Origin: Hyphococcus flavus
GTDB lineage: Bacteria; Pseudomonadota; Alphaproteobacteria; Caulobacterales; Parvularculaceae
Assembly (NCBI RefSeq): GCF_028748065.1
Contig: NZ_CP118166.1
Location: forward strand, 1,875,501 to 1,939,500
Length of the DNA: 64,000 nt
Direction: 5' to 3'
Shown here piece by piece: positions 1 to 64,000 of the stretch. The notes beneath the pieces are model-generated. The model saw nothing but the letters and a program-made list of their open reading frames with translations. It did no database searches and was not told the DNA's origin. How positions within the stretch are numbered: position 1 is the stretch's first letter; each line of letters begins with the position of its first letter. Position numbers and translations under genes: made by a program.

Positions 1-534
1 AAAAGAGACATCGCCGTTTGAATAAGGCGTCTGACGCAACAGCCATTCATTAGCGCTTACTCGATCGAAGGGAGCATCTAAAATATCCGGCGCCGCTTCG
101 ATGTTTACCCAACGATCTTCAAAGGCGAAAGGATTATCATTACACAGATGTACAGTTTGCAGATGTAAAACGCTAGAGGCCGGAGATAATCGAAGCCTTG
201 CAGCGACATGGTTGGGGGCTTCCAGAACATCTTTTAAAATAACGTGCGAGTGATATGCGCCGCCTGTTTCTTCAACCTCCCGTCGAACAAGCGGGATCTT
301 GAATTTAGCCTGCCGCACAGGCAACTCACGCACGCGTGTGCCGGCCCGGCGTTTGCGCTCGATCAAACCATCTTCTGCCAGTGTCTGTAGCGCACGATTG
401 ATTGTGGACCGGGCGCATCCATACTCTTCCGCAAGCTGCGCTTCGTTAGGCATGACCGCGCCTGGTCGCCACTCGCCGGCGGCGATGCGTTGCATTATAT
501 CAGACTTTAAGGATTGATGAGTATGTAATGTCAC
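1..534 (-). CDS. hutC: HutC-like GntR-family repressor of histidine utilization (3' end cut by window)
   Basis: Reading the minus strand from a GTG at 534 gives an open frame of 178 codons to the window edge. The N-terminus (about residues 5-75) is a GntR winged helix: GEWRPGAVMPNEAQLAEEYG is followed by a recognition helix with RSTINRALQTL and the wing GLIERKRRAGTRV. A UTRA-type effector domain starts after about residue 85 and is incomplete. In known HutC proteins this domain binds urocanate and releases DNA. The GTG overlaps the hutF stop codon as GTGA (534-531), so the two genes form one translationally coupled unit in which the repressor is made with the enzymes it would control. The GTG is chosen over the internal ATG at residue 14 because of this overlap and because the extra residues complete the first helix. 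Further hut genes such as hutI may lie to the left and cannot be seen. Confidence 0.9.
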   Translation of the reverse strand, partial: MTLHTHQSLKSDIMQRIAAGEWRPGAVMPNEAQLAEEYGCARSTINRALQTLAEDGLIERKRRAGTRVRELPVRQAKFKIPLVRREVEETGGAYHSHVILKDVLEAPNHVAARLRLSPASSVLHLQTVHLCNDNPFAFEDRWVNIEAAPDILDAPFDRVSANEWLLRQTPYSNGDVSF

Positions 535-1907
535 AAGGCTGACCTGACCTCTTTCATCAGCGATAAAAATTTTGGAACAATCTTTTCACGATGAATATGT
601 CGTCCTTGTTTTACGACATGACGCCCCCCGGCCCATAGATCGCTTACGCAACGGCTGTCGCCAGCAAAAATCCACCCGTCCAAGATGGCGTCTTTATCAA
701 GGCCACATAAAACAGGCGTGCTTTGATCAAGCGCGACGAGGTCAGCGATAAGTCCAGGCGATATTACACCGGCGCTTCGCCCAAGAGCCTGCGCGCCTGC
801 GGTCGCGGTCATATCTAAAAGGCGCCGTCCGCATGACTTGTTACCATCATTGAGCAGTACGCGCCGCCGGTCGCGCAAACGCTGACTATATTCTAGCATG
901 CGCAATTCTTCGACGGCGCAAATGCGCACATTGGAGTCAGACCCGATAGCGAAGGCGCCTCCTTTGTCTGCAAACTGGGTAGCCTCAAAAATACCATCGC
1001 CCAAATTGGCCTCGGTTATGGGGCACACGCCGGCAACAGCGCCAGAGCGGGCGAGATCGTTGATTTCGCTGCTATCCATGTGCGTAGCATGAACAAGGCA
1101 CCACTGGCTGTTAATATCGTAGTTGTCCAACAACCAGCGAACAGGGCGCGCGCCCAGGTGTGACAAGACTTCGTCGACTTCTCCCGTCTGCTCCGCGATG
1201 TGAATATGCGTCGGCGCCCCCTCAGTAATATCTTTCAGTAATGAAAGTCCGTCTGAAGAGACGGCGCGCAAGGAGTGTGCTGCACCGCCCAGCATAAAAT
1301 CGGCTGGTGCGCCATTGAAGCTTTTCTTGATGTCTGAATAAAGCGCAGAGAAAGCTTCAGGAGTACATCCAAAACGCCTTTGCCCGCCTGCCAAAGCCCT
1401 CCCGTCAAGCCCGCCTTGCATGTATAAAGTTGGTAAATGCGTGAGGCCAATACCTGTATCCAATGCCGCCTGAAGCACGCGGTTTGAAATTTCACCCGGC
1501 TGATCGTAGGGTGTTCCGTCGGGCTGGTGATGCACGTAATGAAATTCGCCGACGGCGGAAAAGCCGGACTCGAGCATTTCTACTTGCGTCATAGCGGCAA
1601 TGATCTCAAAATGATCAGGCTGCAGATAATCCATGCATTTGTACATTAACGCTCGCCACGACCAGAAGTCATCTTGAGCGTTGGTGCGGTATTCGGTTAA
1701 TCCGGCGAGCAGGCGTTGAAACGCATGGCTGTGCACATTGCTGATTGCCGGCAAGAGAACGTCCACCGTGGTGCTGTTCGGCGCCAGCCCGTTTTTGATG
1801 GCGGCGATCTGTCCGTCCTCACCGATAGTGAGATGCATGTCTGATTGCCAGCCATTGGCTGTCAGCATGGTTTTGGCTGATATGGTCTGACTCTTCACAT
1901 CTTGCAC
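531..1907 (-). CDS. hutF: Formimidoylglutamate deiminase HutF
   Basis: Protein of 458 residues in the amidohydrolase superfamily that converts N-formimino-L-glutamate to N-formyl-L-glutamate and ammonia, the branch step of the five-step histidine pathway. Visible active-site elements are the HxH of NVHSHAFQR (His59, His61), HIHIAEQTGE (His234, His236, Glu239), VHATHMD (His273, His276) and GSDSN (Asp324), in the order expected for a zinc deiminase of the HutF type. Length fits the family (about 450). The longest start is a GTG at 1907, but an AAGGG Shine-Dalgarno-like run overlaps it. A second GTG at codon 4 (1898) is better spaced, so the true N-terminus may be three residues shorter. Its use implies a HutG-type N-formylglutamate deformylase elsewhere, since none is in the window. 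Transcribed with hutC and divergent from hutH-hutU. Confidence 0.95.
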   Translation of the reverse strand: MQDVKSQTISAKTMLTANGWQSDMHLTIGEDGQIAAIKNGLAPNSTTVDVLLPAISNVHSHAFQRLLAGLTEYRTNAQDDFWSWRALMYKCMDYLQPDHFEIIAAMTQVEMLESGFSAVGEFHYVHHQPDGTPYDQPGEISNRVLQAALDTGIGLTHLPTLYMQGGLDGRALAGGQRRFGCTPEAFSALYSDIKKSFNGAPADFMLGGAAHSLRAVSSDGLSLLKDITEGAPTHIHIAEQTGEVDEVLSHLGARPVRWLLDNYDINSQWCLVHATHMDSSEINDLARSGAVAGVCPITEANLGDGIFEATQFADKGGAFAIGSDSNVRICAVEELRMLEYSQRLRDRRRVLLNDGNKSCGRRLLDMTATAGAQALGRSAGVISPGLIADLVALDQSTPVLCGLDKDAILDGWIFAGDSRCVSDLWAGGRHVVKQGRHIHREKIVPKFLSLMKEVRSAL

Positions 1908-1916
1908 CCTTGGTTA

Positions 1917-1932
1917 ATATGTGCATACATAT
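1917..1932. promoter_or_regulatory. Candidate HutC operator between hutF and hutH
   Basis: The sequence ATATGTGCATACATAT is an inverted repeat with perfect 6-bp arms (ATATGT / ACATAT) around a 4-bp centre. It sits 10 bp upstream of the hutF start in the 149-bp divergent intergenic region. Known HutC sites are short palindromes of similar AT-rich TGTA...TACA character, and a hutC gene is in the same operon. Assignment to HutC is inference. Its position would block hutF-hutC directly, and possibly the divergent hutH promoter as well. Confidence 0.6.
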
Positions 1933-2056
1933 CGCACAATAAACGAGTTTAATGCTATCGCCAAGTACGTCATCCTTCAGGAATAGTTGATGAAGCTGAA
2001 TGGCAAGAGGTGATCCTCACCCCGTCGTAGTCGAAGCCAACTTGATTGTATGAAAT

Positions 2057-3577
2057 ATGAGCACCTTACTAATTCCGGGATCCGTGAGCTTAACGACTTT
2101 GGAGACCGTCTATCGAGGCGGGGAACCGGCGGGGCTCGATCCGGTATGTCATCAAGGTATTCAGAGATCAGCAGAGATTTTAGCGGTAGCTGCAAAGGGC
2201 GATGACCCCGTTTATGGTGTTAACACCGGTTTCGGCAAACTCGCTAATAAACGCATCGCGCCTGAAGATGTTGAGACGCTTCAGCGGAATCTGATCCTGT
2301 CCCATTGCGCCGGCGTCGGCGAACCGTTCGATCAAGCCACTACGCGTCTGATTATGGTGCTGAAGCTCATCTCGCTTGGGCGCGGCGCGTCAGGCGTACG
2401 CATGGAGGTCATCCGGCAACTTGAACAGATGCTCGTGAAAGAAGTAACGCCGGTAATCCCGTCACAAGGTTCCGTCGGCGCATCGGGAGATCTCGCGCCA
2501 CTCGCGCATATGGCGGCGGCAATGATGGGGGAAGGCGAGGCATGGTACCGCGGCGACCGGATGCCAGCTAAAAATGCGCTCGCCGCAGCAAACCTGAAGC
2601 CCCTCGTTCTTGGCGCGAAAGAGGGATTGGGCCTGATTAATGGCACTCAGGTTTCAACGGCGCTGGCGTTATCAGGCTTATTCAATGCATGGCGTGCTGT
2701 GACTTCGGCGCTCATTACCGGCGCCATGTCCACTGATGCCGCAATGGGGTCGTCTGCGCCGTTCCGGCCGGAGATTCATTCTGTGCGCGGACATAAAGGT
2801 CAAATCGACTCCGCCTCATTCCTGCGCGACGTGATGGAGGGCTCCGAAATTCGCGAAAGCCATCGCGACGGAGACGAGCGGGTTCAGGACCCCTATTGTA
2901 TTCGCTGTCAGCCGCAAGTGATGGGCGCTTGCATAGACTTGCTGCGGCAGGCGGCGAGGACGCTGGAGATTGAGGCCAACGCCGCGACAGATAATCCGCT
3001 TGTATTTGACGATGGCTCTATCGTTTCCGGCGGCAACTTCCATGCAGAGCCGGTCGCCTTTGCCGCCGATCAGATTGCGCTGGCCATCGCCGAAATCGGC
3101 TCGATCGCCCAGCGGCGCATCGCGTTGATGGTCGATCCCACCTTGTCACATGGCCTGCCCGCATTTTTGACGCCCGAACCGGGATTGAATTCCGGTTTCA
3201 TGATTGCGGAAGTGACCTCAGCCGCACTGATGAGCGAGAACAAGCAGCGCGCAAATCCTTGCTCGACAGATTCAACGCCGACTTCGTGCAATCAGGAAGA
3301 CCATGTTTCCATGGCATGCCATGGCGCGCGCAGGCTCGGCCCCATGAACGAGAACCTGTTCAAGATTATCGGCATCGAATTGCTTACAGCGGCGCAAGGC
3401 ATAGAGTTTCGCAAGCCGTTGAAAACGAGCCCCGCTTTGCAAAGCGTCATTGCGAATGTGCGCAAAACAATCCTGACGCTTGAGGCCGACCGCTTTATGG
3501 CGGACGATTTGAAAAAAGCGGGGGAGATGATCGCTATGAACGAAGTAACGGCCAACACTGAAATGAAATTGTCATGA
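2057..3577 (+). CDS. hutH: Histidine ammonia-lyase HutH
   Basis: Protein of 506 residues, the normal length for this family, that deaminates L-histidine to urocanate in the cytoplasm as the first step of histidine catabolism. The Ala-Ser-Gly triad that cyclises to the MIO electrophile is at residues 142-144 within [14 protein letters not shown], matching the position in characterised bacterial enzymes. Other conserved blocks are [10 protein letters not shown] near the N-terminus, GLGLINGTQ, and the late NQEDHVSM block. The start ATG at 2057 has no clear Shine-Dalgarno sequence. The stop overlaps the hutU start by 4 bases (ATGA), so the two are coupled. The fusion-free, full-length frame shows no damage. 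An aromatic ammonia-lyase of another specificity is unlikely given the direct coupling to hutU. Confidence 0.97.
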
Positions 3578-5244
3578 CCAACCCACGCCATAACGTCCGC
3601 ACGGTTCGCAGCCCCCACGGCAGCGAGATCACCGCAAGGCACTGGACCACCGAAGCGCCCATGCGGATGCTGATGAACAATCTCGACCCGGATGTGGCCG
3701 AAAACCCCCACGAACTTGTGGTCTATGGCGGCATCGGCCGCGCCGCGCGCACCTGGAACGATTTCGACAGGATTGTCAGCGTGCTCCAGGGGCTCAACGA
3801 AGACGAAACACTTTGCGTTCAGTCCGGCAAACCGGTCGGCGTCTTCAAAACTCACAAGGACGCCCCGCGCGTGTTGATCGCCAACTCCAATATAGTGCCG
3901 CACTGGGCGACTTGGGATCATTTCAACGAACTCGATAAAAAAGGCCTGATGATGTACGGCCAGATGACGGCCGGTTCGTGGATTTACATCGGTTCACAAG
4001 GAATCGTTCAGGGCACGTATGAAACCTTCAAGGAGGCGGGCCGCCAGCACTACGGCGGCGATCTTTCTGGAAAATGGATTCTAACTGCCGGCCTCGGCGG
4101 CATGGGCGGGGCGCAGCCGCTCGCTGCTGTTCTTGCCGGCGCATGCTGTCTCGCGGTCGAGTGCAACGAAGACTCCATCGATTTCCGCCTGCGCACGAAA
4201 TACGTCGACGAGAAAGCCACGTCCCTTGACGAAGCGCTTGAGATGATCGAGCGCTGGACGAAGGCGGGAGAGGCTAAATCTGTCGGTCTTCTCGGCAACG
4301 CTGCTGACATTTTTCCCGAGCTAGTAAAACGTGGTGTGAAACCAGACATGGTCACCGATCAGACTTCCGCCCATGACGTTGTTAACGGTTATCTTCCGCA
4401 AGGCTGGACCGTCGCGACATGGAAAGAAAAGCGCGAAATCGCGCCCAAAGAAGTTGAGGCCGCCGCACGCAAGTCAATCAAAGTCCATGTTCAGGCGATG
4501 CTTGATTTCTGGAATTCCGGCGTGCCAACCCTCGATTACGGCAACAACATCCGACAGGTTGCTAAAGAGGAAGGTCTGGAGAACGCGTTCGATTTTCCGG
4601 GCTTTGTGCCGGCTTATGTCAGGCCGCTCTTTTGTCGCGGCGTCGGGCCGTTTCGCTGGGCGGCGCTTTCCGGCGACCCGGAAGATATCTACAAGACAGA
4701 CGCCAAGGTGAAAGAGCTGATCCCCGACGATCCGCATCTCCATAACTGGCTCGACATGGCGCGTGAACGGATCGCGTTTCAGGGGCTGCCCGCGCGCATT
4801 TGCTGGGTAGGTCTCGGGCAGCGTCACCGGCTCGGCCTCGCCTTTAACGAGATGGTGAAGTCCGGCGAATTATCCGCACCCGTCGTGATCGGCAGGGACC
4901 ATCTTGATAGTGGTTCCGTTGCTTCGCCAAATAGAGAAACCGAAGCTATGAAAGACGGTTCTGACGCCGTTTCCGACTGGCCGCTATTAAATGCGCTCCT
5001 CAACACCGCCTCTGGCGCCACTTGGGTCTCGCTGCACCATGGCGGTGGCGTCGGTATGGGCTTTTCTCAACACGCAGGCATGGTGATTTGCGCGGATGGA
5101 ACCGATGATGCCGCCCGCCGTCTTGAGCGCGTGTTGTGGAATGACCCCGCGACAGGCGTCATGCGCCATGCCGATGCGGGATATGAAGTTGCTATCGACT
5201 GCGCCAGCGAACATGAACTGAACCTGCCCAGCGTTCAGCGGTAA
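3574..5244 (+). CDS. hutU: Urocanate hydratase HutU
   Basis: Protein of 556 residues, typical urocanase length, that hydrates urocanate to imidazolonepropionate using tightly bound NAD+ as an electrophile. Diagnostic stretches are [11 protein letters not shown] near residue 50, [17 protein letters not shown], the nucleotide-binding loop [16 protein letters not shown], and the conserved C-terminal [20 protein letters not shown] with the active-site cysteine. It begins inside the hutH stop codon (ATGA) and is followed by a 68-bp gap before the next same-strand gene, so it may end the hut transcript. Neither hutI nor hutG follows it, which is unusual but not rare. They may lie beyond hutC to the left. 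Confidence 0.97.
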
Positions 5245-5312
5245 CTGTGCAGAACTGAACGCTCTGATCAAATGCAACCTTTTTTGGAAACGGTATTCAG
5301 CCGTAAGGAAAG

Positions 5313-6347
5313 ATGAGATCTGATAGAGTTATCCACGTTGTTGGTTGTCATGCCGAAGGTGAGGTTGGCGATGTCGTTGTCGGTGGCGTCAAGCTTCCTG
5401 AAGCTGAGACGTTGTGGGAGCAGTCACGTATTCTGGCGCGGGACCGAACTCTAAAAGACTTTCTGTTGAACGAACCGCGTGGCGGCGTCTTTCGTCATAT
5501 CAACATCCTGACTACGCCGAAAAATCCTGAAGCAGATATAGCCAATATTATTCTTGAGCCGGAAACGGTACCGCCCATGTCAGGGTCTAACACGATCTGT
5601 GTCGTGACAGTTGTGCTTGAGACCGGTATTTTTCCGATGCAGGAGCCTGTTACGCACTTGAAGCTTGAGATGCCGGGCGGCCTGATCGATGTTCGCGCTA
5701 CTTGCCGAGCCGGCAAGGTTGAAAGCGTGGAATTCAAAAATATAGCGTCCTTTGCTGACCGTCTGGATTTTCCTCTTGAGTTGAATGGCCATGGAACAGT
5801 ATCTGTGGACATACTTTTCGGTGGGGACAGTTTCGTCACTGTAGACGCCGCCAGCCTTGGTCTATCATTGGCGCCAGACGAAGCGCGAGACCTCGCCGCG
5901 CTGGGCATGGAGATCAGCCGCGCCGCCAGTGAACAAATCGGCTTTCAACATCCGACACTAAACGAGATGAACGAAATCACCTTTTGTTTGCTGACGAACC
6001 CAGCGCAAATGGAAGAAGGCTGCGTCACAGCAAAACACACCGTTGCTATCAAGCCTGGCAAAATTGACCGCTCACCTACTGGCACGGCGGTTTCAGCGAG
6101 GCTTGCACAAATGCACGCGCGCGGACAGGCGAAAGTTGGTGATGAGGTCGTCTTTAAATCAATATTGGATTCAAAATTTATCGGCCGCATAGAGCATGAA
6201 ACCGAAACAGGAGGGAAACCCGCCATCATTCCGAGTGTAAGCGGGCGCGCGTGGCTGACCGGCACATATCAGTTGATGCTTGATCCAAGTGATCCATGGC
6301 CTACGGGCTATCGGGTCAATGACACTTGGCCGTCATTAAAAATATGA
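5313..6347 (+). CDS. Proline racemase superfamily protein with Ser/Thr active site (putative trans-3-hydroxy-L-proline dehydratase)
   Basis: Protein of 344 residues with the proline racemase / hydroxyproline epimerase fold. The first catalytic position, Cys in racemases (MCGHG), is Ser90 in MSGSNTIC. The second, Cys in racemases (DRSPCGTG), is Thr256 in DRSPTGTAVSAR. A Thr at the second site is a known mark of trans-3-hydroxy-L-proline dehydratases, which usually keep a Cys at the first. Here both thiols are absent, so racemase chemistry by a two-thiol mechanism is not expected. The next gene belongs to the family that includes delta1-pyrroline-2-carboxylate reductases, the partner that turns the dehydratase product into L-proline. 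This supports a trans-3-hydroxyproline role by context. AGGAAAG lies just before the ATG. Specificity is an inference. Confidence 0.75.
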   Translation: MRSDRVIHVVGCHAEGEVGDVVVGGVKLPEAETLWEQSRILARDRTLKDFLLNEPRGGVFRHINILTTPKNPEADIANIILEPETVPPMSGSNTICVVTVVLETGIFPMQEPVTHLKLEMPGGLIDVRATCRAGKVESVEFKNIASFADRLDFPLELNGHGTVSVDILFGGDSFVTVDAASLGLSLAPDEARDLAALGMEISRAASEQIGFQHPTLNEMNEITFCLLTNPAQMEEGCVTAKHTVAIKPGKIDRSPTGTAVSARLAQMHARGQAKVGDEVVFKSILDSKFIGRIEHETETGGKPAIIPSVSGRAWLTGTYQLMLDPSDPWPTGYRVNDTWPSLKI

Positions 6348-7276
6348 AACCGCCTTTATTCATTACTGAGTCAGATGTGCTCGGAAAAATGCGGTGGCGT
6401 GATGTAGTAGAATCCATGCGTCAAGGTCATCAACTTGCTCGCGCGGTGACTAGAGATGTTGTTATCGGCGAGCCAGATCGAAGCTTTCTTAATCGCGTCG
6501 CGTGGATAGAGAGTCTTGGCGGCGGCATGAAATCGGTCACCGTATTCACAGAAAATGCTAACAAATGCTTACCGGCCGTTCAGGGCGCGTTCCTTCTTTT
6601 TGATGACGAAACCGGCAGTCTGAAAGCGGTAATTGACAGCGGGTTGATTACGAAATGGAAGACGGCGGCGGATTCGGCCCTTGGCGCTCAGCTGTTAGCC
6701 CGCAAAAATTCATCGAAGGCGGTGGTGATTGGAGCTGGCGCGCTCGCTTCTGCACTTGCAGATGCATATGCGCATATGATGCCTCAGCTTGCAAAGATTG
6801 TCATTTGGGCGCGCAAAGCTGAGCAGGCCCAAAAGCTTGCAGATTCAATTGAAGACCAGCGTGTCGTCGCTGCAAAACGCGCGCTTGAGGATTGTGTTAG
6901 AAGCGCTGACATCATCATTACGGCGACATCTTCGCCTACCGCTGTGATAAACGGTGACTGGATCTCTCCTGGTGCCCATGTGGATCTTGTCGGCGCCTTT
7001 CGTTCCGATATGCGCGAGTCAGATGATGAGTTAATGCGCAAGGCAAAGATTTTCGTAGACAGCCGCGATACGACAATTGATCATATAGGCGACCTGACCT
7101 TACCGATTGCCAACGGCGCAATACAACGCACCGACGTGCTTGGGGACTTTTACGACCTGATCAACGGGGCTGAGGGGCGCAGCTCGGAAAAAGATATTAC
7201 AGTCTTCAAGAATGGCGGCGGCGCTCATCTGGATTTAATGACGGCTACAATGATTTACGATGCAGCGCGAAAGTGA
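6344..7276 (+). CDS. Ornithine cyclodeaminase / mu-crystallin family protein (putative delta1-pyrroline-2-carboxylate reductase)
   Basis: Protein of 310 residues. A Rossmann segment VVIGAGALASALADAYAHM (about residues 127-145) and the block WKTAADSALGAQLLAR place it in the ornithine cyclodeaminase / mu-crystallin family. Many members are NAD(P)H-dependent imine reductases acting on delta1-pyrroline-2-carboxylate, which yields L-proline. The start is set at the ATG overlapping the previous stop (ATGA at 6344-6347). A longer frame exists from a TTG 18 bases upstream but lacks support. Being coupled to the preceding proline-racemase-superfamily gene and followed by an M24 peptidase, it fits a route from 3-hydroxyproline to proline. 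True ornithine cyclodeaminase or another ketimine reductase activity cannot be excluded. Confidence 0.85.
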   Translation: MKPPLFITESDVLGKMRWRDVVESMRQGHQLARAVTRDVVIGEPDRSFLNRVAWIESLGGGMKSVTVFTENANKCLPAVQGAFLLFDDETGSLKAVIDSGLITKWKTAADSALGAQLLARKNSSKAVVIGAGALASALADAYAHMMPQLAKIVIWARKAEQAQKLADSIEDQRVVAAKRALEDCVRSADIIITATSSPTAVINGDWISPGAHVDLVGAFRSDMRESDDELMRKAKIFVDSRDTTIDHIGDLTLPIANGAIQRTDVLGDFYDLINGAEGRSSEKDITVFKNGGGAHLDLMTATMIYDAARK

Positions 7277-8487
7277 GAGATATGAATAACGGTGTTGGCG
7301 GCTCGACAGTGAGCGCTGAGCTTGAGACGATAAGCCCATTTGCATCGCGGGTTGCGAGAATTGGCAAAGCAGAGCGTGAAGATCGGATTGTCCGTCTGAG
7401 GCAGTTGATGCGCAATCGCGGTGATGACGCAGTCATCCTGACGGCCGGTTCTAATTTGCGATATTTCTCAGGCGTTCCGTGGGGACAGACGGAGCGGTTT
7501 GTCGGTCTCGTCATCTCTCAAACCGAAGCTGTTGCGATTTGTCCAAAGTTTGAAGACAGCGCACTGGAACCAGTACTTCAAATTGATGCTGATTGCCGTT
7601 ATTGGGAAGAACATGAGGACCCTAACGCGCTAGCGGCGTCAATCTTGTCCAGGCTTGGCGCCAATGCCGTTGCAGTCGATCCCAATTGTCCCTTGTGGCT
7701 TTACGAAAGAATTCGGGAAGCGGCGTCTGGGGTCAGGTTGAGCAACGCGGAACCGCTCACGACTTCAATGCGTTCCCGGAAGTCAGAGGCCGAATTGGCG
7801 CTGGTGCGCGAAGCCATGCAAATGACGCTCAAAGTGCACGCATCCGCCGCGCGTGTACTGCGTGATGGAATGAAAGCAAGCGAAATACGCACTTTCATTG
7901 ACAATGCACACCGTGCGATTGGAGCTGACGGCGGCAGCACGTTTTGCGCCGTACAGTTCGGCGAGGGAACGTCACACCCTCATGGCAAACCGGGCGACCC
8001 GTCCTTGAAAGATGGCGATGTTGTACTGATCGATACGGGGTGTTCTGTCGATGGATATCAGTCGGATATTACACGCACTTATGCGTTCGGTGAGCCGAAC
8101 AGCAAGGTTCGGCGCATATGGGATATAGAAAAAGAAGCGCAGCAAGCAGCTTTTGATGCGGCGAAGCCTGGTGTGGCCTGCGCTGATGTTGATCGTGCGT
8201 CTCGGCGTGTGCTGGAAGCGCACGGTCTGGGACCGGACTATCGATTACCGGGCTTGCCTCACCGAACTGGCCATGGACTTGGGCTTGATATCCATGAAGG
8301 TCCGTATCTGGTGCTGTCTGATAAAACGCCCTTGGCGTCTGGCATGTGTTTTTCCAATGAGCCGATGATTGTCGTGCCTGGAGAGTTCGGCGTGCGACTG
8401 GAAGATCATTTTTATATGACTGACGAGGGCGCGGTTTGGTTCACTGAACCGCAGCACAGCTATACGGAACCATTCGCTAACATCTAA
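7273..8487 (+). CDS. M24 family metallopeptidase (Xaa-Pro dipeptidase / aminopeptidase type)
   Basis: Protein of 404 residues. An N-terminal creatinase-like domain (to about residue 160) is followed by a pita-bread M24 domain with all five metal ligands visible in context: the Asp of VVLIDTGC, the Asp of YQSDITRTYAFG, the His of GHGLGLDIHEGP, the Glu of FSNEPMI and the Glu of GVRLEDHFY. Enzymes of this type cleave bonds next to proline or hydroxyproline. A GTG start overlaps the preceding stop (GTGA at 7273-7276); an ATG nine bases later also has a GAGAG ribosome-binding sequence. As the last gene of the three-gene unit it would feed imino acids from Xaa-Pro or Xaa-Hyp peptides into the neighbouring pathways. 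No signal peptide is seen, so it should be cytoplasmic. Confidence 0.88.
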   Translation: MRDMNNGVGGSTVSAELETISPFASRVARIGKAEREDRIVRLRQLMRNRGDDAVILTAGSNLRYFSGVPWGQTERFVGLVISQTEAVAICPKFEDSALEPVLQIDADCRYWEEHEDPNALAASILSRLGANAVAVDPNCPLWLYERIREAASGVRLSNAEPLTTSMRSRKSEAELALVREAMQMTLKVHASAARVLRDGMKASEIRTFIDNAHRAIGADGGSTFCAVQFGEGTSHPHGKPGDPSLKDGDVVLIDTGCSVDGYQSDITRTYAFGEPNSKVRRIWDIEKEAQQAAFDAAKPGVACADVDRASRRVLEAHGLGPDYRLPGLPHRTGHGLGLDIHEGPYLVLSDKTPLASGMCFSNEPMIVVPGEFGVRLEDHFYMTDEGAVWFTEPQHSYTEPFANI

Positions 8488-8504
8488 ATAGTGTGACCTG
8501 CGCT

Positions 8505-9215
8505 TCAGGCCTTCTGGGTTTTGCGAAATGCTGTTGGTGCGAAGCCGGTGGCGCGCAAAAATTGCCGGCTGAAAGCGCTCTGATCGCGGTATCCGGCATT
8601 CATGGCGATTTCAATGATCGGTTTTTCGGATTGCAGCAATTCGCGGCGTGCAAAATCAAGGCGTTGTTTTAACACCCACTGCCCGGTCGTGAGCCCAAAT
8701 ATATGACGCATACGCCGGTCGAGCTGGTAGGGCGACATTCGACCAACAGAAGCAAGGGTTTTCAAATCCGGTGGATCGCTTAAGTTTTCATCGGTATACT
8801 CAATCACGGTTTTTAGTTGTGCGTAATCTTCATGATTTATATCCGGCGCACGCAAATCCTGTGAAATACCGGTTAAGCCTGCGAGTGCTCCATTGTCGCT
8901 ATGCAAAGCGCGCTTGTTTGTCATGCACCAGCCGATCGAGCGGTTTGGATAGATATGAAGTTCAAGCTGATTAAGGATCGGCTCTCCTGTTTCGAGCACC
9001 GCCTGATCCTGTTTTTCGTAACCTGCGCCAAGCGAGGCGCCGAGTACCTGAGAGGGGGTCTTGCCGATGAGATCGTTTTTGCGCTGCGCACCGGACCGGC
9101 GCACCAGCGTATCGTTAACGACGATATATCGCCCGGTTCGGTCTTTGATAAAAAAGACAACATCGGCCAGGCAGTCAAAAAGCGCCTCTATTGGTCCACG
9201 TTCCTTAATAATCAC
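8505..9215 (-). CDS. PAS-domain AraC-family transcriptional regulator
   Basis: Protein of 236 residues. Residues about 8-115 form a PAS domain (ALFDCLADVVFFIKD, RYIVVNDTLVRRSG, DLIGKTPSQVLG), and residues about 135-235 form an AraC DNA-binding domain with two helix-turn-helix motifs (LKTLASVGRMSPYQLDRRM, then PIIEIAMNAGYRDQSAFSRQ). Start is a GTG at 9215 with GGAG nine bases upstream. It is convergent with the M24 gene, only 17 bp from its stop, and divergent from the hydroxyproline operon beginning at 9359. It is therefore the natural candidate regulator of that operon. A PAS sensor is less common than a cupin sensor in AraC proteins, so the signal might be a ligand bound in the PAS pocket. 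That is inference. Confidence 0.88.
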   Translation of the reverse strand: MIIKERGPIEALFDCLADVVFFIKDRTGRYIVVNDTLVRRSGAQRKNDLIGKTPSQVLGASLGAGYEKQDQAVLETGEPILNQLELHIYPNRSIGWCMTNKRALHSDNGALAGLTGISQDLRAPDINHEDYAQLKTVIEYTDENLSDPPDLKTLASVGRMSPYQLDRRMRHIFGLTTGQWVLKQRLDFARRELLQSEKPIIEIAMNAGYRDQSAFSRQFLRATGFAPTAFRKTQKA

Positions 9216-9358
9216 GAGAAACTCCGCCGCTCGCTACATGCTAAACAGTCTTCAAATTGTGCAAAAAATCAAGTCTTGAGTGAGGTTTGGGCCAAGACGG
9301 CGGGTGACACGCGGGATAAAAGAAGCTGAACGACCTGTGCGCCCGCGAGGAGATCAGA

Positions 9359-10306
9359 ATGGCTGAAAATTCAAACGTATTTTCCGGTTGCATGCCCGCG
9401 TTAATGACCCCTTGCGATGCTAACGGTCGCCCGGATTTTCATGCGCTCGCCAGTAAGGGTGAGGAACTGATAGCCGCTGGCATGAGCGCGGTTGTCTATT
9501 GCGGTTCCATGGGCGACTGGCCGCTTCTGACAGATGAGCAACGCATGAATGGCGTGGCGGCGCTTTGCGACAAAGGCGTTCCGGTGGTGGTGGGTACTGG
9601 TGCGCAAAACACGCATCGCGCCGCGGCGATCGCAGAACACGGCGCCAAAGCCGGTGCTGCAGGGTTGATGGTTATACCGCGCGTGCTTTCGCGAGGCGTT
9701 TCTCCAATCGCTCAGTATAACCACTTCAAAGCGATCCTCAGTGCTGCACCGGACCTGCCTGCTGTTATCTATAACAGCCCTTATTACGGATATGAGACCA
9801 AGGCGGATCTTTTCTTCAAGGTTCGCGCAGAGCATTCTAGTCTAGTTGGCTTCAAAGAGTTCGGTGGAGCGCAATCGCTCAGCTACGCAGCAGAACATAT
9901 TACGTCAGCCGATCCCGATCTGATTTTAATGGTTGGCGTAGATACGCAAGTCTTCCATGGTTATGTTAATTGCGCCGCCGGCGGCGCCATCACCGGTGTT
10001 GGCAATGCGTTGCCGCGCGAAGTGTTGCGGCTTGTGGAACTTTGCGAGCGTGCGGCGGCAGGCGATGTGGTAGCGCGCCGGAATGCGCGTGAACTTGATA
10101 ACGCCTTGAACGTCCTTTCCACCTTTGATGAAGGGCCGGACCTCGTACTCTACTACAAGCATCTGATGGTGCTTGAGGGGAATCCGGAATACGCACATCA
10201 GCTTAATTCAGCAGACCAACTAAGCCCCTCTCAGAAAGCTTTTCTAGAGCAGAGTTGGCGCCAGTTCCGCGAATGGTGGTCAGCCTGGCCGGGCGCCAAG
10301 GACTGA
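9359..10306 (+). CDS. lhpC: DHDPS/NAL-family lyase, probable delta1-pyrroline-4-hydroxy-2-carboxylate deaminase
   Basis: Protein of 315 residues, a TIM-barrel class I aldolase of the dihydrodipicolinate synthase family. The Schiff-base lysine is Lys166 in VGFKEFGG and the catalytic tyrosine is Tyr138 in IYNSPYYG. GSMGDWPLLT replaces the usual GTTGE loop, as in hydroxyproline-pathway deaminases. In the D-hydroxyproline route this enzyme converts delta1-pyrroline-4-hydroxy-2-carboxylate to 2-oxoglutarate semialdehyde and ammonia. The three following genes supply the epimerase, oxidase and semialdehyde dehydrogenase, which makes this assignment much stronger than family membership alone. GAGGAGA precedes the ATG. 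It opens the operon, 143 bp from the divergent PAS-AraC gene. Confidence 0.9.
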   Translation: MAENSNVFSGCMPALMTPCDANGRPDFHALASKGEELIAAGMSAVVYCGSMGDWPLLTDEQRMNGVAALCDKGVPVVVGTGAQNTHRAAAIAEHGAKAGAAGLMVIPRVLSRGVSPIAQYNHFKAILSAAPDLPAVIYNSPYYGYETKADLFFKVRAEHSSLVGFKEFGGAQSLSYAAEHITSADPDLILMVGVDTQVFHGYVNCAAGGAITGVGNALPREVLRLVELCERAAAGDVVARRNARELDNALNVLSTFDEGPDLVLYYKHLMVLEGNPEYAHQLNSADQLSPSQKAFLEQSWRQFREWWSAWPGAKD

Positions 10307-10316
10307 ACGTTCGCTT

Positions 10317-11246
10317 GTGCGTGTAATTGATTCTCATACTGGCGGAGAGCCAACGCGGATAATTATCGAAGGCGGTCCCGACCTTGGGGATGGGCCGATA
10401 TCGGATCGCCGCGCGCTTTTTGCTGAAAAATATGATCATTATCGTACAATGTGCGTATGTGAACCGCGATGTTCTGATGCGACGGTCGGGGCGCTTCTTT
10501 GCGACCCCGTGGATCCAACCTGCACGGCAGGCGTTATATTTTTTAACACGGCCGGATATCTAGGCATGTGCGGGCACGGCGTTATTGGGTTGCTCGTCAC
10601 TCTTGCTTATCTTGGTAAAATAAATCCAGGAGCACACCGCATTGAAACACCTGTGGGGATTGTGACTGCGGAATTACTTACCGCAAACAAGGTGCGGCTG
10701 GAAAATATTGAGAGTTACCGATTCCGTAGCAATGTGACGGTTAATGTTCCCGGACTCGGCGCTGTCACGGGGGATGTCGCTTGGGGCGGTAACTGGTTTT
10801 TTTTGGTTGACGGAACGCCGCTGGCGTTGTCGCTAAAAAATGTTTCGGAATTGACGCACGTGTCCTCCAAAATTCGCCGCGCGCTTTCCGACGCAGGCGT
10901 TACGGGCAAAGGCGGCGCCGAAATAGACCATGTTGAGTTTTTTCAGGACCCGCCGGAAAGCGATGCTGACAGCCGCAATTTTGTACTCTGTCCCGGCGGC
11001 GCTTATGACCGTTCGCCGTGTGGCACTGGGACCAGTGCAAAGCTCGCCTGTCTCGCTGCAGATGGGAAGTTAGACCCGGAGGAGATCTGGGTTCAGGAAA
11101 GCATTGTGGGAAGCCGCTTTGCAGCATCTTACCGGGTAGGCAAGGGCGGTGGCGTTATCCCATCGATTACAGGAGAAGCGTTTGTTTTCGGTGAGACGCA
11201 ATTAGTCTTTCAAAATGATGATCCGTTCCGGTTGGGGATTGCATGA
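10317..11246 (+). CDS. lhpA: 4-hydroxyproline 2-epimerase (proline racemase superfamily, Cys/Cys)
   Basis: Protein of 309 residues that interconverts trans-4-hydroxy-L-proline and cis-4-hydroxy-D-proline without cofactor. Both catalytic cysteines are present: Cys85 in GYLGMCGHGVIG and Cys235 in YDRSPCGTGTSAK. The N-terminal DSHTGGEPTR block is also typical of 4-hydroxyproline epimerases. Translation begins at a GTG (10317), 10 bp after the deaminase stop; no in-frame ATG is closer. The stop overlaps the next gene as ATGA. It differs clearly from the Ser/Thr paralogue at 5313, so the two should have different reactions. Confidence 0.93.
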   Translation: MRVIDSHTGGEPTRIIIEGGPDLGDGPISDRRALFAEKYDHYRTMCVCEPRCSDATVGALLCDPVDPTCTAGVIFFNTAGYLGMCGHGVIGLLVTLAYLGKINPGAHRIETPVGIVTAELLTANKVRLENIESYRFRSNVTVNVPGLGAVTGDVAWGGNWFFLVDGTPLALSLKNVSELTHVSSKIRRALSDAGVTGKGGAEIDHVEFFQDPPESDADSRNFVLCPGGAYDRSPCGTGTSAKLACLAADGKLDPEEIWVQESIVGSRFAASYRVGKGGGVIPSITGEAFVFGETQLVFQNDDPFRLGIA

Positions 11247-12505
11247 GCCAGCAGTACACGGGCGGGTCTGTTATTGTCATTGGCGCCGGGATTATCGGGA
11301 TCGCCTGTGCACATTATCTTGCAGCGGAGGGGCGCCAGGTAACAGTTATTGATAAAGGATCAGTCGCAGATGGCTGCTCTTATGGAAACTGCGGCCATAT
11401 TTTACCAAGTCATGTATTGCCGTTGAATTCACCAGATGCAATCAAAAATGGCGTTCTGTCATTCTTTAATGCGAGCGCGCCTTTTCGGATAAAGCCGCAA
11501 TTAAAGCTTTCGTTCGTCAATTGGATGCTGCAATTTGCAAGATATTGTTCGCAGCAAAAGATACTAAAGTCTGCTGCCAGACTGAAAAGCATCCTTGATT
11601 CATCGTTTCAAGAATTTGAATCGCTATTGGATGGCGGCGTTGTCGATTGCGAGTGGAACAAGTGCGGGACGTTATATGTCTATCATTCGCAAAAAGCGTT
11701 TGAATCTTTTGAGAAGAAAAATGACCTTTTGACTAGAGAGTTTGGCGTTTCCGCGAAGAAAATCAGCGGCAACGATCTTGCAAATTTTGAACCTTCGCTG
11801 AAAAGCGGATTGGCGGGAGGATACTTTTATGAACAGGATGCAGTGGTTCATCCCAGCCGCCTTGCAACCGTTTGGGCGCGTCAGCTACAAAACGATGGCG
11901 TAGAATTTATCGAAAACTGCGAGGTTACATCACTTGAAAAGCAAGGTAACCGAATAAAATCAGTGATTACATCTAAAGGGGTTTTTAAAGCTGATGAGGT
12001 CGTGCTCTCCGCCGGTGCTTACAGCCCTTCACTTGCGAAAGAATTCGAGTGTGCAATTCCAGTCCTTCCAGGAAAAGGTTATTCACTCACCATCGCGCGG
12101 CCTGGCATATGTCCAAAAATGTCGATGGTTGCGCCGGAGAATAACGTTGCAATCACGCCGTTTGAGGATGGCTTGCGTCTTGGCTCGATGATGGAGTTCG
12201 TCGGGTTTAACGCAGAACTTCCGGCATTCAGAATGCGCCAGTTAGAAGAATGTGGAACAACCTATTTGCACATGGATAAGCCTGTCATTTATCAAGAAGA
12301 ATGGTTCGGTTGGCGCCCGATGACATGGGACAGTTTGCCAATTATTGGTCGAGCGCCGAATCTCTCAAACGCTCTTATCGCTACCGGCCATTGTATGATG
12401 GGCCTGATGTTGGCGCCGGCTACGGGCAGGCTTGTCGCGGAAATGATTGGTGAACGACCAACGCATATTCCTAGCGCGCCATTTTCGCCTGCGCGTTTTA
12501 ACTGA
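11243..12505 (+). CDS. FAD-dependent D-amino-acid dehydrogenase, probable D-hydroxyproline dehydrogenase
   Basis: Protein of 420 residues of the DadA / DAO family. The FAD-binding dinucleotide motif GAGIIGIACAHYLA lies at about residues 14-27, and the C-terminal FAD contact region with GWRPMTWDSLPIIGRAP and GHCMMGLMLAPATGRL is complete. In this operon it should oxidise cis-4-hydroxy-D-proline to delta1-pyrroline-4-hydroxy-2-carboxylate, passing electrons to the respiratory chain. It resembles the single-subunit dehydrogenases rather than the heteromeric complexes, since no partner subunits flank it. Start ATG overlaps the epimerase stop (ATGA), and its own stop is 32 bp before the aldehyde dehydrogenase start. 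Substrate is inferred from context. Confidence 0.88.
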   Translation: MSQQYTGGSVIVIGAGIIGIACAHYLAAEGRQVTVIDKGSVADGCSYGNCGHILPSHVLPLNSPDAIKNGVLSFFNASAPFRIKPQLKLSFVNWMLQFARYCSQQKILKSAARLKSILDSSFQEFESLLDGGVVDCEWNKCGTLYVYHSQKAFESFEKKNDLLTREFGVSAKKISGNDLANFEPSLKSGLAGGYFYEQDAVVHPSRLATVWARQLQNDGVEFIENCEVTSLEKQGNRIKSVITSKGVFKADEVVLSAGAYSPSLAKEFECAIPVLPGKGYSLTIARPGICPKMSMVAPENNVAITPFEDGLRLGSMMEFVGFNAELPAFRMRQLEECGTTYLHMDKPVIYQEEWFGWRPMTWDSLPIIGRAPNLSNALIATGHCMMGLMLAPATGRLVAEMIGERPTHIPSAPFSPARFN

Positions 12506-12537
12506 CGAAACTATAGAACAGACCACTGGAGGCAATG

Positions 12538-13974
12538 ATGTCGATATTTCAAAACTATATTGATGGACGCTGGGCGTCGAGTGACGCCGCGACAAAGAAC
12601 ATAAACCCATCAAATACTGATGATATCGTTGGTGAATATGCCCACGCCGATAAAAACCAGGCAGATGCGGCGATCGCTGCCGCTGTTGAGGCAAGCAAAA
12701 GCTGGCGTTATAGCGGCATTCAACAGCGTTTCGATATTCTTGATACGATTGGTTCCGAAATACTGGCCCGTAAAGATGAGTTGGGCCGGCTACTCGCGCG
12801 CGAAGAAGGAAAGATATTGCCGGAGGCAACGGGTGAGGTAGTCCGTGCAGGGCAAATCTTCAAGTTTTTTGCTGGTGAAGCGCTCCGTGTTCAAGGCGAG
12901 CATCTCAAGTCAGTAAGGCCGGGCGTCGAGGTGGAAGTCACGCGTGGGGCAGTGGGTGTAATAGGCATTATAACGCCATGGAATTTTCCGATCGCGATAC
13001 CGGCTTGGAAGATCGCGCCTGCGCTTGCCTATGGGAACACGGTTGTTTTCAAGCCTGCGGAACTTGTGCCGGGAAGCGCTTGGGCGCTTAGTGACATCAT
13101 TGCAAGATCAGGCCTGCCCAATGGAGTGTTCAATCTTGTTATGGGGAGTGGCCGTGAAGTCGGGCAAGCGATGCTGGATGATCGGCGCATCGATGCAGTT
13201 TCCTTCACTGGCTCCGTCAATACTGGCGGCGTTGTAGCAGCCTCCTGCAGCAGGCGAGGTGCAAAATACCAGCTTGAAATGGGTGGTAAAAACCCGCTGA
13301 TTGTTTTGGCCGATGCGGATATTGACAACGCTGTCGCCTGCGCGCTGAACGGAGCCTACTTTTCTACCGGTCAGCGCTGCACAGCGTCGTCGCGTCTGAT
13401 TGTCGTGGCGCCTGTTTATGACCAGTTTATCGAGGCGCTGAAATCCAAGGTCGAAAACCTAATTGTTGGTGACGCCCTAGCTGATGGAACCCAAATCGGG
13501 CCGGTCGTTGATCAGCGTCAGCTTGATCAAAACATTCGCTATGTTGATATTGGCAAAGAAGAAGGCGCCGAGTTGCTCTGTGGTGGTGAATTGTTGGAGC
13601 GCGAAACGCCCGGTTTTTACATGACGCCGGCGCTTTTCACGGAGACCAGCAACAAAATGCAGATTAACCGGGAAGAAATTTTTGGGCCCGTGGCGAGCGT
13701 CATCAAAGCCAGCGACATAGACGAGTCGATCTCGCTCGCCAATGATACGGAATTTGGGCTTTCCGCAGGCATCTGTACTACGTCGCTTAGCGCCGCGACG
13801 AAATTCAAACAGGAATGCCGCGCTGGCATGGTGATGGTGAACTTGCCGACCGCTGGTGTCGATTATCACGTGCCTTTTGGAGGCATGAAAGGTTCGAGCT
13901 ACGGCTCGCGCGAGCAGGGTCGCTACGCCGCCGAATTTTATACAACAGTCAAGACAGCCTATGTTGGGGCCTGA
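12538..13974 (+). CDS. Aldehyde dehydrogenase, probable 2-oxoglutarate semialdehyde dehydrogenase
   Basis: Protein of 478 residues, an NAD(P)+-dependent aldehyde dehydrogenase. The conserved ITPWNFPIAIPAWK block, the general-base glutamate in LEMGGKNPLIVL (about residue 247) and the nucleophilic cysteine in GQRCTASS (about residue 281) are all present. It closes the hydroxyproline operon by oxidising 2-oxoglutarate semialdehyde to 2-oxoglutarate, which enters the TCA cycle. Two ATG codons are adjacent at 12535 and 12538; the GGAGG at 12528-12532 is better spaced for the second. Related enzymes also act in pentose and glucarate catabolism, but those genes are not nearby. Confidence 0.9.
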   Translation: MSIFQNYIDGRWASSDAATKNINPSNTDDIVGEYAHADKNQADAAIAAAVEASKSWRYSGIQQRFDILDTIGSEILARKDELGRLLAREEGKILPEATGEVVRAGQIFKFFAGEALRVQGEHLKSVRPGVEVEVTRGAVGVIGIITPWNFPIAIPAWKIAPALAYGNTVVFKPAELVPGSAWALSDIIARSGLPNGVFNLVMGSGREVGQAMLDDRRIDAVSFTGSVNTGGVVAASCSRRGAKYQLEMGGKNPLIVLADADIDNAVACALNGAYFSTGQRCTASSRLIVVAPVYDQFIEALKSKVENLIVGDALADGTQIGPVVDQRQLDQNIRYVDIGKEEGAELLCGGELLERETPGFYMTPALFTETSNKMQINREEIFGPVASVIKASDIDESISLANDTEFGLSAGICTTSLSAATKFKQECRAGMVMVNLPTAGVDYHVPFGGMKGSSYGSREQGRYAAEFYTTVKTAYVGA

Positions 13975-14113
13975 GTTTTCTAGCTTTGTGTTGTGCCAGG
14001 GTTGTTGCTGCGTGTTGTGGATTTGACAACAATCTAAGCTTATAGCGGTTGTGCGAATGCTCGAGTCAGATCAATCGCATGGTTATACGGCTTCCGATCC
14101 TAGAAATGTAAGA

Positions 14114-14962
14114 ATGAATGTCATGACGAGTAAAATAGCCCACAAAAACCGAAAAAAAACGCTCGCCGAGAAGGCGGACAAATTCGTCTGCTATCAAGAG
14201 TCAGTACAAAGTCCGGATGTCGATGTCGAGTTTTTCGAACAAGCCTATAAGGAAGCCTATGACGCAAAACCACTTTCTTTGAGGGAGGACTTTTGCGGCA
14301 CGTTTAGCGTTTGCTGCGAGTGGGTGAAATCGCACAGAAAGAGAACCGCAGTAGGCGTCGACCTCTGCCCGACGACTCTTCAGTGGGGCCGTGATCATAA
14401 TCTTTTTCGCCTTAAGCCCACTCAAAAATTACGCGTCGCTGTATATGAAAAAGATGTTCGTTCAGTTTCCGACGTCAAATCCGATATTCTCACAGCCCAA
14501 AATTTTTCGTTCTGGCTTTTCAAAACCCGTAAGGAAGTGATCGAGTATTTCAAGGCCGCCTATCAGAATCTGAATGATCAGGGCGTCATGATTATGGATA
14601 TGATGGGAGGCGAAGAAACATATATTGAAAATCATACCGAAAAACGCGTTATTACCAAGGGTAAGAATGGTTTCAGCTATCATTGGGAACAAGCAAGATT
14701 TAACCCTGTCACTTCCGAGGGTACGTATTACATCCATTTTCGTTTTGCAGACGGCAGCAAACTAAAACGCGCTTTTGAATATAACTGGCGATTCTGGACG
14801 ATTCCCGAGGTGCGTGAAATGCTGGAGGAAGCAGGGTTTTCCAAAAGCCTTGTGTATTGGGAAACAGAAGACGAAAACGGCGACGACACTGGCGAATGGG
14901 AAGCAACCGAAGAAGCGCCCAGCCATCCGAGCTGGCTTTGCTACATTGTCGGGGTCAAGTGA
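14114..14962 (+). CDS. Class I SAM-dependent methyltransferase of unknown substrate
   Basis: Protein of about 282 residues. LREDFCGTFSVCCEWV carries a motif I-like glycine region, AVGVDLCPTTLQWG the acidic residue after strand beta2, and VMIMDMMGG a later strand, all consistent with a Rossmann methyltransferase. The frame is open 63 bases further upstream, but the longer N-terminus (from a GTG/ATG at 14051) is charged, low in structure and has no ribosome-binding site. The ATG pair at 14114/14123 is preferred. No signal or membrane segment. It is 139 bp beyond the hydroxyproline operon and convergent with the aldehyde dehydrogenase at 15087, so it probably has its own promoter. The substrate cannot be told from the sequence. 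Confidence 0.75.
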   Translation: MNVMTSKIAHKNRKKTLAEKADKFVCYQESVQSPDVDVEFFEQAYKEAYDAKPLSLREDFCGTFSVCCEWVKSHRKRTAVGVDLCPTTLQWGRDHNLFRLKPTQKLRVAVYEKDVRSVSDVKSDILTAQNFSFWLFKTRKEVIEYFKAAYQNLNDQGVMIMDMMGGEETYIENHTEKRVITKGKNGFSYHWEQARFNPVTSEGTYYIHFRFADGSKLKRAFEYNWRFWTIPEVREMLEEAGFSKSLVYWETEDENGDDTGEWEATEEAPSHPSWLCYIVGVK

Positions 14963-15086
14963 CGATGACTTTCTGTTTAAGTAAAACTTAGACAACTGTG
15001 CTGCTTCAGTTAGCATATGATAGCGCTTCGTCGCGACACGAACCGCCTTGACGTCAGTGATTAGACAGAAAGGAATGCATGTGCTG

Positions 15087-16532
15087 CTAGAATGGGTAGT
15101 GCGGTTTTTCAGTGTTTATTGTTATCCATTTTCGCTCGGTGAATGCGTCAATACCTGCAGCACCGCCAAAGCGTCCGTATCCTGATGCGCCAACACCCCC
15201 GAACGGCATTTGCGGTTCGTCATGTACTGTTGGACCATTGACATGACATATGCCGCTTTTGACGCGGCGGGCTATTGCAAGGGCGCGGCTGGCGTCTCTG
15301 CCAAATACAGCCGAGGATAATCCGTATTCGCTGTCGTTGGCGACGCGAATGGCCTCATCTTCATCGCTAACGCGAATGATTGATAATATCGGGCCAAAGC
15401 TTTCCTCGTGATAAAGCCGCATGTTTTGCGTAACGTTGTCGACTATTGTGGCTTGCATGATGAGGCCATTTGCATGGCCGCCGGCTATCAGCGCTGCGCC
15501 TTTTTCTGTGGCGTCATCAACCAGGGCCTTTGCATGCTCAACAGCTTTGCAATCAACCATATGGCTAATCACAACCTGTTCTGTGTTTGGTCCTGACGGT
15601 AGTGCAACTGCACGGGTGGCCAGTTTTTCAACAAATTGATCCGCACATGTTTGGTCGACAATGACGCGTTCAGTGGACATGCAAATTTGACCCTGGTTAG
15701 CATACCCGCCGAATATGGCGGCATCGACAGCAGCGTCGATGTCCGCATCGTCTAGTACGATTAAGGGCGCCTTGCCGCCAAGTTCCAGTAATACCGGTTT
15801 CAAAGCACGCGCACAGGTCTCAGCGATTATTCTGCCGACCCGCGTAGAGCCGGTGAAGTTTACCCGCCTGACAGCGGCATGTTCGATTAGGGCGGCGACG
15901 ATTTTACCGGCATCCTCCGGCGCATTGGAAATAACGTTGATCGCGCCCGCCGGCGCGCCTGCATCCTGCACCGCCTTGCCGATCATGTAATGCACGCCGG
16001 GACAAACTTCCGACGACTTCAAAATGACTGTGTTGCCGCAGGCAAGCGGTGTTGCAATTGCGCGCGCGCCCAAAATAATAGGTGCGTTCCAGGGAGCGAT
16101 GCCAAGAACAACTCCAGCAGGCTCGCGAACCGCCATCGAAATAGTGCCGGGGCGATCGGAAGGAATGACATCGCCATTAATTTGCGTTGTGATAGCGGCT
16201 GCTTCTCTAAACATATTTGCGGCGAGCATACAGTTGAATGCAGCCCACGGCGCTGTCGCACCTGTTTCGGCCATCATTTGGGTGACAAAATCTTCTTTTC
16301 TCTCGTCAATAATCTCCGCAGCTTTTCGTAGAACTTCCCTGCGCGCATTGGGTCCGTATGAAGACCATAATGAAAAAGCGCTCTGTGCAGCGTCTGCGGC
16401 GGAGACGGCGTCATCTATAGTTGCTGCTGCAGCTCTTGAGATTAACTCGTCAGTTTCTGCATTTATGCGTTTGAAGATGGCATTGTTAGAGGCAGGTTTT
16501 TCTTGCCCGCCGACCAGTAGTGGAAAATCCAT
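15087..16532 (-). CDS. Aldehyde dehydrogenase (salicylaldehyde / vanillin dehydrogenase-like)
   Basis: Protein of 481 residues from the ATG at 16532; a GTG 36 bases upstream gives a 493-residue form without a ribosome-binding site. GIAPWNAPIILG, VNFTGSTRVGR, the catalytic glutamate in LLELGGKAPLIVLDDAD and the catalytic cysteine in NQGQICMSTERVIVD are intact. The C-terminal pattern HDEPQMPFGGVGASGYGRFG is characteristic of the group that oxidises aromatic aldehydes such as salicylaldehyde and vanillin. It stands alone on the minus strand with no aromatic-pathway neighbours, so its natural substrate is uncertain. Confidence 0.85.
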   Translation of the reverse strand: MDFPLLVGGQEKPASNNAIFKRINAETDELISRAAAATIDDAVSAADAAQSAFSLWSSYGPNARREVLRKAAEIIDERKEDFVTQMMAETGATAPWAAFNCMLAANMFREAAAITTQINGDVIPSDRPGTISMAVREPAGVVLGIAPWNAPIILGARAIATPLACGNTVILKSSEVCPGVHYMIGKAVQDAGAPAGAINVISNAPEDAGKIVAALIEHAAVRRVNFTGSTRVGRIIAETCARALKPVLLELGGKAPLIVLDDADIDAAVDAAIFGGYANQGQICMSTERVIVDQTCADQFVEKLATRAVALPSGPNTEQVVISHMVDCKAVEHAKALVDDATEKGAALIAGGHANGLIMQATIVDNVTQNMRLYHEESFGPILSIIRVSDEDEAIRVANDSEYGLSSAVFGRDASRALAIARRVKSGICHVNGPTVHDEPQMPFGGVGASGYGRFGGAAGIDAFTERKWITINTEKPHYPF

Positions 16533-16995
16533 CGTTTGAGTCTCAAGCTGAGTTTTCAGGCTGCGCACTAGGCGGCTGTATTCAGACTAATACAGATATA
16601 TTCGGCTGGCGTCATCTTCACGACGAGCCTCCAATGAGGGTTTTTCGGTACTTTAGTTATATAATTGATTTCGCTAATTGGCTATTTGCTTTCGTGATAA
16701 TCAAAGGCAATGCGTGTGGTAACGAGATCATCGTTATTCGTGCACGTTTGCTCTATCCAATCCTATGGATTTCGCCGCTTGAGTAAGCCGCTCAAACATT
16801 GGTGTTTTTATTGGCTCGGAATGACGGCTTGAGGCGTTCCAAGGCATAAAACCAGCCAGATTGAAGCATTTTATTTTTATTGCGTTCACAAAAGCCAAGC
16901 CTGCTTGTCACGAAGCTTTATCGCTGCAAACCACCGGCTCATGAGCACGTAAACCCGAGTTAGGTGGGCGTGGTTCTTGAGGTGCTGTCATTTGC
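16533..16995. other. Long intergenic region without a supported gene
   Basis: This stretch separates the aldehyde dehydrogenase (minus) from the promoter region of the receptor at 17119. An 88-codon plus-strand frame at 16520-16786 overlaps the dehydrogenase start and has no ribosome-binding site or recognisable domain, so I do not call it. No RNA gene or mobile element was seen. The promoter of the minus-strand dehydrogenase should lie in its first 100 bases. Confidence 0.5.
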
Positions 16996-17019
16996 AAAAA
17001 CATTCACTAGTGATTTTTT
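16996..17019. promoter_or_regulatory. Upstream operator-like palindrome of the TonB receptor cluster (site 1)
   Basis: AAAAACATTCACTAGTGATT contains the inverted repeat TCAC-TA-GTGA and shares its first 12 bases (AAAAACATTCAC) with site 2 at 17081. It ends 2 bp before the -35-like element of the candidate promoter. The paired arrangement suggests binding by a dimeric regulator, for which the cluster's TetR protein at 21264 is the obvious candidate. Confidence 0.5.
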
Positions 17020-17021
17020 CA

Positions 17022-17051
17022 TTGCATGAAGGAATATAGTATGACTATATA
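17022..17051 (+). promoter_or_regulatory. Candidate sigma-70 promoter of the receptor cluster
   Basis: TTGCAT at 17022-17027 and TATATA at 17046-17051 are separated by 18 bases, an acceptable spacing for a housekeeping promoter. Transcription would start near 17058, giving a leader of about 60 bases before the ATG at 17119. Support is by pattern only. Confidence 0.4.
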
Positions 17052-17080
17052 GCGTTGAGAGGGCACGTATAACTAGATCC

Positions 17081-17104
17081 AAAAACATTCACACGTGAAT
17101 GCTT
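17081..17104. promoter_or_regulatory. Downstream operator-like palindrome (site 2)
   Basis: CATTCAC-AC-GTGAATG is a perfect 7-bp-arm inverted repeat preceded by AAAAA, repeating the first 12 bases of site 1. It lies in the predicted leader, 15 bp before the receptor start. Sites 1 and 2 are 85 bp apart (start to start), close to eight helical turns, and bracket the candidate promoter. That arrangement suits repression, possibly by looping. Confidence 0.55.
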
Positions 17105-17118
17105 GTTGGGAGGGGCCA

Positions 17119-19212
17119 ATGCTTCCAAAAATTCAGAAAAAACAACTTCTTGCCTGTGTTTCCATATTTGCGGTGCCCGGGGTGAGCGCGCATGCCGCAG
17201 ATGAAATCGTTGTCACGGCGCAAAAGCGTGAACAATCGCTTCAGGACGTACCGATTTCCGTGACCGCCGTTACGGAAGACGACTTAAAAGCGCGCGGCGT
17301 TATTACGCTCGAAGATTTGCAGTTCATGGTGCCGAACGTATCGGTTACCAATGAATTCCAGACCGTGACGCCGAAATTCTCTATCCGCGGTGTTTCCTCA
17401 AATACACGCAATATTGGCTTTGAGTCCGGCCTTTCGGTTTATATTGACGGCGTTTATACAGGTCGGCCCATCGGTCAGAGTTTCGATCTGACAGACGTTG
17501 GGCAAATCGAAGTTTTGCGCGGCCCCCAAGGCACGTTATTTGGTAAGAACAACACAGCTGGCGCGATAAACGTCATAACGAAAAAACCTGGCGAGGAAGT
17601 CGCTTATAATCTTGTGGGCGAAGCAGGCAATTTTGGTCTTTACCGCTTTTCAGGCGATGTCTCAGGGCCTTTGTCCGATACACTAGGCGCCAAGTTGGCG
17701 CTTTATACGACGCAGCGCAATGGAACAGTCGAGAACGTTTTTGATGGTACAGATCTTAACGACATTGATTCTCTCGGAGGGCGCGCAGGGCTTTATTGGA
17801 CGCCCTCGGATGATTTTGAGGCAAGCCTGGTTGTTGACGCTTTCCGTGACCGTCGTGCGCGTGCGTTTCCAGAGCCGCTGGACGGCGATCCGCTTGCGAC
17901 GACTGGTCCGCGAACTGTAAACATAGATCTAAACGGGCGTGAAGACCGGGACTCGTTCGGGGCCGCGCTTAATCTCGAAAAAAACTTTGATTCTGGTCTC
18001 TCTCTAACCTCGATATCGGGCTATCGTAAAACAATTATCGATAATCAGTTTATCGATAATGATGACACGCCAGCGCCCGCTATTGCTGTAAATGGCTGGT
18101 TCGAAGAAGCGGAACATTTTTCCCAGGAAATTCGTCTGGCTTCAGACGCAGGCAGCTCGTTTGATTGGATATTGGGCGGGTATTACTTCTACCAGAAAGT
18201 GAATAGCGAAAGGCCAATTGTTGTATTTGGCTTTGACGGGAACTCTATCGGTGAAGTTGTGACGAACAGTTATGCCGGCTTTGGGCAGGTTAATATTCGC
18301 CCGGTAGACCGGCTTACTGTCACAGGCGGCGCCCGTGTTACTTATGAAAAAAAGGAGCTAAATAATTTCACGCAAGACATCATGATTTTGTTTCCATCAT
18401 TTGGTCCTCTTCAGGATGAAATTGATGAAACCAACTTTTCACCGATGGCGGCGTTAACTTATGAACTTTCCGGCTCGTTAAACGTTTACGGCACCTATTC
18501 GAAAGGCTTTAAAAGCGGCGGTTTTAATGTCGATTATATAAGCGATGCATCTGACCTGTCGTTTCTATCAGAATCAGTCGGCAATGCTGAGGTAGGTTTG
18601 AAAGGCAATTTCCTTGAGGGTGATCTTACGTTTGCTGCCTCTGCCTTTCAAATGAAGTACGACGATCTTCAGGTGCTTACCCTTGATGATATTTCTGGAG
18701 GCTTGACGGTCCAGAACGCGGTGAAAGCAACCATTAAAGGCTTAGAGTTTGAATTCAGCGCGAGGCCTGTGCAAGGCTTTGAGATCGTAGGCGGTCTTGG
18801 CGTGCTCGACGCCACATATGATGATTTCCGAAACGCTGATGCGATGGGCAGTGATTTTACCGGAAATGAGCTTCCGGACGCGCCAGGGCTGACGGCAAAC
18901 GCTGCCGCGCAGTACACGCACGAACTTGGCGGCTCCGGATCTCTGTTCGGTCTTGTTGAATGGAGTTATCGTGATGAGCGGTACTCCTCAGCCAGCAATA
19001 CAATCGTCACGCAGGCCGAGGATATTTCCCTTGTGAACATGCGTGCTGGTTATCGTTCGCCCGATGAGCGTTGGGAATTGTCAGCGTGGGTAAAAAATCT
19101 TGCTGATACTGATCGCATCGTATTTGGATTCGCCAACCCGTTCTCAGGCGCTATTGCCGGAACCTATAATGATCCGCGCACATGGGGTGTAACGCTCCGT
19201 GTCAGCGGATAA
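17119..19212 (+). CDS. TonB-dependent outer-membrane receptor, cluster 1
   Basis: Protein of about 697 residues. The ATG at 17119 is preceded by GGGAGGGG and gives a standard signal peptide ending near VSAHA. The upstream GTG at 17095 lies inside a palindrome and is rejected. The mature N-terminus DEIVVTAQKREQSLQDVPIS holds a TonB-box-like element, followed by a plug domain (IRGVSSNTRN, VDGVYTGRP, VEVLRGPQGTLFGKNNTAGA equivalents, about residues 45-160) and a beta-barrel ending in TWGVTLRVSG. Receptors of this type in alphaproteobacteria import a wide range of organic molecules besides siderophores. It opens a same-strand set with hydrolases, an MFS carrier and oxidative enzymes, so it probably takes up the substrate of that pathway. 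No iron-related gene is near. Confidence 0.93.
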   Translation: MLPKIQKKQLLACVSIFAVPGVSAHAADEIVVTAQKREQSLQDVPISVTAVTEDDLKARGVITLEDLQFMVPNVSVTNEFQTVTPKFSIRGVSSNTRNIGFESGLSVYIDGVYTGRPIGQSFDLTDVGQIEVLRGPQGTLFGKNNTAGAINVITKKPGEEVAYNLVGEAGNFGLYRFSGDVSGPLSDTLGAKLALYTTQRNGTVENVFDGTDLNDIDSLGGRAGLYWTPSDDFEASLVVDAFRDRRARAFPEPLDGDPLATTGPRTVNIDLNGREDRDSFGAALNLEKNFDSGLSLTSISGYRKTIIDNQFIDNDDTPAPAIAVNGWFEEAEHFSQEIRLASDAGSSFDWILGGYYFYQKVNSERPIVVFGFDGNSIGEVVTNSYAGFGQVNIRPVDRLTVTGGARVTYEKKELNNFTQDIMILFPSFGPLQDEIDETNFSPMAALTYELSGSLNVYGTYSKGFKSGGFNVDYISDASDLSFLSESVGNAEVGLKGNFLEGDLTFAASAFQMKYDDLQVLTLDDISGGLTVQNAVKATIKGLEFEFSARPVQGFEIVGGLGVLDATYDDFRNADAMGSDFTGNELPDAPGLTANAAAQYTHELGGSGSLFGLVEWSYRDERYSSASNTIVTQAEDISLVNMRAGYRSPDERWELSAWVKNLADTDRIVFGFANPFSGAIAGTYNDPRTWGVTLRVSG

Positions 19213-19231
19213 GGCAAGCTTAAAAAGCTTT

Positions 19232-19264
19232 TGCGGCCTGCGAAAACAACTCCGTCAGGCCGCA
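19232..19264 (+). terminator. Intercistronic stem-loop after the receptor gene
   Basis: TGCGGCCTG at 19232-19240 pairs perfectly with CAGGCCGCA at 19256-19264 (9 bp, 15-base loop). Only ACAATTTTC follows, a weak U-tract. It may be a partial terminator or an mRNA-stability element that makes the receptor more abundant than the downstream enzymes. Confidence 0.5.
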
Positions 19265-19293
19265 CAATTTTCAAGGGTAAGATACGAACAACA

Positions 19294-20376
19294 ATGAGTG
19301 GTCATTTTTCAGAATCGGTCACTGATGCGCACCAAAAATTTGTAGCCAGCGCTGAGGCTGCAGGTGCTGAGATAGAGCTCCGGCGGCATCCGCTTAAAGG
19401 CCCGTCTGGAGAAGATTTGTGTATGGCGGCGGCCCGGCTTGGCCCGGCTTCTGCGCGGCGCGTGTTGCTTGTTAATTCAGGTACGCACGGTGTTGAGGGG
19501 TATGCCGGGTCCGCTCTGCAAATTGGTTATTTAGATTCATTTGATGCTTCACGTTTGCCTGCCGACGCCGCAGTTTTGCTGGTTCATTTAGTTAACCCTT
19601 GGGGTGCGGCATGGGACAGGCGAGAAAACGAAGACAACATAGATGTGTTTCGCAATTTTGTTTATTCCACGCCGCCGTTCCCCGACAATCCCGAATACCG
19701 TTATCTGGATGATGCTATAAACCCGTCCTCATGGACTGATGACACGCTGCGTAGAGCGGATGAGAAAATCAAAGCGTATATTACGGCTCATGGGAAAGAC
19801 GCTTTTATCGCGCTATTTCGTCAAGGTCAGCACTTCAATGCTAAAGGCTTAACCTATCATGGCAGGGGACCTTGTTGGTCCAAGCAGACATTTGATTCCG
19901 TTGCGTACAAAATGATTCCTAATGTGCAACTTGGAGTTTGTGTTGATATTCATACTGGCTTTGGCGATTTCGGTGACGGTTTGGTCATTATGTATCGCAG
20001 CCAAGGTAAAGAACGCATCGAGTTTTCCAGGCACGTTTATGGCGAAGTATATATTGCTGGCGATGATGCGCTCATACCGCAGCATGGAAGCATGCCATAT
20101 GACATACTCAGTCACGCGCCATTTGCGCAAATCCATTGCGTTGGGCTTGAGTTTGGCACTTATGACTTGATGCAAGAGATAGATCTCTTTCGTCGCATCA
20201 ATTTCATTTTTGCTTATGAGGACCCTCTACGCCGAGAAGCAGAACTGGCGCGTGGTAAAATGCGAGAGCTTTTATACCCTGCTTCTAGTGAATGGCGTTC
20301 GTCAGTGCTTGCCCGCGGCAAAGAAGTATTGAGAAATGCGGAACTTGCGGTCGCAAGCTGGGACGGGGCTGCGTGA
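19294..20376 (+). CDS. DUF2817 family zinc-carboxypeptidase-like hydrolase
   Basis: Protein of 360 residues. NSGTHGVEGYAGSALQ supplies an HxxE zinc-ligand pair (His and Glu about residues 65-68), and VDIHTGFGDFG supplies the third His. This is the layout of M14-like peptidases in the DUF2817 group. The C-terminal GLEFGTYD holds a likely catalytic glutamate. The ATG at 19294 is chosen over an earlier in-frame start at 19231, which lies within the intercistronic stem-loop. No signal peptide, so it is predicted cytoplasmic. It ends with TGATG, sharing one base with the next gene. It probably removes an amide- or peptide-linked group from the imported compound, but the substrate is unknown. Confidence 0.8.
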   Translation: MSGHFSESVTDAHQKFVASAEAAGAEIELRRHPLKGPSGEDLCMAAARLGPASARRVLLVNSGTHGVEGYAGSALQIGYLDSFDASRLPADAAVLLVHLVNPWGAAWDRRENEDNIDVFRNFVYSTPPFPDNPEYRYLDDAINPSSWTDDTLRRADEKIKAYITAHGKDAFIALFRQGQHFNAKGLTYHGRGPCWSKQTFDSVAYKMIPNVQLGVCVDIHTGFGDFGDGLVIMYRSQGKERIEFSRHVYGEVYIAGDDALIPQHGSMPYDILSHAPFAQIHCVGLEFGTYDLMQEIDLFRRINFIFAYEDPLRREAELARGKMRELLYPASSEWRSSVLARGKEVLRNAELAVASWDGAA

Positions 20377-21242
20377 TGAGGGTCGAAGTCGACGGAATTC
20401 GTATCTTTTTTGAAGTCGCAGGGTTTTCTTTGGAAGCAGATGGTCCTGAGTTTCGTAAGCGTCCAACGCTGGTAGCATTGCATGGCGGCCCAGGTTGGGA
20501 TCATTCCGCCAGCCGTGACGCGCTCGCGGTACTCTCCGAGTTTTGTCAAGTGATTTTTTATGACCACCGCGCCCACGGCCGTTCTGATGGGTGGGAAGAT
20601 ATCAGCCGTCAGACACTTGATCAGTGGGGTGACGATGTGGCGGCGTTTTGCGATGCATTGGAAATAGAGAAGCCTTTCATATTGGGCACGTCATTCGGTG
20701 GTATGGTGGCGCAAAGTTATGCCGTTCGCCATCCCGATCATGCATCCGGCGTTATCCTGAACAGTACCTCTGCAAAATTTGTTCTTGATGATGTCTGCGA
20801 AACTTTTCGCAGAGTTGTGGGTGAAGACGCCGAGCATATAGCGCGACAGGCGTTCACCACCGGTACGCCAGAATCGCTTGAGCGATACTATGAGCGATGC
20901 CTGCCTAAATACAGTACTGACCCCATGCCGCCAGATAAAAAGGCGCGGATCATTTACAATGAGGAATTGATCCGGCGCCTTTTATCCCCTGGAGGGGCGT
21001 TACGGCAGATGGACTTCCTTCCTAAGCTTGGCTCTATCACCTGTCCGGTGCTGGTGCTTGGCGGTAGAGACGACCCTATTTGTCCGCCCCAAGCGGCTAC
21101 CGCGATTGCGGAGGCGATCGGAAAAAATGCAGAGCTTCATATTATTGAGGGATGCCGTCATGGGATTGTGCAGGAAAATCCCGAAATTGGCGCAGTCTTA
21201 GTCAAAGATTTTCTCGACCGCGTATTCAGTCCGCGCGCATGA
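20376..21242 (+). CDS. Alpha/beta hydrolase, proline iminopeptidase-like
   Basis: Protein of 288 residues. HGGPGWDH is the oxyanion-hole motif typical of proline iminopeptidases, GTSFGGMVAQSYA carries the nucleophile serine, GGRDDPICPP the acid and GCRHGIVQENP the histidine, so the triad is complete. The start ATG shares one base with the previous stop (TGATG). Family members release N-terminal proline or hydrolyse related amides and lactones. Together with the DUF2817 hydrolase upstream, it implies a two-step breakdown of an amide- or ester-linked substrate. Specificity beyond that is not visible. Confidence 0.85.
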   Translation: MRVEVDGIRIFFEVAGFSLEADGPEFRKRPTLVALHGGPGWDHSASRDALAVLSEFCQVIFYDHRAHGRSDGWEDISRQTLDQWGDDVAAFCDALEIEKPFILGTSFGGMVAQSYAVRHPDHASGVILNSTSAKFVLDDVCETFRRVVGEDAEHIARQAFTTGTPESLERYYERCLPKYSTDPMPPDKKARIIYNEELIRRLLSPGGALRQMDFLPKLGSITCPVLVLGGRDDPICPPQAATAIAEAIGKNAELHIIEGCRHGIVQENPEIGAVLVKDFLDRVFSPRA

Positions 21243-21263
21243 AACGAAACAGGAGTTAGATTT

Positions 21264-21962
21264 GTGAAGACCTCAGGTGGTAAAATTAGCGCATTGCCCA
21301 CAAAGCGCGGCAAGTCAGGCCCGTCGCAGCCTCAACAGGAGCGAAGCGCAGAAACGCGTCAGCGTCTTATTGAGGCGACTATAGAATGTTTTGCTAAATA
21401 CGGTTTCAGCGACACCACAACTTCATTAATTGCAAAAACGGCAGGCGTAACGCGCGGCGCCTATCTCCATCATTTTGGCTCTCGCGAACAGCTTCTCACA
21501 GAAGCGTTCGGGCATCTTCTTAACAATGTCATGGGAGAATTGGAAAAGCGCATCATCGTTCTTTTCCAGGAAAACCGGCAAAGTGAAATTCTCGATGAGA
21601 TCTGGAAAGCAGGCTTTGAAGACTGGCTCTATCCCGGTTTTGAACTTCTATTGCATTGTCGTCACGACCCCGAAATGCGCCGCTACTGGATGGCGCATTC
21701 TGCAAAGTTTCTTGTGTGGCGGCGGCGTATTTTCAGCAACCTGACTGATGGTGAAGTGCAGGAAGACTCCGACATGATGCACTTGGCGGACGGCTTTCTG
21801 GACCTTCTTCGAGGGATGGCTTTGATGGATGTTGTTCGCACTAAAGCGACAACCCGGGCGCAGCTTGATTTCTGGCGCGGCGTATTCGAGCGGGAAGTCG
21901 CCCATATTCTCAGTAATTCGCAAAACTCCAAAACTAACAAATCCGACAACGTAGAGAAATGA
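21264..21962 (+). CDS. TetR-family transcriptional regulator
   Basis: Protein of 232 residues with a TetR N-terminal DNA-binding domain (about residues 30-80: TRQRLIEATIECFAKYGF, then TTTSLIAKTAGVTRGAYLHH and FGSREQLLTEAF). The C-terminal ligand-binding part is diverged, as usual. Start is GTG at 21264 with AGGAG eight bases upstream. The stop overlaps the transporter start (ATGA). Embedded in the cluster, it is the likely local repressor, and the two 7-bp-arm palindromes around the cluster's promoter (16996, 17081) are the size expected for a TetR site. The inducer may be the imported substrate or its CoA derivative. Confidence 0.9.
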   Translation: MKTSGGKISALPTKRGKSGPSQPQQERSAETRQRLIEATIECFAKYGFSDTTTSLIAKTAGVTRGAYLHHFGSREQLLTEAFGHLLNNVMGELEKRIIVLFQENRQSEILDEIWKAGFEDWLYPGFELLLHCRHDPEMRRYWMAHSAKFLVWRRRIFSNLTDGEVQEDSDMMHLADGFLDLLRGMALMDVVRTKATTRAQLDFWRGVFEREVAHILSNSQNSKTNKSDNVEK

Positions 21963-23329
21963 CCGCGCTCGGAAGCAAACAAGCCTACCCGCCGCCGGCC
22001 CAAGCCTGGAGGGCGGCAATAATACTGAGCGTGCTCTACACGATTTCAAATGTAGACCGTCAGGTAATCGGCTTGTTGCTGCAGCCTATCAAAGACGATT
22101 TGCAGGTTGGCGATACAGAGATGGGGTTGCTTGGCGGCTTTGCGTTCGCGATTTTTTATACAGTTATGGGTCTGCCGATTGCACGCCTCGCAGATAAAAC
22201 CAGTCGGCGTGCTGTTATTTTTGTCGGCGTCGTATTTTGGAGTGTGGCGACAGTCTTTTGCGGTCTGGCGCGAAATTTCACACAATTGTTTATTGGTCGC
22301 ATAGGTGTTGGCGTTGGCGAGGCTGCATTATCCCCCGCTTCGTACTCATTGCTGTCTGACTATTTTCCGCCGTCAAAACTTGGCCGCGCCATGAGTGTTT
22401 ATGTTCTTGGTGCTGCAACCGGTTTTGGGCTCGCCTATTTCGCAGGAGGCGCGCTTTACGGTTATTTTGCAGGCTTGGGCTCTTTTCATATTCCAGTTGT
22501 GGGTGAAATAAAGCCCTGGCAAGCGACGTTCATCGCTGTTGGCGCGCCCGGAATTGCGCTCGCATTCCTGATGACCTTGATCAAGGAACCAGAAAGACGT
22601 TCTAGCTGTATTGCAGATGTAGGCGCACACACACCCACACCCACACAAGGGGGCGCACTCTTACCATTCCTGAAGGGGAATTGGAAAATTCTGGCAATGC
22701 ACTTCGCCGGTATCTCAGGCTTCAATATCGCTGCTTATGGATTCAACTTGTGGCTGCCCGCACATTTTATCCGCGAATTTGGGTGGTCGCCGGCGCAGGT
22801 TGGCGTGACGTTTGGCGGGTATTTTCTCATTCTTGGCGTGGCGAGCATATTAATTGCTGGCCGATTAGCGGACCAAGTGAAAGTCGGCGAGGGCAGAGTC
22901 GTATCTTATTTTCGATTGATGGCGTTGTGGACGTTGATTTCGGTTCCATGTCTTGCGTCGGTTGCGCTCGTGCCAACAGCCGCTTTGGCGATGGTGGTAT
23001 TGGCGCCATGCCTGTTTCTTGCGGCGGGTCCTACGGTTTTTGCGCCGGCAGTACTTCAGTTAATTGCGCCAAACACAGTGCGAGCGCAGGTGTCTGCTCT
23101 TTATCTGTTTGTTGTCAACATAATGGGAATTGGTCTCGGGCCGTTACTCATTGGCCTTATCACTGATTTTGGTTTTGGGGACCCGGCAATGCTGAAGTGG
23201 TCAATCAGCATTGTTTGCGGCGGAGGCGCGGCGCTCGCCTTCATCTTTTTGTTTGCAGGCGTGCGGTTGGCGAGAAGGTCTTTTCAAATAGAAGACGAGG
23301 CGGGCTTTGAAGGAGCGGTTGCGTCATGA
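21959..23329 (+). CDS. MFS transporter (spinster-like)
   Basis: Protein of 456 residues with about 12 hydrophobic segments. TISNVDRQVIGLLLQPIKDD, the loop motif GLPIARLADKTSRR and RIGVGVGEAALSPASYSLL are typical of the spinster-like MFS group found beside TonB receptors in sphingomonad- and caulobacter-type genomes. The middle cytoplasmic loop contains a short CACACC-type repeat coding HTPTPTQ (22626-22647). It should carry the product released in the periplasm, or the intact small substrate, across the inner membrane. It is coupled by ATGA overlaps to both neighbours. Confidence 0.9.
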   Translation: MTALGSKQAYPPPAQAWRAAIILSVLYTISNVDRQVIGLLLQPIKDDLQVGDTEMGLLGGFAFAIFYTVMGLPIARLADKTSRRAVIFVGVVFWSVATVFCGLARNFTQLFIGRIGVGVGEAALSPASYSLLSDYFPPSKLGRAMSVYVLGAATGFGLAYFAGGALYGYFAGLGSFHIPVVGEIKPWQATFIAVGAPGIALAFLMTLIKEPERRSSCIADVGAHTPTPTQGGALLPFLKGNWKILAMHFAGISGFNIAAYGFNLWLPAHFIREFGWSPAQVGVTFGGYFLILGVASILIAGRLADQVKVGEGRVVSYFRLMALWTLISVPCLASVALVPTAALAMVVLAPCLFLAAGPTVFAPAVLQLIAPNTVRAQVSALYLFVVNIMGIGLGPLLIGLITDFGFGDPAMLKWSISIVCGGGAALAFIFLFAGVRLARRSFQIEDEAGFEGAVAS

Positions 23330-24288
23330 AAAAGACCGTATGTGTAGGTGTTGGGTCTATAGGGCGAGCGTGGGCTGTCGTATTTGCAAAAGCCGGTCAT
23401 GAAGTTGCGCTTTATGACGCCAATGCTGATGTCCTTAATGAGGTTAAGGAGCGAATTGAATCGACATTAGGTGACCTGGAGGCTGCGGGCCTTCTGCATG
23501 ACGCGCACTCGGCGATCAACAATATTCGAATAGCTGAAACTCTCGAAGATGCTCTTGTTGACGCCGTTTATGTTCAGGAAAGCGTACGCGAACTGTTGGA
23601 AGTAAAACGAGCGACATTTGAAGAAATTGCATGTTACGCACCTGAAGATGCGATTATAGCAAGTTCGACATCCGCTATCGCCGGTTCGCTTTTTATGGAA
23701 GGTTTACGGAATTCTGCGAATTGTTTGGTTGCGCACCCAACTAACCCGCCTTTCTTGACGACTCTTACAGAGCTGTGTCCAACCTCCTCTACCAGTATTG
23801 CAACACTGAAAGCTGCGAAGAAATTTCTCACCGGCTGTGGCCAAGCAACCGTTACTCTAAAGAAAGAAATAACCGGGTACGCACTAAACCGACTACAGGC
23901 CGCCGTTGTAGCTGAGGCGCTATATCTCGTCGGTGAGGGGTATCTGTCAGCGCCGGACCTTGATGATGTGATGACGCGCGGGCTGGGTATGCGATGGTGT
24001 TTCATGGGACCGTTTCTGACGGGGCACCTAAACGCGCCAACGGGTTACGCTCAGTATATGAATATGTATGGTGACGCCTACCGTAGTATAGTCCGGGATT
24101 TGCGCACTGATTATGAATGGACGCCACGTCTTTTCAAAAAAGTGCAGGATCAAATTGCTGGCGGTGAAGAGACGGCGGACGTTGCTAGTCAGCAAGCATG
24201 GCGAGATCGCCGTTTGATGCTCCTCATTAAACATCTTGAAGAAGCAGACCGTATTGAACCGAGAAAGGGGCAGATCTATGAAGCGTAA
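23326..24288 (+). CDS. 3-hydroxyacyl-CoA dehydrogenase-like enzyme (lambda-crystallin / L-gulonate dehydrogenase type)
   Basis: Protein of 320 residues. The NAD-binding motif GVGSIGRAWAVVFAKAGH lies at residues 8-25, IASSTSAIAG and LVAHPTNPPFLTTLTE form the substrate-side Ser/His region, and GLGMRWCFMGPFLTGHLNAP is the C-terminal helical pattern of lambda-crystallin-type enzymes. These oxidise free beta-hydroxy acids such as L-gulonate with NAD+. L-carnitine dehydrogenases are relatives, but their C-terminus differs from the NAPTGYAQYMNMYGD pattern here. Overlaps the MFS stop (ATGA) and runs 11 bases into the BKACE gene, so a beta-hydroxy acid oxidised here would become the beta-keto acid cleaved by the next enzyme. 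Confidence 0.85.
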   Translation: MKKTVCVGVGSIGRAWAVVFAKAGHEVALYDANADVLNEVKERIESTLGDLEAAGLLHDAHSAINNIRIAETLEDALVDAVYVQESVRELLEVKRATFEEIACYAPEDAIIASSTSAIAGSLFMEGLRNSANCLVAHPTNPPFLTTLTELCPTSSTSIATLKAAKKFLTGCGQATVTLKKEITGYALNRLQAAVVAEALYLVGEGYLSAPDLDDVMTRGLGMRWCFMGPFLTGHLNAPTGYAQYMNMYGDAYRSIVRDLRTDYEWTPRLFKKVQDQIAGGEETADVASQQAWRDRRLMLLIKHLEEADRIEPRKGQIYEA

Positions 24289-25174
24289 AGTCATTATTAC
24301 GTGCGCGGTTACCGGCAATGCGCCATTTAACCCAAAGCATCCCAATTTCCCGGTAACGCCAAAGCAGATTGCAGAGGCGTGTATTGAGGCAGCGAATGCT
24401 GGCGCCGCAATCGTGCATATTCATGCGCGAGATCCGGAAACGACGCATGGCGTGTTTGATGTTGCCCTGTTTAAAGAGATTGTCCATCGTGTCCGAAGTA
24501 GCGGCGTCGATATCTTGATTAACTTATCGGCAGGGGGCGGGGCCTTTTTCTTGCCTGACCCAGAGAACGAAGCAGTTGGATTGCCGGAAAGTGATATGCG
24601 TGATGTTGAAGGCCGAATTGAACACTTGGTTGAGTGTCTCCCTGATATCGCCTCCATAGACGTAACGACTGGCAATCAGGTCGAAGGCGATATGGAGTTC
24701 GTGTATCTGAACACGACGCGTACTCTACGCGGCATGGCGAAGCGCTTTATGGAGCTTGGCGTGAAGCCCGAACTCGAAGCGTTCCAGCCGGGTGATGTTC
24801 TTTTTGCCAATCAACTTATTGAAGAAGGGCTCGTTGAAGGCACGCCAATGATGCAGTTCGTCCTTGGCGTAAAATGGGGTGCGCCATCGACACCGGAAAC
24901 GGTCATGTACATGCGCAATCTTGCGCCGAAAAACGCAGTCTGGACTGCAATGGGGATTGCTCGTGAAGAATTTTCAACCGCTGCTCAGTCTGTTCTCCTA
25001 GGCGGCCACGTACGCGTTGGTCTTGAAGATAATCTCTATCTTGATCGCGGTGTCTTCGCCACCAATGGCCAGCTTGTAGAGCGCGCAGTTCGCATAATTG
25101 AAGATGTGGGCTGTTCGCCAGCTTCACCAAGTGAGGCGCGCGAGTTGTTAGGCATCTCAAAAGTTAGTGCATAA
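24278..25174 (+). CDS. BKACE-family beta-keto acid cleavage enzyme
   Basis: Protein of 298 residues of the DUF849 / 3-keto-5-aminohexanoate cleavage family. The zinc-binding HxH is His47 and His49 in AAIVHIHARDPET, and VRVGLEDNLYL holds the third zinc ligand, a glutamate. Members condense a beta-keto acid with acetyl-CoA to give acetoacetate and a new acyl-CoA; substrate varies widely across subfamilies. The ATG at 24278 with AAAGGGG upstream is preferred over an earlier in-frame start inside the previous gene. No acetoacetate-handling CoA-transferase is in the cluster. The substrate is unassigned. Confidence 0.9.
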   Translation: MKRKVIITCAVTGNAPFNPKHPNFPVTPKQIAEACIEAANAGAAIVHIHARDPETTHGVFDVALFKEIVHRVRSSGVDILINLSAGGGAFFLPDPENEAVGLPESDMRDVEGRIEHLVECLPDIASIDVTTGNQVEGDMEFVYLNTTRTLRGMAKRFMELGVKPELEAFQPGDVLFANQLIEEGLVEGTPMMQFVLGVKWGAPSTPETVMYMRNLAPKNAVWTAMGIAREEFSTAAQSVLLGGHVRVGLEDNLYLDRGVFATNGQLVERAVRIIEDVGCSPASPSEARELLGISKVSA

Positions 25175-25947
25175 TGGGAACCGGCAACGCGCAATCTGTT
25201 GTTATTACCGGCGCCGGGTCAGGGATTGGTCTGGCGACAGCGAAGCTATTTGCTGATAGGGGCGCTCACGTTCATATTTGTGACGTTAGCGAGAGCGCTG
25301 TTCGCGAAGTTCTAAAAAATGATTCTCGTATTACGGGCACCGTTTGTGATGTTGGCGATCCAGAAGGGGTGGCGCGGTTTTTCATTGAAGCGCTTGATGT
25401 AAATGGTTGTGTTGATGTCCTTATCAATAATGCAGGCATCGGCGGCGGTTCGGGGGTGGCGGAGGAAATCGATCTCGAAGATTGGGCGAATACCTTAAGA
25501 ATTAATCTTTCCGGTTCATTTTACTGTATTCGTGAAGCGCTTAAACTTATGAAGCCAAAAGGCGCTGGCTGCATCGTGAATATCTCCACTGCGTCAGTCA
25601 CGGTCGCACTCCCAAACCGTTCTGCTTACATCGCTTCCAAGGCGGGACTACAGGGCCTAACGCGAGCCTTGGCGCGAGAAGTTGGGCCGTTTGGAATTCG
25701 CTGTAATGCAATTCTTCCAGGCCTTATTGACAATCCGCGAGGACGAAAACTTGTTCAAAAATTTGCAGCGAACGCGGGAGAAACAGTTGAGGACACAGAA
25801 GCGCGATTTCTAAAATATGTGTCTATGCGTACATGGATCAAGCCCGAAGAAGTTGGCCGGGTCGCATGGTTTTTAGCTTCTGATGAGGCGCTTCATGTAA
25901 GCGGGCAGTGTATTGGCGTCTGCGGGAATGTAGAATGGGAAGAATAA
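25174..25947 (+). CDS. Short-chain dehydrogenase/reductase (SDR)
   Basis: Protein of 257 residues, a classical SDR. TGAGSGIGLATAKLF is the nucleotide-binding loop, NNAGIGGGSG the structural NNAG motif, and the catalytic serine lies in NISTASVTV with Tyr and Lys in SAYIASKAG. An aspartate after the second strand (HICDVSES) favours NAD(H). The start ATG shares a base with the BKACE stop (TAATG). It may act before the lambda-crystallin-type enzyme on another hydroxyl, or on the residual acyl part. Which of the two dehydrogenases acts on the BKACE precursor cannot be decided from sequence. Confidence 0.88.
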   Translation: MGTGNAQSVVITGAGSGIGLATAKLFADRGAHVHICDVSESAVREVLKNDSRITGTVCDVGDPEGVARFFIEALDVNGCVDVLINNAGIGGGSGVAEEIDLEDWANTLRINLSGSFYCIREALKLMKPKGAGCIVNISTASVTVALPNRSAYIASKAGLQGLTRALAREVGPFGIRCNAILPGLIDNPRGRKLVQKFAANAGETVEDTEARFLKYVSMRTWIKPEEVGRVAWFLASDEALHVSGQCIGVCGNVEWEE

Positions 25948-25990
25948 AAACAAGGCGAGGCGAACGCCTTGATATTTGGGGGAAAGTAAA

Positions 25991-26587
25991 GTGACCAGAC
26001 GTTTCTTGCAGGCGAACTATTATGCAGAACCAGGCCGTAACGATTCTCTTGACGTACTTCGCAACTTAATTCTGCTTGCGCTGCGATTAGGCGGAAAGAT
26101 CGACTTGCCTGCGATAGAATGGCGGCTTTGGCGATCATTACGAGAGAATGACGCCAATTCCTGGCTGGTTACCGAAGAATATCAGAATGCAACTCATTGG
26201 GGGGAAGCTGAAGACTTTGGTGTTGATGACCCTGAGTTGCGTGCTGCCCTACAGGATGCTGATGACCAAGGTTTTTCACCACACGATATTCACCTCCTTA
26301 TGGAAGCAAATAGATTGGGGGAAGAAAAGCATTCCGAAAGGTTGCAAATTGCAACATTCCCAAAAGGCATGCCGTCGGGCATTATAGATGAGTGGTTAAA
26401 CGCGCGTTGTGATCATATTGCTAAAGCTTCCGGAGTACCGCCACTCGCGCGTGTATTTCAGACACGCGTTTCCGGGACTCGCTTTGGCCAAACGCAGATA
26501 TGGCTCACATATGGTAACGGCATTGAGGATAACCTGACGGATAATTGTCAGGCGCCACGTTGCGAATATTTTTCTCGCGGATTTTAA
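25991..26587 (+). CDS. Hypothetical protein at the end of the BKACE cluster
   Basis: Protein of 198 residues that I do not recognise. It starts at GTG 25991 behind GGGGGAAAG (a TTG 15 bases earlier is also in frame). It is acidic, has no signal peptide or membrane segment, and contains a helical, charged centre (SLRENDANSWLVTEEYQNAT) and a late block VFQTRVSGTRFGQTQIWLTY that looks like beta strands. No catalytic motif is evident. Its position 43 bp after the SDR on the same strand suggests cotranscription and a role in the same pathway. The codon pattern and ribosome-binding site support it as a real gene. Confidence 0.65.
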   Translation: MTRRFLQANYYAEPGRNDSLDVLRNLILLALRLGGKIDLPAIEWRLWRSLRENDANSWLVTEEYQNATHWGEAEDFGVDDPELRAALQDADDQGFSPHDIHLLMEANRLGEEKHSERLQIATFPKGMPSGIIDEWLNARCDHIAKASGVPPLARVFQTRVSGTRFGQTQIWLTYGNGIEDNLTDNCQAPRCEYFSRGF

Positions 26588-26630
26588 TCAGATGCGCTCC
26601 GGCTTGATTTAGAATGCTAGCAAGCCAGTT

Positions 26631-26647
26631 GGTTAACAATATTAACC
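26631..26647. promoter_or_regulatory. Inverted repeat upstream of the ectoine-degradation genes
   Basis: GGTTAA-CAATA-TTAACC is a perfect 6-bp-arm inverted repeat in the 190-bp gap before the M20 hydrolase gene. It could be an operator for a regulator of ectoine use encoded elsewhere, since no such regulator is in this window. Nothing else distinctive is seen in the gap. Confidence 0.35.
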
Positions 26648-26777
26648 CATCGTTGCGGCGATTAAATGGCGGCGTATCATTAAGTGGCGTAATATTCTGG
26701 CGGAAGTCACAAGCACCACGTCATTTTGAAGCCGCCTGACTGTTGCAAAAGCCTGCATATACGCTAGGCATGGGTGC

Positions 26778-27989
26778 ATGTCCTCGCTTCCATCTACCTT
26801 TTCAAGCGAACATCAGGACTGGGCCGCAGTTGTAAATACTGCGGTGCGATTTCGCCGATCCCTACATCAAGATCCAGAATTAAGCTGGCAAGAAACCAAA
26901 ACAGCCGCCGTCATAAGGAGTGCGTTGGATGCGCTTGGCATCCCGTGGAAGGCGTGTGCTGACACCGGGACACTAGGTTTTATAGCGCAAAATGCAAAAG
27001 GTCGGCGGATCGCGCTGCGTGCAGACATTGATGCGCTGCCGATTGTGGAACAAAGCGGGCGCGAATGGTGTTCAACAACACAAGGTGTGATGCATGCCTG
27101 CGGGCATGATGGTCATGCCGCTACACTAATGGCTACGGCTGCGTGGCTGAAACTTCATGAGGATCAACTGCCGGGACCTGTCACTTTACTGTATCAGCCA
27201 GCGGAAGAAGGCGGTCATGGGGCCAAGCGAATGATTGAAGATGGCGCGCTCCATGATGTTGACATGATTTTCGGCTGGCATAACTGGCCGGGGATACCGT
27301 TTGGAAAGGCTGTATGTCCCGACGGAGTTGTCATGGCGGGCAACGGCACGTTCAAAATTTCGCTTCTCGGCAAAGGCGGACACGCGAGTCAGCCGCAGGC
27401 CTGTCGAGACCCGGTCCTGGCGGCGTCAGCAGTGACGCTCGCTTTACAACAAATTGTAAGCCGGCGTTTGCAGCCACAATCTGCAGTCGTGGTCAGTGTT
27501 ACTTCTATCAATGCGCCGAGCGGCGACACAATTATTCCCGACAAAGCGGAGCTAGGCGGCAGCATTCGGTTGGCGAGTGCTGCAGACCGGCAAGAAGTAA
27601 ATGAATTGATCACGGAGATCGCAAAAAGTGCTGCTTCTGCTTATGGCGTTGAGGCAATCGTTGAGCACTTTTCGCGATATGATGCGACAGTGAACCATGC
27701 TGACGCTGCGGCGTTAATGCGTCAAGCGCTGCTGGATGAGCTTGGGGACGGCTGGAACAGTGCGGACACACCAATTCCTATAATGGCGTCCGAAGACTTC
27801 AGTTATTATCTCAAGGAGAGGCCGGGCGCTTTTGCGCTTATTGGCGCTGATGACGGTGAGCCAAATCACCGCGTATCTTGCCACAGTCCTGAATATGATT
27901 TTAACGATGGTTTGATACCTGTCGTGACAGGCGTTTATTCGCGTCTGGCTGGAATTTTGCCCGATAGAGGCAGAGACAATCAAGAATAA
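26778..27989 (+). CDS. doeB2: M20-family amidohydrolase, probable N-acetyl-L-2,4-diaminobutyrate deacetylase
   Basis: Protein of 403 residues of the M20 aminoacylase / amidohydrolase family. Metal and catalytic elements are ALRADIDALPI, MHACGHDGHAATL, YQPAEEGGHGAKR, HNWPGIPFG and MASEDFSYYL, in family order. By itself it could be any N-acyl amino-acid hydrolase. Three genes matching DoeD, DoeA and DoeC follow directly, and a deacetylase is the one step of ectoine breakdown otherwise missing, so removal of acetate from N-alpha-acetyl-L-2,4-diaminobutyrate is the best reading. The better-known DoeB/EutE belongs to the aspartoacylase family; an M20 substitute has been named DoeB2. The ribosome-binding site is weak. 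Ends 10 bp before the transaminase. Confidence 0.75.
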   Translation: MSSLPSTFSSEHQDWAAVVNTAVRFRRSLHQDPELSWQETKTAAVIRSALDALGIPWKACADTGTLGFIAQNAKGRRIALRADIDALPIVEQSGREWCSTTQGVMHACGHDGHAATLMATAAWLKLHEDQLPGPVTLLYQPAEEGGHGAKRMIEDGALHDVDMIFGWHNWPGIPFGKAVCPDGVVMAGNGTFKISLLGKGGHASQPQACRDPVLAASAVTLALQQIVSRRLQPQSAVVVSVTSINAPSGDTIIPDKAELGGSIRLASAADRQEVNELITEIAKSAASAYGVEAIVEHFSRYDATVNHADAAALMRQALLDELGDGWNSADTPIPIMASEDFSYYLKERPGAFALIGADDGEPNHRVSCHSPEYDFNDGLIPVVTGVYSRLAGILPDRGRDNQE

Positions 27990-27999
27990 GGAGGCGATC

Positions 28000-29235
28000 A
28001 TGGATGTGTTCGAGCAATGGGAATCAGATGTGCGCGGTTACTGCAGGATCTTTCCTACTGTGTTCAAGTCCGCCTCAAATGCACGTCAGGTTGATGAGAA
28101 CGGCCGTTCTTACATTGACTTTTTCGGCGGCGCCGGAGTTTTGAATTTCGGCCATAATAATATGCGCATGAAAAAAGCGATTATCGAATTCCTGGAATCG
28201 GATGGCGTCGCACACAGTCTTGATATGTCAACAACTGCTAAACGTGACTTCATTGAAGCGTTTGTAGAAACGATCATGAAACCACGAAGCATGAACTATA
28301 AATTACAGTTTACAGGTCCGACGGGAACAAACGCCGTTGAGGCCGCGTTGAAAATCGCCCGGCGCGTCACCGGCCGGCGATCGGTCATTGCTTTCAGTCA
28401 CGGATTTCACGGCATGACGCTTGGTTCTCTCGCCTGCACGGCTAATGACTATTTCAGGAACGCGGCTGGAGTGCCGTTGGAAAATGTAACGCGGCTGTCT
28501 TTTGGACACCCTCTGGATGGTATGGCTGAGGCTTACGCTGATAGTTCATCAGGGCTCGATCAACCAGCGGCGATCTTAGTGGAAACAATCCAGGCGGAAG
28601 GCGGGGTCAATGTTGCGACGCGCGAATGGTTGAAAGAGTTGCAACAATTCGCGAAAGATACAGGGGCGCTCTTTATTATCGACGACATTCAAGCCGGATG
28701 TGGCCGGACAGGCGACTACTTCAGTTTCGACGGCATGGGACTTGATCCGGACGTCATTTGTTTAGCGAAGGGCATAGGCGGCTTCGGCACGCCGCTGGCC
28801 ATGAATATGATTAAGCCTGAACATGACAAACACTGGTCGCCTGGCGAACATACGGGCACTTTTCGTGGGCAAGGAATCTCATTTGTCGCTGGCCGTGAAG
28901 CGTTGCGGTATTTCGAAGATGGTTCATTTCTTGACGGCGTAAAAACAAAAGGCGCGCGCATGAATGAAAGGCTGCAAGATATCGCCAAGCAGCACTCCGT
29001 TCATTGGTTTGAAGTGCGCGGCGCCGGCATGATCCAGGGGCTGGATACAAAAGATGGCGAGCTGTCAAAAAAGGTTGTGGCGGCGTGTTTTGAGAACGGC
29101 TTGCTCATTGGCGGGTGCGGCACCGCCGGTCGGGTTCTGAAGCTTATTCCGCCGCTGACGATTTCTGACGACGATTTGAATGAGGGCATAGATATTCTTG
29201 AAAACGCGATCAACAAAGTTGCGGAGGCGGCATGA
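28000..29235 (+). CDS. doeD: L-2,4-diaminobutyrate transaminase, DoeD-like (EctB family)
   Basis: Protein of 411 residues, a class III PLP-dependent transaminase. The N-terminus MDVFEQWESDVRGYCRIFPT and the GGAGVLNFGHNN block match the EctB/DoeD group closely. The PLP-contact aspartate is in FIIDDIQAGCGRTG and the Schiff-base lysine in CLAKGIGGFG. EctB makes diaminobutyrate for ectoine synthesis, and DoeD removes its amino group during degradation; the sequences are alike, so context decides. No ectA or ectC is present while doeA and doeC follow, hence degradation to aspartate semialdehyde. GGAGG precedes the ATG; the stop overlaps doeA by ATGA. Confidence 0.88.
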   Translation: MDVFEQWESDVRGYCRIFPTVFKSASNARQVDENGRSYIDFFGGAGVLNFGHNNMRMKKAIIEFLESDGVAHSLDMSTTAKRDFIEAFVETIMKPRSMNYKLQFTGPTGTNAVEAALKIARRVTGRRSVIAFSHGFHGMTLGSLACTANDYFRNAAGVPLENVTRLSFGHPLDGMAEAYADSSSGLDQPAAILVETIQAEGGVNVATREWLKELQQFAKDTGALFIIDDIQAGCGRTGDYFSFDGMGLDPDVICLAKGIGGFGTPLAMNMIKPEHDKHWSPGEHTGTFRGQGISFVAGREALRYFEDGSFLDGVKTKGARMNERLQDIAKQHSVHWFEVRGAGMIQGLDTKDGELSKKVVAACFENGLLIGGCGTAGRVLKLIPPLTISDDDLNEGIDILENAINKVAEAA

Positions 29236-30443
29236 GACAGCGCGATGACATGACCTTCCCTATGGAAGAGTATGAGCGGCGTATTTCAGAGCTTAGAGCG
29301 CGCATGAGCGAGAGGCTCTTGGACGCAGTGATCATCTCTGATCCGGAGAACATAATGTATCTCACGGATTATCAGACGACCGGTTATTCCTTCTTTCAGG
29401 CGTTGATCGTGCCTTTGGATGGCGAGTGTTTCATGATCACGCGAAATATGGAGGAGTCCAACGTTCATGCGCGGACGTGGGTCGAAAAAACCCGGCCATA
29501 TCCTGATAATGGTGATGCAATTCAGCGGCTCGTGGAGTCGTTGCGTGAATTCGGTCTGTGGGACGCCACGATCGGGTATGAGCGGAACAGTTATTTTCTT
29601 CCTGCTTACCAGCAAGACCGTATCCGAACCGCATTTACCAGCGGGCTGTTGATCGACTGTTTCGGCATCGTTGAGGAAGGACGTTTGTGCAAATCGCCCG
29701 CAGAAATTGAGGTGATGAAAAAAGCCGCTGTAGCGACAGAAGCGGGCATGCGCGCGGCTTACGACATGATTGAACCCGGCGTCACAGAAAATGAAATTGG
29801 CGCTGCAATAAGCCAGGCGATGTTTAATGCAGGCGGGGAGCCGCCGGCTGTCATGCCGTATGTCACATCCGGCCCGCGTTCGATGATCGGTCACGCAACG
29901 TGGGAAGGTCGCAAGGTTCAGCCTGGTGAGCATGTGTTCTTGGAGCTTGGCGGTTGTTACAGGCGGTATCACACGGCGATGATGCGCACCGTTGTGCTTG
30001 ACGAGTTATCGCCAGCCATGGAAGTCGCCCAGTGGCGAATGATGGAATCGCTCCGGCAGGTTGAAGACGCCATTCGTCCCGGGCTGACGGTTTCCGATGC
30101 GGATAATATCATTCGCGACATCATCAACAGCGGCGATCATGGCGGGCATCTGATTACTCGCTCGGGTTACTCTATCGGCATTGCGTTCCCGCCGAGCTGG
30201 GATGAGGGCTATATTCTAAGTCTCATGCAGGGTGATTCCCGCATCCTGAAAGAAGGAATGACATTTCACATTATACCATGGATATGGGGTGTCGAAGGCG
30301 ACAAGACCGTCGGCATCTCAGACACGATTTATGTCACCGAGGACGGATGCGAATCTTTTTTCACGCTTGATCGTGAATTTGTCGTACGTCCTGAAAAGAG
30401 TGCGACTGCGTCCAATGTTCATTCCATTTCTGGCGATGCTTAA
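29232..30443 (+). CDS. doeA: Ectoine hydrolase, DoeA/EutD-like (M24 family)
   Basis: Protein of 403 residues with the creatinase/prolidase fold. It opens the ectoine ring to N-acetyl-2,4-diaminobutyrate. The classical M24 metal ligands are mostly replaced: ELGGCYRRYHTAMMRT stands where prolidases have DxG and D, and SGYSIGIAFPPSW where they have a GHG histidine. The same substitutions, including GYSIG, occur in known ectoine hydrolases, which sets this apart from the true M24 peptidase at 7273. The N-terminal IMYLTDYQTTGYSFFQALIV also fits the ectoine-hydrolase group. Coupled to doeD by a 4-base overlap. Confidence is high for family and good for substrate. Confidence 0.87.
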   Translation: MRQRDDMTFPMEEYERRISELRARMSERLLDAVIISDPENIMYLTDYQTTGYSFFQALIVPLDGECFMITRNMEESNVHARTWVEKTRPYPDNGDAIQRLVESLREFGLWDATIGYERNSYFLPAYQQDRIRTAFTSGLLIDCFGIVEEGRLCKSPAEIEVMKKAAVATEAGMRAAYDMIEPGVTENEIGAAISQAMFNAGGEPPAVMPYVTSGPRSMIGHATWEGRKVQPGEHVFLELGGCYRRYHTAMMRTVVLDELSPAMEVAQWRMMESLRQVEDAIRPGLTVSDADNIIRDIINSGDHGGHLITRSGYSIGIAFPPSWDEGYILSLMQGDSRILKEGMTFHIIPWIWGVEGDKTVGISDTIYVTEDGCESFFTLDREFVVRPEKSATASNVHSISGDA

Positions 30444-30470
30444 GCCGCAAACAATCAGAGCAAATCACTT

Positions 30471-31844
30471 ATGAAGTTGACTGCAATAAACCCTGCCAAT
30501 GGTGAGGTAGTCCGTGAGACAGAAGCTGATAACGATGGCGCCATAGAAAATAAACTTGCAGCGGCGCAGCAGGCGTTTTCTGACTGGCGAGAGACGTCTT
30601 TTGCAGAACGCGCGGCTGTTTTAAAAAAAATAGCGGCGGATATGAGAGACCGCGTCGAAGAACTTGCACCGCTAATGACCGAAGAGATGGGCAAACCCAT
30701 TCGTGAAGCGCGCGCTGAGGTCGAAAAGGCGGCCTGGTGCGCTGAGCATTATGCAGAACACGCGGAAAGTTATCTTGCGCCGCAAACATTGCCCTCGGAT
30801 GCGACGCATAGCTACGTTCAACACCTTCCTATTGGCGCCGTTATGGGTGTTCTCCCTTGGAATGCGCCGTTCTGGCTGGCGTTTCGTTTTTGCGCGCCCG
30901 CATTGATGGCCGGAAATACGTGTTTGATGAAGCACGATCCGCATGTGCCGGGATGCGCCGAAGCGATCGCAGACCTTTTCGTTCGCAATAATGCGCCTGA
31001 AGGCGTTTTTCAGGCCTTGTTGCTTGAAACTGAACGTGTTGAGCGGGTCTTGCGCGACGATCGCATTAAAGCGGTCTCTTTTACCGGGTCATCGCGCGGC
31101 GGCGCGGCGGTGGCGTCTATAGCAGCCAGTGAGATTAAGCCGGCTGTGCTGGAACTTGGCGGCTCGGACCCAAGCATCGTGCTGGCGGACGCCGACCTTG
31201 AAAAAGCGGCGGAGATTTTAAAAGTCTCACGCATCATAAACGCCGGTCAATCCTGTATCGCCGCCAAGCGGTTGATCGTCGAGGCGCCGGTATATGATCA
31301 GATGCTTGCGTTGCTCACCGAAAAATTCACTGCGCTCAAGGGTGGCGATCCCGCCCTGGATGACACGGATGTTGGACCAATCGCGCGTGAAGACCTGCGA
31401 AACGAACTTCACCGCCAGGTTCAGGCGACGGTAGACAATGGCGCTCGCCTGGTCATGGGCGGTGAGTTGCCGGGTGCGCCGGGATACTTTTATCCGGTGA
31501 CGCTGCTTGCGGATGTTGAGCCGGGCATGTGTGCGTTTGAGGAAGAAACTTTCGGACCGATTGGCGTTGTGATCCGTGCTGACGATGCTGATCATGCGCT
31601 TCGTCTTGCTAATGATACGGAATACGGCCTTGCGGCCAGCGTGTGGTCTACACCTGAACGGGGTGAAGCGCTGGCGCGAGAACTTGAAGCCGGCCAAGTA
31701 GCTGTCAACGGTATAGTCAAGACCGATCCGCGTCTTCCAAGTGGCGGCATAAAAAAATCAGGTTATGGCCGAGAGCTAGGTCCGCACGGCATTCATGAAT
31801 TTGTCAACGCACAGCAAGTCTGGGTCGGTCCCGCTAGAGGTTAG
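30471..31844 (+). CDS. doeC: NAD-dependent aldehyde dehydrogenase, DoeC-like
   Basis: Protein of 457 residues of the succinate-semialdehyde dehydrogenase subgroup (short form). MGVLPWNAPFWLAFRF, VSFTGSSRGG, the base in LELGGSDPSIVLADAD and the nucleophile in NAGQSCIAAKRLIV are present. In the ectoine pathway this type oxidises aspartate 4-semialdehyde to aspartate. It lies 27 bp after doeA and closes the set of four, so the cluster would convert ectoine to acetate and aspartate. Succinate semialdehyde as substrate cannot be excluded on sequence. Confidence 0.85.
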   Translation: MKLTAINPANGEVVRETEADNDGAIENKLAAAQQAFSDWRETSFAERAAVLKKIAADMRDRVEELAPLMTEEMGKPIREARAEVEKAAWCAEHYAEHAESYLAPQTLPSDATHSYVQHLPIGAVMGVLPWNAPFWLAFRFCAPALMAGNTCLMKHDPHVPGCAEAIADLFVRNNAPEGVFQALLLETERVERVLRDDRIKAVSFTGSSRGGAAVASIAASEIKPAVLELGGSDPSIVLADADLEKAAEILKVSRIINAGQSCIAAKRLIVEAPVYDQMLALLTEKFTALKGGDPALDDTDVGPIAREDLRNELHRQVQATVDNGARLVMGGELPGAPGYFYPVTLLADVEPGMCAFEEETFGPIGVVIRADDADHALRLANDTEYGLAASVWSTPERGEALARELEAGQVAVNGIVKTDPRLPSGGIKKSGYGRELGPHGIHEFVNAQQVWVGPARG

Positions 31845-32209
31845 ATATCTGCTTGGAAAATATGGGCCAGGCTTGGCGACTCTTCTTGCCAATCGTAGTG
31901 TAATCAGCCGCAGCCAACGCACCAAAAAGTTGCATAACGCGGTTCGAAATTCGAATCATATGAGCATTCCGAATTTCTACAATCCTCTGAATTACCTAAG
32001 AAAATCAATATAAATAGCCAGAAAAAGCAGCGCTTCACGTTTAAATACCGTCATAGCTGTTTTGTTTTTCTAATTACCATCTATAACCAAACCATCAATC
32101 CATTCAGATTCGGCTTTTGCCGCGTTGATGCGTGTCGCCAGCGTTTCGCTCCGCCGGATCAAGAACGATTGCAGCCTTTAAAGCTGCCAGGAATGAGGGG
32201 TTATAACTA
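31845..32209. other. Intergenic region with a hairpin between doeC and the second TonB receptor
   Basis: No gene is supported in these 365 bases. At 31946-31977 GAAATTCG pairs with CGAATTTC (8 bp, extendable to 11 with one bulged base), and the left part also contains the palindrome TTCGAAATTCGAA at 31943-31955. There is no T-run directly after, so this is not a classical terminator. The last 100 bases should hold the receptor promoter; GAGGGG lies 11 bases before the GTG start. Confidence 0.45.
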
Positions 32210-34771
32210 GTGAAAAAGTATCTTTCAGGCGCATCATTAATTGCCGTTTCTGCTGTCATTTGTACTGCCGCAAATGCACAGGTTGACCAAATTGTCGTTA
32301 CCGCCACGAAGCGCGCAGAAAATGCGCAAGACATACCGGTCGCCGTTCAGGCCTTGGGCGCAGAGACGTTGGAAGAAAACCGCGTCGATAACTTTACTGA
32401 TTATCTTGTGCAGCTTCCCGGCGTTACGGCGGGCGGAAGCGGTCCAGGTCAGAATACAATTTATATTCGTGGTTTAGCGTCGACGACGCCGAACCTGACC
32501 ACGGCGGGCGTCGCCGGGCTGGCGCCCAACGTTGCGCTCTATCTGGATGAACAGCCATTATCTCAGCCGGGCCGCAATCTAGATGTTTATGCCGTGGACC
32601 TCGAGCGTGTTGAGGTATTGCCCGGGCCGCAGGGCACTTTATTCGGCGCGAGCTCCCAGGCGGGGACCGTCCGTCTCATCACGAATAAGCCGCGCATCGG
32701 CGAGTTCGAAGCTTCCGCTTCTTCAAGTATTGAAACCACAAAAGGCGGGGAGATGAGCAACAAGTTCGAAGGTATGCTCAATATTCCTGTAGGGGACAGC
32801 TTTGCCTTGCGCGTCGTTGGGTATATCGACGATCAAGGTGGATACATTGATAATGTTCCGGGCACGCGCGATGCATCGGAGTCCGGGCGTTTCCGCCCCG
32901 AGGGAACGCCACGCGCCAATGGCGTGCCTGTTTCAGCACAGCGCGCAGGGTTTCAGTCAACTTCTGACTTGTCTGGCGTCACTTTTCTGGAGGCGGATAA
33001 CGCCAACCTTGTTGAAGAAGACTTTAACGATACACAATACACGGGCTTCAGGGCGTCAGCGTTGTACCAGATTAATGACGACTGGAGCGTTACGGTCATG
33101 CATGCTCGTCAGGACCTCGAAGCGGATGGCGTTTTCTTTGCCGATCCGGAACTGGATGAATACGACATCCAGCGGTTTGAAGATGACCGCCTCGACGATG
33201 ATTTTCATAATACGAGCTGGACAGTTGAAGGTCGCATCGGCGCCCTGGAAGCGCTTTACACCGGTGCGTACACTGATCGGGACACGAACCAGCGTGTAGA
33301 CTATTCTGATTATCTGTTCGTGGGACAGTATCTGCCCGATTATATCTGCGACTATGAGGTCGTTTACCCATCAGGCGCGCCCATGGGTACGTGTCAGCCG
33401 CCTAACCTTTATGTGGACTCGGTTACAGAAACAAAAGTCTTCACACACGAGTTGCGTTTTAACACGCCTAGAGAAAACCGTTTGCGGGCTACAGTGGGCG
33501 CCTTTTACAGCGATCTTGAACTGACTGAACGCAACGATTTCACCTATCCGGGCGCGCTCAACATCATCAATTCTGATGGTTCCACGGGTATTGGCGCTTT
33601 GCCGCCAAATTTTCCACTGACGAACGGTGCGGCGACAGCCGGGCAGATTGGCAATGAATCTGATGGCGGATATTTCAGCGACCCGGGCCCGTTCCCTGAT
33701 GAGGTGATCTTCCGCAACGACATACTTCGTACCGATAAGCAATTCGGCGTGTTCGGTGAAATCAACTACGAGCTTGTGCCAAACGTTCTGACGCTCACAT
33801 TCGGCACGCGCTATTATGACATTGAGGTCGATTTTGAGGGGAGTGCGAATTCGGCATTCGACCGCTTGTTCCCTACGACGGACTCAAACGGTCAGCCTGT
33901 CGAATCCCAATGTTGCGGCACCAATATCAGCGCGCAGTTCGCGCCAGGCAATCCATTTGGCGCGCCGGACACGGCAAGCACAGACGGGTTTATCTTTAAA
34001 GGGAATGTCAGTTGGACCCCGACGGATGATCTCCTGTTTTATGCCACCTATTCCGAAGGCTTCCGTCCGGGTCTGCTTAACCGGCCGGGCGGTGCGGCAG
34101 GGCCTGGCGGGTTCACCGTGCCTTTCGCCATCGATACGGACGAAGTCACGAATTATGAAATCGGCTGGAAGATGCAGCTTTTCCAAAATCAGTTGCAGTT
34201 GAACGGGAATGCGTTTTACGTCGATATATCGAGGCTGCAAACGACGATTTTCGATCCGAGCATTACAAATCTCTTCTTCTCTGATAACGCTGCGAATGCG
34301 GAGATTATGGGTGTTGAGGGCGACGTCGTCTGGGCTCCGGTTGCGCTTGAAGGTTTAACGCTGTCGGGCGCGTTCTCTGTTCTTGATACTGAAATCAAGG
34401 AAGTTCTCACCCCGACAAACGATGTTCTTGCAGGCGAAGAGTTAGCTTTTGCGCCGAATTTCCAAGGAAACATTCGTGCACGATATGAATGGGACGTAAG
34501 CAACAACTATCGCGCTCATATCCAGTCTCAGGTTGTCTATTCTGGCTCGTCTTTCAGCGATATTATTGAGATAAACAAAGCGAAGAATGACGCATGGGCG
34601 ACTTTGAGTGCTTCAGCAGGAATTCATGCGGACCACTGGTCGCTTGAAGTGTATGGAGAAAATCTCGGAAGCACTTATGGCGTGCTCGCAAACAACTTTG
34701 TCTATGATCGAGAGCGCGTCACAGTACTCCGGCCGAGAACGATTGGCGTTAGGTTGGGGTTAACTTACTAA
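32210..34771 (+). CDS. TonB-dependent outer-membrane receptor, next to ectoine genes
   Basis: Protein of 853 residues. Start is GTG (32210); the first 25 residues form a signal peptide ending ANAQ. VDQIVVTATKRAENAQDIPV holds a TonB-box-like element, the plug runs to about residue 165 (IYIRGLASTTPN, YLDEQPLSQPGRNLD, VLPGPQGTLFGASSQAGTVR), and a long barrel follows, ending RPRTIGVRLGLTY. It is larger than cluster 1's receptor owing to extended extracellular loops, one with paired cysteines (YICDYEV ... GTCQPP, and SQCCGTN). Location between an ectoine-degradation set and a sulfotransferase-BCCT pair suggests uptake of an organic solute, but ectoine itself normally crosses porins, so the ligand is unclear. 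Confidence 0.92.
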   Translation: MKKYLSGASLIAVSAVICTAANAQVDQIVVTATKRAENAQDIPVAVQALGAETLEENRVDNFTDYLVQLPGVTAGGSGPGQNTIYIRGLASTTPNLTTAGVAGLAPNVALYLDEQPLSQPGRNLDVYAVDLERVEVLPGPQGTLFGASSQAGTVRLITNKPRIGEFEASASSSIETTKGGEMSNKFEGMLNIPVGDSFALRVVGYIDDQGGYIDNVPGTRDASESGRFRPEGTPRANGVPVSAQRAGFQSTSDLSGVTFLEADNANLVEEDFNDTQYTGFRASALYQINDDWSVTVMHARQDLEADGVFFADPELDEYDIQRFEDDRLDDDFHNTSWTVEGRIGALEALYTGAYTDRDTNQRVDYSDYLFVGQYLPDYICDYEVVYPSGAPMGTCQPPNLYVDSVTETKVFTHELRFNTPRENRLRATVGAFYSDLELTERNDFTYPGALNIINSDGSTGIGALPPNFPLTNGAATAGQIGNESDGGYFSDPGPFPDEVIFRNDILRTDKQFGVFGEINYELVPNVLTLTFGTRYYDIEVDFEGSANSAFDRLFPTTDSNGQPVESQCCGTNISAQFAPGNPFGAPDTASTDGFIFKGNVSWTPTDDLLFYATYSEGFRPGLLNRPGGAAGPGGFTVPFAIDTDEVTNYEIGWKMQLFQNQLQLNGNAFYVDISRLQTTIFDPSITNLFFSDNAANAEIMGVEGDVVWAPVALEGLTLSGAFSVLDTEIKEVLTPTNDVLAGEELAFAPNFQGNIRARYEWDVSNNYRAHIQSQVVYSGSSFSDIIEINKAKNDAWATLSASAGIHADHWSLEVYGENLGSTYGVLANNFVYDRERVTVLRPRTIGVRLGLTY

Positions 34772-34812
34772 TACGAGACGAATTTTTATTCGAGCATCAG
34801 GTATGATACCAG

Positions 34813-34840
34813 AAAGCGCCCCTCTTTGAGGGGCGCTTTT
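34813..34840 (+). terminator. Rho-independent terminator after the receptor
   Basis: AAAGCGCCCCTC and GAGGGGCGCTTT form a perfect 12-bp stem with a TTT loop, followed by a T (the stem itself ends in TTT). It is the strongest terminator in the window, 41 bp beyond the receptor stop and only 10 bp before the next ATG. Confidence 0.92.
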
Positions 34841-34850
34841 ATCTGATTGG

Positions 34851-36842
34851 ATGTATTCATTGTCAGAAAACGAGGAAAATCTAAAGGCGGCAAGGGCCAG
34901 TCTTCGTAATGGAGAATATGCTAAGGCGCTAGGCAAGTTGCGCGCTATCCTGACCGATGCGCCACAATCAGTGGAGGCGCTTTTTTTAAGCGCCGTGTGC
35001 TTGCGGTATTTAAATAAAACGGAAGATGCATTTCATCTTATTGCACAGCTAAAAGCTGCGGCGCCAGAATTTGGGCGTGCGTATCAGGAAGAGGGTCATC
35101 TTTTCAAAGCGCAGGGAGAATCAGAAAAAGCACTAAAAGCCTATCAGCAAGCCTGTGTTTTCAACCCGGCGCTTGAAGCGAGTTGGCGCGCGCAATCTGA
35201 AATTCTGTTAGCGAATGGGCATAAAGAAGGTGCTTTGAAAGCGAAACTCCAGGCAGAGTACTGGGCGCAAATGCCGAAACCGCTGATTGCGGCCGCAAAT
35301 CATCTCTATGAAGGGCGGCTATTGAAGGCCGAAGAGCTATGCCGCGCCTTCATGCAGCAAAACCCGCGCCATGTTGAAGGGATGCGGCTTCTCGCTGAAA
35401 TTGGCGCGCGTTTCAGCGTCTTTGAAGATGCCGAGTTTCTGCTGGAAAGCGCGCTAACATTTGAACCTGAGAACCTTCAGGTCCGCCTTGATTACATCAA
35501 AGTGCTTCGTAAGCGCCAGAAATACGACCTTGCGCATGAGCATGCATTAAAACTGTACAATGAACGCCCTGACGATCCGTTTTTTCAGTCACAGCTTGCT
35601 GTCGATAGCATGCAGTTGGGGGATTTCAAAAAAGCGCTAAGTTTATTTGATCGCGTTTTGACGGCGTTGCCGGATGATGCCGCGACGCTTGTTTCTCGGG
35701 GTCACGCCTTTAAAACATATGGACGCCACCAAGAGGCAGTCCAGTCTTATCGAGCTGCATGCAAAGCAAAGCCCGCACTTGGTGATGCTTATTATGGTTT
35801 GGCGAATCTGAAAACGTATCGTTTCAGTGATTCTGAAATTTCAGAAATGCGCGCCCAAGTAAAAAATGATCATTTGCCTTACGCATCACGCATTCAATTC
35901 TGTTTTTCCCTGGGTAAGGCGCTTGAAGATAGAAGGAATTACGAAGAGTCATTTGCCTATTATAAAAAGGGCAACGACTTGAAACGCAAACAATGCCGGT
36001 ACGATGCCGATCAGATGACGGATGAGCTGCACGCGATTGCGGCGAGCTGCGACCAAGATTTGTTTATTCGTCACGGGAACTCAGGGTGTCCAGCTCAAGA
36101 TCCGATCTTTATCGTTGGATTGCCTCGTGCAGGATCGACTCTTATTGAACAGATACTTGCGTCGCATAGTTTGGTAGACGGAACTTTTGAACTACCTAAC
36201 ATTCTTGCATTGGCTCATCGTTTAAGGCGTACCCGGCAGGCTAAATCAGTAGGGTACCCGGAAAACCTGCCTGAAATGAGCGATATTGCATTCTCTGAAC
36301 TCGGAGAAAAATACATTGAAGGTACAAAAATTCATCGTCAGAACGCGCCTTATTTTATTGACAAGATGCCGAATAATTTTCGGCACATAGGTCTTATCAG
36401 CCTGATTTTACCTAATGCAAAAATTATTGATGCGCGCCGTGAGCCGATGGCCTGCTGTTTCTCCGGTTTTAAACAACTATTTGCAGAAGGTCAGGAGTTT
36501 ACATACGGCCTGACCGAGATTGGGCGATATTATCACGATTATGTAGAGCTTATGAGTCATTGGAACGCCGTTCTGCCTGGCAAAGTCTTGCGCGTACAAC
36601 ATGAAGATGTGCTTGACGATTTAGAAGGGCAAGTAAAGCGTATTCTCGAGTTCTGCGCATTGCCGTTTGAGCATGCATGTGTTGAGTACCATAAAACTGA
36701 GAGATCGGTGCGCACGGCAAGTTCAGAACAAGTACGCCAGCCGATTAACAAATCCAGCGTTAGTCAATGGCAGTGCTATGAACCTTATCTAGGGCCGTTG
36801 AAATACGCCCTAGGAAAAACGTTGACGGAGTATCAACATTGA
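34851..36842 (+). CDS. TPR-containing sulfotransferase family protein
   Basis: Protein of 663 residues. Residues 1 to about 340 are tetratricopeptide repeats (for example NGEYAKALGKLRAILTDAP and GDFKKALSLFDRVLTALPDD). The C-terminal half is a sulfotransferase with the PAPS 5'-phosphosulfate loop FIVGLPRAGSTLIEQILASH near residue 425 and the 3'-phosphate-binding region KIIDARREPMACCFS. No signal peptide. Such proteins are often found next to TonB receptors in alphaproteobacteria; the acceptor is unknown. No clear Shine-Dalgarno sequence precedes the ATG, which lies 10 bp after a strong terminator. Its stop overlaps the BCCT start as TTGA. Confidence 0.88.
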   Translation: MYSLSENEENLKAARASLRNGEYAKALGKLRAILTDAPQSVEALFLSAVCLRYLNKTEDAFHLIAQLKAAAPEFGRAYQEEGHLFKAQGESEKALKAYQQACVFNPALEASWRAQSEILLANGHKEGALKAKLQAEYWAQMPKPLIAAANHLYEGRLLKAEELCRAFMQQNPRHVEGMRLLAEIGARFSVFEDAEFLLESALTFEPENLQVRLDYIKVLRKRQKYDLAHEHALKLYNERPDDPFFQSQLAVDSMQLGDFKKALSLFDRVLTALPDDAATLVSRGHAFKTYGRHQEAVQSYRAACKAKPALGDAYYGLANLKTYRFSDSEISEMRAQVKNDHLPYASRIQFCFSLGKALEDRRNYEESFAYYKKGNDLKRKQCRYDADQMTDELHAIAASCDQDLFIRHGNSGCPAQDPIFIVGLPRAGSTLIEQILASHSLVDGTFELPNILALAHRLRRTRQAKSVGYPENLPEMSDIAFSELGEKYIEGTKIHRQNAPYFIDKMPNNFRHIGLISLILPNAKIIDARREPMACCFSGFKQLFAEGQEFTYGLTEIGRYYHDYVELMSHWNAVLPGKVLRVQHEDVLDDLEGQVKRILEFCALPFEHACVEYHKTERSVRTASSEQVRQPINKSSVSQWQCYEPYLGPLKYALGKTLTEYQH

Positions 36843-38440
36843 CCGCCGAAGAAGAAACATTGCCTGAAGAATTAGCGCCTGAAGAATCTGTTTACGAGAC
36901 GGATTATCAGACTGGTCAGGATAATATCAAATTTCTAGGGCTTGATATTCACAATCCAGTTTTCTTTATGAGCGCCGGGCTCATTCTTTCTTTTGCGATT
37001 ATTACATTAACGTTCTCGTCAACATCCGGAGAGTTTCTCACGGCTGCGCGTGACTGGACCTTGAAACGGTTCGACTGGTTCTTTGTTGTAGCTACGAACA
37101 TTGTTTTTCTGTTCTGTCTGTTTGTTGGCCTGTCTTCATTTGGCAAAATAAGATTAGGCGGGCCTGACGCCAAGCCTGAATTCGGTACATTGTCGTGGTT
37201 ATCCATGCTGTTCTCGGCTGGGGTTGGCATTGGCATGGTGTTTTACGGCGCGGCAGAACCGACCGCATATTATACGGACTGGTTTGGCACACCGCTTGAT
37301 GTTGAGCCGCGTAGCGCAGAGGCGGAGCGGCTCGCGTTCAGCGCCACAATTTTTCATTGGGGCGTCACACCTTGGGCGATCTACGCGGTAGTCGGCCTAT
37401 CGCTTGCATTCTTCACGTTTAACAAGGGGCTGCCGCTCACGATTCGATCGACGTTTTATCCATTGTTAGGCGAGCGTGTTTGGGGATGGCCGGGCCATCT
37501 CATCGATTTGCTGGCTGTAGTCGCAACGCTTTTCGGTCTTGCAACGTCTTTAGGGCTCGGCGCCAAGCAAGCGGCAAGCGGCCTGCATTTTCTTTTTGGG
37601 ATCGATAATGGTCTTGCAACGCAGGTCATTCTGATTGCAAGCATCACAGCCATGGCGATTTTCTCTGTGGTGCGCGGTCTTGATGGCGGCGTGCGGGTAT
37701 TGAGTAACGTCAATATCGTTCTCGCGTTATTGCTTTTGGCATACGTAATTCTGGCGGGGCCTACGCTTGGCATATTGCAGAGCTACGGCGTTAATGCGTT
37801 CTCTTACGTCACTGACAGTTTGCGGTTAAGCAACTGGATCGGCCGTGAAGATACGGAATGGTTTCACGGCTGGACGATTTTTTATTGGGCGTGGTGGATT
37901 TCCTGGTCGCCTTTTGTGGGCATGTTCATCGCGCGCGTTTCGCGCGGGCGAACAATACGGGAATTTCTGGCGGCTGTTTTAGTGATGCCTGTGATCGTCG
38001 CTGTTATCTGGTTTAGCTCGTTTGGCTACACCGCCATTGACCAGGTGAAATCGGGCGTGGGTTCTCTGTCAGGCGGCGTTAGCGAGGTCTCGCTGGTGCT
38101 GTTTCAAATGCTGGAGAATTTACCGTTTGCTGAAATTTCCTCGCTTGTTGCAATCATCCTGCTCATCGTGTTTTTCGTAACGTCGTCCGATTCCGGTTCG
38201 CTTGTGATCGACAGCATCACAGCAGGCGGAAAACTTCACGCGCCAATACCGCAACGGGTTTTCTGGGCGACGATGGAGGGGTTAGTGGCTATCGTATTGC
38301 TGGTTGGTGGCGGATCTGCTGCGTTAACCGCGCTGCAGGCTGGCGCCATAACAACAGGATTGCCTTTTACGCTCGTGCTGCTCGCCTGCTGCGTAAGTCT
38401 TTGGCGCGGACTTGCATCAGAAACGCCTGTTTCAGATTAG
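36839..38440 (+). CDS. BCCT-family transporter (betaine/choline/carnitine/ectoine type)
   Basis: Protein of 533 residues with about 12 transmembrane segments. The family signature WTIFYWAWWISWSPFVGMFI, followed by ARVSRGRTIREF, is complete, and the conserved glycine-rich segment of TM3 region (SAGVGIGMVFYGAAEPTAYY) is present. BCCT carriers import quaternary amines or ectoines with Na+ or H+. The TTG start overlaps the preceding stop, with GGAG 8 bases upstream. The C-terminal tail is short, without the long osmosensing extension of BetP. Because the window carries ectoine-degradation genes 5 kb upstream and no TRAP or ABC ectoine importer, ectoine uptake is a reasonable guess. Confidence 0.92.
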   Translation: MTAEEETLPEELAPEESVYETDYQTGQDNIKFLGLDIHNPVFFMSAGLILSFAIITLTFSSTSGEFLTAARDWTLKRFDWFFVVATNIVFLFCLFVGLSSFGKIRLGGPDAKPEFGTLSWLSMLFSAGVGIGMVFYGAAEPTAYYTDWFGTPLDVEPRSAEAERLAFSATIFHWGVTPWAIYAVVGLSLAFFTFNKGLPLTIRSTFYPLLGERVWGWPGHLIDLLAVVATLFGLATSLGLGAKQAASGLHFLFGIDNGLATQVILIASITAMAIFSVVRGLDGGVRVLSNVNIVLALLLLAYVILAGPTLGILQSYGVNAFSYVTDSLRLSNWIGREDTEWFHGWTIFYWAWWISWSPFVGMFIARVSRGRTIREFLAAVLVMPVIVAVIWFSSFGYTAIDQVKSGVGSLSGGVSEVSLVLFQMLENLPFAEISSLVAIILLIVFFVTSSDSGSLVIDSITAGGKLHAPIPQRVFWATMEGLVAIVLLVGGGSAALTALQAGAITTGLPFTLVLLACCVSLWRGLASETPVSD

Positions 38441-38543
38441 AAATTTCTAGCCTGATTTTTTTGTAGCGAGTTTCGCCTTTTTCGCGTGGTTATTGTCGCG
38501 CAAGGTGCTGTTTGTCGCCAAAAACTTAAATATTTTCGATATG

Positions 38544-39257
38544 TTACAAGCTTCTCGCTAAGGTCCGCATTTTTTCTTCCAAACCTCTCATTATCGTTGC
38601 GCCATAGTGTTTGCGCGTATGGTGGTCTGCATGCGTTTCATTTCTGCTTGCTATGGCTTTTAGGCCCGATATTGATAGCGCGTAGTGCGCAACCATAATG
38701 ATGATTGTAAAAATAACTGCGTGAATCCATAAAAAGTGAGTTGAGAGGTCCCTCACTATATAAGCCACGGAAAAAGATTGCATGAGTATAATAGCTGGAA
38801 CGCCTAGCAGCAGCGGCGCCAGCAGCATTTTTAAATTATCGTGATGCTTAAAGTGGGCGAGCTCATGGGTGATCAATGCAGCAAGTTCATTTTCACTCAT
38901 ACTGTCTATGACTGAGGGGTGAGCGCGAATATGCTTCTTGAAAACTCCAATTGCAGAAATATTTATACCGCCATCCTTGGCGATCAGCAGGGTTGGGTGT
39001 GGGCTGCCGGTGCGTAGTGTTGCAACCGCCGCCGCGCGTTGAAATTTTTGAATGCGCTTGTCATTGCAGTGACCATCTTTTGTATTTTTGAAGATATACT
39101 CATGGCGAATTTTTATTAGCGCCACTGAGAGTGATCCAACGACAAAAAGAAACAGATGAAGCCTCAATAATAATGTTGCAGGACAGGGTGGGGCTGGTGA
39201 AAATATCAATGCGCTCCCGAACGATAGTCTGTCTGTTATGAGAGTAAGAATTTCCAT
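38544..39257 (-). CDS. Short M56-type membrane metallopeptidase (BlaR1-like, no sensor domain)
   Basis: Protein of 237 residues. Hydrophobic N-terminal segment (LLLRLHLFLFVVGSLSVALI), then a gluzincin HExxH in ALITHELAHFKHHDN (about residues 130-145) followed by two more transmembrane segments (MLLAPLLLGVPAIILM and HAVIFTIIIMVAHYAL) and a distal glutamate in ASRNETHADHH. This is the core of BlaR1/MecR1 peptidases, but the extracellular penicillin-binding sensor domain is absent. It begins 8 bp after the BlaI-like repressor stop, so the two are cotranscribed. It could cleave that repressor in response to an unknown signal. Confidence 0.82.
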   Translation of the reverse strand: MEILTLITDRLSFGSALIFSPAPPCPATLLLRLHLFLFVVGSLSVALIKIRHEYIFKNTKDGHCNDKRIQKFQRAAAVATLRTGSPHPTLLIAKDGGINISAIGVFKKHIRAHPSVIDSMSENELAALITHELAHFKHHDNLKMLLAPLLLGVPAIILMQSFSVAYIVRDLSTHFLWIHAVIFTIIIMVAHYALSISGLKAIASRNETHADHHTRKHYGATIMRGLEEKMRTLARSL

Positions 39258-39264
39258 GGCGGGG

Positions 39265-39681
39265 TTATTTTTTTTTAAGTGATTTCCTGGCGATTTGCCC
39301 GATTTTATCGAGCTTTTTTTTCTGTGCGTCGGGAAGTTCCTGAATAAAATGATGCATCGCTGGCTCGGAATAATCGCCTAGCATCGACTTGATCAACTTC
39401 GAAAAGGTTTCTCCCATAAAAGCCTGCTGCTTTTGCCGGGCTGAATAGACATATGCGCGGCTTTGTTTTTTTCGAGTCAGAAGCGTTTTGGCGTATAGAT
39501 TGGTCATGACCGTCATAACAGTCGTGTAAGCGATGTCGCGTTTCTTGCTCAAAATTTCGTGAACGTCTTTCACCCGCCTCGGGGCGCCGTCCCACATGAT
39601 GTCCATGATTTCGGTCTCAAGCTCGCCGAGTATTCTGAGTTTTCCTTGTTTTGAGAGCTTCAATAGTTGCGGCTGTTTCAT
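39265..39681 (-). CDS. BlaI/MecI-family transcriptional repressor
   Basis: Protein of 138 residues from the ATG at 39681, which has GGAGAAAG at proper distance; a longer in-frame extension to 39837 crosses the operator palindromes and is rejected. The winged helix reads LRILGELETEIMDIMWDGA, RRVKDVHEILSKKRDIAYTT, VMTVMTNLYAKTLL. The C-terminal dimerisation part (FSKLIKSMLGD onward) is typical. Family repressors are inactivated by cleavage by a partner M56 peptidase, which is the next gene. Likely controls both itself and the divergent TPR/propeller genes through the two palindromes at 39737-39775. Confidence 0.9.
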   Translation of the reverse strand: MKQPQLLKLSKQGKLRILGELETEIMDIMWDGAPRRVKDVHEILSKKRDIAYTTVMTVMTNLYAKTLLTRKKQSRAYVYSARQKQQAFMGETFSKLIKSMLGDYSEPAMHHFIQELPDAQKKKLDKIGQIARKSLKKK

Positions 39682-39736
39682 AAAAGGCGCTTTCTCCACG
39701 GTCGATCCTAAATGCGTTGCGCCGCATGTAAAGACT

Positions 39737-39775
39737 TTACTACTATCAAAGCTAGTAATACTATGTAGCATAGTA
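39737..39775. promoter_or_regulatory. Two adjacent BlaI-type operators in the divergent promoter region
   Basis: TACTATG-TAG-CATAGTA (39759-39775) is a perfect 7-bp-arm palindrome. Directly before it, TTACTA (39737-39742) and TAGTAA (39753-39758) form a second inverted repeat. Both carry the TACTA/TAGTA core seen in BlaI/MecI operators. They lie 56 bp upstream of the repressor start and 110 bp upstream of the divergent TPR gene, suitable for controlling both. Confidence 0.7.
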
Positions 39776-39884
39776 GATGCGTCATGGCTCAAATGAAGCC
39801 GTTTGCTGTCTGTTGAAGAGGGTGAGGGCGTTTGCAAACTTACTGATTGAAAAACATCATTATGATTGGATGAAAGGTTTTGTT

Positions 39885-41465
39885 ATGCGCAACTGGCGGC
39901 GTTTGTTCTGGCTATTATTTGGATTGCATGTTGCGACGCCGTTGCAAGCTGCGGTGTTTGCAGAAGATGAAAGCCAAGGCTTGGGCAAAGTATATTTGGC
40001 TAATTCAGGCAGCCCAGATGCGCAAGCGGCCTTCAATCGTGGATTAGCGGCGCTGCATAGCTTTTGGTATAGCGAGGCGCGCGATGCTTTTCAGGAAGCC
40101 CAAGCAATAGATGATAATTTTGCTTTGGCCTACTGGGGCGAAGCCCTGACCCATGATTATCCGTTTGGATCAAACCCGGATGTCGAAACCGCAAAAGCGA
40201 TTCTGAACCGATTGGGAAGGAATGCTGGGGCACGGCAAACAAAAGCGGTTACAGATATGGAAAAACGTCTTCTTGGCGCCGTGGAAGCGTTATTTGGAGA
40301 GGGCGAACGCGAAGAACGTGAAGATAACTATTTTTCTGTAATGCGTGATCTGCATTCAGATTACCCTCATGATGTAGAGATTGCATCTTTCTATGCCCTG
40401 TCAATTCTTGGAAAATCGACCCTAGGCCAGGACTTTCAGGATCTAATGAAAGCAGCGGCTGTATTAGAACCTTTCTTCGATCGCTATCCCGAGCACCCAG
40501 GCGTGGTGCACTATCTCATACACGCGTATGATGATCCCGTTCATGCCGTATTGGGTTTGCGTATGGCGAATGTTTATGCGCGCATTGCACCTGAGTCTTC
40601 ACATGCGTTGCATATGCCGGCGCACATATATGTGCAGCTTGGCATGTGGTTCGAAGCTGAAGAATCGAACGAACGCTCTTTCAATTCTTCTGTGACATCG
40701 GCTACGGCAAGAGGGTTGGATGGCAACGCATATGACACACACAGCTTGAACTGGTTGATGTACACTCAGTTGCAACTCGGGAAAGTCGATGCTGCACGAG
40801 GTAGTTTGCGCAAAGTTAAAGAGATTGCCCGAGATACCGGCAATACTTTCAGTATTGCGCAAGATGCAATGATGACATCGCGGTTCGCTATTGAAACCGG
40901 GGAATGGGACGTAGCGGACTCTGCTCAAGTTGCGGATGATTTTACAAGCACTATGATGAAGACAAGCGTTCTGATCGGCGCTGGGATGGCTGCTGCTGCT
41001 CAAAAAGACTTTGAGGAAGCACGCGCGATTGTTTCCTCTTTAGAATTGCTGGGGGCGCAAGAGGAAGCGTCAGAAAATATCAGCAGAGCTAACCGGATCC
41101 GCGCCGCTAGGCTTGTGATTGAAACGTCGATAGCTGACAATCAAAATGAACTGGAAAAAGCAATTGAGCTGGCCCGGTTGGCGGCGCAAGTTGAGCGGCA
41201 ATTGCCCTTGCCGGTCGGGCCCCCATCTCCTTATCAGCCCGCGCATGAACTGTTGGGGGAACTGTTGCTAAAGTCTGGCGACGCCTCCGGGGCTATTGTC
41301 GCGTACCAGATGGCTCTGGAACGTACGCCACAACGCCCGCCAGCATTGTTGGGTTTGTTACTTGCAGCTGAAGCGGCCAATGACAGGGCGTTAGCAGAAC
41401 AAACACGTGCGACATTATCAAAGTTTTGGGCGGAGGCGGATCATGAAGTCACTACAAGAATTTAG
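39885..41465 (+). CDS. Exported TPR protein with conserved histidine motifs
   Basis: Protein of 526 residues from the ATG at 39885, which follows GAAAGG and begins a signal peptide (RNWRRLFWLLFGLHVATPLQ). An earlier in-frame start at 39777 falls beside the operators. TPR helices begin with AAFNRGLAALHSFWYSEARD and FALAYWGEALTHDYPFG. A mid-protein region is rich in spaced histidines, VVHYLIHAYDDPVHA and SSHALHMPAHIYVQLGMW, which resembles a metal- or ligand-binding feature kept in this TPR group. C-terminal repeats follow (LLKSGDASGAIVAYQMALER). It overlaps the propeller gene by 23 bases and is probably under BlaI control. Function unknown. Confidence 0.78.
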   Translation: MRNWRRLFWLLFGLHVATPLQAAVFAEDESQGLGKVYLANSGSPDAQAAFNRGLAALHSFWYSEARDAFQEAQAIDDNFALAYWGEALTHDYPFGSNPDVETAKAILNRLGRNAGARQTKAVTDMEKRLLGAVEALFGEGEREEREDNYFSVMRDLHSDYPHDVEIASFYALSILGKSTLGQDFQDLMKAAAVLEPFFDRYPEHPGVVHYLIHAYDDPVHAVLGLRMANVYARIAPESSHALHMPAHIYVQLGMWFEAEESNERSFNSSVTSATARGLDGNAYDTHSLNWLMYTQLQLGKVDAARGSLRKVKEIARDTGNTFSIAQDAMMTSRFAIETGEWDVADSAQVADDFTSTMMKTSVLIGAGMAAAAQKDFEEARAIVSSLELLGAQEEASENISRANRIRAARLVIETSIADNQNELEKAIELARLAAQVERQLPLPVGPPSPYQPAHELLGELLLKSGDASGAIVAYQMALERTPQRPPALLGLLLAAEAANDRALAEQTRATLSKFWAEADHEVTTRI

Positions 41466-43377
41466 AGTTTGTCAATTTAGAACTGTTCAGGGCGTATCTT
41501 GCTCAGGCGCAAACAGAAGAACGGCGAAACGGAACTCGATTTTTCTTGCCACGGTGTTGCTTGCATCGGCGATGCAAGCCGCAAGTGCGGATGATATGAT
41601 CACTAAAGTCGAGCCTGGTGTTGTGTCTACAGATGCTGTCGAAACGGAAATCGCTTATTCTCCTGACGGCAATGTGCGGCTGTTGGCGCGTAGTGAAGGT
41701 CAATGGGGCGAAAACGGTCGCGGCGCCATTTATGAGAGTCGATTGGCTAACGGGAAATGGAGCGAATTCGTAGTTGCTGCCTTTTCAGGCGCGCATTCCG
41801 ATTCTGACCCATTCTTTTCTCCTGATGGAAAGTTCGTCTATTTCACATCAGATCGGGGTGAGGGAAACGACGCGGCAAATGATCGTAACATCTGGCGTAT
41901 AGCCGTAGTCGAGGATGGTTATGGTGCAGCAGAAATTCTTCCGGCGCCCATAAATTCTCCTGCTGACGAATACAGTTCGACTTTAAATGGCGATGGCGAT
42001 CTTTATTTCGCGTCAATGAGAGCCGGCGGTTATGGTCTTGGCGATCTATATGTTGCCCGTAGCTCGAATGGGCGGTTTCTCGACCCCGAAAATCTTGGCC
42101 CAACTATCAATGGCAAAGGCGGCGAGTGGACAGTCGTTACCTCGCCGGATGACAAACTCCTCATATTCGAAGCTTCTCACAGAGCGGAAAATAAGGGCGG
42201 CGTTAGCGGTGATCTTTATGGTGCGCTCAAAAGCGGAGGTGGATGGGAATCGGTAAGGAATCTTCGTCTTCTAAATACGGAGGGAAGCGATCTTGGGGCG
42301 CGTTTTTCCCTGGACGGTTCCGGCATCTTTTACGCCAGCACACATAAAAAAGGCGGTGCGCAGGCGGATATTATGCAAGCGCCCAAAGCTCTCGTTCTAT
42401 CTCATTTTTCACGAATAGCGGCAGTCAGTCGTTCGGCGCATCAGGTATGTGTCTTTACCGTACCGGGCTTTATCGAATCTGGCTGTGCGAAAACAGGCGA
42501 CGTCGGGCCGCATGAGATTGCAGCCTCACCAGACGGCAGGTTCGCGTATGTTCCCAATCACGGCGTTTATCCTCAACCCCATGACGAGCCTATTGAACCT
42601 GATCAATTGAAATGGGTGAACGGCAGTAGCCAAAGCATCAGCAAGATCGACCTTACGATGGTAAAGACCGTGGGTGAGTTTCAGCTTGAAGATTGTCAAC
42701 AGCCGCATGGCGTCGCTGTTTCACATGATGGCGCCAGTATCTGGGTAACATGTGAAAACGATCAGTCAGTTCAACACATCGATGCGGTCACCGGTGAGCG
42801 GTTGCGGACAATCAATATTGGGGTGGCGGGCGTTCATGAAATCAAGATGTCTCCACGTGGCAACCTTCTGGCTACCGCGAACTTTGACCATGGTTCCATA
42901 AGTCTCATATCACTCGATGATGACTTGTCAGTCGATACGATCGAGACAGGGCGTGGGGCTGAAGGGATGAGATTTAGTTCTGACGGCGCCAGCCTTTATG
43001 TGTCGAATGCTTTTGCGCGCACCGTATCAGTAATCGATGTAAATGAGCGCAGGCGCATACGTGATATCCCTACAGGTGGTCAGTTTTCCATTGATTTATT
43101 TGTTTCAGAAACCAGGGATGAGATTTGGGTCACGCACACCGCCTCACGCGACATAACTGTAATTGATATGGAAAGCGGAGAGATTAAAACCAAAATTGCT
43201 CTAAACAGCACGCCGCTTGGCATTATAATGTCGCCGGATGAAAAATATGCCTTTGTGACGATGCCTCGATTAAATCAGGTATGGGCGTATGATGTTGAGA
43301 CCTACGAAATAATCGAAAAAATTGACGGCGTCATGGAAGGCGATGGCCTTGCTTGGATACCGCAAGTAGTTAACTAG
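41443..43377 (+). CDS. Exported beta-propeller protein (PD40 plus YVTN-type repeats)
   Basis: Protein of 644 residues from the ATG at 41443 (GGAGG nine bases upstream). A hydrophobic segment IFLATVLLASAMQAASA near residue 40 indicates export. The first half has TolB-like PD40 blades (IAYSPDGNVRLLA, DPFFSPDGKFVYFTSDRG). The second half has YVTN-type blades (HGVAVSHDGASIWVTCEND, GMRFSSDGASLYVSNAF, GIIMSPDEKYAFVTMPRL). Two propellers in tandem are therefore likely. No catalytic motif is seen; it may be a binding scaffold working with the preceding TPR protein, with which it overlaps. Last gene before the bidirectional terminator. Confidence 0.8.
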   Translation: MKSLQEFRVCQFRTVQGVSCSGANRRTAKRNSIFLATVLLASAMQAASADDMITKVEPGVVSTDAVETEIAYSPDGNVRLLARSEGQWGENGRGAIYESRLANGKWSEFVVAAFSGAHSDSDPFFSPDGKFVYFTSDRGEGNDAANDRNIWRIAVVEDGYGAAEILPAPINSPADEYSSTLNGDGDLYFASMRAGGYGLGDLYVARSSNGRFLDPENLGPTINGKGGEWTVVTSPDDKLLIFEASHRAENKGGVSGDLYGALKSGGGWESVRNLRLLNTEGSDLGARFSLDGSGIFYASTHKKGGAQADIMQAPKALVLSHFSRIAAVSRSAHQVCVFTVPGFIESGCAKTGDVGPHEIAASPDGRFAYVPNHGVYPQPHDEPIEPDQLKWVNGSSQSISKIDLTMVKTVGEFQLEDCQQPHGVAVSHDGASIWVTCENDQSVQHIDAVTGERLRTINIGVAGVHEIKMSPRGNLLATANFDHGSISLISLDDDLSVDTIETGRGAEGMRFSSDGASLYVSNAFARTVSVIDVNERRRIRDIPTGGQFSIDLFVSETRDEIWVTHTASRDITVIDMESGEIKTKIALNSTPLGIIMSPDEKYAFVTMPRLNQVWAYDVETYEIIEKIDGVMEGDGLAWIPQVVN

Positions 43378-43439
43378 GCGGTTTCGGAAAAGCCCAAGCT
43401 TTATCCCTTCGTGATGTTATGCCGAGCGTTTAGCAGAAA

Positions 43440-43477
43440 ACGGATAAGTATTGCGCTTATCCGTACTCATTTTTTTC
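43440..43477. terminator. Bidirectional terminator between convergent genes
   Basis: ACGGATAAG and CTTATCCGT form a perfect 9-bp stem with loop TATTGCG, followed after ACTCA by seven Ts on the plus strand; AAAA precedes the stem, serving the minus strand. It lies between the propeller gene and the convergent CoA-transferase. Confidence 0.8.
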
Positions 43478-43492
43478 AGCATACGTATGACC

Positions 43493-44590
43493 TTATTTAC
43501 AGTCCCACTCGGCAAGCACTTCTTCGGTATGTTCGCCTGGTTCAGGGGCGCGTCGTTCGGGAGTGTTCGGTACACCTCGAAATCGTGGCGCTGCGGCGGG
43601 CTGTATGGTTCCCTCAAAGTCTATAAAGGTATTTCTGGTGACATTATGCGGGTGGGTAGGCGCCTCTGATAATGAAAGAACAGGTGCAAAACAAACATCT
43701 GTCCCTTCCATAATTTCCACCCATTCATCGCGTGTTTTTTTACGAATAATCGCGGCTAACTTGTGTTTCAATTCCGGCCAACGTTTTTGGTCCATCTGCA
43801 TGGAAAAATCCGGATCAGCGGCAAGGCCTGTCTTTTCCAGCAATAAGGCGTAGAACTGCGGCTCAATGGCGCCGATACTGACAAACTTTCCGTCGGCACA
43901 CTCATAGGTGTCATAGAACGGCGCTGCACCATCCAGTAGATTGGCACCACGCTCGTCGCGCCACACTCCATAATTTTTTAAATCGTGGAACAGCGCCATC
44001 AACAGCGCCGAGCCATCAGTCATGGCGGCGTCTATAACTTGTCCTTTGCCAGTTTCACGCGCGCGAAGGAGACCGGCAAGCAATCCAACGATGAGAAACA
44101 TCGCGCCGCCGCCATAATCACCAACTAGATTGAGCGGCGGCGGCGGCGGTTCGTCTTTTCTGCCCATGGACCCAAGCGCGCCAGAAAGAGCAATATAATT
44201 AATGTCATGGCCTGCAGCGTGTGAAAGCGGACCGTTTTGCCCCCAACCGGTCATGCGTGCGTACACAAGCGCAGGATTTCTAACGAGCGTTTCATCAGGG
44301 CCGAGCCCGATGCGCTCCATAACGCCTGGCCGAAACCCTTCAAATAATGCATCAGCTTTTTCAATAAGGTTGAGCGCAGTTGCTATTCCGGTATCACTCT
44401 TCAAATCGAGAGCGACAGATCGTCGGCCACGCCCCGTTACTTTTCCAACGCCTTGCGGCTTCACGCCCGGACGATCAATGCGTACAACATCTGCGCCCAG
44501 ATCAGAAAGGATCATCCCGCAAAACGGGCCGGGCCCGATTCCGGCGAATTCGAGTATGCGAACTCCTTTTAATGGTCTGTCTTGCGCCAC
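43493..44590 (-). CDS. CaiB/BaiF family CoA-transferase (alpha-methylacyl-CoA racemase-like)
   Basis: Protein of 365 residues of the family III CoA-transferases. [20 protein letters not shown] and [16 protein letters not shown] are the N-terminal family pattern, and [19 protein letters not shown] is characteristic of the alpha-methylacyl-CoA racemase branch. The conserved aspartate is in [11 protein letters not shown]. Start GTG with AGGAG seven bases upstream. Racemases of this branch invert 2-methylacyl-CoA esters in branched-chain or sterol side-chain breakdown. It stands alone between a terminator and the response regulator, so no pathway is indicated. Confidence 0.9.
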
Positions 44591-44739
44591 TAATCGCTCC
44601 TGTTCATCCTGGTCTAATTTCGTAAATCTGTTGTCGTCATTCGGTTTGTAAATCTCACTGGCCGGGCTTTAAAGAGCACCTTTCAAAGCCGAAAGTGAGC
44701 CATGATGCGTAACATCTTTATGCCATAGTCATTATGCAT

Positions 44740-45369
44740 CTAAAGCGTGCTCGCGGAATCCAAAAGACCGTCACGTAAAGCGAGTGCGAGTAACTCCGCT
44801 GCTGAATGTACTTTCAATTTTCGCATCATATTGGTGCGATGTTTATCGACTGTATAGGCGCTAACGCCCAGTCGTTCAGCAATTCTGGCGTTTGTTTCAC
44901 CGTTCGAAATACCGCGCAGCACTTGCAGCTCACGCGCCGTTAACATATCGGACGGGTGGGCTTCGCTTAGGATTTTTTCTATGGCGGTGGAATAGACAGG
45001 CTCGCCGGATATGATTTTGGGAATTGCTTGCGCCAATTCCTCAGGCGGGTCGGACTTCAGAAAAAGTCCATCGACTGAAGCGGCATGCGCTTGCGCCGCC
45101 AGGCCACGTGAGGTTAGGCCAGTAAGAATGATCAGCCGGCTATTGGGGCTCCATCGTCTGATTTCATCCACAGCTTCGAGACCGCCAGCATAGGGCATGG
45201 CGATGTCAGCAAAAACAAGAGCTGGCGTGTGACGCTTGACCAGCGCGACCAGTTCAACACCATTTTCAGCCTCGCCAACGACGCTAAAATCACTCAAACT
45301 TGCAAGAATGCTTTTCACACCTTGCCGGACAATGGCATGATCATCTGCGATTACGACAGTCAGCGTCAC
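44740..45369 (-). CDS. NarL/FixJ-type response regulator
   Basis: Protein of 209 residues. Receiver domain with acidic pair in VIADDHAIVRQG, phosphoacceptor Asp55 in LVFADIAMP, and the conserved lysine in LFLKSDPPEEL. LuxR-type helix-turn-helix at about 145-200 (LTARELQVLRGISNGETNAR, VSAYTVDKHRTNMMRKL). Start GTG at 45369. It is divergent from, and only 25 bp away from, the histidine kinase gene at 45395, so the two form a two-component pair with closely abutting or overlapping promoters. Target genes are not known; the giant autotransporter gene behind the kinase is one candidate. Confidence 0.92.
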   Translation of the reverse strand: MTLTVVIADDHAIVRQGVKSILASLSDFSVVGEAENGVELVALVKRHTPALVFADIAMPYAGGLEAVDEIRRWSPNSRLIILTGLTSRGLAAQAHAASVDGLFLKSDPPEELAQAIPKIISGEPVYSTAIEKILSEAHPSDMLTARELQVLRGISNGETNARIAERLGVSAYTVDKHRTNMMRKLKVHSAAELLALALRDGLLDSASTL

Positions 45370-45394
45370 AGTTGTTGGCTCCGGAGGCTTGAGC

Positions 45395-47377
45395 GTGCGT
45401 TTTATTCATACTGGACAGCTTTGTCATCGTATTTTGGTGCTGCCAGCAGTTTTCATTGCAGTATTGATAGCTGCCTGCGGAAGCGTCAGCGCCGCGGATC
45501 GGATTGTGCGTATTGATGGCCGCGAGCCAGTGCGCAACCTTGAAGGCCGAATATACTATCATCTGGATGAAACGCGCGCGTTGAATGTAAATGAAATCGC
45601 CCGTGTCGATTTTGATGTCGTGCCGACGCATGAGCCTGATTTTCAATACACCAAGTCGGCAATCTGGCTGAAAATTCCTGTAATCAATCAGCAGCGCGAA
45701 TCCGTAGACATGCGGATGACGTTGCAAACGAATTTCATGACCGAGTTGGCGATATTTAAAGTTGATGACGAAAGAGCGGAGATATTATTCGAACAAAATG
45801 AAAATTCAGGGTTTGCCACGCGAATTATTCCACATCCGAATATCGTAATACCGATTACATTTGAGCCTGTCGAAGGGGCAGACATTTATATTCGTTACCT
45901 TTCACGTGGTAGTACGACGTTGCCCATCCGCTTTGAGACTTTGCCGAGTTTTGAGCGCTGGTCACAATCATACACAGCAAAACTTTTTACTTTCTATGCG
46001 TTGATGTTTGCGTTCGCGGTCATGAGCACAATTGCTTTTGTTGTAACGCCGCGCGGGCTTTTTCTGGCGTATGCATTCTACGCTATTGCTGTCATATTAT
46101 ATATTGGACAGCGCGACGGCGTCGCTTTTCAGTATTTCTGGCCAAACGCGCCCCTTTTTAATGGATATGCGTCTCTACCTCTCGGCTGTCTTGTTGGGCT
46201 CGCGGCTGCTGTGTTCGCCAGGGTGTTTTTGGATACCAAGAAAAATTATCCAGGTGCTGACATCTTTCTGAGAATGTTCATGGTGCTGTGTGCGCTCATT
46301 CCATTTTCAGCGTTTTTCATAGGCGAAAGCAATGCAAAAAAAGTCGCGACATACTGGGTGACGTTTGGTGCGATTTCGTTTTTGGTGATTGGCTTCCGTG
46401 CCATGAAAACAATTCAGCCACGGATAGTTTTTTATCTTACAGGCTGGTTTGGTATTGTCTTTGCTTCTGTGCTCGTTACGGCGCGTGATGTCATGGGCAT
46501 ATCGCCTGGGCGTAGTGAGACACTTGATATTGTGCGCGCTGCGACGTTGTTTGACGCGACCATGATGGGGCTAGCCATGACAGCGGCGATCCTACACATC
46601 CGGTCCGAACGTGATAAATCGCTGCGTGATCAGGTCGAGGCGCTGCAATCAAACCTTGCGTTGCACGAGCGCTTGAATTCGCTTGAAAGTCGCTACGAGC
46701 AAGCAGCGGAAGAGGCTGAAAAGCGCGGTCGCGTGCTTGCTAATGCCTCACATGATATCCGCCAACCGCTTTTTGCACTGCGCAGCACATTAAAAGAATT
46801 TGAGACGTCTTCGGCGACGGATAAGGGACAGGGGCAAAGCATTGAACGCAGCCTCGATTATATAGAAGGGCTCGTTGATGATTTTACGAAAACGGCGTTG
46901 AACGAGGCGAGCAGTGAGGCCGGGATTAAAGGCCCCGCAACCCCAGTATCGGTTATTTTTGATGCTGTACACGGCATGTTTCTGGCTGAAGCGGAAAATA
47001 AAGGGCTGGAGTTGGTCATAGTTCCAAGCTCGCGTTCTGTACGCCTGGAAGCGTTTCCCATGTTGCGTGTTATTACCAACCTGGTTGCAAACGCCGTCGC
47101 ATACACAAAGTCGGGAAAGGTTTTGATAGGATGCAGAAGACGCGGCGACAGATTGCTTGTTGAAGTATACGATACAGGACCCGGCATATCAGCGAGCGAA
47201 CTAGAAACGGTTATGCAGCGCAATCACCGAGGCTCACAAAATGGAAGCAACCCCGATGGCGAGGGCCTTGGGCTGGCCATAGTAAGAGAAATTGTTGATG
47301 AAGAAGGCATGAAGTTCTTTGCAAAGAGCGAGCCGGGTAAAGGCTCATGTTTTGCGATTGAAGCGCCGCTCGCATGA
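45395..47377 (+). CDS. 7TMR-DISM sensor histidine kinase
   Basis: Protein of 660 residues from GTG 45395, which has GGAGG at 7 bases (an in-frame TTG two codons earlier is too close to it). Signal-like N-terminus, then a periplasmic 7TMR-DISMED2 domain (about residues 35-180; YTKSAIWLKIPVIN), seven transmembrane segments (about 190-405), a coiled coil, a HisKA domain with the phospho-accepting histidine near residue 453 in NASHDIRQPLFALRS, and a HATPase with N, G1 (YDTGPGIS) and G2 (GEGLGLAIV) boxes. DISMED2 domains resemble carbohydrate-binding modules, so a diffusible sugar or envelope ligand is plausible. No receiver domain is attached; the divergent response regulator is the expected partner. 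Confidence 0.92.
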   Translation: MRFIHTGQLCHRILVLPAVFIAVLIAACGSVSAADRIVRIDGREPVRNLEGRIYYHLDETRALNVNEIARVDFDVVPTHEPDFQYTKSAIWLKIPVINQQRESVDMRMTLQTNFMTELAIFKVDDERAEILFEQNENSGFATRIIPHPNIVIPITFEPVEGADIYIRYLSRGSTTLPIRFETLPSFERWSQSYTAKLFTFYALMFAFAVMSTIAFVVTPRGLFLAYAFYAIAVILYIGQRDGVAFQYFWPNAPLFNGYASLPLGCLVGLAAAVFARVFLDTKKNYPGADIFLRMFMVLCALIPFSAFFIGESNAKKVATYWVTFGAISFLVIGFRAMKTIQPRIVFYLTGWFGIVFASVLVTARDVMGISPGRSETLDIVRAATLFDATMMGLAMTAAILHIRSERDKSLRDQVEALQSNLALHERLNSLESRYEQAAEEAEKRGRVLANASHDIRQPLFALRSTLKEFETSSATDKGQGQSIERSLDYIEGLVDDFTKTALNEASSEAGIKGPATPVSVIFDAVHGMFLAEAENKGLELVIVPSSRSVRLEAFPMLRVITNLVANAVAYTKSGKVLIGCRRRGDRLLVEVYDTGPGISASELETVMQRNHRGSQNGSNPDGEGLGLAIVREIVDEEGMKFFAKSEPGKGSCFAIEAPLA

Positions 47378-47725
47378 AGCATCGCATGCCTTGTTAGCGG
47401 ATATTGTTACACGCATCGGCATTCGCATTCGCGGTATAACATTCATAAATAGAGCCTTTTTAGCAAGAACTACCGGAATCACGTAATTGACCGCTTATGC
47501 AGCGCACGCGCATTTTTATATAGATTGCGCTTCGTGATTCTATTGAAGCGCGTTTCTCTCTGGGGGAGAGAATGATGCGTGAAATGGCATGTACGACTGT
47601 CATTTTCAAAGACAACGCCAGCCAGCTGCGCGATAGCGCGGCGGGCCATTCCGTGCGTTGTGCAAGGCAGAGGTCTTGCTGCTGGAAGCCGTTACACCAC
47701 TTGAATCATGAACGGGAGAGTTCCC
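47378..47725 (+). promoter_or_regulatory. Structured leader region of the giant autotransporter gene
   Basis: This 348-bp gap contains two perfect hairpins close together: GCGCTTC / GAAGCGC at 47527-47551 (11-base loop) and TTCTCTC / GAGAGAA at 47554-47572 (5-base loop TGGGG). The second encloses the ribosome-binding sequence GGGGGAGAGA of a small reading frame starting at 47572. TATATA at 47517 is a possible -10 element, but the TTGACC at 47487 is 24 bases away, too far for a standard promoter. Translation control through the leader is possible. Confidence 0.45.
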
Positions 47726-47742
47726 ATGACACCGGCCGCTAA
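47572..47742 (+). CDS. Possible 56-codon leader ORF overlapping the autotransporter start
   Basis: Two adjacent ATGs (47572, 47575) follow GGGGGAGAGA and open a frame of 56 codons ending TAA at 47742, 17 bases inside the autotransporter gene. The product is Cys-, Arg- and His-rich, without recognisable domain. Its interest is positional: its ribosome-binding site is within a hairpin and its end overlaps the next start, the layout of translational coupling. It could also be chance. Confidence 0.25.
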   Translation: MMREMACTTVIFKDNASQLRDSAAGHSVRCARQRSCCWKPLHHLNHERESSHDTGR

Positions 47743-50700
47743 GATGAATAAAAAAAACCGTTTAGGCAGATTGCTTGCCACAACCTGCCTTACAGCCCTG
47801 CCGGTGTTTGCAAGCAGCGGTCACGCGCAGCAGATAAATGAGACGGGTACAGATCTTGGCGGTGGGGCAGATAAAGGGACGGTCAGTGGCGGTGCGGTGA
47901 ATGTCTCGGGAGCTGCCGATGTTCGCGGCGTTGGCGTTTCCACTGGTACGGGCTCTGATAGAATCGAGAACACCAGCCCGATTGATGTCGATGTGCTTGC
48001 GAATGAAGCGGTCGTATTCTCCGGGTTTAGCGCATTTCAAGATGGCGCAGATGTACGTGCTGAGGGCATCGGGCTTTTCGGTCACAATGGCCGGGATACA
48101 CTCACCAATACCGGAGACATCAATGTCCAGACCACTGGCGTCGCAGGCGTCGTCAATCTCGGACTCAATCTGTTTGGTTTTTTAAACTTCAACGCCCCCT
48201 CTAATGTAGAAGTGATCAGCACTGGCATTGATGGCGGTTTTGGCGCTGACGTGATCGATAACCAAGGGACAATTTTTTCGAATTCTATCGCTGGAATTTC
48301 GATGATCGGCCAGAATCCGAGTTCGTTTGAACAGGGCGCCATCGTCGAAATCACTTCCAATGCGACAACTACGGGCATTCGCGGCACACGCAATCGTTAC
48401 GAGACGCAAAATAGCGGCACCATGACTCTGGCCGCCGCCGCGAGCGCGACGTCATCGACGCTTGATATTGAAATCGTCAATGGCGTTGTTGTGGACTCGT
48501 CGACGAACGCCAATTCGACGGTGATCGGCATCGAAGGCGACACAATCCGCGACTGGATCAGCAACAGCGGGACAATCATCGGTGTTTCAAGCGCCAGCGC
48601 GTTGCGCGGATCCTTTGCGCTCAGTCTTTCCGATGGCGGCATTGGCGACAACTCTCTCAACGCAACCGCCATGAACAGCGGCCTTTGGGGCGGTATGAGC
48701 GATGATCAGTTGTTCAATACCGGTGACATAACGATTAGCGCTGGGGCCCATGTGGAATCGACCAGTGTCGAGATCAATCTTATCGACGTCTCCGGTGGTT
48801 CGTTCAATCTGGCGCCTGAGGCTGTTTCCGTCGGCATCGATGGTGGTATCCATGATGATTTACTCGACAATAGTGGCGCGATTAATTCGACGGCGACATC
48901 GGAAAGCTACAACAACAGCGTCAATCTTTCATTGATCGATGCGACGATTGTTGGCGGGCGTATCTCGGCAGGCTTTGATTCAGGTACAGATCAAGACGTT
49001 GAGCCACCTATTCAGGCGACGGCGATCGGGCTTTCTGGTGGTGACGGCGAAGACATGCTCTTAAACCATGTAGGCGGCCTCCTAGGGCTCACCGGCAACG
49101 CCAATGCAGAATCAGTGACGGTTTCCGTGGCGGCGATCGGTGTGCCTGAAGCGGCGTTTCAGTCGCTTTTTCTGGGTGAGACGCTTGCCTCGCTTGATAC
49201 ATTTGCGTCATCGCAAATCATTGGCATGACCGGCGGTCTTAACGAAGACCAGCTTTACAATTACGGCGACATCACCGGCATGACCACCTCGACTGCCCAA
49301 CAGGTCGGCGTGGCGGTTAGCATTCCCGCAGGATTTCTCCCCGACGCGGCCGGCTATCTGCCCGGCTGGACGCTTGGCGGCGCCGGTGCGGCGACCTGGG
49401 CCGATGCGATCGGTATGAGCGGCGATGAAGGCGGCGACATTCTTTTCAATGACGGACTGATTGATCTTACTACGCTTGCCGATGCGCTGGCGGTGGGCGT
49501 TTCGGTGGAAATCCCGGACCTATCCAGTTCAGATGGCTTCGCGTTTGATTTAAGCTTTACGCTTGCTGATGTAGTTACGGACTCTGATGCCTTCATTACT
49601 GGCGTTTCGGGCGGTGATGGCGATGATACGCTCTCGAACACCGAAGCTGGCGAAATCATTGTAGACGCGACAGCGAATGCCGCTTCCACAGGGATCGGCG
49701 TTACCGCCGCAGTTGAAGCAGAGGGGGTCGTCAGTGAAGGCGTCATGGTGCGCGCGGCGACAGACGCCGAAGCAACAGCAACTGCGATGGATGGCGGCGC
49801 AGGCGACGATACGATCATTAATGACGGTGTCGCAGATGCAACGGCGAATGCGAATGCAAATACGGTCGGCGTTACCTTCGCGCTGGAAGGTGTTTCAGGG
49901 GGTGGGGCGGCTGGTGTCGCCGCCGTTGACGGCTCAGCGAATGCAACGGCGACAGCTCAGTCGATTACGGGAGGAGATGGCGCCGATTTATTGGTGAACA
50001 ATGGCGCGCTTAGCGCCGACGCGACGGCGACCGCAAATGCAACAGGCGTTTCCGTGGCGCTTACCGGCGCGCAAATGGGCGGCTTTGCCGGCGCAGGGAC
50101 GCTTTCAATTACCGGCGCTACGGCGACCGCAGACGCTTCAGGGGTTGACTGGTCGAGCGACGATCAGGGTGCGGAAAATCGCGGATCTATCGAGACAACT
50201 GCGACGGCGAACGCTGTTGGTGACTCGGTTTCAGTCGGTATGAGCGGTACGCTGGCGGGCTTTACGTTGAATGCGAGTCTGGCGGATTCCAGCACCACGT
50301 CTGTGGCAACCGCGAGCGCGTTTGACGCGCCGTCGGGCGATCATGAAATCACCAATTTTGAGACTTTAAGCGCTATATCCAACACCACGGCGGATTCTGA
50401 TAGCATTGCGGCGGAGTTGGGCGTGGTCGTGCAGGCGGGGCTTGCGGCTGGCGCAGCACTCACGCGGACGGTCACGGATGCAACAGCAACTAGCACCGGC
50501 ATTATCAGCGATCTTGGCGTCGATGAGATTACCAACCTCGGGACGATCACCGCAGACGCCACGGCTGATGTCAGTTCGACATCTCTCGCCATCGGTTTGA
50601 ACGGGACGCTTGCCGGCGTAGCTATTAACGCGGCGGCGGCGGATGGCCGTTCAACAGCGACTGCTAACGCAACCGGTATTTCCACCGGCCAATTCGGCGA

Positions 50701-53700
50701 TACAGCTCTTACCGTCGGTACGCTAACGTCCACGTCGAATGCAGACGCCAACGCCGACAGCGTCGCTATTGAAATTGCGGCTACGGTTCAAGCCGGCCTC
50801 GCGGCTGGCGCTGCGCTCACTCGTGCGGACGTCACCGCCGGCGCGAACTCGATCGGTGTCGCTACTGGCGACGGCGCCGATGCGCTTGGCGCCGCCGGTA
50901 CAGTCGACGTCATGGCGACCGCCACGGCCGACGCCGATTCAGTTGCGGTATCAGGACAGGGAACAGCAGCGGGCGCGACGCTTGGCGCGACGCTCGTGGA
51001 AGCATCGACTACAGCGAATGCAGACGCCTCTGGCCTCAACGCCGGCGAGGGCGATGACGACGTGGTAAATGCGAGCACGTTGACAGCCATGTCCATGGCT
51101 GATGCGAGTTCCACAGGCGTCGGCGTCAAGATTGGCGCAAACGGCGCAGGCTTTTCCGGCGGGCTGGCGCTCGCAAACGTGTCGAGCAACTCAAACGCTG
51201 CCGCCGCCGCGATGGAGGGTGGTCTTGGCGCAGACGTCATCACAAATTTCGGCATGCTCGATGTTGATGCAGATGCGGATGCGTCCGGCGCTGCGGTGTC
51301 TGTAACGCTGGAAGGCGTGCTTGCCGGCGCGTCGCTAGGTGTTTCTTTGACCGATGCAACGGCCGATGCGACAGCATACGCCACTGGTATTGCGGGCGAC
51401 GAAGCTGCACGTCTGGAAGTAGATTCAGAAAATGATGATGACGACAATGAAGTTGAGATTGCCGCAACAGGTTCGGAAAACGCTGACATCATAACCAATT
51501 ATGGCGCGCTCTTTGTCGATACTGTGGCCAAGTCCACTGGCGCTTCTGTATCGGTCGCCGCCCCGGTATCATTTGTGCCGCTCGGGTTTGCACTGGCGAC
51601 GGCGGAAAATACGGCAACCGGCAATGCCTATGGCGTAGACGGCGGATTCGGCGACGACTCGATCTTCAACATGGCGGATATCACCGTGAAATCCGACGTT
51701 GACGTCACTGGCGCCAGCGCCGCCGCTTCTGTCTCTGTTCTGGCGCTCGGCGATTTTGACGGCCGGGCCTATTCAAACGCCTATGGCGTTACCGGGGGGT
51801 GGGGTGATGACTATCTGTTCAACAACGCAACCGTTATGTCGACCGCACTCGCTGATGTGCTCGGCGTAACGGCGACGTTGAATCTGGCTGGCGGCGCCGT
51901 CGGAGATCTCAGCACGACAGCGGATGCAGACGCTTTTGGGATATTTGGAGACGCTGGACCGGATACGATTTTCAACGAGGGCGCCGTCACTGCAAATGCA
52001 GATGTAAAGGCGGCATCGACCAACGTGTCACTGTCGGTCGTCGGTTTCACGGTGAACGATGTTTCAACTCACGCGTTTGCCGACGCCACCGGGATCGGCG
52101 GCGGCGGTGATAATGATACCATCAACAACGCAGGCGAAGTGATGGCGATTACGCTGGCGGAATCGCCAGGGGTCAGCGTGTCGCTGACCGGAGCCGGCGC
52201 CATCTTTAACGATGCATCGACCATGACGCAGGCGACGTCTCACGGTCTTTCCGGCGGGGCAGGCGATGATGAAATCCTCAACACAAATGCTGTGACGGCG
52301 ACATCTACCGCAAAAACGATGGGGGTTGGCGTTTCAGTCGGGCTTATTTCCGGCGGCACGGCGAATGTTTCAACTACCGCCGATGCGACGGCGCACGCAA
52401 TCAACGGCGGCAGCGGTGCGGATACGATTGTTAATCGCAGCATGCTGACATCAACCGCAACGGCGACGACATCCAGCACCGGCGTTAATGTGAATATCGC
52501 TGGCGCGGCCTTCGCTGACGGCGACACGGACAGCATCGCCCATGCAGTCGGCATTGCCGGCGGCGGCGGAAGTGATGCCATCCTTAATGAAAGCGTGATT
52601 AACGCCACAGCAAACGCCAATAATAGCGCGGGCGCGATTTCCGTTTCGCTCGGCGGGGTCGCTGACGGCGATATCAACACCGTCTCGACCGCGAACGCCG
52701 CCGGTATTGAAGGCGGTGCAGGCGATGATGTTATTGGTCATGATGGCGCCATCACCGCGATGACGACGGCGAATGTGAATGCGCAGATTGTAACAGTGGG
52801 CGCAGTTGGCGCCGGTCTTGGTGATGTTCGTCTGACAGCGGCGACTAACGGTTTCGGCATTGACGGCGGTGAGGGTAGTGACGAAATCATTACCTTCGAG
52901 GATTCAACGATTGTCGTTGGGTCCAACATCACCGGCAATGCGAACAACACCTCTATTCAACTCGTCGGCGGCACGTCGAACAAAAACGTTTTCGGGTTCA
53001 CCCCGTCATCGACTGGAGTCGCTGGCGGCGGCGGCGATGACAACATGGCGCTTTACGGAACCGCCGACATTGATGCGACCACGAATTTCACCCTGAATAA
53101 TACGGCGATTACGCTGATCGGTGCGGCATTTGATAATTCCGGCGTGACGTCGAGCCCGACCGCGACTGGCGTTTCTGGCGGCGCGGGCGATGACGTCATC
53201 TATGTGGGCGATCTTGTTGACGCCAGGTCTACGAATATATTCAGCATGAGCGGTTTGACCGTTAATCTTGCCGGGTACTCTTCAACGAAGCCAACCGTGG
53301 GCGGCACGTCCACGGCAATTGGCGTCGATGCCGGCGGCAATAATGATACCGTCCTGATCGATGGCAGGATCAACGCAAATGCGTCCTCAACGAACACCGT
53401 TGGCGGCACACAGATTACAATCCTTGGCGCCAACCAGTCTTCCGCACAGACCGGCGCCATGAGTACGGCTGCAGGCGTTCTGGGTGGGGCGGGCGACGAT
53501 ATGTTGTTGCTGGACGGTATAACGGATGTGGACGCAACGGCGACAGCGAAACTTAATTCGCTCGCCTTCACGCTGATCGGCGCCAGCGTCGGCAATGACA
53601 GCATTACCGCGATCGCAACGGCGACGGGCCTCGATGCAGGAGACGACAACGATATCGCAGGCAATGGCGGCAGCATGTTTGTGGATACGACATCGACCCT

Positions 53701-56700
53701 GACCACTAGCGGCGCCATTGGCGTGAGTTTCGGCGCGGCAGTGTCCAGCGCGGCCACTACGTCTAATGCAACAAGCAGTGGCATATTGGGCGGCGATGGA
53801 GATGATTATCTGTTCAACACCGGATACCTTCGCGTGAACTCAAATGCATCCGGAACCATTAACCGTACCAACTATGCATTTGTTGGCGGCGCTGTTTCAT
53901 CCGCAACGGCGAACGCCACGGCGAATTCGTTGGGCATCGGCGGCGGCGCTGGCGCTGATGACATCGAAAATACGGGCACGCTCAAGGTTATCTCGACGTC
54001 GTCAACCGATGCGTCGGGTAATACTATCGCAACTGTCGGCGGTGCAAAGTCGAGCTCTAATGTAGCGGCGACTGCGCGCAGCGTTGGTATCGCAGGTGAC
54101 GCAGGCGATGATTTCCTGAAAAATTTCGGCGTTATCACCGTATCGGCATCGGCGAGCCCTGATTCAACGAACCTCGCCAATACAGGCGGATTCTTTACGG
54201 ATGGTGTTACGGACTCGCGCACAACCACTTCGACGAGGGTAATCGGTATCGATGGCGGTACAGGAGAGAATGTTGTCTGGAACACCGGTGGCATCAACAT
54301 CGAAACGCTTGGTACGGCGCGCACGGAAAGCCGGTCTGATGGGGATATTCTCGACAATATTTTCGGGCTTGATCTTGATGCTGTTGCGAAAGCGACTTCG
54401 TCCAATAATGGTCAGGATGCGCGCGGCGTAAGCGCCGGTAACGAGGCGACGACTCTTTACAACGACGGTGTGATCGACGTTGCCGTTCGCGGCCATGGTT
54501 ACGCCTACGCCAATGCTGACGGTGATGCGATTGTCGATGGTGACGGCACCGCCACGGCAATTGTCGGCGTCAGTACCGGTCGTGCATACGGCTTTGTCGC
54601 GGGAAATGGCGACAATACATTGGTCAACGCCGGCGAGATCATCGTCCTGTCGCGACCGACAGGAAATGCCGATGCGATCAGCGACGCCGATGGTGTTGAT
54701 GCGTTCGCGCAACCGGATTCCCGAGCGACAGCGTCCGTAAGCGTAAACAGCGCCAGAGCGGCAGGTGCTTGGCTTAACAATGGTGATGACGTTGTCGTAA
54801 ACGAGGGTTTGATCGACGTAACCGCCGAGCCCCGCGCCGACCAGGCTGAAGCGGACGCAGGATTTGGCGGTGATGTGCTCGGGATCGACGCCTTCGCGAC
54901 CGCTACGGCTAACGCAAACAACGCCTCTGCTTATGGGATCAGGGCGGGCAATGGCGACAACACGATTTACAATACGGGCGACATCATTGCTCGATCCATT
55001 CCGCGAGCGGTCGCCAACGCAGACGCGCGCGGGGTTGGGTTTGACGGAGACGCATCAGGAAGCGCCACGGCGAATGCGCTGAACGCTCTTGCAATTGGTG
55101 TTGAGACGGGCAGCGGAAATGATCTGGTCTGGAATGAAGGAACGATCAGCGCTATTTCGAATCCCAGCGTGTCCGCGACTGTCAATCGTGATACCGGCCG
55201 CGCCTGCGCTATCGACATCGGGGATGTTGAAGTTTGCGAGAGTGGAGAAGTCGGTGGATCAGGCGCCAATACCAATATTGACGGACGTCGCGCAATCGGT
55301 GTTTCGACCAATGGCGGCGACGACTTTATCGTCAACGCGGGAACGATCACACCGTCCCTTGGAAATGCGACCGGCAATGGCGAAGCCATACTCATGGGTT
55401 CAGGCGATGACTTGCTGGCGATGCTGGGTGGGTCTTCGGTTCTTGGATCCATCAACCTCGGATCTGGTAACGACACGCTGCTATTGAGCGGCGCATCGAC
55501 ATCAAATTCCAATCCGACCGGAAGCAGCGGCACGGATACACTGTTGTTTGAAGGCGCCGGTTCATTTAATCGCGGCTTTTCGAGCTTTGAAACAGCAATG
55601 AAAACTGGCGAGGGATTGTACATTGTTCCTTCGCTGCCTTCAGTAACATCATTAGCCATTGGCGGCGGGACACTGCAATCGACTGCTAGTTACGCGTTTA
55701 ATACAGGCGGTGTTTATTCTCCGGTAATTCAGGGCGGTGGTGGCCATGGACGTTTTGCCTCAAGTGGAACAGCAACCCTAGGCGGTGCGATTGAGGTTAT
55801 CGATGCCGGCGGCGTTTATACAAACGGTGCGACTTTTGAAGTCGTTAGCGGTTCTTCTGTTGCGGGCTCTTTCGCGACTGAGACATTGCCCGAACCAACG
55901 CCTTTGTTGAGTTTTGACCTCGTGCAGCTTCCAAGTGCGGTGCAGGTCATTGCGGATGTCGCTAGTTTTGCAACCGTTGCATCGGCGAGCAAGAGTGATC
56001 AATCTTTCGCTTCGCAACTCGACGAAGCTGTCCCGGTCGCGGGCGGCGCTCTTGCAAGTCATTTGGCCCGTATTCAGCACCTGCCGGAAGGTGCTGACTT
56101 CGAAGCGGAAATTGCACAACTCAACCCTGCAAGGTTCAGTGATTTCGCACAAGATACCGCGGCGACAGCGCAACGGTTTGAGTCTGGCGCGCGTCAGCGT
56201 TTGTCCGAGCTACGGCAGGTTACTCTGGAAGGGGAAGACCAATCCAGTTTCGTACGGGGAGCGAACGCGCTCCGGTTTGCAAATTCATCACAATTTGAAG
56301 CTGGCGACGGCGTTATGTTTGGCGCATGGAGGGCGGAGTTCGGCGCTGCTGGCGATAATTTCATGGGAGGCAGCGGAACGATTTCAGGCTTTGACTATTT
56401 AACGCCAACCGGCGCGATATTTGGCGCAAGCTTCGGGACTACACGGTCTTACTCCGCTTTTGCTGCTTTTGCCGGCGAGGAAGGGCAAATCGACAACTTC
56501 ATGATGTCGTTCTACGCTTCGCAACGGATCAGCAGCAATCAATACCTTGATGCGATTATTTCTTACGGCGAACAGGAATACGATAGTTCATCAAACATTT
56601 CTGGTAGTGCACGGTTTTCACCTTTGCAAACCAATCACGAAGGACGGAACCTTTCCGCATCTATTGAAACGGGGCGCGGTTTTGCTTTTGCTGGAGGGCA

Positions 56701-57124
56701 ATCAGAGATATTCGGCGGCGTTCGATACGAGACAATTGGCGAAGGCCGGTTTGAAGCTGTTGCCATGGGTGATGTCGCATTTGACATTGACCGGCAGGAT
56801 GCGCACGGGCTTGAGGGCGAAATCGGGATCAGGTTTGGTTGGAACAAGAAATCGCGTGCTGGTGCGTTCTTGCCGAGGCTCAGTCTTGCCTATAACCGAA
56901 GGCTTGCTCTTGGCAGCGATCGCATTCTTGCATCATTTGCGGATGCGCCTGGCGTTCAATTTGATTTGCCATCAGAGTTACGCAGTAAGAATAAAGTCCG
57001 GATTGGAGCTGGTTTTGATCTGTTGACCGCCCACAATGTTTCTGTTTCAAGCAGGTTCGAGGTTGACGCAGTCTCGCCCGATGAGAATGCGAGAGGCCTG
57101 CTGGACCTGAAATTTCGCTGGTAA
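47726..57124 (+). CDS. Giant type V autotransporter with repeat-built passenger
   Basis: Protein of about 3,132 residues. The ATG at 47726, preceded by GGGAGAG, is preferred over an ATG six codons upstream. Signal peptide NRLGRLLATTCLTALPVFAS ends near GHA-QQ. From about residue 75 to 2600 the passenger is a long series of about 60-residue units, each with a GGxGDDxxxNxGxI turn followed by Ala/Thr/Asp-rich strands such as ATANANTVGV, suggesting a beta-solenoid. After a linker (about 2620-2860) the C-terminal 270 residues form an autotransporter beta-barrel (FGAWRAEFGAAGDNFMG, MMSFYASQRISSNQYLDAII) ending in an aromatic residue, LDLKFRW. It should be anchored in the outer membrane with the passenger outside. 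No protease triad or adhesion domain is visible. Very few cysteines. Transcribed in the same direction as the sensor kinase upstream. Confidence 0.9.
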   Translation: MTPAAKMNKKNRLGRLLATTCLTALPVFASSGHAQQINETGTDLGGGADKGTVSGGAVNVSGAADVRGVGVSTGTGSDRIENTSPIDVDVLANEAVVFSGFSAFQDGADVRAEGIGLFGHNGRDTLTNTGDINVQTTGVAGVVNLGLNLFGFLNFNAPSNVEVISTGIDGGFGADVIDNQGTIFSNSIAGISMIGQNPSSFEQGAIVEITSNATTTGIRGTRNRYETQNSGTMTLAAAASATSSTLDIEIVNGVVVDSSTNANSTVIGIEGDTIRDWISNSGTIIGVSSASALRGSFALSLSDGGIGDNSLNATAMNSGLWGGMSDDQLFNTGDITISAGAHVESTSVEINLIDVSGGSFNLAPEAVSVGIDGGIHDDLLDNSGAINSTATSESYNNSVNLSLIDATIVGGRISAGFDSGTDQDVEPPIQATAIGLSGGDGEDMLLNHVGGLLGLTGNANAESVTVSVAAIGVPEAAFQSLFLGETLASLDTFASSQIIGMTGGLNEDQLYNYGDITGMTTSTAQQVGVAVSIPAGFLPDAAGYLPGWTLGGAGAATWADAIGMSGDEGGDILFNDGLIDLTTLADALAVGVSVEIPDLSSSDGFAFDLSFTLADVVTDSDAFITGVSGGDGDDTLSNTEAGEIIVDATANAASTGIGVTAAVEAEGVVSEGVMVRAATDAEATATAMDGGAGDDTIINDGVADATANANANTVGVTFALEGVSGGGAAGVAAVDGSANATATAQSITGGDGADLLVNNGALSADATATANATGVSVALTGAQMGGFAGAGTLSITGATATADASGVDWSSDDQGAENRGSIETTATANAVGDSVSVGMSGTLAGFTLNASLADSSTTSVATASAFDAPSGDHEITNFETLSAISNTTADSDSIAAELGVVVQAGLAAGAALTRTVTDATATSTGIISDLGVDEITNLGTITADATADVSSTSLAIGLNGTLAGVAINAAAADGRSTATANATGISTGQFGDTALTVGTLTSTSNADANADSVAIEIAATVQAGLAAGAALTRADVTAGANSIGVATGDGADALGAAGTVDVMATATADADSVAVSGQGTAAGATLGATLVEASTTANADASGLNAGEGDDDVVNASTLTAMSMADASSTGVGVKIGANGAGFSGGLALANVSSNSNAAAAAMEGGLGADVITNFGMLDVDADADASGAAVSVTLEGVLAGASLGVSLTDATADATAYATGIAGDEAARLEVDSENDDDDNEVEIAATGSENADIITNYGALFVDTVAKSTGASVSVAAPVSFVPLGFALATAENTATGNAYGVDGGFGDDSIFNMADITVKSDVDVTGASAAASVSVLALGDFDGRAYSNAYGVTGGWGDDYLFNNATVMSTALADVLGVTATLNLAGGAVGDLSTTADADAFGIFGDAGPDTIFNEGAVTANADVKAASTNVSLSVVGFTVNDVSTHAFADATGIGGGGDNDTINNAGEVMAITLAESPGVSVSLTGAGAIFNDASTMTQATSHGLSGGAGDDEILNTNAVTATSTAKTMGVGVSVGLISGGTANVSTTADATAHAINGGSGADTIVNRSMLTSTATATTSSTGVNVNIAGAAFADGDTDSIAHAVGIAGGGGSDAILNESVINATANANNSAGAISVSLGGVADGDINTVSTANAAGIEGGAGDDVIGHDGAITAMTTANVNAQIVTVGAVGAGLGDVRLTAATNGFGIDGGEGSDEIITFEDSTIVVGSNITGNANNTSIQLVGGTSNKNVFGFTPSSTGVAGGGGDDNMALYGTADIDATTNFTLNNTAITLIGAAFDNSGVTSSPTATGVSGGAGDDVIYVGDLVDARSTNIFSMSGLTVNLAGYSSTKPTVGGTSTAIGVDAGGNNDTVLIDGRINANASSTNTVGGTQITILGANQSSAQTGAMSTAAGVLGGAGDDMLLLDGITDVDATATAKLNSLAFTLIGASVGNDSITAIATATGLDAGDDNDIAGNGGSMFVDTTSTLTTSGAIGVSFGAAVSSAATTSNATSSGILGGDGDDYLFNTGYLRVNSNASGTINRTNYAFVGGAVSSATANATANSLGIGGGAGADDIENTGTLKVISTSSTDASGNTIATVGGAKSSSNVAATARSVGIAGDAGDDFLKNFGVITVSASASPDSTNLANTGGFFTDGVTDSRTTTSTRVIGIDGGTGENVVWNTGGINIETLGTARTESRSDGDILDNIFGLDLDAVAKATSSNNGQDARGVSAGNEATTLYNDGVIDVAVRGHGYAYANADGDAIVDGDGTATAIVGVSTGRAYGFVAGNGDNTLVNAGEIIVLSRPTGNADAISDADGVDAFAQPDSRATASVSVNSARAAGAWLNNGDDVVVNEGLIDVTAEPRADQAEADAGFGGDVLGIDAFATATANANNASAYGIRAGNGDNTIYNTGDIIARSIPRAVANADARGVGFDGDASGSATANALNALAIGVETGSGNDLVWNEGTISAISNPSVSATVNRDTGRACAIDIGDVEVCESGEVGGSGANTNIDGRRAIGVSTNGGDDFIVNAGTITPSLGNATGNGEAILMGSGDDLLAMLGGSSVLGSINLGSGNDTLLLSGASTSNSNPTGSSGTDTLLFEGAGSFNRGFSSFETAMKTGEGLYIVPSLPSVTSLAIGGGTLQSTASYAFNTGGVYSPVIQGGGGHGRFASSGTATLGGAIEVIDAGGVYTNGATFEVVSGSSVAGSFATETLPEPTPLLSFDLVQLPSAVQVIADVASFATVASASKSDQSFASQLDEAVPVAGGALASHLARIQHLPEGADFEAEIAQLNPARFSDFAQDTAATAQRFESGARQRLSELRQVTLEGEDQSSFVRGANALRFANSSQFEAGDGVMFGAWRAEFGAAGDNFMGGSGTISGFDYLTPTGAIFGASFGTTRSYSAFAAFAGEEGQIDNFMMSFYASQRISSNQYLDAIISYGEQEYDSSSNISGSARFSPLQTNHEGRNLSASIETGRGFAFAGGQSEIFGGVRYETIGEGRFEAVAMGDVAFDIDRQDAHGLEGEIGIRFGWNKKSRAGAFLPRLSLAYNRRLALGSDRILASFADAPGVQFDLPSELRSKNKVRIGAGFDLLTAHNVSVSSRFEVDAVSPDENARGLLDLKFRW
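47930..55500 (+). repeat. Approx. 45 diverged protein-level repeats in the autotransporter passenger
   Basis: Counting by eye, the turn motif of type GGxGxDxuxNxGxI (u, hydrophobic) recurs about 45 times, for example GGDGDDTLSNTEAGEI, GGAGDDTIINDG, GGFGDDSIFNMADI, GGAGADDIENTGTL and NGDNTIYNTGDI, at intervals of roughly 45-75 residues. The first nine positions match the calcium-binding RTX nonapeptide, but each unit carries only one. At DNA level the units are diverged, with the most alike copies in 49.6-51.2 kb. Confidence 0.85.
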
Positions 57125-57272
57125 CTCCAATGAGGCGGAAGCGGTGAGAATTTTGAATAATACGATCTACGGGCTTTCGGACCGTTTTTCCGGCTAACCA
57201 GTGAACGTCGCCAGTGTTGCATGCAAACGGCGCCATGGTGGACCATTTTGCGTCTCTTCAGTGACAAGGAAA

Positions 57273-59423
57273 CTAAAACTTGTATCTCAGGCCACCGTAA
57301 AAGGACGCCGGCGCGCCCGGTGTGAAGATGCGCGCGTTGTCAAGATTTTGTGAGAGCACCGGTGTTACGCCGCCGACATAGGCACGGTCCGTAATATTCT
57401 CTCCGGATGCGAAGAGTTCAATGTTCTCGCTTAACGCGAGACCGGCGGAAAATCCGATCACCGCGCCGGTGGGAACCGATACTTCGTTCAGGTGATCGGC
57501 GAAATGATCCCCGCGCGTGTAGGACAGATTCACGGCGGCGAACCAGCGATCATTGACGGCGTAGCGCAGCTCGCCGCGATAAAGATGCAAAGGCGCGCCC
57601 GCGATGCGGTTTCCGTCAATGGAGCCTAAAGGGTCAGCATCGGTAAAGCGGAAATTGTTATAGTTGTAGACGTTTCGTAAGGTAAGCGCCGCATCGCGCC
57701 GGCGCATTGTTGCAGGAAAGAAATTCAGATCGATGCCTGCCTCAACGCCTTTATGGGTAGTTTGATCGACGTTTTCAAAAACGTCGCTGTTCACAAAGCT
57801 TGAGGGGTCGGCGATGTTGATGATCTCGTTTTCGACATCCGTGTCATAATAGGCGATATCCCAGCCGATCCAATCGGTAAACGATCCGCGCAGACCGGCT
57901 TCGATGGTGAAAGAGTCCTGCTCATCGAGGCCGCTGAATGATGTCGCGTCTTCTGCGATAAGTTCATAAAATGACGGCGGCTCGTACGCGCGGCTGACGC
58001 TGGTATAAACTTCAATCGTATCGAGAAGTTTGTAGGCTGCGCCGGCGCGCGCGGAAATGCCTGTGAAAGACCGGTCATCGGTATCGTCGTCTTCAAGGTC
58101 GGTGAGCGTTCTTTCAACGCGAATAAACTTCGCGCCAAGGTCAACCACAAGTTTTTTAAAAGGCTTGTAGAAGCCCTGGACGTAACCGCTGATATTCTTT
58201 GAACGGTGTTGCGTATTGGCGGTGATGTCGCCTCTAGCGCCTTCGATGTTTTCGAAACGGTCGGAATCCTGGCGCCCTGTCGCGTAAGATCCTCCAGCAC
58301 GGTACATCAATTCCCGGCCGAAAACCGGCATGACGCGTTCAAACTGCGTGCGGACGCCCCATTCGCTCCCTTCTTCCTCTATGAACCCGGCGAAATCGAT
58401 TTGCGGGCTTGTAACCTCGCGGCGGGTGTAATGACCGCTGACGTCAATATCGTGTCCAAGCAGGCTGAACCGCGTGTTGCTCGCGACGCGTCCCTCTCGG
58501 ATATCGCGCGCGAAATCATCCTGACGCGCGCCGTCAAGCAGGTTGAAGACCGGTCCGCCCGGAAATAGCGGCCCTAACGTCACCGGCGGGGTCGGCTCTT
58601 GCGGATCACTTAAGGCAAGTCCGGGCTCCAGCCCGCCGGCAAGCTCTGTTTTGCTGTTGACGATATCGATAAACAGGCGCGTCGAGACGGCATCGGCAAT
58701 ACGATAGCCAAGGTTCCCGTGAAATTGTTGGCTCGAGCGCCGGTTGTTATCGCGGAAACCGTTTTCGTAAACCCCGGTAGCGGAAAGATAGTAGTCGAGC
58801 GCCGAGGCTTCTTTCCCATTAGCAATTGCGATGTGCGCCTGGCCGGCAGGTTTGCCATCCATGCTAGCGTCACCCTCGGCTCGCGCGGTTAGACCCTGGC
58901 GCGCCGTACGTCCGGTCTTTGATACGAAATTCACCGCACCGCCGAGATTGTCGCCGCCTTCACGCAAATTTGCGACGCCGCGATAAATTTTGATCGATTT
59001 CGTTGATTGCAGGTCGATTTCCGATGTGTTGCTTGTTCCATGAACATCCGTCACAGGCGCGCCGTCACGATAAACGGCGACGGTCGAGCGATGCTGGTTA
59101 TTGCCGTAGGAAAATCCGCGAATTGCAATGCGCGGCTCTTGAATATCAAGCCCGTTTATTTGAACCCCGGGCGCAAAAAACAGTCCGTCGCCAATGTCGT
59201 CAGCATAGTTGTCTGTAAAGTCACTTTCGTCGCGCGTGTCTGTGGCGGCCGCGCGCGAGCGTTGAATATATTCGTCAAGCGGCCGATCACGCAGAGTGCG
59301 CGCGTAGGTAATGCTAGATTGTTCTTCGTTTCCAGAAGACTGCACAATGGCGGCTTCGGCGGACGCCATGGCAAGGGCGAGGGCGGAACACGCCGACAAC
59401 CAGATCTTTTTTTTGGGCGTCAC
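57273..59423 (-). CDS. TonB-dependent outer-membrane receptor (FecA-like), third in window
   Basis: Protein of 716 residues from GTG 59423, which has AGGAG eight bases upstream and starts a signal peptide (KKKIWLSACSALALAMASAEA). A longer frame reaches 59468 without such support. A plug domain (about residues 65-190: VQINGLDIQEPRIAIRGFS, VYRDGAPVTDVHGTSN, IYRGVANLREGGDNLGGAVN) precedes the barrel with SRAYEPPSFYELIAEDATSF and the end GAPASFYGGLRYKF. The barrel motifs resemble siderophore/ferric-citrate type receptors more than the two other receptors here. It is downstream of, and possibly cotranscribed with, the DUF1501/DUF1800 pair (97-bp gap). Confidence 0.92.
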   Translation of the reverse strand: MTPKKKIWLSACSALALAMASAEAAIVQSSGNEEQSSITYARTLRDRPLDEYIQRSRAAATDTRDESDFTDNYADDIGDGLFFAPGVQINGLDIQEPRIAIRGFSYGNNQHRSTVAVYRDGAPVTDVHGTSNTSEIDLQSTKSIKIYRGVANLREGGDNLGGAVNFVSKTGRTARQGLTARAEGDASMDGKPAGQAHIAIANGKEASALDYYLSATGVYENGFRDNNRRSSQQFHGNLGYRIADAVSTRLFIDIVNSKTELAGGLEPGLALSDPQEPTPPVTLGPLFPGGPVFNLLDGARQDDFARDIREGRVASNTRFSLLGHDIDVSGHYTRREVTSPQIDFAGFIEEEGSEWGVRTQFERVMPVFGRELMYRAGGSYATGRQDSDRFENIEGARGDITANTQHRSKNISGYVQGFYKPFKKLVVDLGAKFIRVERTLTDLEDDDTDDRSFTGISARAGAAYKLLDTIEVYTSVSRAYEPPSFYELIAEDATSFSGLDEQDSFTIEAGLRGSFTDWIGWDIAYYDTDVENEIINIADPSSFVNSDVFENVDQTTHKGVEAGIDLNFFPATMRRRDAALTLRNVYNYNNFRFTDADPLGSIDGNRIAGAPLHLYRGELRYAVNDRWFAAVNLSYTRGDHFADHLNEVSVPTGAVIGFSAGLALSENIELFASGENITDRAYVGGVTPVLSQNLDNARIFTPGAPASFYGGLRYKF

Positions 59424-59519
59424 GTTCACTCTCCTCGTCACATCAGAACAAAACGCATCAAGCCGCATGCTGGCGGAAAATTTGCTTCTGTTCTGAAATC
59501 CCCTGGTATTTGCCGCCTG

Positions 59520-60926
59520 CTAAGAGAACAGGCCGATATTGGTTTGGCTAAAGTTTGAAAGACCCGGCAGCGCATCGTTTAATTCGCTGTTGTTTAAGCC
59601 GAACCATCCGCCAAGCGTTGCAGCGAACTGGTCAACGGCGGTTGTTGGAATAAGCCTGCCGTTTCCTGTGTCGTACTCATGATCAATCACCGGCTCCGGA
59701 AAATCCCCGATGATGCGCGCGCCATTGACGCCGCCGCCAATGACTAAATGATGCGCGCCCCATCCGTGATCGGTGCCGTCTCGGTTGACTGTTAATGTCC
59801 GGCCGAAATCAGATGCGGTGAACGATGCAACATCCTGATCGATGCCCATTTCAACAGTCGCTTCATAAAATGCGCGCATGGCCTCGGCGATGCCGGTATG
59901 AAGGCGCGGCATGCTCTGATGCTGGTTGGAATGGGTGTCGTAGCCGCCGTCGCCGACAAAAAAGACCTGGCGGCTGACGCCCAGCGAGGCGCGAAGCGCG
60001 ATTATCCGCGCGACCACCTGAAGCTGCGCGCCCAGGCGGGACTGCGGAAACGCGGTTGCGAAGGGCGCGGCGCCGCCAAAGGACTCGCGCAAAGTGCGGT
60101 TGGCGTCAATCGACCGGTTCATTACGCCTGAGAAATCACGTTGAAGCAGATTCGTTAGTGACTGGCCTTCCGCTCTCAGGCTTGCCTCATAGATGCCGGG
60201 CAGTTGAGAAGAGCCAAACAGCGAGCTTTCGCCGAGGCCGCGAATTTCCTGTGGCCCGTTCGAACCGACCTGATATTGACCGACGATTTCTCCTTGCAGG
60301 AATACTGTCGATCCCGATGTCGAAACGGTGGTGAACGTCGCGTCGGAATTCCCTAGCGACGCTGCAATCATATCCGCCAGTCGCCCGCCCCAGCCGAACT
60401 GGGCGCCTTCGGGACGGGAAGACATCCAGACCGATTGCTGGTCGTTATGGGAGAAAAGCCGGGGCGGGCGTGGCGCGGTGCGGTTCTGGTATTCGGTGCG
60501 GTTTAGCGGAACAACGAGTGGTCCGACGTTGGAAACGATGGCGCCGTCCCCGCGATTGATAAGTTCGTGCAACGGACCAAGTTCAGGCGGCAGCGCGAAC
60601 TGGCGGCCGCCAAAGGCGCCAGCGTTTGCAAGCGTAAGCGGTAAAAGCTGATCGCGCTCGCGGGTTGAGCCGCCTTCATTGTCATCATAGCGATTAAAAA
60701 GGGAGCTTCTGATATCTGCGTATTGGTTATAGCTGGCAGTGTCATACGGAATAACCGTATCGTGCCCGTCCATGCCGCCGAACAAGAATACGCACACCAA
60801 TGCACGGTAACCGGAGGTGTCGGCAGCGAACGCATTGAAGCGCATCAGGTCATTTGCAAACCCCGTCGCAGCGCCAAAAGAGCAAGCCGCGCCGGATCTT
60901 AAAAAATTACGCCTGGAAAAGTTCAT
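59520..60926 (-). CDS. DUF1501 protein with Tat signal
   Basis: Protein of 468 residues from ATG 60926 (AGGGG seven bases upstream; a GTG one codon earlier is possible). It begins with a twin-arginine signal, NFSRRNFLRSGAACSFG, followed by LVCVFLFGGMDGHDTVIPYD, the N-terminal pattern of DUF1501 proteins, which belong to the alkaline-phosphatase/sulfatase-like fold. TASDFGRTLTVN and DGTDHGWGAHHLVIGG are the conserved C-terminal motif with histidines suited to metal binding. Folded export to the periplasm is predicted. It lies 10 bp after the DUF1800 gene, a pairing seen widely in marine bacteria but without an agreed function. Confidence 0.9.
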   Translation of the reverse strand: MNFSRRNFLRSGAACSFGAATGFANDLMRFNAFAADTSGYRALVCVFLFGGMDGHDTVIPYDTASYNQYADIRSSLFNRYDDNEGGSTRERDQLLPLTLANAGAFGGRQFALPPELGPLHELINRGDGAIVSNVGPLVVPLNRTEYQNRTAPRPPRLFSHNDQQSVWMSSRPEGAQFGWGGRLADMIAASLGNSDATFTTVSTSGSTVFLQGEIVGQYQVGSNGPQEIRGLGESSLFGSSQLPGIYEASLRAEGQSLTNLLQRDFSGVMNRSIDANRTLRESFGGAAPFATAFPQSRLGAQLQVVARIIALRASLGVSRQVFFVGDGGYDTHSNQHQSMPRLHTGIAEAMRAFYEATVEMGIDQDVASFTASDFGRTLTVNRDGTDHGWGAHHLVIGGGVNGARIIGDFPEPVIDHEYDTGNGRLIPTTAVDQFAATLGGWFGLNNSELNDALPGLSNFSQTNIGLFS

Positions 60927-60936
60927 CACATTGCCC

Positions 60937-62652
60937 CTAGCGAGAAACGATATAATCGGATGACGTCATGATCAGAAGAATTGCCGTGCGCACGCGGAGG
61001 TCGTTGCGAGTAAACGTTCCGTTGCTTGAATCAATAGCGTTGACAGCGTCGATGATGCGCGAACGTGCGGACCCGCTGAGCGCCCCCGCGGTCAGCAGCA
61101 AGTCGAGGTGATCGACCAGTGCGGACGGATCGCCCGCTAAAGCCAGTTCGGGCGAATAGTCCGGTGCAATATTTGCGCGGTTATCGCGATTGACGATGAA
61201 CTCGTCCATGAAGTTTGCATATCCGGTGACGCTGGCTGCAGTTGTGATTTGCAGTTCCGGCGCGACCAGGCCAGCGGCGGCGCTTTCTGTTCCTGGTGCA
61301 ACGAAACCGGGGCGATAAAAGTTAAACACAGATGGCGAGCGGTACGCTTGTTGGTTCAGGCTGCTCGGCGCACGTGTATCGCGGAGGTCTTCAACGGCAT
61401 CGATATTGGTTCGCGTCACGCCAAAGGCGCGCGCCCAATGCGTAAACCGTATCACCGGCTCGCGTAATTTTCCGTAAGCAGGGTCGGACATGAATGCAGC
61501 ATCGCGAGCTTCATCATCCATCAGGATGGCTGCAACAACAGCGCGCATATCGCCACGCCCCGATCCGCCCGCGACTTCACCGCCGGCAAAAACGTACCTG
61601 CCGGACCGAAAGGCGTTTGCAACGCGGCCAACATATTGAGGGGAGGGGTTGCTGGTCACCAGCCGTTGAATAAGTTGCCGTGAAATGAACGGCGCTGTGT
61701 TCGGGTGGTTGAACAGCGCATCAAGCGCTATGGCAATGCTTTGATCTCCAGGCGTGTTCGGTGGTATGGTGACGCCAAGGAATGATTTGGCTTCCGGTGA
61801 ATGTTCGGCTTCAAACATCACCAATGGCAGGTATTCCGATCGCACCGTGTCGGGTCGTCCAAGAAATTGACCGCGTTCCGCCCAGCTAAGGCCGGTGAAA
61901 ACTTTCGCCAACTCGGTTACATCTGAATTGTCGTAAGTCTCGATTGGCTCACCCATGCCGTCGAGGCGCACTTGCCCATCGCTACCAAGTTCCAGCGTGC
62001 CAATTGTGAAAAGCTGCATGATCTCACGAGCGTAATTTTCGTCTGGAACGACTTCGCCCTCCTCATCGGCCTTTTGGTTTTGCAAGTACGTTAGCCAGAT
62101 CGCCATGGCCGGGCTGTAAGTGATGTTTTCAAGGGTTTGGCGAAAGTTTCCGAAAGCGCCAGCGGACATCATGTCCATATAATTCGCCATCGCGACAGGG
62201 CGTTCAGCCAGCATGCCGTCGCTGTAAGAGGCCACGAGGATTTGCGACAAGGAAAATCCGACACGCTGTCGAAGTTGGTCATCGCCGACAATGGCGCGCG
62301 TCCAGAATGTTTCGCTGAGCTCATTTTGACCGGCCTCAGCACCGGATGCTTCTACAAGTAACACGCTTTGCAGCAAGGATTCTTGCGGCTTGGCGAACTC
62401 GGCTGAGATCCATGCTGCGTAGCCCATAGATTGCAAGCGCTCAATTTCTTCCGCGGTCGCGCCAAAGGTCGCCTGGTTCAAAAACCTGGATGCTTCGGAA
62501 GCCGTGATTGACGCCGTGGGGGGCGGCAGCGTGCCTGGAGGCGTCTCCGGCGGCGGCGACTCCTCAGAGCTTGAACACCCCGCGACAAAAAACATGCAAA
62601 CCGCAGTTGCGATTGCAGTCCATCCGAATTTGTAAGACATCGCCCGCGCCAT
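60937..62652 (-). CDS. DUF1800 lipoprotein
   Basis: Protein of about 571 residues. The ATG at 62652 with GGGAAAAG upstream gives a lipoprotein signal with lipobox FVAGC followed by a Ser/Glu/Pro-rich linker; a start 63 bases further upstream lacks a ribosome-binding site. DUF1800 hallmarks are ASRFLNQATFGATAEEIERL, PDENYAREIMQLFTIGTLEL, VTELAKVFTGLSWAE and YRSPSVFNFYRPGF. DUF1800 and DUF1501 genes co-occur very often, suggesting a shared periplasmic or surface complex. The catalytic role, if any, is unknown. Confidence 0.9.
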   Translation of the reverse strand: MARAMSYKFGWTAIATAVCMFFVAGCSSSEESPPPETPPGTLPPPTASITASEASRFLNQATFGATAEEIERLQSMGYAAWISAEFAKPQESLLQSVLLVEASGAEAGQNELSETFWTRAIVGDDQLRQRVGFSLSQILVASYSDGMLAERPVAMANYMDMMSAGAFGNFRQTLENITYSPAMAIWLTYLQNQKADEEGEVVPDENYAREIMQLFTIGTLELGSDGQVRLDGMGEPIETYDNSDVTELAKVFTGLSWAERGQFLGRPDTVRSEYLPLVMFEAEHSPEAKSFLGVTIPPNTPGDQSIAIALDALFNHPNTAPFISRQLIQRLVTSNPSPQYVGRVANAFRSGRYVFAGGEVAGGSGRGDMRAVVAAILMDDEARDAAFMSDPAYGKLREPVIRFTHWARAFGVTRTNIDAVEDLRDTRAPSSLNQQAYRSPSVFNFYRPGFVAPGTESAAAGLVAPELQITTAASVTGYANFMDEFIVNRDNRANIAPDYSPELALAGDPSALVDHLDLLLTAGALSGSARSRIIDAVNAIDSSNGTFTRNDLRVRTAILLIMTSSDYIVSR

Positions 62653-62928
62653 TTTCTTTTCCCAAAGCACGGGAGGATTGAATTCAGATGCAGGAAAGGC
62701 CTTGTGAACATTCAACGGACAATTTGTTTAAACTGTCCGTGACTGCGGAATTAGCCTTTATTTCAAAGGGCTGCAGCCAGTATTGAATTTTTGTCACGTT
62801 GCAAAAATGATCATACTTAGCGCATTCGGGTACGATTGAGTGCGCTCGGGATGCATCAAAATTCGTTCTAAATTTTCTAAAATCAATTTAGACGGAGTTG
62901 AGCAGGTGCATTTTAAGGGTGGCGGCGT

Positions 62929-64000
62929 TTAGCCGATGATGCCTTCGAGTTCGGTGAACTGGATCGTTGAGCCATCGTTTAACTCAACAACGCCTGCTGC
63001 ATCGTCGGTAAAGATGATGCCATCTTCATCCGCGGAAACGATAGCCCCTTCTGTTAGGGTTACAGTCCAGTCGGTTCCGAACTCGCCAAGCGATTCCAGT
63101 CCGCCTTCAACCTGAATGAGGTCTGTCCAGCCTTCACCGCCGTTGATTCGGTCAGAGCCATCACCGAGGGCGTAAACAAATATGTCATCGCCATCGCCGC
63201 CATCCATTCGGTCATTGCCTGCGCCGCCGGTGATAACATCATTACCCGCATCGCCACGAATATTGTCTTTTCCGCCGCCGCCGGAAATAATATCATCGCC
63301 ATCGCCGCCACGCTGGACGTCGTTACCATCACCACCGATCAGCGTGTCATCGCCGCCATTGCCGATTTGCGTCGTCTTGCCGGTCATGCCCGTAGCGTCC
63401 ATGAAGTCGTTGCCAGCGGCGCCGTCAACACGTTCCACATTTGAGGAAGTCATGTCGATGGAAAAATCATCGTTACCTTGAACGATGACGCGGTCGTTGC
63501 CTGCGCCTCCATCAATCACTGTATCTTCCGCGTCAGCATAAATTTTGTCATTGCCCGCGCCGCCGTAAAGTTCGTCCGCGCCAGCATTACCGCGAATATT
63601 GTCTTTTCCGCCGCCGCCGGAAATAATATCGTCGCCATCTCCGCCACGCTGGACGTCGTTACCGCCGCCGCCAGTCAATGTGTCGTCGCCGCCATTGCCG
63701 ATCTGAGTTGCTCGACCGCTCATGCCAGTAGCGTCCATGAAGTCGTTGCCGCCGGCGCCGTCAACGCGCTCAACACTAGAGGCGGTCATGTTGATGGAAA
63801 AATCATCGTTACCTTGAACGATGACACGGTCGTTGCCTGCGCCTCCATCAATCACTGTATCTTCCGCGTCAGCATAAATTTTGTCATTGCCCGCGCCGCC
63901 GTAAAGTTCGTCCGCGCCAGCATTACCGCGAATATTGTCTTTTCCGCCGCCGCCGGAAATAATATCGTCGCCATCTCCGCCACGCTGGACGTCGTTACCG
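62929..64000 (-). CDS. RTX-repeat calcium-binding protein, C-terminal part (5' end beyond window)
   Basis: The frame is open from the right window edge to TAA at 62929, at least 357 codons. It consists of tandem RTX nonapeptides (GGDGDDIISGGGGKDNIRG, GGAGNDKIYADAED, GGAGNDRMDGGDGDDIF) separated by a 40-residue spacer with SVERVDG and DFMDATGM. The last 75 residues lack repeats (SLGEFGTDWTVTLTEGAIVS to ELEGIIG) and probably hold the type I secretion signal. RTX repeats bind Ca2+ outside the cell. No type I secretion genes are in view. An internal ATG at 63855 is not the start, since the repeats continue upstream to the edge. Confidence 0.88.
   Translation of the reverse strand, partial: GNDVQRGGDGDDIISGGGGKDNIRGNAGADELYGGAGNDKIYADAEDTVIDGGAGNDRVIVQGNDDFSINMTASSVERVDGAGGNDFMDATGMSGRATQIGNGGDDTLTGGGGNDVQRGGDGDDIISGGGGKDNIRGNAGADELYGGAGNDKIYADAEDTVIDGGAGNDRVIVQGNDDFSIDMTSSNVERVDGAAGNDFMDATGMTGKTTQIGNGGDDTLIGGDGNDVQRGGDGDDIISGGGGKDNIRGDAGNDVITGGAGNDRMDGGDGDDIFVYALGDGSDRINGGEGWTDLIQVEGGLESLGEFGTDWTVTLTEGAIVSADEDGIIFTDDAAGVVELNDGSTIQFTELEGIIG
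63250..64000. repeat. Near-identical 336-bp tandem repeats in the RTX gene
   Basis: Segments 63455-63661 and 63791-63997 differ at only a base or two, offset by exactly 336 bp (112 codons). A more diverged third copy of the RTX part starts near 63250. The array continues past the window edge. Frame-preserving period and near identity point to recent duplication or gene conversion. Confidence 0.9.

Follow-up and report, generated by a model that had tools for sequence, protein, structure and literature searches.

Gene content and organization of the locus

Within the window (the whole 64,000-nt stretch of Hyphococcus flavus DNA that was analysed), eight intact genes run in the same direction from 17119 to 25947 and are followed by an orphan open reading frame (ORF); all nine reading frames of the segment 17119–26587 are present and open (Table 1). 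ORF calls and Pfam searches returned, for the eight genes, the families that a preliminary description of this DNA had named. The same description had reported nine same-strand genes overlapping at most junctions, and indeed five of the eight junctions are overlaps (1, 4, 4, 11 and 1 bases), the remaining three being gaps of 81, 21 and 28 bases (the last growing to 43 with the GTG start of the orphan). The DUF2817 gene lacks a convincing SD sequence before its ATG. Genes for histidine, hydroxyproline and ectoine metabolism flank the operon.

Table 1. Coordinates of genes and operator-like sites at the locus
Feature	Coordinates	Strand	Description
Operator-like palindrome 1	16998..17015	.	AAACATTCACTAGTGATT
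Operator-like palindrome 2	17083..17100	.	AAACATTCACACGTGAAT; 85 bp downstream of palindrome 1; 18 bp before TBDT start
TonB-dependent receptor (TBDT)	17119..19212	+	697 aa; ATG 17119 start likely; PF00593 + PF07715 (plug + barrel)
DUF2817 protein	19294..20376	+	360 aa; ATG 19294 likely; predicted M14-like metallo-amidase/carboxypeptidase; PF10994, 260 bits
α/β hydrolase (ABH), S33/proline-iminopeptidase-like	20376..21242	+	288 aa; ATG 20376 likely; PF00561
TetR-family regulator	21264..21962	+	232 aa; GTG 21264 likely; PF00440 (TetR_N), E 1e-13
MFS transporter	21959..23329	+	456 aa; ATG 21959 likely; PF07690 (MFS_1), E 6e-44
λ-crystallin-type 3-hydroxyacid dehydrogenase (HCDH)	23326..24288	+	320 aa; ATG 23326 likely; PF02737/PF00725 (3HCDH_N + 3HCDH)
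BKACE	24278..25174	+	ATG 24278 likely; PF05853, 296 bits
SDR-family dehydrogenase	25174..25947	+	257 aa; ATG 25174 likely; PF13561/PF00106; conserved partner of BKACE clade
Orphan ORF	25976..26587	+	203 aa from TTG 25976; 198 aa from GTG 25991; plausible ORF; membership uncertain

Searches of Pfam, NCBIfam, 62 family genomes, plasmids and phages yielded no homologue of the orphan; relaxing the Pfam threshold to E ≤ 10 gave chance matches only, and the orphan's single-sequence structure prediction (pLDDT 42) was too poor for use. Translation might begin at TTG 25976 or, better, at GTG 25991, which is preceded by GGGGGAAAG. As a hairpin (25951–25971) directly follows the SDR stop codon and stands between the two genes, membership of the orphan in the operon is doubtful.

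Regulatory elements and operon boundaries

A search of the locus for Rfam elements found none. The two palindromes upstream of the TonB receptor gene are the sole matches, at up to one mismatch, in the whole 3.47-Mb genome. Because these genome-unique sites sit just upstream of the receptor gene, control of the operon by the internal TetR gene, whose product is predicted to bind both sites, is very probable. Together with the overlapping junctions, the twin sites support the earlier notion of a single regulated operon with its own TetR gene.

Downstream, after a gap of 190 bp, come genes on the same strand for DoeB2, a DABA transaminase, DoeA and an aldehyde dehydrogenase, raising the question of whether the cluster simply extends an ectoine/hydroxyectoine degradation operon. 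We regard this as highly improbable: the 190-bp gap separates the two gene sets, operator-like sites occur upstream of the TonB receptor gene only, and relatives in the BKACE clade whose neighbourhoods were scanned show no ectoine set. Genes of the doeA/doeB/doeD type are absent among the nine and lie only downstream (26778–30443). To our knowledge, ectoine degradation needs neither a BKACE nor β-hydroxy-acid oxidation, and we treat the adjoining genes as a separate known pathway that is not part of the finding.

The BKACE belongs to the 3C6C clade

BKACEs are diverse, and many have no assigned substrate. The window BKACE scored 296 bits against PF05853 (cut-off 24.8) over profile positions 1–274 of 274. 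Its metal ligands H47, H49 and E250 are the same in all 112 aligned sequences and align with His48, His50 and Glu247 of BsfD. Placement in a subfamily, a check proposed at the outset, put the protein in a 20-member clade (support 0.991) with PDB entry 3C6C, an early structural-genomics structure from Cupriavidus pinatubonensis/Ralstonia eutropha JMP134 (E 1e-135; 66% identity). The clade carries an active-site signature of its own, Q134/D173/V195, in place of the F/H/C of carnitine-operon BKACEs; the window protein shares neither clade nor these residues with the carnitine type. In the sources searched, no recorded function was found for the 3C6C protein or its clade.

At the position of the catalytic Tyr of characterised BKACEs, the window protein has Phe169, as does BsfD of flavophos synthesis. 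Like BsfD, it might then transfer an acetyl group from acetyl-CoA onto a β-keto acid to give a diketone in a biosynthetic operon, and one clade member, in Sinorhizobium mexicanum, does adjoin NRPS/PKS genes. Phe169 was nevertheless dropped as a diagnostic, since carnitine-operon BKACEs carry it too (50/50 in the FHC group). Furthermore, BsfD Arg91 is unmatched in the alignment, and the presence of uptake and hydrolysis genes with no biosynthetic ones fits catabolism, leaving a BsfD-like role very unlikely.

An SDR is the conserved partner of the clade

Of 18 clade loci, nine had an SDR at least 40% identical to that of the window within 5 kb, compared with none of 73 loci of other BKACEs. By this comparison of neighbourhoods, the conserved partner of the clade is the SDR and not a 3HCDH-type enzyme, for which reason the SDR may be the main β-hydroxy-acid dehydrogenase. 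In all other members of the clade an HCDH immediately beside the BKACE is absent; the only other clade locus with an HCDH (L049) has it about 4.4 kb away.

The HCDH itself had been described as of the λ-crystallin rather than the carnitine type, on which structural matches, model scores and tree all agree. Its best PDB matches are λ-crystallin (3f3s, E 3e-52; 3ado, E 2e-51), and the catalytic S/H/N/E/N positions are kept in the alignment. It scored 328.7 bits against NF004783 (PRK06129, 3-hydroxyacid dehydrogenase), just under the equivalog cut-off of 347, and far below the cut-offs of the L-carnitine dehydrogenase models NF005716 (171 vs. 592 bits) and NF005471 (151 vs. 414 bits). In the tree, it groups with the enzymes of loci L163, L164 and L165 (support 0.874), apart from carnitine dehydrogenases; the first two pass NF004783 (351 and 360 bits). 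At L163, DUF2817, HCDH and SDR (55%) genes are consecutive and share their operon with HyuAB and an ABC transporter of the branched-chain amino-acid type; L164 holds an HCDH–SDR (52%) pair. The ~32 kb read at the DUF2817–HCDH–SDR trio of genome G142 contained no BKACE, which speaks against the pathway proposed below. In many genomes, HCDH-type enzymes from the same broader clade as that of the window lie next to BKACEs, though of a different group.

Predicted hydrolases

The DUF2817 protein carries conserved residues like those of M14 carboxypeptidases: H66, E69, H221 and E287 (numbered on the 361-residue translation from 19291) are invariant in 14 aligned sequences. Its best PDB profile matches are M14 enzymes, with marginal E-values between 0.003 and 0.05 (MpaA, 0.003; 4oko, 0.015; CPN, 0.05). 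From these matches and motifs it is predicted to be M14-like; the single-sequence fold (pLDDT 33) was too poor for use. The family is common, occurring in 83/385 sampled Alphaproteobacteria genomes, and our search of the open-access literature found one paper mentioning it, on an unrelated topic. A contig scan with DUF2817 alone, using patterns drawn from a single sequence rather than conserved ones, confirmed no relative. The α/β hydrolase matched proline iminopeptidase best in the PDB (E 2e-20) and reached no NCBIfam equivalog cut-off, lactonase models included; the TonB-dependent receptor likewise reached no NCBIfam equivalog.

From the pairing of such hydrolases with a BKACE, the preliminary description had proposed an amide- or peptide-linked β-hydroxy acid. 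With seeds from outside the clade, peptidases and amide hydrolases showed a weak enrichment near clade BKACEs (6/18 loci vs. 8/72 others, p = 0.03), so that this link is suggestive only; seeds drawn partly from the clade gave 11/18 vs. 9/72, a result biased by the choice of seeds.

Variable neighbourhoods and possible substrates

Other loci combine the same enzymes with different partners. The window SDR family occurs with HyuA/HyuB in seven Alphaproteobacterial loci; S. chiapasense has it together with HyuAB and M81. The 3C6C protein, identical to that of locus L035 over the 295/295 residues compared, resembles the window BKACE in having an adjoining SDR gene, but in place of DUF2817, HCDH and TonB receptor its locus has HyuA/HyuB and a protein resembling gamma carbonic anhydrase. 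The latter neighbour prompted the idea of ketone carboxylation by HyuAB in these relatives, which was rejected because HyuA/HyuB are closest to caprolactamase/oxoprolinase, not to a carboxylase, and the window operon has no HyuAB; a literature search for clusters of HyuA, SDR and β-keto acid found nothing. Within the clade, a CocE hydrolase and DgcA-like epimerase (L034), M81 (L018) and a β-phenylalanine-type transaminase (L017) suggest, from gene context, other routes to the β-keto acid or to amide cleavage.

The L017 BKACE (71% identical to that of the window) follows the transaminase gene, whose product has β-phenylalanine aminotransferase as best structural match (E 6e-120), and precedes a small hotdog-like protein read as a thioesterase. 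This arrangement could mean that the clade acts on aroyl- or aryl-β-keto acids (benzoylacetate-like), the window operon degrading an aromatic conjugate to an aroyl-CoA. β-Transaminases of this family also accept aliphatic β-amino acids, however, and the putative thioesterase reached no NCBIfam family. After the 3C6C locus come genes for FAD monooxygenase, amidohydrolase, FAH and VOC proteins, as is typical where aromatic compounds are broken down. A possible parallel is the VceA/VceB pair of Sphingobium SYK-6, which converts hydroxyphenyl-β-ketopropionates via an aroyl-CoA (PMC9618137, PMC11837543). The window operon has no ring-cleavage or ring-hydroxylating gene, and we hold an aromatic substrate to be possible but somewhat doubtful.

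Relation to known pathways

In carnitine degradation, L-carnitine dehydrogenase acts with a BKACE (and a thioesterase). The likeness to the window lies in a 3HCDH-type enzyme oxidising a free β-hydroxy acid before BKACE cleavage with acetyl-CoA. However, carnitine-operon BKACEs belong to other clades and have F134/H173/C195, the window HCDH falls outside the carnitine-operon clade, and the window has extra hydrolases and a TonB receptor. The oxidative deoxyribonate pathway shares the logic of SDR, BKACE, hydrolase and MFS carrier (PS417_07245 SDR, PS417_07250 BKACE, a lactonase and an MFS protein), leading from β-hydroxy acid via β-keto acid to acyl-CoA and acetoacetate; its hydrolase is a lactonase, whereas the window encodes M14-like and α/β hydrolases (PMC6365646). 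At L221, a sugar-type locus with lactonases, the BKACE lies outside the window's clade; PS417_07250 and the other P. simiae orthologues were not in the data set.

Conservation of gene order

The complete nine-gene order had no second copy in 62 family or 385 class genomes, nor did the full set recur among the 80 matches listed when 84,980 species were scanned for BKACE. Pairs and triples do recur (BKACE–SDR, HCDH–SDR and DUF2817–HCDH–SDR). As the full order is absent from all genomes examined, the outcome is one that the preliminary description had itself named as speaking against its pathway.

This uniqueness, the other catabolic operons on the flanks and an orphan without relatives are what one would expect of a loose neighbourhood, in which genes with unrelated functions had come together within a catabolic island and formed no single pathway. 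Against this, starts and stops overlap, a dedicated pair of operator-like sites precedes the genes, and the sub-modules recur independently; we therefore consider a loose neighbourhood unlikely.

A proposed catabolic pathway

Hydrolases, a predicted dehydrogenase for free β-hydroxy acids and a BKACE in one regulated operon lend partial support to the idea of a catabolic pathway, though not to a conserved nine-gene order. We judge that the genes probably form a substrate-inducible, TetR-controlled catabolic operon for uptake, amide or ester hydrolysis, β-hydroxy-acid oxidation and BKACE cleavage.

What follows is inferred from the sequence, be it binding by the repressor, the individual reactions and their order, or the type of substrate. 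TetR would repress the operon until the substrate induces it. The compound would pass the outer membrane through the TonB receptor; transport over the inner membrane, either of the compound itself or of a product, would fall to the MFS protein. The M14-like DUF2817 protein and the α/β hydrolase would cut an amide or ester bond, freeing a β-hydroxy acid, which the SDR and/or the HCDH would oxidise to a β-keto acid; the two dehydrogenases may differ in the enantiomer they accept or in the hydroxyl group they oxidise. The BKACE would then react the β-keto acid with acetyl-CoA, the products being acetoacetate and an acyl-CoA shortened by two carbons. That the operon contains no CoA-ligase or thioesterase for this acyl-CoA speaks against the scheme. 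This type of chemistry is known; the gene combination itself was found nowhere else among the genomes examined.

More tentatively, the operon might be one form of a catabolic theme not yet described and shuffled by horizontal transfer, in which the window SDR family and 3C6C-clade BKACEs are joined to exchangeable front ends (DUF2817 with HCDH, HyuAB, M81, CocE/DgcA or β-transaminase) for degrading amide- or lactam-linked β-hydroxy or β-amino acids. If true, this reading would provide first functions for DUF2817 and the 3C6C clade. A dedicated regulator with just two sites in the genome offers a direct handle: once its inducer is identified, the substrate should follow.

Operon structure and regulation

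The window (positions 1875501–1939500 of a single 3.47-Mb contig) places the operon within a run of catabolic genes. Downstream of it, the DoeB2 and DoeA models as well as the subfamily model for DABA transaminase exceeded their cut-offs. To our knowledge, the histidine, hydroxyproline and ectoine pathways employ none of the operon's genes.

Coordinates of features in the window and of related loci
Feature	Position	Strand	Remark
Histidine ammonia-lyase-family protein, urocanase, proline racemase-family protein, 4-hydroxyproline epimerase, DHDPS-family, DAO-type genes, aldehyde dehydrogenase	2057-13974		Upstream amino-acid catabolic stretch
Divergent aldehyde dehydrogenase	15087-16568	-	Shares 550-bp intergenic region with operon
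Operator-like palindrome 1	16998		AAACATTCACTAGTGATT
Operator-like palindrome 2	17083		AAACATTCACACGTGAAT; 18 bp ahead of TonB receptor start
Operon	17119-26587	+	Nine ORFs on one strand
DoeB2, DABA transaminase, DoeA, SSADH-like aldehyde dehydrogenase	26778-31844		Ectoine degradation; directly downstream of operon
Second TonB receptor; TPR-sulfotransferase; BCCT transporter	32210; 34851; 36839		Behind ectoine degradation genes
3138-aa ORF	47708-57124
HyuA-HyuB-branched-chain-type ABC genes-DUF2817-HCDH-SDR (L163)	G142:C8:45500-60936		Closest relative arrangement found
Second host BKACE	G000:C1:118939-119784	-	Outside 3C6C clade

Pfam matches (TonB receptor, DUF2817, alpha/beta hydrolase, TetR, MFS, two-domain 3HCDH enzyme, BKACE and SDR) and overlaps of 1–11 bases at five of the eight junctions bear out the preliminary description of a packed, same-strand gene set with its own TetR. 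The membership of the last, orphan ORF is doubtful, given a hairpin directly 3′ of the SDR stop and ahead of this ORF, a possibly better GTG start at 25991, and no relative in Pfam, NCBIfam, 62 genomes of the host's family, plasmids or phages. Both palindromes, near-identical and spaced 85 bp, lie nearer the TonB receptor than the divergent aldehyde dehydrogenase (no equivalog assignment), and a whole-genome search allowing ≤1 mismatch found the motif only at these two sites. The pair is the pattern expected of a dedicated, self-regulating operon and would be bound by TetR.

Elsewhere in the window, the 3138-aa ORF (no Pfam match at 1e-10) has a signal-like N-terminal stretch; its body is repetitive and rich in Gly/Ala/Thr/Ser, and its C-terminus resembles an autotransporter barrel.

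A BKACE clade with a regular SDR companion

The BKACE matches PF05853 with 296 bits and retains the metal ligands H47, H49 and E250. Phylogenetic analysis of 112 BKACEs places it within a 20-member clade (support 0.991) that also contains PDB 3C6C, the protein of a Cupriavidus pinatubonensis locus (L035; identical across 295 compared residues). Q134/D173/V195 are common to 18 of the 20 members, whereas BKACEs linked to carnitine dehydrogenase mostly carry F/H/C; as far as testable, the enzyme thus sits apart from subfamilies with a known, unrelated substrate, in keeping with the preliminary description. Phe169 occupies the position of the catalytic Tyr emphasised for BsfD, the BKACE-family enzyme of flavophos synthesis (PMC12871164). 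Because BKACEs of carnitine operons also have Phe here, the substitution gives no reason to infer a different chemistry. The host's second BKACE received no equivalog assignment. On a Sinorhizobium mexicanum plasmid (L220, NZ_CP041240.1), a 3C6C-clade BKACE adjoins NRPS/PKS genes and an ectB-like transaminase, hinting at biosynthetic use.

Of the 3C6C-clade loci, 9/18 encode within 5 kb an SDR sharing ≥40% identity with that of the window, against 0/73 loci of other BKACEs (p = 6e-8 by Fisher's test, although the loci are not wholly independent). A class-wide search with this SDR as query revealed 14 further places, seven with HyuA/HyuB genes (mostly 50–70% identical to those of L037, a 3C6C-clade locus), four with BKACE and three with HCDH, the two-domain 3-hydroxyacid dehydrogenase; a Sinorhizobium plasmid carries SDR-HyuA-HyuB-M81. 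The SDR is therefore the regular companion of this clade, and it may be the operon's principal beta-hydroxy-acid dehydrogenase.

Recurrent Alphaproteobacterial HyuA/HyuB-SDR clusters (L207, L208, L213, L214, L217, L218), at times with BKACE, TonB receptor, serine beta-lactamase-fold hydrolase or amidase, represent a wider undescribed catabolic theme.

Dehydrogenase and hydrolases

The HCDH is of the lambda-crystallin rather than the carnitine type, as previously proposed: it matches PDB 3f3s (E 3e-52), scores slightly under the NF004783 cut-off and far under those for carnitine dehydrogenase, and keeps the S/H/N/E/N positions. Phylogenetically, it groups with the HCDHs of L163, L164 and L165 (support 0.874). 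SDR adjoins HCDH in L163 and L164, and DUF2817 precedes HCDH in L163; the ~32 kb read around the latter operon showed no BKACE. Related HCDHs elsewhere directly adjoin BKACEs of another group, not the 3C6C clade, and a Caballeronia neighbourhood combines HCDH, SDR and an other-group BKACE with lactonase genes.

DUF2817 homologues share H66, E69, H221, E287 and a VDLNRNF-like motif (IDVFRNF in the window), and profile comparison with solved structures matched M14 enzymes best, at marginal E-values. DUF2817 is most naturally read as a putative metal-dependent amidase or carboxypeptidase. The alpha/beta hydrolase is S33-like, with no specific assignment among the NCBIfam equivalogs.

Proposed pathway and its novelty

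In the best-supported account, based for every reaction on families and context, a compound would be taken up and hydrolysed at an amide or ester, the free beta-hydroxy acid oxidised by SDR and/or HCDH, and the product cleaved by BKACE to acetoacetate and acyl-CoA, with induction through TetR. The substrate might be an amide or lactam conjugate, as several relatives have amide hydrolases, although their enrichment around relatives is weak. Alternatively, a transaminase-BKACE pair (locus L017) and aromatic genes adjoining the 3C6C locus are consistent with a route via an aromatic beta-keto acid.

Chemistry of this kind is already documented for carnitine (carnitine-type clusters; PMC12421898) and deoxyribonate catabolism (PMC6365646). 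Conservation of the whole gene order, which the preliminary description had proposed as a check, was not found in the other genomes examined, this particular set having turned up only here; what is new is the gene combination. Of interest are a recurring SDR-BKACE core, whose front ends are exchangeable, and a dedicated regulator, which makes substrate discovery practical.
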